The notes under the pieces: model-generated
The model's database searches: none
Seen by the model: only the letters and a program-made list of their open reading frames with translations
What the model was told of the DNA's origin: nothing
Source: Polytrichum commune
Lineage: Eukaryota > Streptophyta > Polytrichopsida > Polytrichales > Polytrichaceae
NCBI GenBank assembly: GCA_950295325.1
Contig: OX485809.1
Span: 18,864,144 to 18,928,143 of the forward strand
DNA: 64,000 nt
Direction: 5' to 3'
Position numbers and translations under genes: made by a program
Shown: positions 1 through 64,000 of the stretch, piece by piece
Numbering within the stretch: position 1 is the stretch's first letter
How the letters are laid out: every line of letters starts with the position of its first letter

Positions 1-114
1 GTAGTATATTTTGGTGTCCATGTAGTCTTTTGGAGATGTTAAGGCCCTTGGGGCTATAGATTCCATATCCGGCTCTTTCTCTTCTCCATACTCCAGGGTT
101 AATTTCTTTGGGTT

Positions 115-1218
115 TCATAAAAGAGCCGTCTGTGTAATAGCTGAATTGAGGGTGGAATTTAGTGGTAGGTTAGTTTGGTAATTTGGGAGTTGTGGAGTAG
201 GTGTGTTATTGTTTACGGGTGTGTTTGGGTAGTTAGATTTAGCCCATTTTTTGCTAGGGTTAACGGTGGTATTTGCGGGGGTGGGTGGTGCAATTTGTGT
301 GTGAATTTGTAATATTTGGAGGTTATTTGCTATGTTGGTGAGTTGATTCATTTGTTCATAGGTAAAGATGTGATTATTTTGGTGGTGGATACAGAGTATC
401 CGTAATGTTGATACTTCTTTCCTTGTGATATTGAGTTCGGGGGGAATTGTGGGTTCTTCGTATATGATGGTGTCAGCTGCAAAGTGGGCAATGATGTGTG
501 TGTCCAAGAATGGGCCAGTGTATGGGTTGAAATTATGGTACCAATCCATATCTTTTGAAATAAGTATAGTGATTGTATTGGAGTCGTTTTTGGCCGCAAT
601 GCGGGCCCAATGTATGGCTTGTTGTAAGTCTGTTGCGTTATGGGGGTGGGCGTAACCAATTCCCTTCCATTTTTGGTCAAACGTTTTTTCTAGAGATCCA
701 AATATTCTATTCCTGGAGAATGGTGAGTGGAATTGGGTAAATTGTGTGGGGCAAGTAACTGGGGATGAGAAGTATGAATGATTGATATTGAATGAAGTTA
801 TTAGGAAATCTAGTATTGGAGTTGGTATTGTATATTGAGCACGTTTAAGTGGGTCGTTTTTTGGAATACGGTATTTATACCTTTGGTATAACCACACGAT
901 TTCTGTTTCAAATGATTGGGTAGGTGGTTCTAGACTATGTGGGGTATCTTTAGCTTGGTGGTATTGTTTCCATAGCCACAGTAATCTAGTTTTTTATATG
1001 GTAACGAGGTACCGACCGTTGTCTTCATATATGTGAGCGACGTCGAATTGTGTTTGGATAGTGTTAGTATTTGTTTCAATGTCGCTCTCTGGGTTGCATT
1101 CATTAATGGAGATAGGTGCCAGTGGGATAGTTGTGGCAGGGATGACGTATCTAGTGTCTCGTTGTTGTTCTATGGAGAAGTATGCATTGATGATCAGTAC
1201 ACTAAATTTAAGTGTCAT
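115..1218 (-). pseudogene. Unrecognised ~375-codon reading frame with one in-frame stop
   Basis: On the minus strand a frame starts at an ATG (1216-1218) with a TGA just upstream and runs to TGA at 112-114. A single TAA at 991-993 interrupts it; the frame stays open on both sides, so this is one coding unit and not two genes. The middle has an FSSP segment followed about 40 residues later by FDQKWKGIGYAHPHN, then an alternating hydrophobic stretch (TITILISKDMDW). That order loosely recalls the Dam-like methyltransferase domains of some retroelements, where NPPY would stand at the AHPHN position, but the catalytic motif is not present. The C-terminus is rich in Asn, Pro and Thr. No intron is needed. 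TAA could be a CAA codon changed by one transition. I do not recognise the family with confidence; it is probably a decayed mobile-element gene. Confidence 0.4.
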
Positions 1219-1421
1219 TTTAGAATGACAAAGACAATTTCAAATTGTGAGTTACAAAAATTATAACCTCAATGCTAGTGAGGGTTTTGTAATATTTTTG
1301 ACTTCCAAGTTAATTACATGTTTTATTGACGGTTTCACTTTGATAATGAAACCCCAGTCAATTGCTTATTTACTCCATGGAAGTGAACATATATATTGGA
1401 TTTTGGCCCTTGAAGGTGAAG

Positions 1422-1612
1422 TGCACTCAATATGGGATTTGTGAGTAAGTGGCCTTCAAGAATGCAAGGGCAATGGTTTTTTCGAAATCGGGCGGGCGGG
1501 CGGCAATTTTCGGTCAGGTCCAAAAAATCCAGATTTTCTGGACGGGCGGCTGCCCCAGCCCGGATTTGACACCCCGAAAAGTTCGTGGGGGGGTATTTAA
1601 CGTCCCCCATGC
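1422..1612 (+). repeat. Dispersed repeat, copy 1
   Basis: This segment starts at 'tgcactcaatatgggatttg', continues through 'ggccttcaagaatgca' and ends near 'gggggtatttaacgtc'. The same blocks occur in the same order and orientation at 55,126-55,270, with a shorter middle. The DNA around it (1,240-1,420 and 1,613-1,850) holds no gene that I can support. Confidence 0.6.
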
Positions 1613-1858
1613 CCGACTCTCACCGACAGTGGCTTATGTCACTCGAAATGCTCGAAATGGTTATTTCCGCTACGGTATATGGTATAAAGTGTCACTTACT
1701 ATTTGGAATTATGCATTGCTAATGTATTTTATTGTTAATGTGAGATGAGTTCTTTAAAAATGAGATATATAGTAAAAAAAAGAAGTAGGGTTCAATGTAA
1801 CTTTGAATAGTAAGGGTCACTAAATATCATAAATGGTCTTGTCTTTTTCTTGTAGTTA

Positions 1859-2300
1859 CAGTAATCTCCCACTTAAGTACGCACCCGTTTAAGTACGCAT
1901 CCTAGTTAAGTGCGTATTTTTTTTGATAGAAAACATGGTTCATACTTTATTGTTTGAACAATCATGCAAAGTCATTTGCCACAAATGCACGGGTTTTTTT
2001 TACGATGGACATTCAATGCTACTTTGTTAACGTTTTGTTGAAACGTCCCAAACGATCGTCGCAATTCATCATACATTTGTCCAACTTCTGTTTGAACATC
2101 GGAGCAAAGTAATTGATTGTCAATGTTGAGGACAATGTTGTGTAAAGCTTCAAAGCCTTTGGAGTCGGTAGCACTTTCAGATTTAGCAAATGTCTCGATA
2201 GCTGAATTTCATCATCAATAGCTAGTTCTTCTTCAATTCACATCATTTGCAAAACTTCATCAATGTCCTCCAACATAACAATACAATATTCTTTGTTCCA
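1859..2300 (-). mobile_element. Probable remnant of a pogo/Tigger-like DNA transposon
   Basis: At 1858 the sequence TA|CAGTAATCTCCC is followed by internally repeated 'taagtacgca' blocks, as in the ends of Tc1/mariner-pogo elements with a TA target. The adjacent minus strand contains a frame-shifted coding remnant: one frame gives a LEDIDEVLQMM-like segment and another a coiled stretch ending in stop near 1980. This looks like the C-terminus of a pogo/Tigger transposase. The opposite end was not found. The assignment rests on resemblance only. Confidence 0.3.
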
Positions 2301-4470
2301 AGATTCCAACAAGATTTCAAGATTCCAACAAGACCGTCTCACTAGCCACATGTACACCAAACTGTCCTATTACTATGGACCATGGCAATTTTCTAAAGCC
2401 CATACTAATTTGTATAATGAGAGTTAATGTGGGCTAGCAACCACATTAATTGTTTTGTAGAAAATTAATGTGAGTGACTATTTAATTTTATGCTACTTTT
2501 GTCCTAATATAACTAATATTCATTGTGTTGCTTGGAAGTCTCCATTGTGTCTTGGACTCACATTAATTCCACACTGACAAGAAAAATAATGTGACCCACA
2601 CTAATTATCCTCATGTCGATTTTGCACCCGCACTGACATGATTAATTAGTGTACTTCTTTTGTTACAAATGGCTAATGAAGTGACATTTGGCACCTCGTG
2701 AGAGGTCCACCTCAGATGCACCCGAGCAGTAAACAACCTGGAAAGGTTTGTGCTATGTTCGGGGAAAACCAACGGCTAGTTCATTATCAGCCGATGGATT
2801 TCCCCTCATGGCCGGTCCAAATTTCCAACCATCGGATGGCAATCCGACTGTAATTTCAATCCTCCGGCAATTAGCCGATGGACCAGAAAATGTCCCGGAA
2901 ATGTAGCCGATTCTTCTTGTGAGTTACTGGATTTCAGCCGGAAGCATCCAGAGCGCTATTTGTCTGGGGCATCTGATGATGCACTTGAGGAAGTACCCTA
3001 AACCTTAAACTTTTTGAATTATGCAACCTTTCCATGACCAAATCCAATTGCTTCTATGAAGAATTGGGGGACCCTTGGCCTTCAAGCGGTGAAGGCATTG
3101 CTAGGTTCAATTCCTGCTAAGGATATTAACTCTTCAAATTTAAAGTTTTGAACATGCCTTTCTTTTCACTTATTCAAGATTTTGTACTAAGAAATAATTT
3201 CTAATAACTTTTCATACATTTGTTTAAACAATTAGTGCCGATATGAATTCCATTTAATCGGATACTGGCCAATGAAAATATGAAAATATAGGCAATTGGC
3301 CGATTGATTTTACAAAAGACCGGCTCTTGCCGATGCAAATTGGAAAAAATCCGACCCTTCGTAGCAACTACCGGCAATTACCCACTAAGGCTTCAAAAAC
3401 TTCCCGAACTCTGGGTCTGTGCATGATTGCGGTGACGGTCATTGGGTCTATAGTTTTCTGTATTAAAAGTAAGCAACCTTGCCGTCCTAAGATGACTACT
3501 TGGAAACGAAGTTCCAGAAGTGTTGGTGTTTGGGGAACATACCCTACATCGCTACTATATTCTAATCAAATGACCACTTTAATATACTTGAGGCCGGATT
3601 GAGGCCCAGCCTGATCTCTCATAATTTGGGTTAGTAGGATTGTTGGGTTTCATCAAAATTTATATTAGGGGCCGGTCTGAACACTTACTCATTCCATGTG
3701 GCATCTTAAGTGACACAATTTTAGTGTCAAACCATGGGACCACTTGAAGAAATGAGGACGAGCATTTCTTGGGCCCGAACTTTCAACATGGGCCTAAAAT
3801 GGGGCCTCCTCACTTTATGTGTGAGAAGATTGGGCCCGCAAAAGTTAATAGAGTTGGGCCGGCGGTGCTCAGGCCGGCCCCAAGCCATGTATAAAGTTTG
3901 AGAATCAAGCTCACATGCTCATCGGTTTCTAAGTTGAAAAGATTGGCTCGCTTGGAGCTCAAATTCGGTCGATTGTCCGAGCAGTGTAGGAGTACTGAAG
4001 ATGAAGCCTTCAACCTCGTAGCTTATCCGACACTTTCTTACGTGATCAATTCGCTACAGTTTCCGAGGGGTCGGAATTTCGGCGGGTCTTCCAACATATT
4101 TTAAACCCGCACATGCTTGGAGCATGATCATAGGGCTTTTGAGTCGAAGTGCAAAAGAACTGATCGCAGTAACAATTCAAACTTCAGTTCTCGAAACCGC
4201 TGTATCTAGCTCGGTTGGTTAGACCGATACTCCGAGTCTGAGCATTGGAGTCCACTAGAAATTCATTCGACCTAAGATTTTTATTAGACGACTAAAAATT
4301 CAGTGCACGTGTGGAAATATATCCAATCCATGCTTTGAAGTTAAAGTACAAGAAACGATCGTAGTGTGCGAGATTCATCACAATACAACATCCACTTCTT
4401 GGATCCGTGTTCAGCTCTGTTCATTCGAGTAAAGTGTCGAGTCCAATTGGTCCTCAAACCGACTAGAAAA
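2301..4470. other. Intergenic DNA with decayed repeats
   Basis: No gene is supported here. The stretch 2,400-2,660 has several inverted and direct copies of 'cacattaat', including a CACTA-like 'cactgacaagaaaaataatg'. 2,760-3,330 has repeated 'gccgatgga'-type blocks. The last few hundred bases are the upstream region of the O-methyltransferase gene; no clear TATA box was found. Confidence 0.5.
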
Positions 4471-4513
4471 TCCAGTGATTCAGGTGAGGAATTCGCGATC
4501 GAGCTCTCGAAGC

Positions 4514-7500
4514 ATGGCTGACCTTGAGCCAACGAACAAAATCAAACAGGTAACGAGTGTTGGCTCTTCCGAAAAGTCGGCGGAAGCCGCAGCTATGGCG
4601 GCCAGTATCGACATGGCGCTGACGATCACGGAAATGTGCACGAGTTGGATGTATCCTGCGGTGCTCCGCACCATCGTGCAGCTCGACGTCCCGCACATTC
4701 TTGCCACAAATCACGCAACAAACTCCTCGCACGAAGAAAATGTGGGCATGACGGCCGAAGAGATCCTGCAGCACATCATGATAACGAAGACGCAGGAGAA
4801 TGAAGATTTACAAGCGGCGCGTCCAAATGCAGTCAACCTCGAGCGCTTCCTCCGGTTCCTCACCACCAAGGGCATCTTCGCCGAGCACATCAACATTCGT
4901 CATGATTCGGAGGACCACAATGTCAGTAATGGTCGTGTGGAGCGCCGATTCTCGTTAACGCCGTTGTCGAGATGCTTCGTGCCGGGGGACGGAAGCTTCC
5001 ACGCCGCCGTCTTGTTCTTCACATTAGGTCCCGAGTACGCGGCCACCCTGGAGTACCTCTGGTAAGTATGTAACCTAAGCCAACCCCGACTTAATTTAAT
5101 CTTAGTGGGATCTTGGGTGAATGTTTTTGGTGGCAAAGATTCCATGTTCCCGACTTTGTCCATTGTCGACCACGGTCATGCTCTTGATAAACACTTGCTT
5201 GCTAACAGTGGCCTTTTTACACACGTGACCAAGGGTTGTGGGGAAAAATGATTTAGGATGGTCATGGTCTGTCTACGGTCCGGAAACCATGAACAAGAGA
5301 AATCCCTTCACTTTTTGAAAGCCTTGGACATCATATTTCAAACACTTACATTTGAATGGTATGTGTTTAAGCGTGGATCTAAGAATGGACAAAGAGTCTT
5401 CATTCATGAGAATCTTTATTTTGATAATGAATCGAAATGATTCTTATACAAGCTCCAAAATTTATGGCTGCCGGCACGTTTTGAATTTGCTAATCATCTC
5501 GCTCTGATTGCGTGTTTCATACTCCCACAAGAAGTGGGTGCAGAGAGAAAGGTATCCAAAATAACACACACGCCTTTCTTAGTCTCGATGTACAAACTCA
5601 TTTAGCACCATCCATGGAGAGTCTAGGGCTCTGTCTCCTGCTTATACGTCGCGGTCAAATTCTTTCCTCCACTGTAAATGTAGTATATAACTTGAAGTTG
5701 ACACTTCCGAGAACTAGACATGATCAATCAAATCAATTTGTGTCAGTGACTCGGTGTTGAAGTCGGAGGAGCCATTCACAAATGCGCATGGGATGAATCA
5801 GTTTGAGTACATGAAATCCCACCCCGCCTTCTTGGCGATGTTCAAGAACATGTTCATGGCCGCCTCCGCCAAGCTCATGCCGTTGCTTCTGTCAAATTAC
5901 CATGGATTTGAGGGTGTGCGGAGGCTGGTCGATGTGGGAGGGAGCTCCGGCAATATGTTGGCAGGCATTGTGCAAAAATACCCGCACATCCATGCTATCA
6001 ACTTTGACCTTCCCGAGGTGGTCGCGACTAACGCCCATCTTCCTGGTAAGCCATGAGAATGTGCCATCTTTTTCTTATCATATCAGAGTTATCCATTAAT
6101 TCAATAGGAGTTTCGGTCAGAGTTGGTTGTGTTGCATGTAAAACTTTCCATGTTCAGTTAGTTTTTTGGTGCAAGTCTGGAGTTAGTATGGAGGTTTGAA
6201 AGGAAAACAGTCCATATCGGTTCATTGAGGGCCAAACTTCTATTGGTGCTAAATTGAGTTTAGCCCTCAATGAACCAATCATATAGAATGCCCTTCATTT
6301 AAACCTCCACACCCGCTCCAAGCATGCACCGAGAAACCTAAGAGCACGCTTTAGAAATATTTTTTTCTAGGGGGGGGGGGGGGGAGGGTCCATAGTCCAA
6401 AAACGTAGGGACCGATTTGAAACGATTTGAGGCAAATTGAACCCTTGATTAAGACCATCTTTTGGAAAAGTGGTTCTCCAAAAACATGAGCTCTCCCTTG
6501 AGCTTCATTTCTTGGTTCACATCATTAGTGTTTGTTTCCCTCCAACAGGTTGCCATGTAGGAGACACCTTACTTTGCCTCTTCTTGGTCTTGGACCCCCA
6601 TCTAAAGGTCTTTAGTCCAATTTACACCTCTCGGCCAATAGAATTGCTCCATTCTATTGAATCCTCCCCCTTGGCCCCTATCTTAAGTGTCCCTTACCGA
6701 ACATGGAAAGTGTTGTTTGTGATTAAACAATCAACTTCCAACCAAAAGTTTGGTTGAATTAACGGTAACTCTATTGTACCTTTTATTTGGGCATGTTATC
6801 ACGCAGGAGTCAGGTGTACATAGTCCCCCAAACTAATTAAGCGTGTTCCTTCCAATTTTGAGGTCAACATGCTTTTGTGTTGGTAGGATGTCCCTCTGTG
6901 CTGATTAAACTAGGTTTATAACCATGAAAGGGGTAGCATGTTCTATCCTTGCGAGATTTTTGGTAGGTTTTCGGTCACTTGAAATTCGCCCGACTTATGT
7001 CATGGGTTTTTACATACCTCAATTGCACAAGGGTCAAAAAAGCTGCACTTATGAAGCATGAATGAAGAGCCTCTTCACTCAGAAGCTATTTCCCCCTTTC
7101 GGGTTGGCTCTATCTAAAGGAACTGTGGCAGAGGCAACCGATGTAATCATGGTAGTGTGGGGGTAAGGATTATTTTTGTTCAAGTATGAAAATGGGTTGT
7201 GACGTTGCCACCTTGGAGTTGTGTGGGTCAAATTGGTGGGTGCCTATGCTTTAGATTTGTTTGAAGGCCCAAGTTCCAAACCTCACGAGGCCCCTTTTGA
7301 GAGTGATTCATATTGCCATCCCATTATCCTGATTGAGACATTATTTATACATGTCACAATCTAGTCCTTTGCTCGGGGATCCTCCGTATCTTGAGTACGC
7401 GTGATTTACTGATAATCCAAATCAAATCTATGATTCTAAGAATATGAGAAATACATTGAATGTTGAAAATTGGATTGTCATAGTCTAATATAGATTAGGT

Positions 7501-8254
7501 CATGAGGAGGACTTGGAGATTAGTCAACCTAGTGATATTCAAAATCTCATATGAATATGTTTTCCTTTACAATAATCAACATAGACAATTATGGTTGATG
7601 ATCCACAGGTGTTGAGCAAGTGGGAGGTGATATGTTTGAGAAAGTGCCAAGTGGATGTGATGCCATCTTCATGAAGGTAAACACTAAATGAAAAGCTCAT
7701 TTTAGGAGACACACATGTAATCAACACTTTTTAAATGCATAGGGTATATATATAATGCTCATAATGGGAGTCCAATAACCAACCATGCCATGGGAGGGGT
7801 ATTTTCCATGCAATATCAATTACTAACACGGATACAAAATCAACCATGCTGGATTGCTGCCAATTTTTGCCCCATAAAATGTGGCATAATCAATTCTACC
7901 CACCCTTTACATGTGTTTCAATGGCATGTGCAGGGGATATTGCATGATTGGAATGATGAGCATTGCATCAAAATCCTCAAGAATTGTTGGACGGCATTGT
8001 CCGATGGAGGGAAGTTGATCCTCCTTGACTTCATCATGCCCATGGAAACTCCACTTGAAGCCTCCATTCCTCTAGTGAGACAGGAAGTGTTCAGAGCAGA
8101 TACCTTGATGCAATTTCATTGTCCAAGTGGTAGGGAGAGAACCGCAATGGAGTTGGAAGGGCTTTTGAAACAAACAGGATTCACAAGCTTGCAAGTTGTT
8201 GCTGAAGTTGGTTCCTTTTACGTCATGGAAGCTTTCAAACAAATGTCAAATTAA
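4514..8254 (+). CDS. COMT-type S-adenosylmethionine O-methyltransferase (4 exons)
   Basis: Exons 4514-5061, 5747-6045, 7609-7676 and 7934-8254 join in frame through GT/AG introns to give 411 residues. This is slightly longer than the usual ~360 because of an N-terminal extension. The product is a plant caffeate/flavonoid-type O-methyltransferase (methyltransferase_2 family, cytosolic dimer). It shows the dimerisation region (SWMYPAVLRTIVQLDVP), the SAM-binding motif LVDVGGSSGNML, then INFDLPEVV, GGDMFEKVPSGCDAIFMK across exons 2/3 to 3/4, and the catalytic-base motif ILHDWNDEHC in exon 4. The start is the ATG at 4514; an in-frame extension upstream begins only with GTG. No stop or frameshift interrupts it. 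The substrate cannot be read from the sequence; a phenylpropanoid or other phenolic is likely. It is the only ordinary host gene in the window. Confidence 0.85.
6170..6320. repeat. Foldback (MITE-like) hairpin in intron 2 of the O-methyltransferase gene
   Basis: Two arms of roughly 65 bases pair imperfectly around a loop near 6,245. The best blocks are 'ggttcattgagggccaaact' against 'agtttagccctcaatgaacc'; the outer arms are 'ggaggttt' against 'aaacctcc'. A run of 15 or more G residues follows at about 6,369-6,384. The rest of the intron shows no gene. Confidence 0.6.
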
Positions 8255-11200
8255 GTCCATTACATTACTTATTAAGTTGGGGAGAGCCCAACTTATCTAT
8301 TCTTGGTGAATAATCGCAATTGGCTGCAATTTTTGAGTCAAGAATGAAAGTGCAAAATGCAAAATCTTTCTTCAATTTCAACTTGAATATGAAGTGGATG
8401 GGAAGGTTGGAGTAGGCATTAAGGGATGAATGAACTCAAAAGGTGCCCACGAGTTTGGTCTCAAAAAAGGGTTTCCTTTAATATTTTGTCTTCAAAACTC
8501 AAATGTAAATGAAGTTCGGCCTAAAGGTACTAGAAACCTGAACCACTTAACTATTGATACGTTGGGGTGTGGACTTGTCATCGTGTAGTCCTTTAGTAGT
8601 TGTGATGTTGCCATGACCTCCACTATGTACTTCTGGGGTCACATCGGCAAGGTTGAGTACGTTAAGCACTCCATGGGCTCGGACCCATGGTCCAAAACCA
8701 TGTGGCACCTTATGTCCCATGTGAGCTCGTGGGTATGCCCATGTACTACGGGGCTTGGGATATTAAGAATTTATTTATTTGTTTATTACAAAGGCAACAA
8801 CCTTTTGAGTCCATTCCTCCCCTAATGTTTTATTAAGATTAGGTAGAGCACATATTTCATGGGTTGTGTGATATGCCTAAAGGTAGGGGGAAAATTTAAC
8901 ATTAAAATTTAAAATTTGAATTGAATGGAAAACCTATAGCTAGAATAAACAGGAAGATTTGTATGGAAACATTTGTATGAATAATGGTAGGTACCAAGAG
9001 AGACGAACTGGGTGCAAACCGACTTGTTCTCCAAGAAACAATTAAATGGAACTTTTTACCTACAATAGTATCTTTTTTACTCATGAAAAGTACTCCAGCT
9101 TTCCAACAAAGTACATTTCATATTGAAGCCAACTTTGGACAAGTGTGGAAACTTGGAATGCATTGGCAGATCAAATGAATGGGATCTTAATTTGATATAG
9201 GTATCTCTGGCTTGTACTATCGACTTTTATGATATAATAACAAGTTTCAACGGATCTATGGTTGTCATCTTTACATTCACCCTCACCTTTCTTAAATCAT
9301 AGGCTCTTTCAATGTATTCAAGATGATTTCCCTTCACAAGGACTACACCGTTGATCACAACATTTTGGAGGGTCCTCAAAAGGACCTCGCCAAGCATCTT
9401 ATAATAGAACAACAAATAGTGGCTACCTCAAGCAATCTAGAATGAAGTTGCCTCTGGAATTGCATGTCAGCGATGCACCTCTATGTGGAAGATGGGAATC
9501 AATTGATGGTCAGGAACCTATTCTGCCACATGATAAAGCGCAATTGGCATCCAAACCACATCTTGTCAGAGCTCAGATAAGCCGCAATTGATCATCAACT
9601 ATGATCAAAGCATCCTTTTAATTTGGCGTTGGCACGTTTGGCTTTTTGTCTCAAAAAAAAACTCTGATCAAAGCAACATATTAGGCATTAAATTTTATCA
9701 TCTACCATAAAAAATGTAGATCCTGTATATAGTCTTCTCTGTAGAAACCAGATAAGCTATATGGTCTTTGGGAGAACTTCCATCCTTGCTAGCTACTGGG
9801 CTCAATTACACTGTAAAGGTAATTTTTGGCCACAAGCAAGATTCTTTTCCCTTCCAGACTCTAATCCCTGCAACTAAATTGCTAGGCATCAAAGATTCAG
9901 GCTCCTGGCCATAAACACATCTGGAGGCGATTAGAGTATGAATGCCTTGCTACTATGAATGAAGATACCTTAGTAGGCCCTCTATTAAGCACTTGGTCCA
10001 TACTCCCTACTGCTGTATACTGTAACTCATGGCAAAATTTAAAGGCTATTACATCAGGAACGCCATATGTGAATTAGTAATGCCTTCCCGACAAGATTTT
10101 AGGGTCAGCAGACCTTACTTAAGAAGACATGAAACCATGCAAGGACAAATTTCAAGCTGTATGAGGAACCATATAAAAGAATGTTGGACCTTACATCCCA
10201 GGACAACCCAAATTGCCAAGGGATAGTGTCATAAAAGTACAAACTATACATGGTCTTATGCCCAAGGATTATGAAATCTAGGAGGAACTGGAAGACCCTA
10301 ACATCTCCCACAACAAGCCCAATAAAGAGTAAGGAAATTGATGGAGTGTGGAGCATCGGCACCATCAACACTTGGCACATGGGCAATCTCATGCACTTTG
10401 AACCTGAAAGCTAAAATCTTTAGTAGTTTGCTGACACGAAGTTCATCTAAAAGGCGACAAGAAAATGGAAGATTGAAGTTCAGACCTTATTCAATCACGA
10501 ACTGCTCAATATGTATGCAAGCTCAGTATCTACATGTCCATGTGCCGAAGGTGCTCAAATAAGTTGTAATCAAAGAAATCCAAATTCTTATTAAAGACTA
10601 CTAAGTTGAAAGCAAAAAAAAAACTAACATATCTTGCACAACTCACTCACAATACTTAGGTGACATGAAGTGAAGAGAACAAAGAAGTGATTGGAATTCG
10701 CAAAAGAATCGCATAAATTGGCAAATAAAAATGGGTTGTATCTTGCATCCAACATATCTTTAGGGTTGATGAAGCACATAATCCACTTCTCTCAAGTCCT
10801 AGGAGTCTTTTGCATGGCATCCCTGACAACGATCTCTGCCAAGGATTGGGCTTTTCTCTCTAAAATGCATCTTCTTGTAGAGATAGAGAGATGTAAATGT
10901 TGATTTCCTGTGGAAGCAAGTATAATTGACGACTCACTTTGCATCCAACGCAACAAAGCATATAGTTGTGAAGCCAGTAGTCAAGTTTCTTTGATGAAAT
11001 GAAATAACATGAAATTGATTTTACGAGAAACCAAAATAGGCCATGGGTTTCCAAGTACATTAAGATGGTGTCGAAAAGGCCAATTCCCTAGAGTAACGGA
11101 GTGAAGTGGCTTCTACGAGATAAGGCTAGTATTAACTTTGAGGGAAGAAAGGCATGAGGTTGTCTAATACTACACTCTGAAAAAGGAAAGAAACCTATCT

Positions 11201-11450
11201 CTAATAGAGATTTGGTCGAACCAATCCATACATTCGTTTCTTGTTCGATGCCTAAACCCTTGCCTCCAAGGAACCAATGTGCGGGTTGGTTCGCCCCAAC
11301 TCTCTAATAGACTTAATGGTTACAAGAATATGAGTGCAACTAGGAATTTAGCAATCTACAGCAATAGACTGAAGATGATGAAAAATCATAATAGAATACA
11401 AGACCAAAATTATTAATAAAAGCTTTATAAACTATATCATTGAAAACCGA
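8255..11450. other. Gene-less spacer
   Basis: Downstream of the O-methyltransferase gene I see no coding region longer than chance, no RNA gene and no repeat array. Short frames near 10,100-10,400 and 10,700-10,900 have no recognisable motif and no splice context. The region ends where the terminal sequence of the outer giant element begins. Confidence 0.5.
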
Positions 11451-11700
11451 GGGAAACTATCTTATGAGCGATGAGCAGTGAGCAGTAATACATGAGCAAT
11501 GAGCAATAACATATGAGCAATGAATCCAAATTTAGTAAAGACACACGGGTTTATGGTACACAACCAAATTTTTGACAAATTAATTGCATATTTTCAATTG
11601 TAAATTGCCAATATTTTAAATGAAGTACAAGTGAAAGGGTCCTATTTTCATAGATCATTTAAAACACTTTGAATCCATTGCTGATTTTTATTATAATAAT
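11451..11700 (+). repeat. Terminal and subterminal sequence of the outer giant element
   Basis: After GGGAAACTATC come repeated 'gagcaatga/gagcagtga' units, then 'aatccaaatttagtaaagac'. The whole 210-220 bp is matched almost base for base at 63,778-64,000. Repeated GAGCRRTGA units also make up the inverted repeats of the inner element (GAGCGGTGAGCGGTAA). Confidence 0.8.
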
Positions 11701-12310
11701 CCAAACCAATACATGTCATTTATTGACATCCTTATACATGTAGTTACAACCAACACTTGCACAACTACTCACATTCCACAACACCAGCAAGTTCAAGTAG
11801 GTGCATAACCTCATTATACGTATATGTAGGTAACTACTAGGTTTTGAGACATCCGCTTGTGGATGCGAGTTGTGTAAGAGATTGGTATTAGGTTTGGATC
11901 AACCCGGGTTCGAATCCGGTTGGTTACATTGACTGGTGCTATCCCAAATTGAGCTAGTGATAAAGCAGGAATAATCTATAGGCGGATACCAAGAAGACGT
12001 TATTACACGGATGTGCGTAGAATCTTCTCAATTATTTTTTATTTTTAGAAACTTGTTATTATTTATCCGTGTGAATCAATCAAACCGCTCACGGTTGGGT
12101 CGTAGTCTAAATAGAAATGAAGTTACTGAATCATTTGAAATACTTTCACTCCATTGCTAATTTTTATTATAATAATCCAAACCAAAACATGTCATTTATT
12201 GACATTCAAATATATATTGCTGAATAGAACACTTGCAATACTACTCACATTCTACAATACCAGCAAGTTCAAGTAGTCGCATGACCTCATTATAGGTATA
12301 TGTAGGTGCA
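11660..12310. repeat. Duplicated 3' end of the transposase gene flanking a B-box-containing insert
   Basis: 11,660-11,832 and 12,127-12,310 are diverged direct copies; shared blocks are 'tttttattataataatccaa', 'catgtcatttattgacat' and 'agcaagttcaagta'. The second copy contains the real 3' end of transposase A. Between them, 11,833-12,126 is foreign DNA with GGGTTCGAATCC at 11,906-11,917, an exact RNA polymerase III B-box-like sequence. No good A-box sits at tRNA spacing, so a tRNA-derived SINE is possible but unproven. Confidence 0.55.
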
Positions 12311-15300
12311 TGAATGAAGTTGTCACTTTCGTAATCCACCTTGCACAAAAATCTAAATACATAATAAAGATGTTTACAATACACCCATTTTCCTTTCTTT
12401 CCCAATGTATGAGAAGACATTTTCGTGAAATCCGGGCATGTGCAATGCGGGATGTCGTCAATTGTGACATGGTAGGTGATATCTTGTTTGGAGACAATAT
12501 TGATTATCACTCCAAAGTCCGGATATGGAATGGCAGTAATCCCAACCACATAGTAACCTTCCATGAGTCCGGCGCTCTCCCATTTGTTTTTGTGATCCGC
12601 CAGTGGTGTTGATGGATTACGACGCACTGTCTTCCCAAACTTGCATGTAGGGTGGGTGTCCGGGTTTGGTGGCATACAAAAATGCGAGCGAGGGATGGGG
12701 AGAGTTGCGATTGTTGAAAGCCTACGACGAGGAGACAATGCCTTTCTCTGTTGTAATTGAAATCCAGCATCTTCAAGTGCCAAAACCTCATCTCTCGATA
12801 GATTGGTATCTATCTTCACTGGCGACGTGTTGGGTACTATAGGCCAATCCAACACATATTTCTTCTTACCGTCATTCACACAACATTTGATGTCTTCAGG
12901 GCAAAACCAAAATTCATACTCCACATTGTTGGGAGAGCGAAATTCCTTCCTAAGCCCTTTGTATGTTGGAGCAGTTGTGTCATATTTCCCAGTCCCGACT
13001 TTGGCATTGCATATAGTCCTTGTGATGGCTTGCAGTGCCCAATATCGTTTGGCTGAGTTGGGTGGCAATCTTGCAATGTGCCACTTAGAAGCAAAACAAT
13101 CAGTCTCTAACACGGATGTGGTATGAGCCACATCATGAATTGCAGAACTGAATGATTCTTCTATGCGTTGACGAGTTGCACGAGTGTTAGGGCGAGGAAT
13201 TGAAAAATTCACTTTGTCGGGTCGATGAGAATCGCAATCAGCACCCGGGGGCATGTTGAGTTTTCGTTTGGTGGACCCAAATAGCTCGGACCCTTCCAAT
13301 GCACAATCTCTAGTGTTGACGTCTTCTGCCCCTGGATAAGACTTCATGGCATCAACCAACATTTTTGGATCTCTACACCTGGCAGCCACTTTGAGTTTCA
13401 AGGATGCCGAATCAGGACCTTTACCATCAGACCCCCCTTTCAACCATGTCCAGTAATTTGCAATTTGCATGAAGGTACGGATCATGTCATCCACTGTAGC
13501 TTCATATAAACAAGTCATCTTGTTGCCGGACTGTTGGAGCCATTTGTTGTATACAGTCTCTGCAAGGTTGCATGTTGGCATTTCCGCACGTTCTCCTATT
13601 GTCATATCCTATGAACAACACACAAATATGAGGATAAGACAAATATAAGATATATATAACAGTGGAAGAAAAATGAATGACATTGAATAATGAATTTTGA
13701 TATGTACTTACAAGTAATATGTAACCACCCCATTGTCTGTAACGAAAGTGCCAAAAATCCAACCACTCTGAAAGGCCAAAGATGCCTTCCTCCGAGGCAG
13801 CTCCAGATGACAACCATCAAGAACGAATCACATGATACTTATTCTCGGTGTCGTCCATCGTTTTCGCGTCTTTGTAATTCTTGCATATTTGCTTGTGTTG
13901 AAACTGCAAGGATGGTTTGATATATTTTTGGGTCACCTTATCCAAGCTTACAGACCAATGAAAAAGACATGTACGCTCACGTGCAACCATGGGTAGATTT
14001 GAGTCACCATCCCCGTAAATCGTCCTCACCGCATTCCAATTAGCTTGAGCACTATCAACCATAAACCCTTTGAAATTTACGTTTGGTACACCATTTTCTG
14101 CCATGACAGAATTCAAATTCTCCCAAAAGAGAATTTGTGTTGCCCCATCTTCAGATTGCATGTCACAACACATAATGGTTAACACTTTACAGTATCGACT
14201 GTCGTACATATGACAAACCATTGTCGTCCAGTCTTTCAAACGTTTGACATGGTCAAACATAATACAAGAATTCTCCATATCCCCCTCGACTTGTATCTTC
14301 TTCACAAATTGTACACCACTACCTCTGTCGCGCACCTCTCCATGAGGAGTGGCCGAAACACCATGGGCACAAGGGGGACCCCGGAGTGACACCCGGGACT
14401 TGTGGCGCCGTTGGTGAGAGGGCCCAAGTGATCCTAGTGTGGATGAGGTCCCCGGGCGTTGGGAACGCCTCCCATCCACGAAGACTAGGAGGCACAAGGG
14501 TAAGGCCATGAGCTATGCGTAGGTCATGGCGTGGTGATTCTAGAATGCTCAAGAACACCTCAATCGGAGGTGTGAGCTAGGAGTTATGGCCATTTGAGTG
14601 GGGCGCTGTCCCGGGACAGCGCCCTGCTACAGCAGTGCCTGGGAGTGATTCCCGGGACTGCCAAGGTTCAAACAGGCATAACTTCCTCACCACTTTCCCG
14701 AATGGGGCAAGTGAGGAGTCCATCGGCATCTACGTGAAGCGTAGATGAAGATGGAGTGGTTGGTTGCTGGAATTAGACATCATACAAGGAAGTTATGATG
14801 GTCTGAAGCTGCTGGGGGCTTCTAGGCCCAGCGGCTAAGGGAAAATGTCCACTTGGCCCCAACTCTTGGTAGAGAGAGAAGAGGTTGGTTGACGGTGGGG
14901 TAGGGGCCCCGCGTAGAGTCCTAGAGGCTTATATGGGTGAGGTGGTGTGGCCTCACCCACCCGAGGCCGAACGGCAAGGCCTCCATGGGCTTTGGCCTAT
15001 TGTGAGGCTATAGTTGCCTAGTATGGTTCGGGTTGTTGTAGTGTTGCTCCGGCAACGCGATGATCAACATAGGATTGGACTTCCATGGATGGAAGTCCAC
15101 ATTGGGGAAATGGGTTACCGATTAAGGGATGAGTCCCGAAAGCAAAGTAGGAGGGTTGGTTCCCTCCTATGAACTATTGGTCCGGGGTAAGAGGAGCTAT
15201 CCATTAGCATGGCGGAATGCGAAGGGTTAGCGCTCGTAACCTTTGCTAGAAACGAAAATTGGCAAGATGATTAAGGGACCTAGCAAGGGTTGCGACAACC

Positions 15301-16803
15301 TCGAAGGTCTACAGACATCTTGAAAACAAACACTTTATCTTTTGATTGCCTTGGAAACTGACTACCATGGACAAACTTAAAAGCAAAGTGGTCTTTAAGT
15401 GCCATAATACTATCCATAGTTCCCATTCCACTACGCAAAAAACGCTTTGATCCAAATACAAAGTTACGACAATTTGGGGATGCAAGAGTGTTGCATTTGT
15501 CCATGACCACCTTTAAAGATGAACCAACCAAATGATGGTTTTCGCCAGTAGCGGGAGATTTGAGAAGGTAATCGGCCAAAAATTGTTTGCTCGCTACCAT
15601 AACTATGGTTGAATTTTTTGCTGTGGGTGTTTTCAATACTTCATTTGCAACGCATTGGTATGTCATATCCAATGATTCACGGCATGTGCCATTAGCCACA
15701 GGATGATCATATACACCAAGATGAATGCAAGCCCTAGACATTCCAACAGATGTGGAGTGGATGTATAGTATTCGAACATGACACAAAGCAATGCACACAG
15801 GTGTGGAACGACATACCTTACACTCAATAATGAACCTAGTAGGGGGAACATTACCCACAACAAATGGGAGAGGAGTTGAACCAACCCATTCAGTGTTGTT
15901 CTGGAGACCCTCATTGCGATGCATGTAATCACAATAGTCATTAGGATATTGGAGGTGACCTGCACAAGTAGACCGCCGGAAGGATAATCCAAAATTATTT
16001 TTGATATTCGTGGCTTTGGTGGTACACCAAGGGTGCCCGTCGCATATCTTGTCCATGCCGTCCATTGAGCGGCCATACGTATTTGGAACTTTAAGTGTCA
16101 CAGGGGGCAAGAGAAACAAAACGTCGTCATTAAAAGAAGATGGTAAATACTTGATATCTCGAACATCTATATTGTCAAAATCAATGGATGCGAGATCTGA
16201 CTTTGATTTTTTTCTTGACTTTGTAAGCTTTAAGGCATCAACAATAGTCAACCCTATAGATGAAGGTGAAGGGTGTAGTAGAGGACGTTGAGAAGGTGAG
16301 ATCTGGGGAACCAAACTATTGTACATAAGACCGCATGGAGATTTGGCTACATGTACAGGAAGTTGTGAAAGAATGGAATGAAGACTCTTAAATGGAAACG
16401 GCGATGTGTTTGAAATATCAACAGATGCACAAATATCATCTTCTGAATCTAATAGCACAAACACACTGTCATCAGTGCGTTCAAATTTAATAGGAGCGAC
16501 TGAGGGAATTTGAACTGTGGATGTGTCGGATTCGTTTGTCAATATCACAGTTGAAAGACCTATCACCCTAAATGAACCAGGTCCTAAGATCCACATAAAA
16601 CCAATCTCGGTTCTGTTTATTTGAACCAAAACCGTTTCATATACCTCTCCATCTGCAGAGTACATCTCCTGCTCTAAATACATGGTTCCTATCTGGAGGT
16701 TGAATCTCAAACTAAGCAAATCCTCTAAGACATCCACATGACCATCATCTTGAAGTGGAAAAATGAAGGGAACAAAAGATCCGTGAGCTCTAATGGTAGC
16801 CAT
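12241..16803 (-). pseudogene. Mutator-like SWIM zinc-finger transposase, outer copy (broken by a solo LTR and one stop)
   Basis: Two exons, 16803-13712 and 13608-12241, separated by a 103-bp GT/AG intron. With the solo LTR removed they encode about 1,160 residues. The start MATIRAHG aligns with MALLRAEH in the inner copy. The middle carries transposase-core motifs: CDMQSED, then FMVDSAQANWNAVR, then ERTCLFHW (an Asp and the C-x2-H pattern of Mutator-type transposases), then WLDFWHFRYRQWGG at the end of exon 1. Exon 2 ends with a SWIM zinc finger, CTCPDF...CKHLYYVF. It would act in the nucleus, cutting at the element's inverted repeats. It is disabled by a 972-bp solo LTR (14,326-15,297) and a TGA at 13817-13819 where the inner copy has TGG. 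It is transcribed divergently from the ParB-methyltransferase gene. Confidence 0.85.
14326..15297. mobile_element. Solo LTR inserted in the transposase coding exon, 5-bp duplication ACCTC
   Basis: The element starts TGTCGC and ends GCGACA, with ACCTC on both sides (14321-14325 and 15298-15302). Cutting it out with one ACCTC rejoins the transposase in frame exactly where the homologous copy reads a Gly-Ser-Gly-Val segment. No internal retrotransposon domain is present. Inside is a perfect 24-bp palindrome at 14601-14624 with core GCTGTCCCGGGACAGC. It differs from the TGTGAG family of solo LTRs elsewhere in the window. Confidence 0.9.
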
Positions 16804-17401
16804 GGAGAAGAAAGAATAGATGAACAACACATAACAATAATCTTGGATCAATGTCACTTTTGTATTGAATGATGAAGAATACAATAATGGATGTAAATGA
16901 AAACATGTGATATCATAGCATCTAATAATACAAAATGAGACAGATCATAATAGTAGTCAGAGAATATTTGCAAGCAAGGCATAGAATCCTAAACCAGATC
17001 CTAAAAAATATCTCCTTTAGAAAGTAAGGCATAGAAAACTTGAACCCATAAAGGAGTTGTCTAATATAAGATTACCACATGGGACAAATACGGGTACGGA
17101 TAGCATGGAGAAAACGGCGTCAAATAATAAACAAGTTGGCAGAGTTGTAAAATGCGACTGGGCAGGCTGGATGTAGATGCAGGAACAATTAAAATTAGCC
17201 ATTATAAATAGAAGAAAGTGGATGTGGAAGGTTGGCAGATATAATCAAAATAGAAGCAGAATGAAAGACGCGTTGAAACAACTCGGTCATTGGACGCCAA
17301 TTGCAACACGGATGATCGTAATATGCGCCAGATTTATGTGAGCTATAAACACTAGAAGAATGTATGAAAGTGAAGTGGCAGAGGACATATTATAGACAGC
17401 A
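16804..17401. promoter_or_regulatory. Shared intergenic region between the divergent genes of the outer element
   Basis: About 600 bp separate the transposase start (16803, minus) from the first ATG of the plus-strand gene (17402). A TATAAATA motif lies at about 17,203-17,210 on the plus strand. The same arrangement exists in the inner copy, so this is presumably a two-way promoter. That is inference from layout. Confidence 0.45.
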
Positions 17402-17930
17402 ATGATGGTGGAAGATGTGGAGAGAACACCAGTGAGGCGGAAGAGAAGGCGTAGGAAAACTTGTATTTTACTTCTGAGAAAAAGAGGTTAAGACTAAGTG
17501 TAGGAAAGAAGAATGCAAGTAGGGAAGGGAGAAATATCCTTTTGAATACGATAGAAGAAACTGCGAAGAAACCGGATTTTGATACAATATCGACAATGGC
17601 GATGGAGGACGATGAAGGTGCAAAGAACAAAGAGCATGCAGACGATTGTATTTCGGAGTCGGAAATGAAGACAAGTTCAAAAAACAGAACAAACAAAAAG
17701 ATAAGTCAGCTTCACTTTCATATAATTTGATAGTGTATTGAATGAAAATGAGGTAGTCGCATGTGATAGCGACTTAGAGAGGTTATAAATTAGACTGAAG
17801 AGTCCTATGGGTTGACGCACAATATACATGACAACAACTTAGGAAGGTTATAAGTTAAGAGGGGAAACCCTGTACAGTGATGTGTAATGTATGTGGTGGC
17901 GAGTAAGGGAGCTTGAAAGTTAGTTATGAA

Positions 17931-18670
17931 AACCATGTGCGTTAACGCACAGGGTATGTGGTGGCGAATAAGGGAGCTTGAAAGTTAGTAGTAAAAACCC
18001 TGTGCGTTAACGCACAGGGTATGTAGTGGCGAATACGGGAGCTTGAAAGTTAGTAGTAAAAACCCTGTGCGTTAATGCACAGGGTATGTGCCAAGGACTT
18101 GGGAAACCAAAAAGTAAAAAGAGAAACCTATTTTATGAATTTGAAACGACGTATAGAGGGTTGGAGCAAGGAATTTGGCGAAAATGGGGTTACAATGCAG
18201 AAAATGACAAATATATGTGCTGAATATTGATACAATATATGACAGGGGCTAAAAAAACATAAAAAATAGTAGGAAATTTTTTTGTGCCCGCAAGCTCAAA
18301 ATTTACGAGGTGGCCAAAAACAATGAAATACATAGATGAATGAATAAGGGAAATGATTTCAAACAAGAAAAAAATATAAGAGAATATTGTAGCTACGGAA
18401 ATTTAGATAATATAAAATATTTTTATTATTTTTTTCGGACATCATTTGTATTATTTATAGATTTTAGAAGTTTCAGCAAATCTACCAAATCCAGACTTTT
18501 TTAATTTCTGATATGAACCCTCTGCGTTAACGCACAGGTCCTATGCGCGCAATTTTTGTAGACCTCCATCTAGGCTCATAGACCCCGTGCGTTAACGCAC
18601 AGGGTCTATGCGCGCAACTTTTATAGACCCCCAGCTAGGCACATAGACCCCAAGCGTTAACGCACAGGGT
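17931..18670. repeat. Six copies of a 24-bp palindrome, core TGTGCGTTAACGCACA
   Basis: Copies lie at 17931-17954, 17997-18020, 18062-18085, 18517-18540, 18582-18605 and 18647-18670. The first three sit in ~65-bp tandem units containing 'gagcttgaaagttagta'. The last three sit in units with 'tatgcgcgcaa'. The core is perfectly self-complementary in most copies, and the outer accc/gggt pair extends it. It lies in the 5' intron region of the outer ParB-methyltransferase gene. Confidence 0.85.
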
Positions 18671-18749
18671 CTGCCCTAGTTGTGTAGGGTGAGCCGCCAC
18701 CTTAATCAACCAATACTTAAGCTACCTAAATCACCCCTTATGATTTTTT

Positions 18750-19340
18750 TTGCCCTTCTTCCTCTTGTTCGTGGTTGTCTTTAGTTGTTGTTACTACTGC
18801 TACTATTGTTGTTCTTGTTGTATTGTTCTTGCTCATGTGTTGCTAATGGTGTTGATACTACTTCTAGTGTTGCTGGTGTTCGTGGTACTAAGTCTGGTTA
18901 CTAATATTTTCTTGTACTTGCTAGTGGTATTACTGGGTTAAGTTGCTTATCTATTGTTGTTATTGGTGTTGTTCTTCTCTTGGTGTTACTACTGCTAGTG
19001 TTGTTATTTTGTTGTTGGTGTTGTTGTTGCTGTTACTACTGCTGGTGTTGGTGTTGTTGTTCCGACTGCTGATGGTGCTGGTGCTGTTGTTCTGACTGTT
19101 GGTGCTATTATTTTGCTACTGCTGGTACTGTTATTTTGCTGTTGCTGCTGTTATTTTGTTACTGGTACTGATTTTCCGACTGTTGGTGCTGATATTTTGT
19201 TGCTGGTGCTGGTGCTGTTGTTCTGGCTTTATTTCTGTTGTTGTTCTTGTGCTGGACCTGGTATTGTTGTTGCTGCTTTGTTTTTGTTGTTGGTGTTCTT
19301 CTTCCGCTGGTTTAGGGTTTGTTGCTACATGTATTTCTTC
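18750..19340 (+). repeat. Low-complexity GTT/GCT-rich tract
   Basis: About 590 bases are almost entirely T, G and C in imperfect trinucleotide units (gttgtt, gctggt, gttctt). The long hydrophobic frames here are a composition artefact, not genes. Confidence 0.8.
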
Positions 19341-20712
19341 TTTCTCTAATTTTTTTTTTAAACATGTTGTCTTTTGTAACCTTTACTTTCAAATATTTAT
19401 TGACATTTCTAAAACTTGGTTCATCAAAATGATTTCTAAAACTTACTTCATTGTTTGTATTTAGGACCACATAATGGATGTGGAGAAAACAATTCCTAAT
19501 TCCACTTATGATGATTCAACAAAAAATTCAACTCAAAACCGTCCATCCGTACAAGTTTATCATGATCATGACATCTCATCAAATCTTCATAATAAGAAAA
19601 AAATAAATTACTTGAACCCCTCAATGAATTTGACTCCGATGAAGACAATGATGGTGGTAATAAAACCTATCAAGAGAAAGTGTGGGAGCTTACGGACAAA
19701 CGAAAGGTCAATTCTACAACAACAATTTCTTCAATCCGTGCTGGACCCAATTCTCGTTTGTTTGTACTTTTATGTCGCATGGTTCCTATGCCTATTGTGC
19801 GTTTTGCTTTAAAGGGAGACATTACTAAATTGGAGGCTGATTTATTTAACGGTTATCGTGATGGTGACCGTGTATTTTACATATCGGCCACTGATTCATA
19901 GGGGACTTTTAATTTGTGAATGATGAGGTCCGTGCATCTTGGAGCCCAAATTGGACTCAAGCCAATGCAGTATTTGAATCTCATTTGGATTCAGATCCTT
20001 CATTTACTTCATACAAGAACAAAATGTTCTTCATATGGGATGGTAATCACAGATTTTTCGCTTGGAAAAATTACATTGACTGCATACATGCCGAAGATTA
20101 TGAGCGTCATATCTTCGTGGATTCTATCATTTTGGTACCCCAACCTGATGACATTCCAGGTTTGCTTACTGCTATGTACGACATCAACAAGTAATGTTTT
20201 TACCTATTAGTTTTCTTTCAATTATTTCTTGTTTATTTTTTATTTTTAAAATTATATCATCCTAAAACTAATCAATTTAATATTTTTTCAGGTCGACCGA
20301 GAACTCCCACGTTTCTACCAATTTGGTGCATACTTTGTATCGCATGCAAAGCATTGGCACCATTCCTTTGACTTCCTTCAAAAAACAATTGGATCCCAAA
20401 AGTTATAAGCAATGTGAGGAGAAGTCCGTCGAAACTTGGTATTCTTTGACGAGACCAATCTTTTTGGATTACATGTACAGTGTAAGTTCATCTAAATTTT
20501 CTTATTGTCTTCTTTATGTTTATTCATCTTCATTCACATTATATCTATATGTATTTATAAATTTTCAATTTTGTTTTATTTTTCAGCAAGAACTTGCTGA
20601 GGCTAGCAATATTGCTCTCAACCATTACAATGAAACTCGTCCCATTGAAAAAATATCAGAAGGAGTTTCAAAAGCAATGTCCATAGCTATCAACAAAAAA
20701 ACGTGCAATGTT

Positions 20713-20722
20713 GTCTTCTAGT
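20713..20722. repeat. Left target-site duplication of the inner giant element
   Basis: GTCTTCTAGT here and again at 38467-38476: ten identical bases on the two sides of the 17.7-kb inner element. Mutator-like elements usually make 8-11-bp duplications. With one copy removed the outer gene reads through. Confidence 0.9.
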
Positions 20723-20758
20723 GGACGAAGCTATTTTGCGAGCGGTGAGCGGTAACTT
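20723..20758 (+). repeat. Left terminal inverted repeat of the inner element
   Basis: About 36 bp, ending in GAGCGGTGAGCGGTAACTT. It matches the right end at 38,431-38,466 with only a few mismatches near the outer tip. Confidence 0.9.
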
Positions 20759-21034
20759 CCGAGATATTTTGATGAAAATGTTATTTTAAGCAGTAAGGTT
20801 ACAATATTTTTAGACTAAATGTTTTTTTAGTAAATGTTTTTTCTAAACTTAGTAAACAGTGGGTCCTATGGCCGTGGACAATTAAGGGCTCTGATACAGG
20901 AAAAAATGTTACTGTATCAGTGAAAAATATGGTGTAGGGTGTTAAATTGAGCATTTGTAACAAATATCAGTAATAAATATGGGTTTATGTCAAGCCAAAC
21001 ACGTACTGTTTCAATACCATGAGAATTAGTGGTA

Positions 21035-21715
21035 CAGTGCACCCTCTATAAGTATTAACAATTGGGAGTGATAATATTGTTAACACTTATAGAGTGTTAA
21101 CACTTATAGAAATACAGAGTTTAACAAATTAAAACATAACACGTATAAATGTAAGACAAGTAAACTATTGTTATAATACCAAATGAAGTTCCAAAATCCA
21201 ATTGAGGAGTCTCACTCCTCCATTTCCACTCCTCTACGATGGAAGAAGGCATCTATAGAGGTTTGCTGGAGCTGATTCACATGTAGGTGATCAATCTCTT
21301 TCTCAAACTTTTCTAATTTCTTGACAAAATGCATAACATCAGTAGACCTCTGCTCAAGATAATGACGTAAAGTTTGAAGAGAAGACTGCACATTCTTGTA
21401 ACACTCAGAAATTCGAACGCTGGTAGACTGGCTCAACATGCTAGGGTAAACTGACTTGACGAGGGAGGGACTTGCAGTCAATATCCTAAACCCTAATAAT
21501 TTCTAAATGGGGGTTATGTTACAATATATTACATGTGCTATGTTACAGTATATTGTATTGTATGGTATTATATAGTATAATAATAAGTTAACAGATATAG
21601 AGTGCAAAATTACAAAGAGGGGAGTAGCCAATCAGTTAACACTTAACACTTATCGTTATTGTAGTCTCCCCAAGTAGGAAGTAGAAAAAATGTTAACACT
21701 TATGGAATTTTGTAG
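21035..21715 (-). mobile_element. pogo/Tigger-like transposon remnant inside the inner element
   Basis: The left end reads TA|CAGTGCACCCTCTATAAGT, the classic Tigger-type start. Repeated 'gttaacacttata' blocks occur at both ends (21,075-21,110; 21,640-21,705). A minus-strand frame at 21481-21212 encodes the C-terminus of a pogo-type transposase, a coiled stretch ending QQTSIDAFFHRRG. The rest of the transposase is gone. Confidence 0.65.
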
Positions 21716-23335
21716 TGGCCCTTTTAGTCTCACTACATCATGATTATATAAAATCTTGCATACATATGTTTCTTTAAAGAAACAGAAAACTCTAAGAGTC
21801 AAGGTACTTCAATAAACCAGCCTGCAAAACTCGCTTCACTTCGTTGAAGCTAAAACTAGCTGCATGAATGAACGTGTCCGAATCTGAGTCCAAACCACAC
21901 ACTACTGTAAACAAATAGTACAAATGCTTGCAGTTGGCCCATTGACCCTTTTTTCCAATTGCTTTAGTCGCCATGTCCTTGAAGTTAGGACAAGTGCATG
22001 CTGGCAGCTGCGAAATCGTCAAGTAGTATTGCTGAACCTTTGGGGGCGTGCCGGAATCCAACGAGACGATGCATCCTAAGGCAGGGACTGGAAGCATGCA
22101 CAATTTGTGCACTTTGGCTTTCAGTGATAGGGCTGAGGCACAATTATTGGCGTGTTTTGTTGACGGGGCCTTCTTGTTGCGCCTAATCAACTTCCCTGAA
22201 CGCCGGGTGGGAAACTCATCCGGATATGCAGGTGTCGTGTAGCTTGCCAAGTCCAAAGATAACGGGTGGTCCTGAAAAATTCTGGAAGGTGTCATCTCCT
22301 TCCGCTGGGGCAATCTAAAGCCTGCGTTTTCTAAAGCGAGGATCTCTTTGCAGGTTAAGTTGGTCCCCAACTTAACCGGCCATACATCCGGAACGTTCGG
22401 GACTGAGACCACCTATCTCCTTTTTGTACCCTTAACGCATCTCTCTATGTCGTCATTGCAGAAAAATAAGTCTTGATGGTCCAATATCTTCTTCCGAAAG
22501 TTATCCATGAGGCCTGAGTAGGTAGGTGCAGCGGTGCTCTTCCCGTCTTCTACAATCCGAGTGACGCACTTCTTCTTGGTGATTGCTTGTAAAGCAAAGC
22601 AAGCCTTTGCAGATGTCTTAGGCAGCCGTGCGATGTGCCACTGGGCAGGGTTGCATAATGTCTCCTCAATCGCAGTGACATGGTGTCGATCCACCTGCTG
22701 CGGAGCGTCGTGTGTTCGAAGTTGCGGCTGCTCTTCATCTGCAGTTGTGGGAGAATGTGGAGTTCTGGGAGAATCTGGAATTGTCACAGAAGGTGGAGAA
22801 TCTTCAAGTCGGGCAGATCTGGTTTGGACGCGTGGTCGGGATACACTGATTTTGTCTGGCCTGTGAGATTCACGTTCGTCACCGAAAGCAGTGTCTGGTT
22901 TGCGCTTCAGAGAAACGAATACCTCTTCTCCTTCGAGGTGGGGAGTCCTTGTGCACCACTCGTCACCACCAGGCATCTTCAAGATGGCCTCATGCAACGG
23001 TTTCGATATTCCTGTTTTTGCGGCAGACCTTTGAGCACGCCTCAGTTTCAATTCCTCCTTCGACGGTCCAGTTCCAGGGTTGTCTCCCTTCAGGAATTGG
23101 GAATATGCTGAGCACTGCATGAAAGCATGCACGAAATCATCGACTGTTGCCACATAAAGGTCGCTGCCTCGATCGCCGGATTGATGCTTCCACTTGTTAT
23201 GGATAGATTCAGCAAGGTTACAGGATGGCATTTCCGCTAGTTCAGTTTCACTTAGATCCTGCAATGCCCATAGAGTCCGAATTAGAACAATGGCGAAATC
23301 AGTGTAGTTGAACAATAAAGAGTGAACTATACAGG

Positions 23336-24829
23336 TGTGAGGCCAAATCCACCACCCTTAAGCGTCCTAGTCCGGGTGATGGCTTTGAGAATCACACGTA
23401 TCTCTTACAACCTTGAACCATGTACAAAGAACGCATATTGTCTTCCCTCATTGTGCTTTATTAATGTTAGCCTCTTGGCTTGTGCTAGAGGTGGCCTTCT
23501 CAAGAGTCCACCCCGCGGCTTTAGCCACACATGCCCTTAAGGACATTCCCCTTTCTCGTTTAACCTTCACTTTTTTTTTTCTTGTCATCGCAAGAGTCTT
23601 CCACCTTCTCTATTAACAATGCAAGTGAGTTATTTTGACCGGGAGCTTCAAGTGTTGAAAAACACTTTACTCAACGGCTACACACACTCATACAATCCCA
23701 CACGTAGCACAACTAGCCTAATAGGTCTAACTACTTAGCCACCCCTAAGTGGTCTAATGTAATCTAGTTTTTTATATGCTAACACCCACTAATTGGGTGT
23801 AGCCTTGCTAACCCCTAAATATCATTAATGGTAGTTTGTTGCTAAGCAACTCCAGCCACAGTTGGCCGAGGCCTTCGCTGCCTCAGTAACCAGAACTCCA
23901 ACCAGTTGGCCGAGGCCTTCGCTGCCTCAGTAACCAGAACTCCAGCCCAGTTGGCCGGCCTCCGCTACCTCAGTAACCAAAACTCCAGCCACAGTTGGCC
24001 GAGGCCTTCGCTGCCTCAGTAACCAGAACTCCAGCCAGTTAGCCGAGGCCTTCGCTGCCTCAGTAACCAAAACTCCAGCCCAGTTGGCCAGCCTTCAAAT
24101 ACCCGAATGGGTAACCCCCTACTAGTTGCGCCTTAACACAACCCCCTTCATTCACTAACCAAATGTTTTCTAAGGTTCTCTTACTCTTTCCTTTCCCTTG
24201 CTCCTAATGAACTAATCTAACACACTAGTTTCACTAACTACTAACTACTCAACACATGCAACCCTACTCCTAAGAGCTCACTCCCTTGGGAGGTATTGAG
24301 AGAGAGAGTTATCCAATTAACTTCACTAAAAACTAATAATCCACACACGTGGCTCAAGCTCTTAAGAGCTTGCTCCCTTGAGAGCGCTTGATGGAGAGAG
24401 TTGCAAATGAGAGAAAGAACACCTTAAGTAGCAAAGAGGGAGAGAGGGAGAGAGGGAGAGAGAGGTGAGGATAGGGTGAGAGGATTAGCACCTCCAATCA
24501 CAATCCTTTAACCCTCTCCTCCAAAGTAGGGACTAATTCCCATCCACCAAGCTTCCTTCTTCCTAAACTACCAAGGTGGATCCAAAAGTGGGCATTTAAC
24601 CCGCGGAGCTCACCTTGCTTCACCTTACCCACTACTCACATAATCAAGGCATCTTCTTATTGAAATCAAACCTTGAAATAACTACACAACACATTCTAAT
24701 GCCTAAACTTAAATCCAAACCACACTTCACTCTTTTTATGTTTTGTGAATAACCATAACCCATCAAAGTCAAACTAAAATTGGTTTCGAAGAGTTAATCA
24801 CCACATGTGGGCACCATTTTGGGCTCACA
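23336..24829 (+). mobile_element. Solo LTR, TGTGAG family copy 1, 5-bp duplication ACAGG
   Basis: It begins TGTGAGGCCAAATCCACC and ends TTTTGGGCTCACA, flanked by ACAGG at 23331-23335 and 24830-24834. It lies in the transposase intron of the inner element. No internal retrotransposon genes are present. The end sequences match two other copies, at 40,764-42,449 (reverse) and 43,826-44,902. Confidence 0.92.
23845..24095 (+). repeat. About five ~48-bp tandem repeats within the solo LTR
   Basis: The unit reads roughly 'cagttggccgaggccttcgc' then 'tgcctcagtaaccagaactc'. Units differ by a few bases and by small deletions. A similar array was not found in the other two LTR copies. Confidence 0.85.
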
Positions 24830-26923
24830 ACAGGCAAGGGTTTGGGGAGTATAGACTTACCAACTCCATAAATCCACCCCATTGGCGGTAACGGAAATGC
24901 CAGAAGGCCAGCCAGAGCTCCAGTCGAGGTAGAGCTTGTTCAGTTGCTGCACCGGATGACATCCACCATGCCCGAATTGCCAGAAACTTTGTCTCTGCCT
25001 CTGCCATCGATTTCGCATTCTTGTATTGCTGGCATAGTATTCGATGCTGATATTGCAGGTCTTGACAGATATCAGCCTTGGTATGTTTCTCCAAGGACTG
25101 CGTCCAGTGGAAAAGACAAGTCCTCTCTCTGTCCACCATCTTCTCAGACGCATCTCCACTTCCGTATATGATTCGAACAGCATTCCAGTTCGCTTGGGCA
25201 CTGTCGGCCATGAAACCTTTAAAATTCACCTTGTCCACTCCATGTTGAGCCATGAGAGAGTTCAGGTTCTTCCATACGACTGACTGGGCTGCAACATCTT
25301 CAGACTACATGTCGCATACTGCGATGGTCATGACACGGCAATACGTAGAATCGTACACATGGCAAGCCATTGTCGTCCACGACCTGACCCATTTGACATG
25401 GTCAAACATTATCCAGGAGTTCTCCAAATCACCACCGGGTTGCATTCACTTGACCAGGTCCACTCCGCTGCCCGGTCCAACTTCAAACATCTTGAACACA
25501 AAGACCTTGTCCATGTCCGCTCCTTGCCCTGGAAACCTATTCTGCTGCACGAACCTCCAATTGCTAGCACCGCGTAACTTGGTAATACTGTCCATGACTC
25601 CAAAGCGACGCATAGTCCTGAACGTGGTGACTGCGTTACGAATGTTGGGCGAGGTGAGGTGCTTACACCGATCGAAAATACCTTGCAGCTCGTCCAGCTC
25701 CAAGATCTTCTGTGGGTCACCTTCTTTAGCAAAAAGGAGTGGGCCCAGTACTTCCTTAGCAGTTTCAAGCACAATAGCAGAGCGAGTGGCTGAGGGGGTG
25801 CGTTCGACTTGATCCCCAATCAAGCTGTCTGCCAAATCGATGAAGTCCCGATGATCACCAGACTTGACAGGATGGTCGTGAGATCCCAAGTGGACACAAA
25901 CCCTCGTCATGTGAGGTGTCCCAGTAACATAGTAGATCTTGGCAGCGCAGACAACAACACAGGTGGGAGGGACATTACAGGATTTGCAAACAACTGTCGA
26001 ACCAGCGGGAGGCTTGGACCCTACTTCAAACAATTTCTTAGATAATCCTTCCCACTCTGTTTCATTCACTTTGGAAGTCCTATGGTCTCACTGAAGATAC
26101 TCACAGGCAGGATTGTCGCAATGCAGGTGGCCCAAACAAGAAGATGTACGAAACAAAAGATTGAGATCATTCTGAATATTGGATGTAATTGTGCGAGACC
26201 AAGCATGGCCATCGTACCTTCTATCCATTCCACGAAGCTGCTTGGCTTTTGTATTCTGCCCATGCTCACCTAAAGGTGGAAATTCGAAGATAACGTCCCC
26301 ATCATAACGAGGGGGAAGGTAATCAACCTGCTGGAGTCTAATCGCATCAAAGTTAATTCGAGACAACACACTTTTGGACCGCTTACGAGATCCAAGGCCC
26401 ATCAATGAATGAACGATACTGAAAACAGGCTGAAGAGAGGGACTCACAGGAGGAGTTGTTTCCTGGCGAACTGCTTCTGTAGAGAGCGAAGGTCGGACTT
26501 CACTATCTGACTTTAAAACTTCTACATCGCCGTCGAAATCATCACTCAACTCATAAATTGTATTTAGACCGGGCTCAATTTTGACCTTGAACAACAACGG
26601 TCTCTCAATGCTAATAGTGGACGACTCCCTAAGTGTTAGAAGTTCAGTCGAACAATCAAACATAGACTCAGAGACTCCATATACACGATATTTTCCAGGC
26701 TTCAGCAACCAGAACGCCCCGACGTCATTCTCTACTCTAGTTTGACGAACTGCATGTGAAACTAGACCGGTATGATCGTCAAAAACTTCCTCTTCGACAA
26801 AGATAGTGACCTCACGACATGAAACCTCAAACTTAATGTTGTGCAAGTGACTATAGCATGACCGTCTTCACCCAATGGAAAGAGGACCGGAACAGAATGA
26901 TGTTCAGCACGAAGCAGGGCCAT

Positions 26924-27331
26924 AGTATTGCATAGAACTTTGAACAAAACAAGCACTATGAACATTGAAAGGGTATGAATATATAACAGGAGAGAAATTA
27001 CAGTGCAGACTGGTAATTTATGTCACAGTAATTGCAATTTCAGAAGTTAAAAGAGAGTCATGCAGAACAAGCAGAAAGACAGCTGAAAATACAATGTTAG
27101 ATGTAAGTCTGAGATCTGGAAGAAAACGATATTTATTTCAAACATATTTTTCCAATATAAATAAAGCAAAAGAGGTGGGAGCACCATATACACACAGAAG
27201 TTGATATGTTTACTTGTTTTCAAATAGGAGAATCCAAAAACAGACATACATTTGTCGGTTATTATACATATTGGCAATAATGCGAAGAACATGATAGTAG
27301 CATAGGAACGCCGTACAACTTGCGGACAACA
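26924..27331. promoter_or_regulatory. Shared promoter region of the divergent transposase and ParB-methyltransferase genes, inner copy
   Basis: The two start codons face away from each other across 408 bp. AT-rich TATA-like motifs occur for both directions: 'gaatatataac' near 26,975 (self-complementary core) and 'aatataaataaag' near 27,155. The equivalent interval in the outer copy is ~600 bp. Two-way promoter function is inferred. Confidence 0.45.
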
Positions 27332-30300
27332 ATGGGTAGGCGAGGAGTTAAATCTTCCAGGGCCACAGCTAGAGGATCTAAAGGGGAAAAACCATTTGAT
27401 GTTTCAGCGGTAGCTCCAGTAGTTTTATTTCCTGTATCGAAGGAAGAAAACCAAGTTGACAAAGGGGGAAGTGAGGTGATGTTTATGTGCTATCATAATT
27501 ATATTTCTTTATATATCTTCCATTGCCGTGTGGGCAATATTATTGGCTCACATTTGTTGTTGAATCTGGAATGTGACTTCGACTTGGCTTTGACATTTGG
27601 AACAGGGCATGACCCAGACAAATGAACAACCTGGTGCAGCCTCGACTGCCTCAACATCGGATCATACTGAGCAGCAGGTCTGCAAAGATTGCTTCAATTG
27701 TTGAATTTGAGGGTTTTGGGTATAGGTTAAGGTTCTGCTTTCAATGATAACACTTTATGTGGAGTACAACATACCTACTAAGCACAGGGCATATTTACTG
27801 AACAGAGCCTTGCCGAATTCGATGAGAACGCTGATGTAGTTGATTTATGCGAAGCCAGCATGGACAATGACGAGCATCAATTCGGGGAAGAGGTACAATG
27901 TCAAACCCTAAACCAAAATTTGAACTCATTTCAGGGCATATGGTAGGGGGGGGCTTAGATTCAATTTGCTTTAGGTTCATAAATTTGTGGATAATGCGAT
28001 CAACTAGGCAGGCTGGGTTTAGTCTATTCGGGTCCGAGCAATGTCCATGAGGGTCCAGGTTTGATAGGGGAATTCTGTAAGGGTAAGGGGTATATAGGTT
28101 TTATGGTCAAATTTCCAGCTAATTTGAACTCATTTCAGGCCATATGGTAGGGGGGGGCTTAGATTCAATTTGCTTTAGGTTCATAAATTTGTGGATAATG
28201 CGATCAACTAGGCAGGCTGGGTTTAGTCTATTCGGGTCCGAGCAAGGTCCATGAGGGTCCAGGTTTGATAGGGGAATTCTGCAAGGGTAAGGGGTATATA
28301 GGTTTTCTGGTCAAATTTCCAACTAATTTGAACTCATTTCAGGCCATATGGGTAGGGGCGGGCTTAGATTCAATTTGCTTTAGGTTCATAAATTTGTGGA
28401 TAATGCGATCAACTAGGCAGGCTGGGTATAGTCTATTCGGGTCCGAGCAATGTCCATGAGGGTCCAGGTTTGATAGGGGAATTATGCAAGGGTAAGGGGT
28501 ATATAGGTTTTATGGTCAAATTTCCAGCTAATTTGAACTCATTTCAGGCCATATGGTAGGGGGGGCTTAGATTCAATTTGCTTTAGGTTCAGAAATTTGT
28601 GTATAATGCGATCAACTAGGCAGGCTGGGTTAAGTCTATTCGGGTCCGAGCAATGTCCATGAGGGTCCAGGTTTGATGGGGGAATTCTGTAAGGGTAAGG
28701 GGTATATAGGTTTTATGGTCAAATTTCCAGCTAATTTGAACTCATTTCAGGGCATATGGTAGGGGGGGCTTAGATTCAATTTGCTTTGGGTTCAGAAATT
28801 TGTGGATAATGTGATCAACTAGGCAGGCTGGGTTTAGTCTATTCGGGTCCGAGCAATGTCCATGAGGGTCCAGGTTTGATGGGGGAATTCTGTAAGGGTA
28901 AGGGGTATATAGGTTTTATGGTCAAATTTCCAGCTAATTTGAACTCATTTCAGGGCATATGGTAGGGGGGGCTTAGATTCAATTTGCTTTAGGTTCAGAA
29001 ATTTGTGGATAATGCGATCAACTAGGCAGGCTGGGTATAGTCCATTCGGGTCCGAGCAATGTCCGTGAGGGTCCAGGTTTGATAGGGGAATTCTGTAAGG
29101 GTAAGGGGTATATAGTGTTGAGTGACAACATTACTAAGGAAACAATTGATTTGAGAAAGAGTTATAGATCAGTTGGTACAAGAAGGAAGCAATCCCAAAA
29201 AGAGCTTTGAGGAAATTGGTACAAAAGGAGGAAGGAATCTCAGAAGAGAGCTGCAACCTGTAAGTTGAGGAAGAGAGCCACAAGAGACTATAGTCTGCCG
29301 AGGAGGGCGAGGAGAAGGAACCCTGGCACCGAGACTTAGAACCCTGGACCCCTCGGCCACGGAATTAGGTCCTAGCCGCGTAAATACGGGACCTTACGCG
29401 CGGCAATAGGGTTCCTAACCCACGGGAATGGGATCCCAGCAGCTTAGCAAAGGAAATTAAGTACTTAGTGATAGAGGATCATTATAAAAGTATATTAGGA
29501 CTTATAGGAAGAGTATATTAGGGCATATAGGATGTAAGATTTTGAGAACCAATGACTATGTGAAGAGGCATTATGGAAGTATTTAGGAATGTAAGATTTT
29601 GAGGATCAATGCAAAGAGGCATAATGATGGAGTATATAGGAATGTAGTATTTTGAAGAATATGATTAGGGAATATACTAGAATGTAGGATTTTGAAGAGG
29701 TACAATTACGGAATATATGGGAATTTTGGGATATTAAATTCAAGAGACATTATGAAGACACTAAGGGGAATATAGGACTATGGTACATTCTACTAGTATG
29801 TTCTAATTACAAATTATCGGAATCAAATCAATCAATATAAAGATTTGATTCGATCCTCAAAAAGGGATTTAGAATGTAACTACAACAAGGATATAGTAGA
29901 ATCTTAGGAATACGAACATTAGAGTGGTAAAACGGTTACAACCGTTTATGTTAGATATCATCTACATATGTCATAGATAGATGATGATCTAGGAAAGTGA
30001 AGATTAACAACCACTCTAATTAGAGATTTAGGATAGAGAGAAAAGACTATATAAGGGAAGCATTTTAGGAGACCTATACCTCATTTTCTACACAACGAAG
30101 TTATCTTAAATTTGAGTGTCAAGAATCACTTGAAGCTTTTGTAACTCTCCTCTCGAGGAACTTTTGCAATATACTTATCTTTTGTACAAATGCGTGTGAT
30201 CTTTCTACCTCTCTCAATTTGAACTACGAGTCGTCAATGGTACTTTGTAGCTTAAGTGATTGAGCAACCGAGAGTAGAGTAGATTGAGTAGACTCTTTTG

Positions 30301-33300
30301 AGAAAGAACTCAAAAGATAGTGTGAGGGTGAGAACAAAGCGCTCAAGACAAATTGGAGAATCAATCGGACTTTGAGAGAGATTAAATTGAGAAAGCGATT
30401 GTCAACTTGAGTGAAGGAAACAAGATTATCTCTCAAAGCGGAACTTATCATTGATCTCCTCAAAAGGGAATTATAAATATACATGTGATTGAATGATTGA
30501 AGAATTATATGCATGTTATGATTTAAGCAAAACAACTTAACAATTGCAACTCCTTCAAAAGAGGAGGAGCTTATTATTGAAAACTACATAATTGACTTAT
30601 AAGTATTATACATATTATACTACATATTGATTGATTGAACTTATGATTAACAAGAATGATGAAGACATTAATTCATATCAAAGTTTGAATACATATGAAT
30701 GAAGTAATATTACTTACTACAATTGTCATTGAAGCTTCTTACTTTAAGATTCTTTGTGAGTTGTTGGATGTCATTACAATTTGAAGGATTATCTATTCAA
30801 GAGAAGATCTCTCTCTCTTGAGCAAAACTCAAGAGAGATAGGTTTATCTTCTCGTCATCAAGAAACACTTTATAATAAAAGTGTTTCTTCTCTTAAGATA
30901 CTTTGTGAGTTGTTGGATGTCATTAACAATCAAAGAGGAGTTTTTTCTCTTGAATAAACCTCAAGAGAGTTATAATTATTCTTGTCATTAAAACACTTTG
31001 AATGTTAAACGTGACATTGCAAAACAATCAATGATGTGTTCATGAAATTATAACTACTATATGCATATATGTCAAGTTACAATATTATAAGTAGTAACAC
31101 TTGAGTTTAAAAAGGAAGACTCAAGAATATTAGATCTTCTTCATCATTATAAGATTATTATTTATGAACTACTAACATTAAGGATTCATACAATTTATTG
31201 AATACTATATTATTATCAAGGATATTGTTACACCTCTTGAAGCTTTCTTTAAATCTAATGATTCTTATTATCAATGATGCCTTACATTGAGAGTAAGAAT
31301 TAAGATAATGAGATTGTGTTCACTCCAATAATTATATTCATATCATAAGGAGAAGAGAGGGATTATTAATTAGAGACCGAACATATTAATGAGGCATGGT
31401 AGTTCTCAAGCGAATATAAATTTACGTGATGTCTCACCGTGAGTCTTCTTGAGCTAATTTGCAAGGGAACGACCCACGAGTTGCATCAGGTTGTCGCGAT
31501 TGCGGACACAGATATGGAGGACGATGGAGGAGAGGACCAGGATGAGTCTCACAACGACGACGAGCAGTTTGGAGATGACGAGGACGAGATTCAAACCAGG
31601 CAGAAATTAAACTCCGTTGCCACCATTTCTAGCCTCAGATTCCAGAAAATTTCAGTTTCACGCATCTCGATTCCACTTTGTAGGTTGGTTGCCATGCCTT
31701 TGGTGAGGCCTACCCTCCAGAGTGACCTCGATAAGCTTGAACAAGAGTTTGTTCATGGCTATCGTGACGGGGCTGCAGTGCTGTACGTTACATTGACAGA
31801 TGAACATGGAAGTACTCAGGAGGTTACATCTGCGGTGAAGAAGAATTGGGGATCCATCTGGAATGCGCAGAATGAGGAATTCAACAGGTATCTCCTATCG
31901 GTGCCTGAACTTTCACATATGGAAAATCTTATGTTTTTTGTCTGTGATGGTAATCACAGATGGCAAGCATGGCTCAACCATATTGACCGCCTTCATAAGA
32001 ATGATCCTTATTGGCATTTTAGAGTGGACTCCATTCTCCTCAACACGAAAGACAAAATCGGCTTGATTATGCATGTGATGCACACGATCAACAAGTAAGT
32101 GTGATTTTCAGCGTTTTTATTATCTTTGAACATGTTTCTGAATTCGAAACATTTTCATATATGTATTGTTGTGTTTCAGGCACACCGAGGACTCCCATGT
32201 CCTAACGAGCATTGTCCACACGCTATTCAGAGTTAGGAAATATGGACAAATGTATCTTGAAAAACTGAAGGACGTGTTGTCAGCAGCTGACTTCATGCGT
32301 TGTAAGCGTGGCCAAAAAAAAACATGATACACCTTACCATTGAATGTTTTCATCTCCTTCATCTTTCAGGTAGTGCATTTGTTCCTTTTTATTTGAAGTA
32401 CTGTGCTTCAGTCATTTTGATTAAATGTATAGTTCGTTGAGGGTACTTAAGTTCTTTGTTTAAGGATTCTTTGTAACAGGATTGTGGATTAATCGCAGCA
32501 CGAACTAACTTGTGGATAATTGGCAGCATGAAATAAGCATAGCTTCTGACGAAGGTGTCCGCCAGCTTATTGAACAGTTTGATGGGGTTGTATCTCCTCC
32601 TCAAAAAGCGGCCGCGATGAAGTCCGCAGTGGACAAACGATGTATTGCATTGCGTCAAAAGATGGGAAAACTGGTCGCGGTTGCAAATCCAGACCTCATT
32701 GATGGTTGGTTTGATGAGGTAAGTTGCATTCCTTGAATCTAGTGATTTATCAGGTAGATCATTCTGAATTTGATTTTAAGATATCTGCTTTGTCCATTTT
32801 TAATGAGGATGTTAGTAATTGGGTAGATTGAGCGGCATTATGCCAATAATTCAATATCTCCAGAGCTCAACTTGGAAAAGCTTCAGCTAATTGCTACGTC
32901 AAGAGCATCCCCAATTTTCAAAATCAAGTGGCTTCAATACATAAACGCCTCTGCCGCAACTCGAGAGGCAAGAAGAGTTCCTGCGAAGCCCGTTACTGAA
33001 GAAAAGCTGTCAATTTTCCTAGCAAAGGCATGCTGGTGGGCTGGGGTATGAATATCTTGACACTTCAGTATTTTCCAACACAGTTTACAATGTTGAAGTT
33101 GAAGTTTGAGAACTTGGAAAATTAAGGAAATAATACCCATACACTTTGGGTTGTACTATGGGCTCCTTGGAGCTATAAGGGTTAAGTGTTTTCCAATTTA
33201 TATAGCATTGCCTTTATGGACACACCATTTAATAGATGGGTGAAATGGTATTCAAAGCTTCTTCCGAACATCACTACCTTTGCCGAAAGCTTGACCAGTT

Positions 33301-36300
33301 GACCTCCAATGGTTGCTTTGGATTATGATAGGCCGAGTTTGTGCCCTATTGAACCTATACACTAAGTGCAACCTCAACACATATGGAAAGTAGCAATATG
33401 GATACTAGCAATATGGATACTAGCAATATGGAAACTAGATAACTAATGTGGATGTAACAAAGTATACCTTAGATAACTAGAAATTAATAACTAAAACTAG
33501 ATAGAGCTATCTAGAACTTAAGTTAACTTCCACTCTTGAAATAAGGCATGGGGGGAGCTATATATGAGGAGAGGTTATATTCAGCCTTACATATGTAGAC
33601 CTTGATCTTAAGTCCATTTGAATATGTTGGTGTAAATTTTGTGGTGCATATCATTGGGCATTGAGGTCATGCATTGAGAGGCCTCATCCGGGCTTCTCCA
33701 TGCACAAGAACAAAAACATGTTTTTATCCTAATTAATTTAAGCTAATTTCGAAAGAAAGGTTAACCCAACTAAAATCAACTCATTTTTCAAAGTGTAGTT
33801 TGAGTGCCTTAACATTGATGAAGATTTGGGTTTAAGAATGACTTGAGGCCCCTTGCATACTCAAGTGTTTTCAAGACTTGGTGAGGCTTGTAGAAAATGT
33901 GCTTATAGGTGATATATTGAGCCCTTGATCCTTTTAACTTTAAAAAAGAAACCAACTTCTTTCTATTATGATAAGGTTTCTCTATAGTAAGTATTCCTTC
34001 ATGAGTACGGCCCCATTACATAGAAGGAAGCCCTTCATGAATGGGCGGACCCCCCTATTGCAAAGTGTTGGTACCTTGAGCATTTTTCCTCATGAGCAAG
34101 TTGTGTGGTATTTTTTGTAGAAGGAAATTTACCAGTCGTGACATTCTGGGACTAACCGCACTCAGCTGAGTGCTCCTTAACATTCCGCCGCCGCAGTGGG
34201 TGTATCGGGGCCGATACGTGCAATCTCTTTGCTACATTCCCTGATATTGTGTAATTTGTTTTCATTCAGATTTCCGATAATGCGACAAATATTTTTGAGG
34301 ACATAGTTCAACAGGATTGCATCCCCATCGACATGTCTGTGCCTTCCGAGCCTCTAACTTTGGCTGCATATATTGAGGAATGCAGGATCGCGCTTTGGGA
34401 CCATGCATTTATCTCTGTGTTTCGCGGTCACGACTGCTTTAAAAAAAATGATGATTTCCAGGGATACAAGGGAACGGACCTTGTTGTGAGAAGAGTCCTC
34501 TTTAGGTGTTTGCTCTGTTTGCCTTTCATGCTTTGATTTCATACTTCTATTTCCCTCTTTATCAATGACAAAATTTACAGGTTCTGATGGCCATCATTAT
34601 TTTGCAGGTTCTTCAAGTATGAGCTCCTTCCAACGAAAGCGATTCTGAAAGAGGACTTGCCGGTTTTCTTGAGTACTTGGTTGGACCGGTCCAACGCTGC
34701 ATGCATGTTCACAGCTGCCCAGCAGAGAACATGGACGACTTCGCACCGTGCTTCTGGCGCGTGGTATCTCGATTGTGCTACACATTACACTCCACCTTTT
34801 GAGATGGAATTGAGGAAATCACGCGAGGCTATTGGAAAGTCTGGAGAGGAGATGCAGGACTTGAAGGGCATCGAGGATGACAACGAGAGGGCTAAGGCAC
34901 TCAAGAGGCGGATTGAAGATGACCGCAAGAAAGCCCTCAAGGTGAAGGAGGCAGAAGAAAAGGCTCACCTGAAGGAGTTGGAGAGGCAGCAGAAAGCAGC
35001 TGCAAAATCGACGAAGAAAGGCAAGAAGAAGGTGACTACTCCTATAGAGGTAGAAATGATAAGTGATGTGCAGCCTAGTCCAACCGTGGACTCTGGTTCC
35101 CAGATTCGCTCAGTTTCAGCGAGGGGTACTAAGAGGGACACCTCATATGAGTTTTTTTCCCAGTTGCTTGTTGTTGATCTCACAGAGGAGGCCAATTGCA
35201 TGAATGATGAGTTCATTCTTAACTCATCATTGTTTGAGGTCCTTGGCGGTGAATCGGGCAGTTTATCACCCCTCTATGATGACCTCAAAGCTTTTATTTC
35301 TAAGGTATTTTTATTCTCATTTGCCCATCTGATGTGGTTATGTTTTGCAACTGGTAGTATTTAGTTCTCCATTTCTATTTGCTTTTGAAATTGTTACGTT
35401 TCTTACATGCATTGAATTGCTCTATCAACAACATTCATCTGATAAAAATCGTGCGCACAAAGGATCTTCTGGAAACCACAATTGTGTGGATTTGATCCTT
35501 GTGGACCAACCAGAAGGTCTCCCAGTTCCAGGGATTTCGAACCCTATTTCATCTGTGCCCTTATGGAACCAAGATTCTAAGGAATGGCTGGAGCCCATTT
35601 TTGATTTTGCCGACCAACACCTCCAGGATGATGGTGCACTCATCATCATTCATCCTTTTCGATTGAGCACAAAGTCAAACATACTCGGATACTGCAAGTC
35701 ATACGGATTTGAAATCCGCAAGGAGTGGTGGGGGATGAACCGTCTGCATTTGACATCAGCAGTACATCCGACATCCACTGTAAGTGATTTGATCTTGAAA
35801 TGCATATGTTTTTGTTTGTCATATATTTGTTATTATTTTCAATTGTAATCTTTGCCCTTTGTTCTTGTCCGGCATGACCAGTTTGGATCTTCACACATTA
35901 TTTGATTCTCCATGGACATTGTCAATCTTGTCTACTCTTCTTGTTTGAATGCTAGACCATGAGATTTGGCATCTGTTTGGCGGTGAGGAGTCTTCCAGGG
36001 GTTCCCAAGTCTACATTTTCTTTTCAGCCAATCCCTGCTCTTGACCACCACGGAGTAGACGTTGCCAGAGATGACATCCTCATGAACCTGGTCACGAAAG
36101 ATGATCAGCTCATGAATGGCAATTTACCTTGGCGAGGCCCTCGGGAGAAGTCCGTCTTGCTCATGCAGATGCTTATAGAAGCGTCTACCTTTCCTGGGGA
36201 TCTCGTGGTTGACTGCACTGCAGCCACTGGTTCGTTTTCTCAACCTAAACCCTACTCAGTCTCAGTTTATTTTCCTCAAGGTTTCAACTCAATTTTATTT

Positions 36301-36869
36301 GTACATTCACTTATCACCTAAATCATGTTCACTTCTCTAGGGTCGTCCATACACGCTTGTCGCAATATCAACCGACATATTGCCGCGTTGGAGCCGGATG
36401 AGGAAATCTTCAAGGCCTTACTGGCACCCCTCATCCGGGCTTCACCTACTCTTTCGCCTCCTCACCTGGATCCACTCACCATCGTGGATGACATTGATGG
36501 CGAGGAAATTGAAGTTGAGCGGATTGTGAAGAAATCCCGATTCAGTAAGTAAGTCTAAACGGTCAAGTATGCATTTCTATTGAGATCATGTTGATTTATG
36601 TTACTTCTTTTTGTTGTCACTTCTTATTTCGGCTTTCGTTTTGCAAGTGCGAGATCCTGATTTCTCCACAGCATCGACATTTTTTTTGTAGGCCGACATT
36701 TTTCCCAAGCCCTCTTAAACCATTTGAGTTGCCTACATATGCCGAAGAAATCGCTTTTTGTTTTGCAAGTGAGGGCATACGGAATCCCACTTCGCGCTCC
36801 CGTTCTCTGTCTCGTAGAGGCTTGAGTTTTCTAGATCTAGAAGCTGTTCAGTGTGATGAGGAGGAGTGA
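27332..36869 (+). CDS. ParB-like domain fused to a beta-class DNA methyltransferase (13 exons, near-intact), inner copy
   Basis: Exons: 27332-27475, 27606-27677, 27788-27892, 31490-32094, 32180-32369, 32527-32718, 32827-33045, 34270-34505, 34608-35304, ~35430-35779, 35956-36229, 36341-36548, 36692-36869. Nearly all junctions keep frame. The N-terminus is basic, then acidic (EDDGGEDQDE). Exon 4 holds a ParB/sulfiredoxin-like domain (RLVAMPLVRP, GYRDGAAVLYV, FFVCDGNHRWQAW). A Lys/Glu-rich coiled stretch follows in exon 9. The C-terminus is a permuted (beta-class) methyltransferase: VDLILVDQPEG (motif IV; canonical DPPY), LQDDGALIIIHP, then VVDCTAATGSS...ACRNINRHIAALEPDEEIF (motif I and after). 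In bacteria and phages such fusions methylate adenine-N6 or cytosine-N4. Faults: TGA at 32325-32327 (TGG in the outer copy) and no AG acceptor before exon 10. The substitutions in motifs I and IV make activity doubtful. Confidence 0.75.
27921..29115 (+). repeat. Six tandem copies of a 203-205-bp unit in an intron
   Basis: The marker 'tgaactcatttcag' starts at 27921, 28125, 28329, 28534, 28737 and 28940. Units are about 95% alike. Each contains a pyrimidine-rich 'actcatttcag|g' that resembles a splice acceptor. The array lies between exons 3 and 4 of the inner ParB-methyltransferase gene. The last unit is cut at 'gtatatag' by unrelated DNA. Confidence 0.92.
29116..31435 (+). mobile_element. 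Unrelated intronic insertion, possibly a solo LTR
   Basis: The 204-bp array breaks off at 29115 and foreign DNA begins TGTTGAGTGACAAC. It contains degenerate ~60-90-bp units ('gaatgtaagattttgag', 29,530-29,760), and at 30,047 'actatataaggg' followed by a U5-like stretch. There are no genes. It ends before exon 4 at 31,490. I could not find a matching 5-bp duplication, so LTR identity and the right border are unproven. Confidence 0.35.
33046..34269 (+). other. Long intron of the ParB-methyltransferase gene
   Basis: Donor at 33046 (gtatga), acceptor before 34270. It holds a short tandem 'caatatggatactag' at about 33,390-33,440 and otherwise nothing recognisable. It is an order of magnitude longer than its neighbours, so it probably contains an insertion. 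Confidence 0.5.
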
Positions 36870-38430
36870 ACGCATTCGTACACTTTTTCAATGATTGCTT
36901 GCGATTTTAGGCGAATGTTGTGTTGAATAAATGACCCTAAACCATTAGTGTCACCTCATGTAACTTGGCATTCAAGTGTCTTTTCTAATACCTCTGCATG
37001 AGTATGTTCAACAATGATATGAGATGCACACCTATATTACACAATGGTCTACAAGTTGACTAAAGTGTACACCAACGAAAAGTGTACCCTAAACCCTCCT
37101 TGCACTCTATTATTCAATAAGACATAGAGGTTAACTACCTCATTATCCACCATAGCATCATCCATGTACCAAAATTCAAAACAAAACCCAAAAAGATAAA
37201 GAAATGTAGTTGTAAAAATATAGATCAAAACATGAAACAAAGACTAAGGAAAACTAAACCGAAAAACTAAACCAAAAAATTAAAGATGATAAGTATAGAA
37301 TATCAATACGTTTTTTAGAATTGCAAATAATAAGAAGATACACTGGAAGAAGAATGGAAGAATTAAAAAATGAGAAGATAGAATGGAAGAAGAATGGAAT
37401 AACCCAAAAAATGCTTGTGCATAAAATATGGACATCATCCTATGTTTTATGTTCAAATCAAACATCAAACCCCAAGAAATCCAAGGCCATATCCAAAGTG
37501 GCCACTCCCACATGAAATATGAACCACTTGGCATGCCGAGACTCAACCTGATACCAATGATTTGAGGTCAAATTTATAGATTCAGGTTGAATGTAGCTAA
37601 GCATGAAACCCAAACATTGCATGCCCACATTCAACCTGAAGCTATCAACTTGACCTCAAATCAAACATAAAACCCCTAGGCCTTGTCCAAAGTGGCCATT
37701 CCGATACCGAACATGAAATCTAAGCCATTGGGCATGTCGAGATCCAAATTGAAACCAATGATTTGAGGTCAAATTTATAGATTCAGGTTGAATGTAGCTA
37801 AGCATAAAACCCAAACATGGCATGTCCACATTCAACCCAAATGTATAAACTTGACCTCAAATCAGACATAAAACCCCTAGGCCTTGTCCAAAGTGGCCAC
37901 GCCGAGACCGAACATGAAATCTAAGAGACCCAAATTGAAACCAATGATTTGATATCAAATTTATGGCTTCAGGTTGAAAGTAGCTAAGCATGAAACCCAA
38001 ACATGGCATGCCTACATTCAACCCGAAGCGATAAACGTGACCTCAAATCAAATAGCAAACCCCAAGGCCAACAGACCTCGGATCCGAGGCCTTCTGCAAA
38101 CTAGCCCATCCACTTGAAATGCTGAGACCCACCCAGAAACCACACCCTTTAAACACAATCAGAATGTAGGGGCTCAAGCCACGAGGCATCGGATCCGAGG
38201 CCTTGTCCAAGTGGGATTTAGTCCACCTCAAATGACAACCTGTAACCATCCGAGACCCATTCCCAACCTACAAACCTTATAAGATAATGTGCAAGCAAAT
38301 ATAGTATAGGTTCCTCAACCACGGTTATAGGTTATTTTTGTCAATAAATTTGTCAATAAATATTTCAATATTTAGCTCTACACCGCGGTCATATGGCATG
38401 TTTCACCACACATAATTCAATATTCTACAA
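36870..38430. repeat. 3' flank of the inner element with a ~185-200-bp tandem repeat
   Basis: The phrase 'tttgaggtcaaatttataga' recurs at 37561, 37762 and, changed, at 37948; the linked block 'ccaaggcc/ctaggccttgtccaaagtgg' recurs between them. The array spans about 37,440-38,060. Its units contain inverted 'gacctcaaatc/gatttgaggtc'. No coding sequence was found before the terminal inverted repeat. Confidence 0.7.
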
Positions 38431-38466
38431 AACTTACCGCTCACCGCTCGCAAAATAGTTTTTCCC
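38431..38466 (-). repeat. Right terminal inverted repeat of the inner element
   Basis: Read inward from 38466: GGGAAAAACTATTTTGCGAG then CGGTGAGCGGTAAGTT. It pairs with the left end at 20,723. The flanking GTCTTCTAGT at 38467-38476 is the second copy of the target duplication. Confidence 0.9.
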
Positions 38467-38476
38467 GTCTTCTAGT

Positions 38477-39560
38477 TTCACAAAACAACTGGCGATTGCC
38501 GATATCAACCTCACACCTGCTTTCCTTGAAGAAGTTAAGTACCATTGGAGTTCATTTTCGGTGCCTGAAATGTTGCAAGAGAAACTTCATCGTGTGGCTG
38601 TCATTAATGTTGATGCAGAAGTTAAAGTCGGATGGCTCAAACTTTGGAATGGCAATAGGTTTGACAAAGATGCATTACATTTCCCGAAATCGCCCCTCTC
38701 TGATTCTGCACTTCATGATTGGTTATCAAAGTCCATATATTGGGCACAGTTGGGAAAAAAATCTATTGAGGAACTTCATAGTATTCTTTCATCTCCTCTT
38801 CAATTGCCAGCAGATGTGCCTACTCTCTCCGAGTATATCCAAACCTGGAAGTTTGCGGCTTTCAATTCAATCTTTTATCGTGAATTCAAAAGCGGAAAAG
38901 TAAAAAAATACAACGCTTGGAATGAACAACCTAATATTGATCTTGTTATGAAACGTGTTTTATATAGGTACAACCTTATCTTTATTATTTGTTTTTTTTC
39001 TTACATGTTTTAAATTATCATTCAATATTTGGCTCATAATATGTTTGTGTGTAGGTACTTTCGATATGTTTTGATTCCGCACAAGTGCGTTACAGGGGAA
39101 CCTCGTTTCTTTCCAAATTAACGTGATACTGGTGCAAAATATTCATATATGTTCACTACTGATATTTGTTTAGATTGGTCGCTCCCACACTATGAGGATT
39201 GTAGTTGGTATCTTGATTGTCCTAAGAATGCATGTCCGCCAAGTGAGAAGGCAATCCGTCAAATAAATGATACAAAAAAATAGATCCTCGTGATACTGCA
39301 ATCTTGCAAGCACAAATTTTGCAGCTTAAACTTAGAGAGCCAGATCCACAAAACGTCGTAAAAGAAAACTTGTTCATGAAAACAAAATACAAGGTCAATC
39401 AAAAATTTCATAACATGAAGGAATTGCTTGTTCTTTCCAATGATTTGGATAAGAATACACTCGGAGGCGAAAGTTCAAAATCTGGGTGCAATGTATTGGA
39501 ATTTCATTGCTCTAGCACCTATGATGCTATTCATCGTGCGCCAACATGGGGATATTAACT
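38477..39560 (+). pseudogene. ParB-domain/methyltransferase gene, outer copy, 3' part
   Basis: The reading frame interrupted at 20,722 resumes here: TTC ACA AAA CAA CTG GCG continues the exon, and the protein QLAIADINLTPAFLEEVK aligns with the inner copy's KLVAVANPDLIDGWFDE. Further matches are LSEYIQTWKFAAF, then VMKRVLYR ending an exon with AG|gtacaa at about 38,968, the next exon from 39055 (YFRYVLIPHKC), and SWYLDCPKNACPP. The same intron position and phase exist in the inner copy. Damage: TAA at 39119-39121 and a TAG plus frame change at ~39,282. It ends at 39,560, before any clear methyltransferase motif. Confidence 0.75.
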
Positions 39561-40034
39561 AAAATGAGACAAATGGTCCGCTCATTTTAATGTGGGGAAC
39601 GTGATGGGAACGCAATGATTGTTTTTTTGTACGAGAGAATACCCGTAGAGGTTTTAGGGACCACAAACCAAGTGTTCCAATGAAACCGGGCAAACAATCA
39701 ATTGTAATATGGAGGATCCCATCAAGGAAGACAAAAGGATTGTGCCTACACTCCATGGGTGAACACATGTGGACTATTTGTTCCCATCATGCACATTCGA
39801 GGACTCCCACATATTAAACATGTTGGCTAATATGACAATGCACATGAAAATTTACAAAAAAAGATGCCTTTAAAAGTGGTAATTTGAACATCCGTGGGAC
39901 AAATGTCTATGGCTCTCTAATTAATGCTCACAAAATTAAAATTAAGCACCAAACAGGCTAGATGGTGTCAACTATCTAGCCCACCCATGAGAGTCCACCC
40001 GTGGATACTGAGGAATGAGCAATGCAACTTTAAT
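39561..40034 (+). other. Decayed coding remnants between the outer element and the next gene
   Basis: One plus-strand frame (about 39,612-39,815) is open for some 65 codons and includes SIVIWRIPSRKTKG. A little further, 'gaggactcccacata' encodes EDSHILNMLANM, resembling the TEDSHVLTSIVHTL segment of the ParB-methyltransferase family. This hints at a further rearranged copy. Nothing can be called as a gene. Confidence 0.35.
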
Positions 40035-40763
40035 CTAGAGGTCTTCTGTTGGTACCCCATCCTCGAAAGTATCTCCATCAATCATTTTCTCACCTCTAGT
40101 GCATCGATCTAAATTATCCTTTGCAAAAAGAATTTGCCGAGCTGGGATGAGTACATTGTCATCGGATGCATTCCTTTGTCTTGCCCATGATGCCACAACA
40201 CAATCTAGGGATTGATGAGCTGGTGCATAGTCCTTGAGCCTCGTCCATCGAAAAGATTTTTCCGTGTCCCATTCCTCATAACGTTCGTCTAAGGTCTTCC
40301 TGTTCCTTTGGCCAAGGACCGGTACATAATAGACAATCTCAATGGAACGAGGATTAGGACCGATATGTGCCAAATTCGGCTCAGAAATCACTCGTCCCAT
40401 CCACACTGAATTAGGACAATCCTCACTAGGACGTAGTAACACATAATGGCCAACCCTGATATGTGCGCCGGGACGGAAGGTCTCAACAGGTTGAGAACTA
40501 ACTGGCCCCACGTAAGCATAATCAGTGATGTTTTCCTCAAGTAGATGCACATTATCCACATGGAGGGTTGGTGCAATGGGGAACCGTGTAGCAGGCCAGA
40601 AAGGCTCGCTAAGTTCAGATGGAGTTGGGAGTAAAGGTTGATCCATAGCCGCAAGCACATTCTCCCAATATAAAATTGTTGGTGCAATGGACTCCATATA
40701 TTGACCCGAACTATCTTGATTTGCCGTATCCTTCCAATACTTAATAAAACCTTGCACCCCAAG

Positions 40764-42449
40764 TGTGAGCCCAAAAGGGTGCCCACATTTAGTCTTAGAC
40801 CCTTGAAACGTTAGTTGATGCACTTTGAAGTAGCATGTTACTTCACAAAAATATAAAAAAAGTGAAATGTTAGTCTTAGAAGTACCATGTTGTAAGAGGC
40901 TAGGATGTGAGTTGTTATTGTGTTTTTACCTTCGGAAGGATTTGAGTGAATGAGGATAGGTAAGGAGAACTTGGATTGAGTAGTTAGTGAGTAGGCTAGT
41001 ACAAATGGATGGAGACAACCAAAGTGACTCAAGAGGCAAGTGCATTCGAATTGGGATGAATGGAGGATCACATGGAGCGCACAAGTGGACCACCTCATCA
41101 TGGCCACTTAATGGGGAAGGCCCAAGGAAGAATGCAAGGTGGAGGATAAGCAAATTCTCAAAGCACCAATCAAATCACGAGTTAAGCATCGTGGTTTGAA
41201 TTAAGTGGTGAGCGACGATTTGGGAAAGTAAGGGGAGAAAGTTATGGCGGCGGAAAGCGAAGGAGGCTAAGTTTGGGTTGAAGCATCCCAAGTTTGGTAA
41301 AGTGTGGTAGGTAGAAAGCCAAGGCTAGTTAAATGTTCGAATTAGGATCCTTGTTGATCATTTGAGGGAGGAAGGCTTAGAAGATAGGATTGGCGCCTAC
41401 TAAGTAGGAGGAAATCTCAAGGGCTTATCGTGAGCCTTGAGGGTGCTCACCCCCTCAAGCTTACTATATAATCCCTCATTCTTCCCTCACTCATCCTCTC
41501 TTTCCTTTGTGCTCCAAGGCACCCCACGAGTTATAAGTGTGGGTGTGGGAAGCCATATTGGAGCACATGTGTGTGCTTAGTTTTTAGTTTGAGAGCCAAG
41601 GCTTGTTAGCCTTGAAGAGGGCTTGACCTCTTGGTAGAATTAGTGTTGACGTGAAGGATTTTAAAGTTAATTCATGATTCCAATTTGTGGTACTTAAAGT
41701 TCATGTTTTGAATACACGTGGTTGCAAGTTCCATGTTTAAGAGTTGAGCACTTGATGTTGTGATGAGTGCAAAAATATACTTGTGTGGATTAGTTAGTCT
41801 TAGTGAAGTTAGGAAATTCTCTCTCCCCCTCTCCTCTCTAGGATTTTAGGATTTTAGGATTAGAGAAGAATTGTGTGATTAGAAAGGGGTTGTTAGTAGA
41901 ATTAGGGAAATTAGGTAGGAAGATTAGTTAAGGGCTTGAATAATTAGTGAGGTAGTTGGGGATTACAACTACAAAGTTGTGGGTTTATGAAGGAGCTGGG
42001 TTTGTTTAGTTAGAAAGTAAAGAGCTGGGTTTATGAAGGAGCTAGGTTTATGTAATTAGAAAGTAAAGAGATGGGTTCATGAAGGAGCTTAGTAGATAGC
42101 CTACCTAATTAGCTCATAGACAAGTAGTTAGTTACATTATGCTAGTTAGTGTTATGGTGGCTTTCACAAGTAAATGTATTTGAAATTGACTATAGAGAAT
42201 AGTGTTTTTTTTAACATTTGCATCCTCTCTTTAAAAATAAACCACGTGCACAAATTAATGGAGAATGTGGAGCACTCTCGCGATGGCAAGACAAAGGAAG
42301 CAAAGACCAAAGTTAAATCCAAGACCACTTGAAGGATGAACCTTGCACTATGGACTCATCCAAGTCCAAATCCAATACCGCGGAGGAATGTGAGCCCAAA
42401 CCCACTACTCGGACTACGGACGCTTAAGGGTGGGGGGTTTGGCCTCACA
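40764..42449 (-). mobile_element. Solo LTR, TGTGAG family copy 2 (reverse), 5-bp duplication CCAAG
   Basis: Read on the minus strand it starts TGTGAGGCCAAACCCCCC and ends TTTTGGGCTCACA. CCAAG flanks it at 40759-40763 and 42450-42454. At 1,686 bp it is the longest of the three copies. It contains no retrotransposon genes. It interrupts the C-terminal part of the DDE-like gene. Confidence 0.92.
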
Positions 42450-43825
42450 CCAAGCTTTATGTTCACGGAATCTTTCATCTCCCTTTTTGGAACGGGACGG
42501 GGGCACCCTACAAAAACAAACATACAATGAGCTCGGAGCAATACCACGGACTAACTGCCCAGGGATGATCACCCGTGGGCCACATACTTCACACCATGTA
42601 TTTTCTAGTGCACTTCCAAAGCAATACAAACAAGGGACCCACTAACATGTAGGGACCATGGTCTTCTTTGTGATAGGGTCCACATTCCAAAGAGCAATTC
42701 CTCCATCATGCACCCAACTTGGATTTGTACAATACACTTTGTACTGCATCAATGGCACTCCTTGAGGATCTACATAAAAACGGAATTGGTGCGCCTTGGA
42801 ATGCCCAATAAGTCGATCTTGACCAAGCTCATTGTAGTATCCCTTCACCCATTCCTTGAAATCTGCAACCTCGTGGATTAAGGACGGGACAATAGTGGGT
42901 TCCCCAACAACCATGAACGATGCCATGAGGTCTGGGAGTGTATGGCAATCCTCAATCTTCAGCCTTTGTCCAAACCTCCCAAACATTGCATCCACATTCT
43001 CATGCGTATGTCCAACAATAAGGAAAGACACCCTGACTTCCTGAAAAATTTCCTTTGCAGTCAGAGCTAACCAAAACAACATGTTGTATTTTGATTTGTT
43101 GTCCTTCGCACAATTGTCCATTTGAACAAGCAGGAGGGGTGGCAAACCTGTAGGAGGAATACTTGCGGGCGGTGGCAAGGGAAGTACTCCTGAACACTTT
43201 TCTACACCAACCACCAATGCGTCGTGTAAATGATCACCTATGGACGAAATCGGAATGTGTCTACTAGAGCAAACAGGTTGTACCTCAAGTTGACAAAGCA
43301 ACTTCATCATCGAGGTGATAGTGAAGTTGGCATCGGATGGGTACATATCAAGGACATAATGCGTATAATTCACATCTGAGTGACCATGTGCAATCATCCC
43401 CGCAATGAATATGGGGAATCGCTCGTATTTGTCAACATGTCTGTTTTTGTGCGCGAAAACGGGAAGAGCCGTTTTCCCATAATCCATTTTGTCATGGATT
43501 ATACAAAGCACCTCATTGGGAGCATACTTTGACAAAATCATATCTTTATAGTAATTGTTTCTATAAGCCTCCTGCAATGATAGATGACGAAGGCTAGCAT
43601 TCGAGATGGCCAAGTGACCAACTGTGTTCTTTGTGTGTATTCGCAACAAATCCTTGAATGCTGCACAAGTTCCACAACACGAGAAGTTGTCACCGGGGCT
43701 CTTTATAACATACTGCTTGTAATGTTGTCGATGTAGGCGGCTGAAGGTGGACATAGAGATAGGCGTGAACCCTAGGTCTCCGTCCAAGTTGTTCACTTCT
43801 TGCAACAGGTTGCACCACGTTGTTC

Positions 43826-44902
43826 TGTCACCAAAAAGCCTCCACCCTTCAATTTCGTCCTAGCCCGAATGAAGAAGTTTATAATGACATGTAGAGATTT
43901 CTCTCTTTGTAACACAATGTATGATTCCAATCTATCGTTGGAATATACGCAACTTAGCCAAGTCTATACTATGTCTTCTTACACTCCTTAATCTCAAAGT
44001 TTGGAAGTTTGGAAGTTTGGACATAGTCTCGGTTTTTTGGCTCTCAAAAATTCATATGAAGTCCAAAAAATGATTTATTGGTATCCATGGATAGGTAATG
44101 AAGTCCTCTACATAAATATGCAATAATATTTCTACTGCCACAAAGTATATGGTTGCAATTCTACGCTGTTCCCTTTGAACCTACATTTTTTCACTAGTTT
44201 TTTGGAAGTTTGGACATAGTCTCGGTTTTTTGGCTCTCAAAAATTCATATGAAGTCCAACAAAACTAAATGCTCCAATAAGAGACTTTGCACATCCGCAT
44301 AAGTATAAGGCTAATCAATGTAAATCCAAATATTCAAACAAAGCCATAAATTGAACTTTAAATCATTCACGCCCAACTATTACTAACAAGAGGTCAAGCC
44401 CTCTTCAAGGCCAACTAGCCTTGGCTCCTAACCTTACATCCATGCACACACACGTGCTCCTATCTTGCTTCCCACGCACCCACGCTTATAACACGTGGAG
44501 TGCCAAGGAGCACGAAGGAAAGAGAGGATGAGTGAGGGAAGAATGAGGGATTATATAGTGAGTTTGAGGGGGTGAGCATCCTCAAGGCTCACGATAAGCC
44601 CTCGATATTTCCTCCTACTTTGTAGGCTCTTATCCTATCTCCTAAGCCTTCCTCCCTCAAATGATCAACAAGGATCCTAATTCAAACATTTAACTAACTG
44701 TGGCTTTCTACCTACTACACTTTACCAAGGTTTGTCCTTCTCCTACTTAAATCCACTCCACAAAAGCCTAATGATTCAAACTAAGCTTTCTTCAAGCTTC
44801 ATTCTTTTTATATTTTTGTGAATAATCATAAATCACCAAAACACCACTTGTAATGTTTTACAAGTGTTAACAACCAATGTGGGCATCAATTTTGGGCTCA
44901 CA
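43826..44902 (+). mobile_element. Solo LTR, TGTGAG family copy 3, 5-bp duplication TGTTC
   Basis: It starts TGTCACCAAAAAGCC, a diverged version of the family start, and ends ATTTTGGGCTCACA. TGTTC flanks it at 43821-43825 and 44903-44907. A ~60-bp direct repeat ('gtttggacatagtctcgg' plus 'ctcaaaaattcatatgaagt') occurs at ~44,005 and ~44,200. Removal restores the DDE-like gene frame. It is more diverged at the start than copies 1 and 2, so it is probably older. Confidence 0.88.
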
Positions 44903-45503
44903 TGTTCCCACAGGGAGCATCTCCGTCCCTATCTTCTCACCAGTTGGAAGAGTCCGAGTCATATGGGACATGGCGTCCGCCCTACCCTCAATCAATACTC
45001 CAAGGGTGGCTCGTGCCTGCACTGTATTCGCCCGTGGTGTTCTAGTTCTTGTATTTCCATGATCTCGAGATCTAACCCCCATCAAGTTTTCAGCCTTGTT
45101 CCTATTATATTGTGCCCTTGATATCATATAGATGTTCATCCATGCTCGAGTGCATATTGTTCTCCCTTCCAAATGCACCATTTCACGTCCGTTGTACTCA
45201 TGTTTCTGGATCGATTGGAACATCGACAGGGCTATGAGCTTCCGAGCATTGAATGGCAATGCGAAGTAGTGTTCCCGAATACTCATCAACAAAGGCCTTG
45301 GGAATACCTGGCAACAATGCTCCAAACAACAATCCACCGCTGATAACATCCGCGCATGCTCCTCAATAGCTCCCCAAATTTTCTTCCCAGGTGGCCGAGG
45401 TGCACACATCCTCGCAGTGTTGTATTGGCATTTTCCAAGCAAGCGCCGATGACTTTGAACTTCGCGGGTCGCATTATGATGGACCAACAATATTTCCGCT
45501 AAT

Positions 45504-46001
45504 CACAGGTAGATCACTTAGTGCATTTTAAAAACGACGTGCGGCATAATATAGAGAGGATTAAAATCATTTGAAATAAAAATTATAAAGGAATTCCAAA
45601 TAATGAAGGGGCCATTAAATGTAGACAATCCCATTATAAGTAAGTTAGATGGACATAAAACGTGGGCCATTATTTTTTTGTAAAATTAATATAGGGGTTG
45701 AAGATAAGGATCCTAGAAGGTATGTTTAGTATGGTACGTAAATGGGTTTTGGACTCACGGGGATGGATGATAATTGGGATTTCCGTATGTCCAAAATTAC
45801 TTAAAAGGAATATAGAGTACAAAAAATTACAGTGACTTGGACAATATAAGTAATGGAAGGATGCAAACAAATGGGCCATTTTTGAAATTTAAGTAATTAT
45901 AGGGAGGCTTTAATTCAGCCCTTGAAGGTAAATAGCCCCAAAACAAAAAAAACCCCAGCCGCACGTGGTGCACAAAAATGCCTTAGAGTGATCTACCCGT
46001 G
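45504..46001 (+). mobile_element. Non-autonomous TIR element, copy 1, 8-bp duplication CCGCTAAT
   Basis: A 498-bp element bounded by CACAGGTAGATCACTTAG at the left and the complement of CACGGGTAGATCACTCTA at the right; the inverted repeats extend ~40 bp to CACGTGCGGC/GACGTGCGGC. CCGCTAAT is duplicated at 45496-45503 and 46002-46009. An 8-bp duplication fits hAT-like elements, but the tips are not typical, so I leave the superfamily open. It splits a coding exon of the DDE-like gene. Confidence 0.9.
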
Positions 46002-46174
46002 CCGCTAATGTATGTCCTTCAAATTTGGTGAGTGAAAGTGGCCATCGGTGCAACGTATTCTCCCAATCCCGCGAAATAACATTGTCAGTTGGGTTCAAGA
46101 TAATAACTCCAACATCCTCAACCCCTAGGATGCTATTGTCAACACAATCCAACGGATTTGTGTTGCAAATCAAT

Positions 46175-46723
46175 CATGGGTAGATCACTCTAAGGCATTT
46201 TTGTGCACCACGTGCGGCTGGGGGTTTTTTGTTTTGGGGCTATTTACCTTCAAGGGTTGACTTAAAACCTCCCTATAATTACTTAAATCTCAAAAATGGC
46301 CCATTTGTTTGCACCCTTCCATTACTTATATTGTTCAAGTCACTGTAATTTTTTGTACTCTATATTCCTTTTAAGTAATAAAAGCGTGGGGAAGACGATC
46401 CCAACGACAGCGCGTTCCCTTTTCATCCATTTTTCGATAGACAAAAATCCCAATTATCATCCATTCCCGTGAGTCCTAAACCCATTTACATACCATACTA
46501 AACATACCTTCTAGGATCCTTATCTTCAACCCCTATATTAATTTTACAAAAAAACAATGGCCCACGTTTTATGTCCATCTAACTTACTTATAATGGGATT
46601 GTCTACATTTAATGGCCCCTTCATTATTTGGAATTCCTTTATAATTTTTATTTCAAATGATTTTAATCCTCTCTATATTATGCCGCACGTCGTTTTTAAA
46701 ATGCACTAAGTGATCTACCCGTG
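46175..46723 (-). mobile_element. Non-autonomous TIR element, copy 2 (opposite orientation), 8-bp duplication AAATCAAT
   Basis: A 549-bp relative of copy 1 in reverse orientation, so the pair forms a ~500-bp-arm inverted repeat around a 173-bp coding spacer. AAATCAAT is duplicated at 46167-46174 and 46724-46731. It differs by a ~65-bp segment near 46,380-46,440 replacing ~22 bp in copy 1. The two different target duplications show independent insertions, not one palindromic element. Confidence 0.9.
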
Positions 46724-46866
46724 AAATCAATCCATCACACAAAGCATGGCCCTCATCATCAAAGAGCACAACGGCCTTCCCCTTCAAGTCCGTCCTCGAC
46801 AGTCCAATGTAATGTGGAATCTGAACATCGATATCAAAGTATGTCAACACACATTGACCAGAAGCT

Positions 46867-47728
46867 CACGGGTGTTCACCCGTGGGGGACAACATTGACA
46901 TCTCAGTAGAATATTTACATTCATATAGGGGTGAGCTCTACACCTCACTTCACACAACTCAAGTGAAGTATGTGTTACTTATCATATCCCCATTGGGAGA
47001 ATGACCCTTCTTACCAGTTTCCACAAATCCCAAACACCAAAACTAACACCCCTAACACTTACTTGTGTACAATTATTACTATGCATGTAGGTGTCACATC
47101 TGCTGTCCAAGTGCTAGCGAAATAATTGCCATTCAGGATAGTGTCAACATTCCAGTTTAACGAATATCATCGTCATCATATATCATAATGCATCATGAAA
47201 CTCCCAACTCGTAATAATATGTACCAATTACCCATTGACAACATATTTCACATACTCAGCAGGAAATTTACAAATAAGCATAATTGCATCTACAACTATT
47301 GAGTATGTCACACACATGATATATGGCTATCTTATAACCATACATATGTAGGGAGAACTAAAATACAAATCATGAACTGCCACGGGTGAACACCCGTGGG
47401 GGCTTCCATGTTGGTGCCGGATTCTCCCACGGGTGAACACCCGTGGGAGGCTACCATGCTGACATCTACTACTAGAAAGTTTGTTACACACATGAGCATA
47501 TGGGTAACTTCTATTCTGACATATGCTAGGATAACTGAAATAAAAACCATAAGCTCCCACGGGTGAACACCCGTGGGGGCCCCAAACCAGGTGCCAAAGT
47601 CTCCCACGGGTGAACACCCGTGGGGGCCCCAAACCAGGTGCCAAAGTCTCCCACGGGTGAACACCCGTGGCAGAGTAGCCGTACATGAGGGGTACGGCCA
47701 GAGTGTTGTCACGGGTGCACCCGTGGGA
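46867..47728. repeat. Cluster of ~22-bp palindromes, core CACGGGTGTTCACCCGTG
   Basis: Copies at 46867-46884, 47380-47399, 47426-47447, 47556-47577, 47603-47624, 47650-47671 and a shortened one at 47711-47728. The loop is either gttcac or gaacac, that is, the palindrome in either orientation. The last full copies sit in a 47-bp tandem unit with 'ccccaaaccaggtgccaaag'. A half-copy lies at 42,566-42,580. Long minus-strand frames here come from this repeat, not from a gene. Confidence 0.9.
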
Positions 47729-48990
47729 AAGTGGATGCACATTAGGGTTATACAACCAACCTCTTCACTCATGTGAGGCGTGCTCTCCATGGTTGCTCCT
47801 CAAGGGTGAAGGGGGATGGACTCAAATGAGGAGAAAGAAATGACCCTCCAAATGGTGGCCTTTATATAGGTCGTGAGCATGGCCGTCAATTTCACATGAG
47901 GAAGTACAAGGCATTCCCTCCAAATTCGTAAGTACATAGACGTCATTCCCTCCAATTCCTATCGCTATTAGCTAATCACGTACTAACCTTCCTCATATTG
48001 AATAATGATGACCTTCGGTAGTGGGGTTCTACATCGTATGTACATGGAGTGAAAATTTGTTACAAGGCGAAGGAAAGTCTTCGCGGTACCAATGATCATT
48101 GTGTAACCTTTGCATACACCTCATACCACTACCGAGCATACTCATGCCAAAATTACATAAGCCAAACAATAATATAGTTGATTACAAGCACAAGGATCGT
48201 GTGTAAGTAACCTACGACGAGGGGAAATTGGTAGAGTTGCACAATTCTTCCGTTGACGCATGACAATTAAGGACATGTGCACACATGACTTATGTTCACA
48301 CATAACAAGTCCATTGTGTGCCACATTGTGATGGTGACAAATGACAAGCAAGGGAGAAGCAAGTGAATAGAACCTCTAACACAAATAGGGTCATGGAGTT
48401 GCCAACTTTTAAATTTAATGGTGACTATGTAGTTGTTAAAAGCAAAGTGTAGCATGTCACTTGCGGTCCCACATTATCACAATCTTGAGGTTGTATTTTG
48501 TAGTCAAGGGGGAGTCAAGGTCATCACATGTAATTCAAGAAGCACTTTATCCCATGCAAAAGGTGGCCCAACATAACTCAAACGGATAGCACAAACAAAT
48601 GCCAATACAATGTCTTGGTGCCTACCATACATACTCATCACTTAGGTGATCACCCATAATGTGGGGAATGTAGGAATTATCCACCACTTATGATGGGCAC
48701 CCTTGCAAAATGAATGGTATGAAGGTTAGGTATTGTTTCATCCGCAAGAGTTAACAACCACATGGGCTTCTCTCACCAGAGTTATAGTTCTTTTATACTT
48801 TATAATTGTGGATAGGATGCCTATTTTGTGGGCAAGGTGCAAGGATAACCCGGTCAAAGCTACTATTAACTTTCATGTTTGCAGTCTAATTTGGGAATAA
48901 GGGCTCCCAAATTCGAGGTTTGAAGCTCAACACTAGCCTGCTCCTTTTAGAGCAACTAGCACTGTGGCCCATTGTGTTGCAACTTCGGAA
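47729..48990. other. Gene-less spacer
   Basis: No coding region, RNA gene or repeat array is supported. Short frames lack motifs and splice context. Confidence 0.45.
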
Positions 48991-48994
48991 AAGT

Positions 48995-49365
48995 TTCATA
49001 TACTTCTCTCGGGGGGGGGGGGTAGTCATTGGTTGGAGTAGCAATATATGTGCGAACAAATGATAGGGTATTTAAAAAACATGGGGGCTAAAAATTATAA
49101 ATGGAGTTAAGAGTAATATAGGGTATCAACCATGACACTGGACATCTTTAAAGTACTATAGGGTATGGAATAATAGGTAATTTGGAATTATAAGTAATGC
49201 AAGCCATTTTTCTATTAACCCAAAGTAGAAATTTACATAATGATAGCATGTGAAAGAAAAAGAGAATTGAAAGTAATACCCCCCTATAAAATAGTGGTTG
49301 TTCGCACCTATATCCTTAACTTTTTAACACATTGCCCCCCCCCCCCCCCCGAGATACTTCTACTT
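48995..49365 (+). repeat. MITE-like element between G- and C-runs, copy 1
   Basis: The ends are 'atacttctctc' followed by 12 G (49011-49022) and, inverted, 16 C (49335-49350) followed by 'gagatacttct'. Inner blocks include 'agtactatagggtatgga', 'gcatgtgaaagaaaaag' and 'aaaatagtggttgttcgcac'. Related blocks occur at 51,125-51,355 (reverse), 55,268-55,495 and 55,628-55,790 (reverse). Confidence 0.6.
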
Positions 49366-50780
49366 TCCTAGCCTCGTCAACTTGCCTCGCTCCACCCCAT
49401 TGTCCAATGTTGTATTTCATGAGCAAATGTTTTGTTGTATCCCCATGATCATTCTTCTTAACCGACTTGACATGTGGCACACCTCAATTTCATGATAGTG
49501 GACATTTATCTTTAGCAACTTTGTGAATCTTCCATATCAACTTCACACTTTATGGTTTTTTTATTTCTCAAATTCTCGCCGCCTCATTTCGCATTCTTTG
49601 CCTTCTCATTGTTTTGTATTTACTTGGAAGCCTCTAGCCTTGATGTCAAATTTTCTTTGGTCTTCATTACACTACCTTGAAGTTAGAAGCAAGCAATGTC
49701 ATTTTTCCTTTGGTCTTTGATTATTGTACATCAAAGCAAACAACTCATACCCAATATAGTTGGAGTGCGTAATCTCATGGGTTTGAGAGTGTAGTGTAGT
49801 TGGGGGTTTGATTATGGGAAGAGTGTTGGTAGCGTGAGCAAAGCGCATAACGTTTTTGGAGTGTAGTGTATAGTTGTGCGGAATAGGGAGCAATTTGTTT
49901 AGGATAATCCTATACATGATGTAATGTTCTTTGTGAAATAGAGTTATGCATTTCCTAAAATTGATTTTGTGAAGTTTTGAATATGGGTACCAAATCATGA
50001 AATTGTTCACAACATGTACTGAAATTGGTTGTTTAAATAATGAACTTGGTTCATATTTCCAATGAAATTGGTAGAACCTTTTGCTAAATTGCTTTGTTAA
50101 ATCATGAATTTGAGTTTGCACTTTTGTGGATTCATCTTACCAAAGGAGTATGTGTCACTTTCCTTTATAAACCTCTTGGTTTTGTTCATGACTATGAAAC
50201 ATTAAACATCAAAACCCTAAGGTCAGAATCATCTACTTAAGTTATCGAAGATGACCATTGAGAATTATTACATCAAAACATAAAACCTTGAATTTATAAT
50301 TATGAAGTTAAGTGGACCACCTTTCCCAAACAATCTCAACCTCAACCTCAAACTCAACCTCAACCCCGATGGTTCACGGCAGTTTTTTCAAGTTAAGTAA
50401 TCCAAGATGATTGTTGAACACTCTTCCCAAACAACCTCAACCTCATCATCAACGGTTCACAATGGCTTGTGGTGGTTTTATCAAGTTAAGTTATCCAAGA
50501 TGCCCATTTAATAACTTTCTCATGTGACCTCAACCTTAGCACCAATGATTCGTGACCATGCCCAACCTTGTCAACTTGCCTCAACCTTGCCTCGCCCACC
50601 CCCATTAATAGTATGATATAAGATGTGATGACTCAATACCTACCTAGACTCCTACTATGGCATTATACACAATTTGACAATTCGACCCTTGTCCCAATAG
50701 CTCAAGGGTTAATCCATCTTTGACTTGAAAGCGCCACATGTTACAAAATGAATTTGCATGTACTGACTGAAACATGCAAA
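49366..50780. other. Gene-less spacer with an unrecognised short frame
   Basis: A 140-codon minus-strand frame (50121-49699) has no motif that I recognise and is AT-driven. The stretch 50,330-50,560 has loose repeats of 'caacctcaacctca' and 'ggttcac'. No gene is called. Confidence 0.4.
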
Positions 50781-50789
50781 ATGCCACCA

Positions 50790-50825
50790 AAGAGAGAGAG
50801 AGAGGGAGAGAGAGAGAGAGAGAGT
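50790..50825. repeat. GA microsatellite
   Basis: Uninterrupted GA dinucleotides apart from one ggg. A second simple tract with TG, TATG and TA units follows at about 50,950-51,003, and a CA/TA tract at 51,595-51,650. Confidence 0.9.
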
Positions 50826-51094
50826 CCATTTTCATGGCACCTCTTTGATTTGCACAACCCATTTTTCATCTTTTAGCATCACTTGTCATTCTTATCAATC
50901 ATGATGTTGGACATGTAGCAACATACCATAGAGTTCCTTTGCCACAAATATGTGTGTGTGTGTCTATATGTATGTATGTATATATATATACATATATATA
51001 TATGTGGCCAACTCGGGCGTCAATGCCCTATTTACACTGGGGAAAATCATCAAATTTATAGCACTATGCTAGAGATGTTGATCCATTTATAAAC

Positions 51095-51355
51095 CGGTTT
51101 AGGGTTTAGGGTTTAGGATTTAGGGTTATTTATTTCCTTAGCATTTTCAGCACTGGGTTAGTAGGATAGGGCATTGCATTACTTATATTTCCAAATTACC
51201 TATTATTTCAAACCCTATAGTACTTTAAAGATGTCCAACGCCATTTTTGACACCCTATATTATTCTAAATCATTTTGTTCATTTTACATCCCCATCTACC
51301 CTCTCAATTGTTCGCACGTATATTTCTACTCCAATACATCACAAACCCCCCCCCC
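51095..51355 (-). repeat. Interstitial TTTAGGG telomere repeats joined to a reverse MITE copy
   Basis: Four imperfect units of TTTAGGG (51,095-51,127) lead directly into 'ttatttatttccttagcatt' and a reverse copy of the MITE family, which ends at a C-run near 51,346-51,356. The same junction, telomere units followed by 'ttatttatttcattagcatt', occurs at 55,604. The telomere motif is the Arabidopsis type used by most land plants. Confidence 0.75.
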
Positions 51356-51359
51356 CAGT

Positions 51360-54300
51360 ATTTGTCCACTACATTTCTAGCCGCACTTCCTAGGTTTTAC
51401 GCTATATACTTATGGGCCCACCACTTATCCCCTTTGGATGACCGTTTTGAGATCCCATGTCGAAATGATGGCTTAAGGCTGACCGATCGACAAGGCTATA
51501 GAAAAACGCGACTCCAATCATAAAATAAAACTACAAAGTTGTGTTGTGAAATCAAAGTTTATGGATTGATTCTTAGTGGCCCCTTCTTTCTCTCTCACAC
51601 ACACACAAATATATGTGTATATATATATGTATATATGTATATGTATATAGTGAGCCAAGAACCTGGGTCTTTTGTAATGTTACTTAGAGCATTGATGATG
51701 GTATGTGGGATCATTAGGACTCCGTCATGGATTAATTGTACCTCCATTAATTTGGGGTTTGGTATCTTTTTTTGCACTAATCAGCATGAGTATTGTAGTT
51801 TCGACCAATGATCAGGGAGAATTGGCAGTTAGTTATAGATGAACCGGTTGAATTTGAGAAATAACTGGTTGAAGCTCAAGAATGAAGGAAAATTATCAAT
51901 CATTTTAGAGGAGTTTATAGAATATACCCCAATTTAATGAAGGAAAACCGGAGGATGTCAATATGCAACTGGTTGGACTTGCAAACACTAGGATGTCAAC
52001 CGATTATGCCCAAATATCTCCCCGATCATTGGTTTCGACAAAAGGAGGAAGGGGGGGGGGCGGAGAGGAGGGGGAGGGTTGTATGGTGTGGGTTGAGGAA
52101 GTGATGAAGTCAAGCCTACTCATATGTTAGATTGGAGGTGGTCACCACATCAATATGGGTTCTAACTAACATTTGACATGTCCTTGGATAATGCACATGT
52201 TTGGGTAGACTTAGTTTGGACACCACGTGTGTGATTGGAACTCCCAATGCAACTAGAGAGGACATATACTCCTTAACCTAAACCTTATGCCACAACACAT
52301 ACATTGAAACAACAATACAAAACAAACACATACAACCCCTTAATAGATGCAATGAGATACAATGGTTGCAATGTCAACCCCCTCTTCCCAAACTTGGATG
52401 CCCCAAATAGATAGTCGCACCCAACATAGCCCGGCTTCCAAAAGGAAGGCAATAAGCCCTATAATGAGCCCCCCCCCCCCCCACCACCCCCAAACTCATG
52501 TACATTATAGAGCAAACATACTCAATTTTTCCTAAAAAAAATTTCTTCCCCTTTTCAGGATGTGCTCTTCCATATGTGGAGAAAAACCTCACATTCAAGA
52601 GTACCTCTCATCGATCCGACAAAAATAGAAAACTAAACCCCCTTGGTTTAGACTAATTCCGTAACTTTGAAGCTAATTACGGTGTCAAACCAATTGAATT
52701 TTTAAATAAAATGTTTTTGGATGAATGTTGGGTGTGCTTGTATGTGAGCAGGTTTTCTTGTCTTTGCCCTCGGATTGATAGGCTTTGCCTACGCATGGGG
52801 AATTTGTGATAGCATTTACATCCTCAAGGGCTTGGGTGAGGCCCTATATTCATATCAATGTTTTTTTGGCCAACGAAATGGGATTATCGCATACGAGCAT
52901 ACTCTCATTCATCCAACAATGAGACTTTAAACTAGTATGTAGTAAGGAGGTTATTTTTCAAAGTTTATTGGAAACCCTATTTAGTTTAATTGACCCCAAA
53001 TTAGTCTAGCCCAAGTTAGGGCACACTTTCATGTACCAATCGTTATGGTGAAACAAAATAGAGTTCTTTGACGTTGGTGAAGGTTTTGCCGGTATCTTCA
53101 AGCATCTTTTGGACTGAGCACTCCCATGTGGAGTGGCAGTGGTGGTTGGGGGGGGGGGTTAGCAGATTCAGCTCGTTGCCCAAAACACAAGTTGAAACGT
53201 GGCCATCCTTGTACTGACGCACTTTAGTTGTTGATTGACTAGACCGATTGATTTTTAATCATGGGATGCTAGAAAAATGAAAAACAAAATCTCCATAAAT
53301 TATGAAAACTTTTGGGCAAGGTTTGAATAGTAAGAACATGGCATCATGAACTCTCAATTTAAATAAAACAAATTATGGTTCACACTAACATGTTTATAAA
53401 AACCAAGGTTTCTCCGCTCAAATGAAAATCAATTTCCATGTGCTAGAATATAGAGCTAGTCAAGTTTCCCTCCTCAAACTACAACCATCACAGAGCCCCA
53501 CATACCTTATTAGTTTGGGCATGTGCCATCCTGACCCATTACACCAGTCCGTATGAATCATTTTGGGTTCATATCTTGCATGAACCCAACCACATACACC
53601 CATGCAAACCATATGCCCATGCCCCTGTAAAACCTTCATGTGCATGTACGCACATAGCCCCACTCATAAGCCCCCGTGACCCGCTTTGGGAAAAAAAATA
53701 AAAAAATAAAAAAATAATCTTTGTTAACTAATTGTCTTTGTTAACTAATTGCTAAAATTAAAAAAATGAATTTATTTAGTTATGTAGCATGTGAGCTCTC
53801 AAAACAACAGTCAGTACTCAATGCAATAAACTCTAATTGTTGCACCATAGGTAGGTATCATGGGATGATTCAATATAACATCTACTGAGGGGAGGGAGAA
53901 CCAAGGGAAGGGAAGTCGAAAGCATTGGTAACAATAGGACTGGAGATTTCTATTCATAGATTATTAAACTACTCTTTAAAATTGGGGTCAAATACCTTTG
54001 AGTAACCTTTAAGTAACCTTTCCATAATGTCATGCTCCAATCCATGGGTATGACTTGTGGACTTGCCATAAAGTATTTTTGAAATCACCTTTAAGGAGAA
54101 TATAAAAGCTCAATTTTGGACCGTGTAGCCATAGATGTTGCATCCATGTGGGATTTGTTGTTGCTCAAATTTAGTACTTTGGTACTTAGGTTGTCAATCC
54201 ATGTGCACTATCGACCCTACAATGACAAGCATATTTTGAGAGTGTGCGATTGACTATGTTAGGTTATAATAAGGCTCTATGTGATAGCATGGTTATACTT

Positions 54301-55125
54301 ACATGAGTACCCTTAGATGTGCACTTTGGAAAGGACATTCGAGGCCGTAAATATGAAAGTCAACAAATACCTTAACTGTACAAGCCCACTTGAAAGGGCC
54401 GGAGATTCGTGGCACTCAAGTAAAGTCATCCGGTAACAAAAATCGGATGAGTCCATCAAGAAGCTCGGATGGAGCTTACTTTATTGAAATACCTCCGAGT
54501 TGGCATGTAAGACCTATTTTCTTCCTCATAGTTATTTTATAAATATTAATTAGTTGGCAAGGGGCAATGATGTTGCCTTGGATGCTCTAAGCCTATTTTC
54601 TAACCTCCCATGAGATGTTTCCAAGGCCAAGATGTGGCTTTGAATTTCACATGGTTATTTTGATAAATATCATAAGATATCAATGTGTGCAATATATAAT
54701 TATGAAGTGTTGTCATAGACATTTTTTTGTTCATAATTCATTTATTTTGCACATGTGTGATTGTTCAAACATTTTTAATATGGCAAAATAATATATATCA
54801 CCTTATGATAAATTGGTGAACTAAAAAACTCAATTCAATATTAGTATTAGTATCATATAATTATATTTATTTTAAAGTAACTAATATACACTATGTGATT
54901 TTAAAGATAATACAATATGTGATGAGGATAAAATATTAAATAATTTAGATAGGCTATAGTCAGAAACTTATGATTTTCTGAGTATACCCCATCCATAACG
55001 TTGTCCCACGAGTCTAATTCCAAATAACATATCATTTATTTATACCTTATTCTCTTATAAACACTTGCACTAATCTATCATTAGAATGACAAATATATTT
55101 TTAAATGGTAAGTCAAGCGGATTTT
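51360..55125. other. Gene-less, repeat-poor spacer
   Basis: No gene is supported. Homopolymer runs occur at ~52,052 (G), 52,467-52,482 (C) and ~53,148-53,158 (G). A 7-bp AAAAAAT unit repeats at ~53,690-53,716. Confidence 0.45.
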
Positions 55126-55270
55126 AGTGCACTCAATATGGGATTTGTAGTCAAGCGGCCTTCAAGAATGCAGTTTTTGGTCGGGTTTAGAAAATTTCTC
55201 TACAAGATTGCCCCAACCCGGATTTGATACCTCCAAAAGTTCATGAGGGGGTATTTAACGTCCGCCCATG
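55126..55270 (+). repeat. Dispersed repeat, copy 2
   Basis: It shares 'tgcactcaatatgggatttg', 'ggccttcaagaatgca', 'ccggatttga' and 'gggggtatttaacgtc' with 1,422-1,612, same order and orientation, with a ~45-bp shorter middle. It is followed at once by a MITE-family copy. Confidence 0.65.
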
Positions 55271-55790
55271 TTAAAGCAAATATAGGGTATCAAGAGTAAT
55301 ATGGGGTGTCAAAAATGACACTGGGCATCATTAAAGTACTATAGGGTATGGAACAAATCGATTATTTGGATTTATAAGTAATGCAAGGCCCTTTTCTACT
55401 AACCCAACTAAGAAAACTACATAATCATAGCATGTGAAGAAAAAAATTGAAAGTAATAACCCCATATAAAATAGTGGTTGTTTGCACATGGATGCGCGAT
55501 AAAAGAGAATTAGTTGTTACTAGACTCCTAATTGCATATAAGTAGGACACAAATAGATGGCGAGCAACTAAGAAGGTCCAACACTAAGTGGACTACCACA
55601 CTAATGGGTTTAGGGTTTAGGGTTTAGGGTTATTTATTTCATTAGCATTTTCAACCTTGGGTTAATAGAAAAAGCCTTGCATTTCATATAATTCCAAATT
55701 ACATATTCTTCCATACCCTACAGTACTTTAAAGATGTCCATTGCCATTTTTGATACCTTATATTATTCTAAGTCCTGTTGTTCGTTTTTA
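55268..55790. repeat. Inverted pair of MITE-family copies around TTTAGGG telomere repeats
   Basis: A forward copy (55,268-55,495) and a reverse copy (55,628-55,790) face each other; between them are telomere units 'gggtttagggtttagggttt' at 55,604-55,630. Shared blocks are 'agtactatagggtatgga' and its complement, 'tagtggttgttt' and 'aaagatgtcc'. Confidence 0.65.
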
Positions 55791-58259
55791 GTGTGGCCCA
55801 CTATAATATTATTGTACTTTCCTTGCCTTACATTGGATTTTCATCCAAATATGCAGATGAAAAACCCACAGTAATGGAAACCCCTATTTTGAAGGGTATG
55901 CTATGTTATATTGCAGATTAACAACAACACCGTAAGTGTCGTCACATGACACTGGGTGTTTGGGTGCACTTACTAATATCTTGACATGACATGCCATTAG
56001 TATGCTTAAGGATATATTCCTCTTAAATATTAAAATGAAACACATGACACTTGCCAATAGTGAGCTTAAGTATCTTACCCTTGGGAATGTAGTGGGAATA
56101 AACAAAACCGTTTAATATGAACATGTACGTTATCACTATATCACAGTAGACAATATAGCAATCATCCATGATAATGTTGCATCACAAGTTGCTAACATGA
56201 GAAGGTCAATGGATGAACTCATCCATCATCATGACATGGCTCTAAGTTATACCTCATGTAGCGTTCACATATGAAGAGATAGTTTGGCATACAATGGGGT
56301 ATGGTTTGGCATGTGAACTATGTTGAGGATCTGTGATCATATGTTTACTAATTTCCAATCTCAATATGATATCCTTGTCCAATAATTCTTAAGTGAGTCA
56401 GTGCCTTTAGAATTCAAGTTGATGTTCCCTAAAACATTAATGTCAAAGCTAAGTGTTCATGCATGTAAATCATTCTCATCTCTAATAACTTATAGAGTTA
56501 TTTTTATCTCTTTCATGGATTGAATGACCTATTTATTATTCTTCCTCTATTCAATATTTCAATATTTCAATTTGAAAGAGTCTCAAGACTTTATGTATTC
56601 CAAACCTACTCCTCGCTAAAGTATCTTTACGAGATTCCACAAACCATTCAATTCATAGAGTACACATGATTTACATGAATTCATTCATTGAAGTGTTTGA
56701 CCCATTTCCTATTCAAGTTCTCATTTCCCTAAATCTTATGCCATCATTTAGAATTCCCTTTAATCGATGAGGTATGGTTATGGAGATGCAATCTTAATAT
56801 TGCTCGAGATTCATGTGGTGCTTGATGTGGCCCACTCGTTGGCCACCTCCTTTGTCATCCTTTCAATATGATTTCGATTCCGATGTCTCCCGCGGCCTTG
56901 CATATCACCTTGTACTTCAATATGTTAGTTTCCAAAGTCCTTTCTCTTTAGTTGACCGCTAATTTTGGCTAAGTTCATGTGTTGCATGCAAAACAACCAA
57001 CCCCCAATCAAAAATTTGAGTGGGATAAATGATAACTCTAGTGCCTTTGAGAAGGTCATTCTTGAATTTGTGTTTTCGCAAGCATGTGTGTTCATATTAG
57101 ATGTCGACTATGAACGTCAAAAATCTTAGCCAATGAAGAGCACATAATGAATCTAGTAATAATATAACTTAAGAGACAATTACGAGAATAAACGCTAGGA
57201 GAATTATGACTTTAAAACCAAGTTATGAAGTGATTCTCAATGCATGGGGTTGAGGGCAAAGCCACAAAGAGATTTATGCTAAAATTGCCTAAATATTTTT
57301 TATGTTAAACGATTTATGTTAATTCCTAGTAGTATTTACCTATCCAATAGGGTTTATTGGGTATGGGAGGTGGGCATGTACCCATTATGCGCGGCAAGTA
57401 TTATGTGTGATGATTTCTAATGGCCAGCAACTTTGATGCTTTATAATTATCTATGGCTTCTTATGTCATGCCATTATTTTCTTTGCCATAATATATGTTA
57501 TATTTAAAATTTTGAATTGTTGGAACTCTAATGGTTTATAGCCACACACATGCCATAAGTTGTTTACAATATTTGACTTTTAATCGTTGAATACAAGTAC
57601 GCCGAAGGACAGTTTGTTGAGGATGAAAACCACGAGGCAATTGTAGTGGAAGGGCCCTAACCTAAACCCTAGGTCACGTAACCATGGAGAATTGTAACCA
57701 TTCATGTTTAAGTGATCGTGTGCAAACATGTCAGCAATGGTAACCGACGACCGTTCTTAACCTTGGATTAAAAGGGGACGGAATGTAAAAAATAAATGAG
57801 TATTAAAAATTGAATGTCCATAATCTAACTTGATGTGAACTCAAATACTAAATATTAATTATGTTAATATGTGGAAGTTACATGTTTTAATTTAGTGTTA
57901 GTAAGGATATGGAAAAAATCAATCATAAAAGGAGGGTTCCAACATGAAATGAAAATTAAAAATTGTTGTGGGAAGATTTGCAAGCCACATCTTACACACA
58001 TGTAACAATAAATGAAACACAAGTGAAGCCCATGGGCTATGGTGAAAGTGGGCCCATTATGGATGCTCACGACTTCATCAATAAGGAATTGGAAATCATA
58101 GCTATGCTTGATGTCAAGCGCGATTGAGAATGTTCAAAGCATATTATGAGAATGTGCAATTGACTTTGGTATGTTATAATAGGAATCTATGTTAAAGTGT
58201 GGAATGTTACAGTATGGAATGTATGTTATAATAGGAATTTATTTTAAGCATTATCAATA
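55791..58259. other. Gene-less spacer
   Basis: No coding sequence with motifs, no RNA gene and no array found. Confidence 0.4.
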
Positions 58260-58795
58260 CTATTACCATTTATCGATTGAAAGTGATTATTATTATTACT
58301 ATTAATCACTACTAGTCACCCATTGGTAATTCATAACTATTAATCACTATTAAACATTATTAATGATTATAATGAAATATGAAGAACTAGCATTCACTAT
58401 TATTCACTACTAGTCACTATTAATCAGTATTAGTTAATATTACTGGTAATTACTGGTAATTACTATTAATCACTATTAATTCTTTTAATTAATATTAATA
58501 ATATTAACAATAGAGTGAATATAAAAATTTACTAATAATAAAAACAATATCAATCATACTAATATGAGTTATCTTAATAAGTACTAATAATTAACTTACC
58601 AATATGAGTTATCTTACTAAGTATTGATAATTATCTTACTAACACTTAGTTATCTTACTAATTACTAATAATTGTCTTACTAATACTTAGATATCCTACT
58701 AAGTACTAATAATTATCTCACTAATACTTAGATATATTACTAAGCACTAATAATTATCATACCAAAAGGGCCAACCTTACAAAGTACTAATAATT
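58260..58795. repeat. AT-rich degenerate tandem repeat
   Basis: The first part (58,260-58,520) is made of 'attaatcactattaatca' variants. The second (58,555-58,790) is a ~40-bp unit with 'actaataattatcttact' and 'aatacttagatatc', at least five times. Confidence 0.75.
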
Positions 58796-59963
58796 TTTTA
58801 TCGCTACCTCCTAATACCATCATACCACCCATCCCCTCGCCAAAACGTACTTAAGCTGCCAAATCGCATATCTCTTCGCCTCCCGAGATTTCCTCCGTCA
58901 TGTCCCTCCGTACTAATGAGGCATTATGTGTCATGTTACTTCCACCCGCTCGTCATTATGGCAACATTGGTTCGCACCCTCTCTCTCGGTCTCTCTCATT
59001 CTCTCTCATTCTCATCTCCCAATTCTTTCTCTCTTTCCTTCACCACTCTTCACTTTTCTGGAATGTAGTTGTAAAACTCTTCTCCCTCAATTCTGAACTT
59101 GCTTTGCTTCTCTTCATTCTCTTCCTTCTACTCCTTGTCTTGCTTCTCTTCTCAAGAAAACCATGGAATAGATTCAGTGTGCATTTTCTTGGAATATGTG
59201 ATAGTTTATTGGTAAGGATAGTTGTTTCTTGCTCAATCCAGCATGTGGTAGTGGTGAGATGTGGAGAAGAGGAAGGCGACCCTGAAGCAAGTGGAGGGAA
59301 ATTCAAATCATGAAGATTTGAGAACCCACAAGCTTGTAAGTTTTTGAAATCTTTCAATTTTGCACTCTCTTTCATTCGTTTGCTTTCTCTTTCAATTTCA
59401 TTCATGCTCTTGCTTGCATTGTAATGCTTGTGGCTATAAATTGTTGTATGTGGTGAATCAGAGATAAATGATGAATGTCTGGAATGTCTTGACACTTGTT
59501 GCATAAGATACTAAATTTCTGGTGCATTAGGGTTTGAATTGCTTGAAGAATTTCAAACCCAGAAATACTAGAGATTTGCATGTGCGTTGTGTGATGTTTG
59601 GGTGTGAAGAGTTGATTAAAATGTGAGAAGAATGCTCAAACCAGAATGCAAGATGAATGACATGAGGTTATGTTCATAAAAATGTGAGACCAGAATGCAA
59701 GAAGAATGACATCTTGAGGTTATATTCATAAAAATGTGAGACCAGAATTTACATGTTGAGATGTTTGAGAGTATGAATGTATTGCACATGTAGGCATAGT
59801 TTGAAACAAATGCTTTTGTGTTTTGTTTTATGCAGGAACCTACATTCATATTCAAAGAATTTTGCCATGGTCCCACCAAAGAACCCTGGTGAGTTTCCAT
59901 AACATAACTCCCAGTTTGGCTGTTAGTGTGAAAGGGGTTATTTGAAAGTGGTTATTTCAAGTG

Positions 59964-60161
59964 CCCACGGGTGTTCACCCGTGGGCCTTTGCACTCACGA
60001 GGTGGAGAGGCCCGTGGGCCTCTCCCCTCATCTGGTTGAAAGTGCCCACGGGTGTTCACCTGTGGGCCTTTGCACTCACCAGGTGGAGAGGCCCACGGGT
60101 GAACACCCGTGGGCCTCTCCCCTCATCTGGTTGAATGTGCCCACGGGTGTTCACCCGTGGG
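59964..60161. repeat. Second cluster of the CACGGGTGTTCACCCGTG palindrome, in a 5'-UTR intron
   Basis: Full copies at 59964-59985, 60045-60066 (one change), 60092-60113 and 60140-60161, plus a half-copy at 60,011. They sit in ~80-95-bp units with 'gcctttgcactcac', 'aggtggagaggccc' and 'tctcccctcatctggttgaa'. The intron lies between the 5'-UTR exon ending at ~59,890 and the coding start at 60,341. Confidence 0.9.
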
Positions 60162-61675
60162 CCTTTGCACTCACCTGGTTGAGAGATTTGGTTTTATAAT
60201 TGTCTTTTGGATTTTTATGTAGACAAATTTGGTATGTCTTTTGTAAACATTTGAAGGTTTTAGACATAAACATGTGATAGACAGTTGGTGTTTCATTCAG
60301 GTACATAGAGGTGTCGAAGTGATCTCTCATTTGAATTGAGATGGCAAGAACTAAGCAAACAACTCGTAAAGGTATAACCACAATACCTATGTGCACGTCA
60401 ATGTTATATGAGTTATAGAATCCGTGATAATATTGGGCTATGTTGAGTACTAACACGTGCATTTTCTTCTGCAGTATCTGGAGGTGTGGGCAGACGGGTG
60501 AATCACGATGTTGACGCTTTGGGCCCAGATTTGCAATGGTTCATGCAGTACAGTGGTTTCCGAGAGACAACGGTGCTCTCGTTGTACACAAAGACTGGGC
60601 CTAATTCCACATGGAGAAAGTACCTGAAGACAAAACATGTACTGGACATTCAAGCGGATGGGTGCCGGGTATTGATAATGTGCAAGTCGTCTGAACGGAA
60701 GAAGGACTTCAAGGTTGCAGGACTCGTGGAGACTTTCTCATATGCGAATGTGAATGAAGAGCTCAACAATGAGGGAGAGAACATCCGCTTATTGAACGGT
60801 GAATTCCTCACCTATTGTATAGAATATTGCGAGACCAATGTGCACACGAAGACTGTGGAGGAGAGATCAGTAATGATCGAGCAGGACTACAAGTCTGCTC
60901 TACGACAAGTGAAGGTTATAGTTGAGGAGGCAAAGGCGGCAAGGTTGGAAGCATCTTTGAAGAAGAAGGAAATCCGCAATGGGATCCTGCTCATGTCCGT
61001 GCAACCTCGTCTAGGAAGAAGACGAGACCCGATGAAGGACAACCACTGATTGTCGAAGACACTCCCGGCCATGATGTTGTCTCTAAGAGAGGCAAGAAGA
61101 AAACATCCGACGATAGTCCATTTCTTGAACTCGAGAAGATTCCGAAGCGGGGAGATGCAGGGTATAATTGCCGACCCATATCCGAGGCGCATTTGAAGGA
61201 GATGAAGACATGGTTATTCAATTATGCCTTCATTCCGAAGATTCATCCCAACTTCCTGACAATCGTTCTTTTGGATAGGCGAACTAAACCGTTCAATTTT
61301 GAGGAGGTGAAGGACAAATCGTTCTACGTGGTAAATGGACAGCACACATTAGCAACTTGTGTGGAGTATGTGAATGACCCCAGCAGCACATATGAAGTGA
61401 AGAGGTTTTTCTCGAAATGGCCTTGTAATGTGGTCTGGGCCCCTGAAGGTGATGACGACCCTCTGTTCCACCTTTCTGGCGTTCTGAACCTGGATAGTGA
61501 GTACATGAAGCACTTTCCATCATTTACGGAGTGCATTCAGCACGCTAGGAAGACTTGGATTAGGCGAGGAAGACCTGACCGAACTGTACGCGAGAAGTCC
61601 AACAACACGGAAGTTTTTAAGAAGTGGAAGGTATATTCTAAAGCATTGATTTTTGAATTTCTCATTTGTGTGACT

Positions 61676-61697
61676 CCCACGGGTGTTCACCTGTGGG
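61676..61697. repeat. Single CACGGGTGTTCAC-type palindrome in an intron
   Basis: One copy with one changed base (CTGTGGG at the right arm), 45 bases past the donor of intron 2 of the H3-tail-like gene. Confidence 0.85.
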
Positions 61698-63748
61698 CGA
61701 CTATCATGTTGTTGGTGATTGATGGAAATATATAAATGTGTTTTCATGAGAATTGATATATGGCCGGGGTTTAATACAGACATTCATTACGTGCGTCATG
61801 TGGACGATCCGCGTGGAGAGGGAGACGAACCTGATCATGGAGCACGTCTTGCTTGTATTGAGCGATGACATATGGAGAAAGTGGGAGCGGATATTCAAGG
61901 ATTACGAGAGTGGTGATTATGTTGACCCAAAGACCGGAACTCTTATGAAAGAGACAAAGGGGTTTAAGTCGAAGAAGGTGGTCAAGAACGACCTGAAGCA
62001 ATTTCGGGGCTTAACAGAGATGGAGCTCGACATGGCAGCGGATCAAATCCTCACCACCAGAGATGGAGAGGAGCATCCTCGGCATACCTTGAAGACTGTG
62101 TGCGATTGGGCGGTGAATAGGAAAAAAAAAAAAAAAACTTATATCGCAATTGCACAGTGTCTAGACCCGACTTCATTGTACATTGTTCACGTCGATCAGA
62201 AAGAGACCATTGATCGTGATTGTTGGAGATTATGGAAGTATGCAAATAATTTTGGTAAACTCCAGCGAGAACGACTTGTAGACTTGCTTGGAGCGGAGTA
62301 CCTTCTTGGCGCTATGAACTCCGCAAGGAAAAGAATACCTATTCCTGACCGGTTTAAAGAAGGAGTGAGAAACATACTAGGTACACATAACACCGAGGTT
62401 ACACCAGAGCATGTTGTGTTGTCTATTGACAACAACTACAAGTTCAGTGGTGGGACAGTGCTTACATCAGTCCTGCACGCGTACATGGACACAATGTTTT
62501 TCCCCGGCGTCCAGGTGGGAATAGACACTGGGGGGCGTGTGAAGGAGGATGTGGATTCCACTCTGCAAGGTCTTCGTCGTGATTTCCCAGGCATTTTAAA
62601 CTCCCCCCAATTGTGGACTGTGATTTCGGAATATCCGGATCGGCATTTCATTCACAATGTACTGAAGACGCACCTGCCGAGCAACGTCAGATTTTGTGAC
62701 GCCTTATACCATGGCACTAAAGAGGAGAAAATTACATCTCGTGATTGCTTCTTTGAATTAAATGTTCTTCGGGTTACAACCTGCATTTTTCCCAACAGGG
62801 GCGAATCAAGTTCGGAGGTGGCTGTGCGACTTTGTGGAGGCCGGAAGATGTTGGACGTCCATGACCCGGGGCGATATAAACGTTATTAAGTGAAAATGGT
62901 GTATTCCAATGAGGAGGCCAAGTCTTTATTCAAGGGGGAATTGAGGATGCAGACCTACATAGATATCATGAAATTTTCATGTCTTAAGGGGTCTTTTTTT
63001 CTCAATATTTGTGGAGGCAATAAGGCGCACATAGTGGCACATGTAAGTAATGAGCATCTTTTCCCCTAAGTGGTTCTTGAATTTCTGAGTATTATCGTTG
63101 GTTTGGATGATGTATTGGATAACCTAACCATAAACCTGCTTTATATCCACCTGGTTGATAGCCACCTGCTCGATAGCTTTCCTGACAATTAGTTGGTTGA
63201 CAATCAACAAGTTGGGACTATTGGTTTATTGATTTTCTTTTCGCTTTTGGATGTAGACTAATTTGATTGAGAAGTTTTTTATCTCATACCTTGGTTTTTG
63301 CAGGCCTTGGGTATGAAGGTGTTGAATATTGTGCCGGTAGAGATGCTAGAGGTGGCGAAGACGAAAATGATTTCCGTAGTTGACTGGAGCCTACAAATGT
63401 GGAATGAAGAAGGAAAAATTGCTGCCCATGATATGGAAGAGGAAGAAGGGCGTATCGATGTGGATTCCATCATTGAGCGCGAGATTGGAAGAAAGCGTAC
63501 GAATGACACACACGCAGAGGAGGTAGAAGAGGAGGAGGAGGAGGAAGATATCCCTGTTGCTGTCCTAGGGGAGTATGCAGAGGAAGAAGAAGAGGCCGAC
63601 AAAGAGGAAGAGGAAGAGGAGGAGGAGGAGGTGGTCATGGACGATGCACTGGCGGAGGCCATGGCAGAGGCGGAGGAGGAGGCCTTCAATTTCAAGGCGT
63701 CGGCCATGGCGGAGGCGTCTGCGGAGGCCATGTCCCCGGAGCAGGTTC

Positions 63749-63770
63749 CCCATGGGTGTTCACCCGTGGG
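63749..63770. repeat. Single palindrome copy inside a coding exon
   Basis: One copy with one changed base (CATGGG) in the last exon of the H3-tail-like gene. It adds a short HGCSPVG stretch to the Glu/Ala-rich tail without breaking the frame; a following giant-element end begins 8 bases later. Confidence 0.85.
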
Positions 63771-63777
63771 GGAGGGA

Positions 63778-64000
63778 GGGAAGCTATCTTATGAGCGACG
63801 AGCAGTGAGCGGTGAGCGGTGAGCAGTAACACATGAGCAATGAGTAGTAACATATGAGCAATGAATCCAAATTTAGTAAAGACACACGGGTTTAGGGTAC
63901 ACAACCAAATTTTTGACAAATTAATTGCATATTTTCAATTGTAAATTGCCAATATTTTAAATGAAGCACAAGTCAAAGGGCCCTATTTCCATGGATCATT
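63778..64000 (+). mobile_element. Left end of another giant-element family member, running out of the window
   Basis: GGGAAGCTATCTTATGAGCG, repeated GAGCRGTGA units, then the same ~150 bp of subterminal DNA as at 11,500-11,700. It is a near-copy of the outer element's left end, inserted in the last exon of the H3-tail-like gene. By comparison, the 3' end of a minus-strand SWIM transposase should lie within the next few hundred bases. Confidence 0.85.

Follow-up and report, generated by a model that had tools for sequence, protein, structure and literature searches.

Large transposable elements of Polytrichum commune pair a transposase with a divergent gene for a ParB-like and methylase-like protein

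Organisation of the locus

The window, by which is meant the whole 64,000-nucleotide stretch of Polytrichum commune DNA analysed here, contains one complete element, which interrupts the ParB gene of an outer copy that is older and truncated at its 3' end, together with the left end of a third copy. The features, in window coordinates, are:

20723-38466: inner element of 17,744 bp, judged complete from both termini; inverted ends and target-site duplication read directly
20723-20755, plus strand: left terminal inverted repeat of the inner element, direct reading
38434-38466, minus strand: right terminal inverted repeat of the inner element, direct reading
20713-20722: left copy of the 10-bp target-site duplication GTCTTCTAGT, a perfect match to the right copy
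38467-38476: right copy of the duplication GTCTTCTAGT, flanking the inner element
21792-26929, minus strand: inner transposase gene, with C-terminal CxC..CxH; frame broken by in-frame stops
27917-29115: tandem array of 5.9 units of 203 bp in the inner divergent spacer, no palindrome detectable
31601-32095, plus strand: predicted inner ParB-like domain in one exon, motif DGNHR; from AlphaFold2 and fold matches
35483-35782, plus strand: inner methylase-like exon 1, motif IV reading DQPEG
36022-36231, plus strand: inner methylase-like exon 2, motifs X and I (RGPREKS ... DCTAATG)
36346-36447, plus strand: inner methylase-like exon 3
37510-38097: 201-bp tandem array near the inner right end, with inverted repeats of 37-46 nt
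11449-39556: outer copy, split by the inner insertion; it retains its left end and stops before the methylase
12241-16944, minus strand: outer transposase gene, with a single in-frame TGA at 13817
17936-17951: palindrome TGTGCGTTAACGCACA in the outer spacer
17997-18020: palindrome ACCCTGTGCGTTAACGCACAGGGT in the outer copy
18587-18600: palindrome GTGCGTTAACGCAC in the outer copy
19596-20722, plus strand: outer ParB gene, exons to the left of the inserted element, with DGNHR near 20039
38477-39556, plus strand: outer ParB gene, continuation past the insertion
63776-64000, plus strand: left end of the third copy, subfamily B, running off the window

The 33-bp inverted ends of the inner element agree at 29 positions (compared by eye), and the end motif has four matches in the window where shuffling predicts 0.01. 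The outer copy starts with GAGGG at 11449, as complete relatives do, so that the left end reported in the initial annotation is real but lies at 11449 rather than 11,451. Homology of this copy to a complete relative ends at 39556, and it therefore has neither methylase nor right end within the window; the methylase is present in outer-type relatives elsewhere in the genome. Further to the right, the third copy carries kinase-like and ParB-like sequences and a methylase with the motif VDIPDG. Between the inner and outer copies, the transposases and likewise the ParB genes can be aligned exon for exon, with order and orientation unchanged, which bears out the common divergent layout originally described for the two copies. 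The conservation of intron sites that was also claimed is seen as matching exon limits in these alignments, and at that level only.

Pairing across the genome

The association of the transposase with a divergent ParB-methylase gene holds well beyond the window, with the recurrence and conserved order that had been named as support for it. Both ParB and methylase exons lie in the expected place and orientation at 67 of the 93 outer-type transposase loci, where about 0.3 would be expected for either. A divergent ParB exon is found within 20 kb at 70 of the 93 (shuffle mean 0.34, with none on the wrong strand and one on the wrong side), a methylase within 25 kb likewise at 70, and at least one of the two at 73, while outer-type ParB is followed by methylase in 119 of 127 cases. 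For the inner type, among the matches listed, 71 of 150 transposases are paired with ParB (shuffle 0.77; wrong strand 5; wrong side 4) and 79 of 150 ParB exons with a methylase (shuffle 0.54; wrong strand 1; wrong side 2). Across several subfamilies, about 140 of the transposase loci counted have the divergent pair.

The outer pairing required outer queries, since the inner ParB query was too distant and found a partner for only 5 of the 93. With the outer queries 127 of 150 and 136 of 150 rows were used, the remainder being at most 58% identical and mostly from other subfamilies, and for the inner methylase 150 of 184 matches were listed, the count taking in the 130 rows of exon 1 and omitting the 20 of exon 2. 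As protein searches of the genome itself score the best candidates only, the counts are lower bounds.

The transposase and the placement of the family

The transposase is about 1,160 residues long and the elements measure about 12-18 kb. Duplications of 10 bp flank all five copies in which both ends were read (the window inner copy, the C6 copy, the F18 copy with one mismatch, L003 and L004), a length that falls in the 8-11-bp range of Mutator (MULE) elements. The Mutator label given in the initial annotation fits this length and is not confirmed by profile tests: three pieces of the transposase give no Pfam match to the MULE domain (PF10551) even with the E limit set at 10, and hhalign against the genome's own MULE loci gave a probability of 0.1% and no profile match. 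SWIM zinc fingers are frequent in MULE transposases. The C-terminal CxC...CxH visible in the present protein is a candidate for one, with a Pfam SWIM match at E 0.055 that is below its cut-off. Both window genes are broken by stops, those of the inner gene lying at 26088 (TGA), 25305 (TAG) and 22413 (TAG). Open-frame copies exist elsewhere in the genome. The AlphaFold2 model of the core (pLDDT 37.6) is too poor for comparison with RNase H-type DDE folds.

Among 100 end motifs listed, 37 adjoin a counted outer transposase, a motif being present at 37 of 44 such transposases; of the other 63 the analysis took in F18. Very long open frames, of 2,390-2,527 residues, had the look of fusions; the one that was fetched, L010, spans a run of N and was dismissed as an artefact.

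The ParB-like domain and its candidate sites

Pfam ParB_N has no match in the inner, outer or subfamily-B exons, and the ParB-like domain named in the initial annotation is upheld by its predicted fold. In Foldseek comparisons with the AlphaFold2 model (pLDDT 86.3) the first eight rows are Noc, ParB or sulfiredoxin, at probabilities of 0.97-1.00 and a best E of 0.012, and it is this near-uniform fold among the leading rows that supports the assignment of the modelled domain to the ParB fold. The VIA Z of 8.7 against ParB 7bm8 is only slightly higher than 7-8, a range that the tool itself describes as usual for best matches that are unrelated. The [DE]GNHR box, a GNHR-type GxxR box that we take to be the nucleotide-site box, occurs in 22 of 24 rows aligned (by eye), the exceptions being KGNHR in L066 and DGNYK in L068, with the G and N invariant. 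Pfam recognises no helix-turn-helix DNA-binding domain after the ParB domain. The ParB alignment, scanned against viral contigs and the genomes of prokaryotes, gave 44 and 28 pattern matches, of which none was confirmed as a relative.

Repeated palindromes of 16-34 bp are located upstream of the ParB gene in seven of the nine ParB lineages examined, in the spacer and in introns and away from the element ends. About five different palindromes of similar size are involved, with one half-site common to the outer type and subfamily B and another to C6 and F18. One palindromic 20-mer has 490 sites in the genome, against none for the reversed control; of the first 50 sites, 45 fall in the 6.5 kb preceding an outer ParB exon, a zone that makes up 0.3% of the stretch in question, and all ten outer ParB exons there have at least one site upstream. 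The window inner copy and its relatives L097 and L098 have tandem arrays with no palindrome, and none is found upstream in L101, the upstream regions of L099-L102 having been taken without mapped element ends.

Such repeats could be self-propagating minisatellites, or sites for a host factor, with no relation to the ParB protein, and the differences in sequence between lineages together with their absence from two of the nine speak for this explanation. We regard it as rather unlikely, given that palindromes differing in sequence recur at a similar size in most lineages, that six MULE-domain loci hold only one such inverted repeat in 19.7 kb, and that shuffled versions of five palindrome-holding repeat units hold one in 0 to 6 of 2000 trials. 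The placement of the palindromes suggests a parS-like or VANC-like layout upstream of ParB.

The methylase-like domain

The beta-class methyltransferase of the initial annotation is borne out as regards profile and the motif order IV-X-I, which are those of N4C/N6A enzymes, and is undermined at motif IV. In subfamily B the match to PF01555 (N6_N4_Mtase) reaches 35.3 bits against a cut-off of 26.7, with both scanned copies above it; the inner type falls just under (25.6 bits) and the outer type lower (20). The domain also matches DpnA in the PDB at E 5e-8. The canonical beta-class motif IV is (D/N/S)-x-P-(Y/F/W). Here the aromatic position is acidic (xxP[DE]) in all 46 copies read, and in subfamily B, where the pattern allowed only D or Y, it is D in nine of ten copies and Y in one; the six phage or small-contig comparators all have Y. 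Motif I is of the GxG type in two subfamilies (DLTAGTG, DLSVGTG); the inner and outer types (CSTG, AATG) lack the first of its glycines.

How secure is the correspondence at motif IV? The profile alignment between family and phage methylases spans only motifs X-I, and so the match at motif IV rests on a shared pattern, hydrophobic-D-(L/I/V)-(I/V)..[DEQ].P.G, compared with L085, L084 and phage proteins. It is supported by L086, the copy with Y, in which the Pfam match starts at profile position 1. Contiguous methylase frames are present in L086, L088 and L089. The DPPY methylases on the small contigs C10 and C12 were rejected as host genes, as they look bacterial or phage (GC 0.637 in the C10 stretch), and served as comparators.

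For methylase exon 1, dN/dS is 0.087 in the inner type and 0.070 in a third type, and for ParB it is 0.155 (inner) and 0.194 (outer); these ratios leave aside any pair whose dS was at most 0.02 or could not be computed, and dS above about 1.5 is saturated. The outer-type methylase exon has barely diverged (dS 0.05; dN/dS 0.36) and thus gives no strong signal of selection. Judged by these ratios, both parts of the accessory gene show purifying selection in the diverged types.

The accessory protein might still be an active N6A/N4C DNA methyltransferase that marks the element DNA for the transposase or against silencing, as the initial annotation proposed. The motif order, the Pfam match, the GxG-type motif I of two subfamilies and the purifying selection all speak for activity, as does L085 on the phage-like contig C12, in which ParB_N precedes N6_N4_Mtase in one protein; L085 differs in its canonical DPPYG and its single uninterrupted frame. 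The acidic residue of motif IV makes ordinary base methylation doubtful, and the lost glycine of the inner and outer types adds to this, so that an active enzyme appears unlikely and the proposal of self-methylation is weakened. The motifs suggest that the domain most likely serves to bind DNA or a cofactor, or is an enzyme that has changed greatly, rather than an ordinary DNA methyltransferase.

A proposed role for the accessory protein

What might such a protein do for the element that carries it? The elements hold two divergent genes, one for the transposase and the other for an accessory protein that comprises the ParB-like domain, a middle region and the C-terminal N6/N4-methylase-like domain. 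That this protein recognises the element encoding it and serves to protect or marshal that element has, in our judgement, about an even chance of being correct. It would bind the element, in most lineages through the upstream palindromes, as ParB does at parS or VANC at its tandem motifs, and may then load and spread so as to counter silencing, assemble transposition complexes, or both. The methylase-like domain retains its fold signature and a motif I resembling a SAM site, with the base-stacking aromatic of motif IV replaced by an acidic residue. A fuller version, put forward tentatively and more doubtful than probable, is an element-borne ParB/parS-like system in which a clamp loads on the palindromes, spreads, brings in a re-purposed methylase domain that lacks the base-stacking residue, and makes a silencing-proof domain, the palindromes and ParB having diverged together.

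Other transposons have comparable second genes, such as mudrB and the tnpA of En/Spm. The protein could be plain transposition machinery, assisting the transposase and binding subterminal repeats or the ends themselves, in keeping with the conserved divergent pairing and with the clustering of GAGC-type motifs at outer-type ends (6 or 7 in the terminal 150 bp). This is improbable, as the palindromes sit in spacer and introns and not at the ends, and ordinary end binding needs neither a ParB nor a methylase domain. Gene capture by transposons does occur, as described for Pack-MULEs in the available text of PMC6431247, yet that the gene is captured cargo of no use to the element is highly improbable and largely refuted by its recurrence in several diverged subfamilies and by the dN/dS values.

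The proposed system has partial counterparts among those already known. Bacterial ParB-parS and Noc-NBS place a ParB fold near repeated palindromes of at least 16 bp; here the fold is fused to a methylase-like domain and no helix-turn-helix is recognised. The N4CMT of bdelloid rotifers is a host gene, whereas the present methylase sits in transposons and has an altered motif IV. In the available text of PMC8885841, N4CMT is a bacterial-type amino-methyltransferase at work in a eukaryote. The VANDAL elements of Arabidopsis also encode an accessory protein, the anti-silencing VANC, and carry tandem motifs upstream and in introns that differ between related elements (available text of PMC5735166 and PMC10398659). 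VANC targets such motifs in upstream regions and introns, and in the text available it is not described as a ParB or methylase and its motif, YAGTATTAY, is non-palindromic (PMC5735166).

The closest likeness in architecture is to algal transposons, in which ParB-methyltransferase accessory genes have been described: Sola1-1_Ec32 of Ectocarpus is a large DNA transposon with one long ParB-like and N4C/N6A methyltransferase protein on the strand opposite the transposase, and self-methylation was proposed for the algal elements too (available text of PMC12477816). That system has a Sola1 transposase and belongs to a brown alga, whereas the present one has a different transposase, 10-bp duplications and a plant-like genome; the text on the algal elements brings up neither motif IV nor palindromes. 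The supposed novelty of the cargo among plant Mutator elements survives in that the literature searched, which excluded preprints and most subscription journals, showed no such cargo in Mutator elements or plants beyond PMC12477816, though not as a combination new to transposons.

Significance

What was a remark in one algal paper becomes a system that can be tested at genome scale, with many copies spread over several subfamilies, with ParB domains matched by candidate binding sites, and with a methylase domain that is conserved yet altered at its catalytic motif. If the proposed role is true, it would link bacterial segregation machinery to the conflict between transposon and host in eukaryotes, and would represent a second, independent case of VANC-like coevolution between a protein and its tandem target.

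Recurrence of the transposase and accessory gene

The transposase and the divergent accessory gene, which comprises a ParB-like domain, a middle region and a methylase-like domain, recur together in a conserved layout in the Polytrichum commune assembly (408 Mb, about 406 Mb of it in seven contigs), where MULE-domain loci are numerous. The initial annotation had described a Mutator-like family joining a SWIM transposase with a ParB-DNA methyltransferase, and the pairing survives the refutation which that annotation had itself proposed, namely that the two genes would normally be found apart. With queries from the inner element, and among the matches listed, 71 of 150 transposase exons have an opposite-strand ParB exon within 20 kb upstream (against 5 on the wrong strand, 4 on the wrong side and 0.77 after shuffling), and 79 of 150 ParB exons have a same-strand methylase exon downstream (against 1, 2 and 0.54 respectively). 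With queries from the outer copy, the older element from 11449 that the inner one interrupts, 70 of 93 transposases are paired with ParB, 70 of 93 with methylase, 67 with both and 73 with at least one, and ParB is followed by methylase in 119/127 cases (against 0.2-0.3 after shuffling, 0 or 1 on the wrong strand and 1 on the wrong side). These queries counted neither partner at 20 outer transposases, one of which, at C7:18930233 adjoining the window (C7:18864144-18928143), has a more diverged ParB-methylase of subfamily B and, between its transposase and ParB, a protein-kinase-like stretch; when the lists are compared, 5 of the 20 have a methylase site of subfamily B some 11 kb off on the expected side. 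The true pairing rate is therefore higher than that counted.

Element ends and nesting

Features of the element copies (TSD, target-site duplication)
Window 20723: left end of the inner element, begins GGACGAAGCTATTTTGCGAGCGGTGAGCGGTAA, read directly
Window 38466: right end of the inner element, near-inverse of the left end, read directly
L008 and L009: C6 copy, 16.2 kb, TSD TTCCTGCTGT, both ends read
F18 copy: inner-type element nested in an outer-type copy, TSD CAATACCAGC (one mismatch), both ends read
L003, L004: outer-type copies, about 12.3 and 11.7 kb (left end and right part read), TSDs AGTTGGCATG and CTGCCTACAC
L090:2582-3670, L086:2176-3261: protein-kinase-like stretch (HCD, DWG) between transposase and ParB, PF00069 E 3e-5, under the cut-off

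The inner element is flanked on left and right by GTCTTCTAGT and lies inserted in an exon of the ParB gene of the outer copy. The left and right ends of the outer type are slightly unlike (GAGGGAAGCTATC / GGGGAGTGCTATC), which is why a single end pattern, with 95 + 104 matches in the genome, misses the right ends of L003 and L004. Among the fetched loci the kinase-like domain is limited to L090 and L086. The window also holds TTTAGGG-type repeats, for instance at 51096 and 55606, which together with the numerous MULE-domain loci point to a plant genome. A separate element occupies 41294-44728; its inverted arms measure 252 bp and it carries a DUF7869 gene (E 3e-45).

The ParB-like and methylase-like domains

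A structure model of the ParB exon (pLDDT 86.3, pTM 0.84) retrieves ParB, Noc, KorB, PadC, sulfiredoxin and SbnI folds within its first 33 structure-search rows. The VIA comparison of the model with ParB 7bm8 gives Z 8.7 over 93 residues at 2.1 A, the tool itself noting that Z 7-8 is common for unrelated best matches. When PDB sequences were searched with a profile of the 24-row ParB exon alignment, no ParB came up. Another multicopy gene, at window 60447-63066 on the plus strand (at least 38 copies at 83-89% identity), contains a ParB-looking stretch, FYVVNGQHTL, and has no Pfam match.

The methylase part matches PF01555, and its agreement with the DpnA and CcrM structures lies mainly in motifs X-I. 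In such enzymes the aromatic residue of motif IV stacks on the flipped base. Motif IV reads DQPEG, DIPEG, DLPEG or DIPES in the inner type (24 rows), QFPDG or QCPDG in the outer type (14 rows) and EYPDG in the third type (8 rows), such that the aromatic position is acidic in all 46 rows, two of them read by eye. In subfamily B, where the search pattern admitted D or Y alone, it is VDIPDGMP at nine of ten genome sites and VDIPYGMP at the other. Y is present in six comparators, with DLPYG or DIPYN in four phage proteins and DPPYG in two proteins from small contigs; since the phage proteins have DLPY and DIPY, the consistent change is from aromatic to acidic. Contigs C10 and C12 (L084, L085) carry bacterial- and phage-like DNA, including a ParB_N and methylase fusion, which is probably contamination.

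Palindromes upstream of the ParB gene

Outer-type spacers contain AAACCCTGTGCGTTAACGCACAGGGTTT in a 64-bp repeat and GTTTGGGTCGnnCGACCCAAAC in a 32-bp repeat. The genome contains the 20-mer CCTGTGCGTTAACGCACAGG 490 times and its reversed control not once. Fifty of these sites, on contig C1 below 21.3 Mb, were compared with ParB exons: all lie upstream of an outer ParB exon, 45 of them at 0-6.5 kb and the remaining five at 17 kb, where an inner-type methylase match (C1:472536) intervenes. All ten outer ParB exons listed there have at least one 20-mer. The C6 copy has AAATGTGTGTCTCGG-CA-CCGAGACACACATTT 13 times (spacer 12, intron 1), F18 a shorter form seven times in spacer and introns, and subfamily B TGTTTGTGCGCTAGCGCACAAACA and variants, three and four times. 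As a test, six more stretches lying upstream of ParB exons (L097-L102) were examined. L102 has CTGTCGGATCCGACAG within an array of 171 bp x 8.8, L100 carries GGCATCTCGGATCCGAGATGCC three times at 3.5-4 kb upstream, and L099 has one perfect copy of GGGTGCCGTTAACGGCACCC together with an imperfect form, in an array of 95 bp x 3.3; L097, L098 and L101 have no palindrome of this kind, nor does the 203-bp array of the window's inner copy, which belongs to the L097/L098 lineage. Palindromes thus accompany seven of nine ParB lineages (outer, B, C6, F18, L099, L100 and L102; not window inner or L101), and amount to about five distinct ones, since the half-site TGTGCG is common to outer and B, and C6 and F18 likewise have theirs in common. 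Six control MULE-domain loci gave one inverted repeat in 19.7 kb.

Elsewhere in the window, CCCACGGGTGnnCACCCGTGGG has three perfect copies upstream of the 60447-63066 gene (59963-60162) and five copies at 47380-47670. The pair GGGCGCTGTC.. / ..GACAGCGCCC and TGGACTTCCAT.. / ..ATGGAAGTCCA stands at 14601 and 15076, between two outer transposase exons, and is probably another inserted repeat family, as it recurs at L097:4918 and 5393 and at L102:1791 and 2266.

Selection and possible exchange

For methylase exon 1, dN/dS is 0.087 in the inner type (167 pairs), 0.070 in the third (26 pairs) and 0.363 in the outer, where dS is very low (71 pairs); for ParB it is 0.194 in the outer type (33 pairs) and 0.155 in the inner and its relatives (51 pairs). 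Within the same elements of two outer lineages, dS is 0.03-0.09 for the methylase exon against 0.41-0.52 for ParB (six cross-lineage pairs), a synonymous divergence five to fourteen times lower (L003, L004, L035/L071, L036/L068, L038/L069). This disparity suggests that the 3' half has been exchanged between elements, which would make these mosaic elements or cases of gene conversion. One example at C1:18.38 Mb likewise points to exchange: the transposase exon is 95% like the window's, its paired ParB exon only 71%.

Relation to known systems

PMC12477816 describes a ParB and methyltransferase architecture in Sola1-1_Ec32 and cites its occurrence in green and in red algae; our literature search found no Mutator element with such cargo. 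To judge from these searches, the features that are new are the different transposase, high copy numbers across several subfamilies, the consistent alteration of motif IV, the added kinase-like stretch and the palindromes.

What might the accessory protein do? ParB is described as working at palindromic parS sites of 16 bp, from which it spreads as a clamp, and the likeness here is one of layout, a ParB-like gene near repeated palindromes. The VANC protein of VANDAL elements, as described in PMC5735166, binds short motifs present as tandem repeats in upstream regions and introns, its binding leads to loss of methylation throughout the element, and its target repeats differ between related elements; here too the likeness lies in the layout, with repeated motifs upstream and in introns. 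By analogy, the preferred reading has the accessory protein recognising its own element in a ParB/parS- or VANC-like way, and the downstream effect would more probably be anti-silencing than catalysis.
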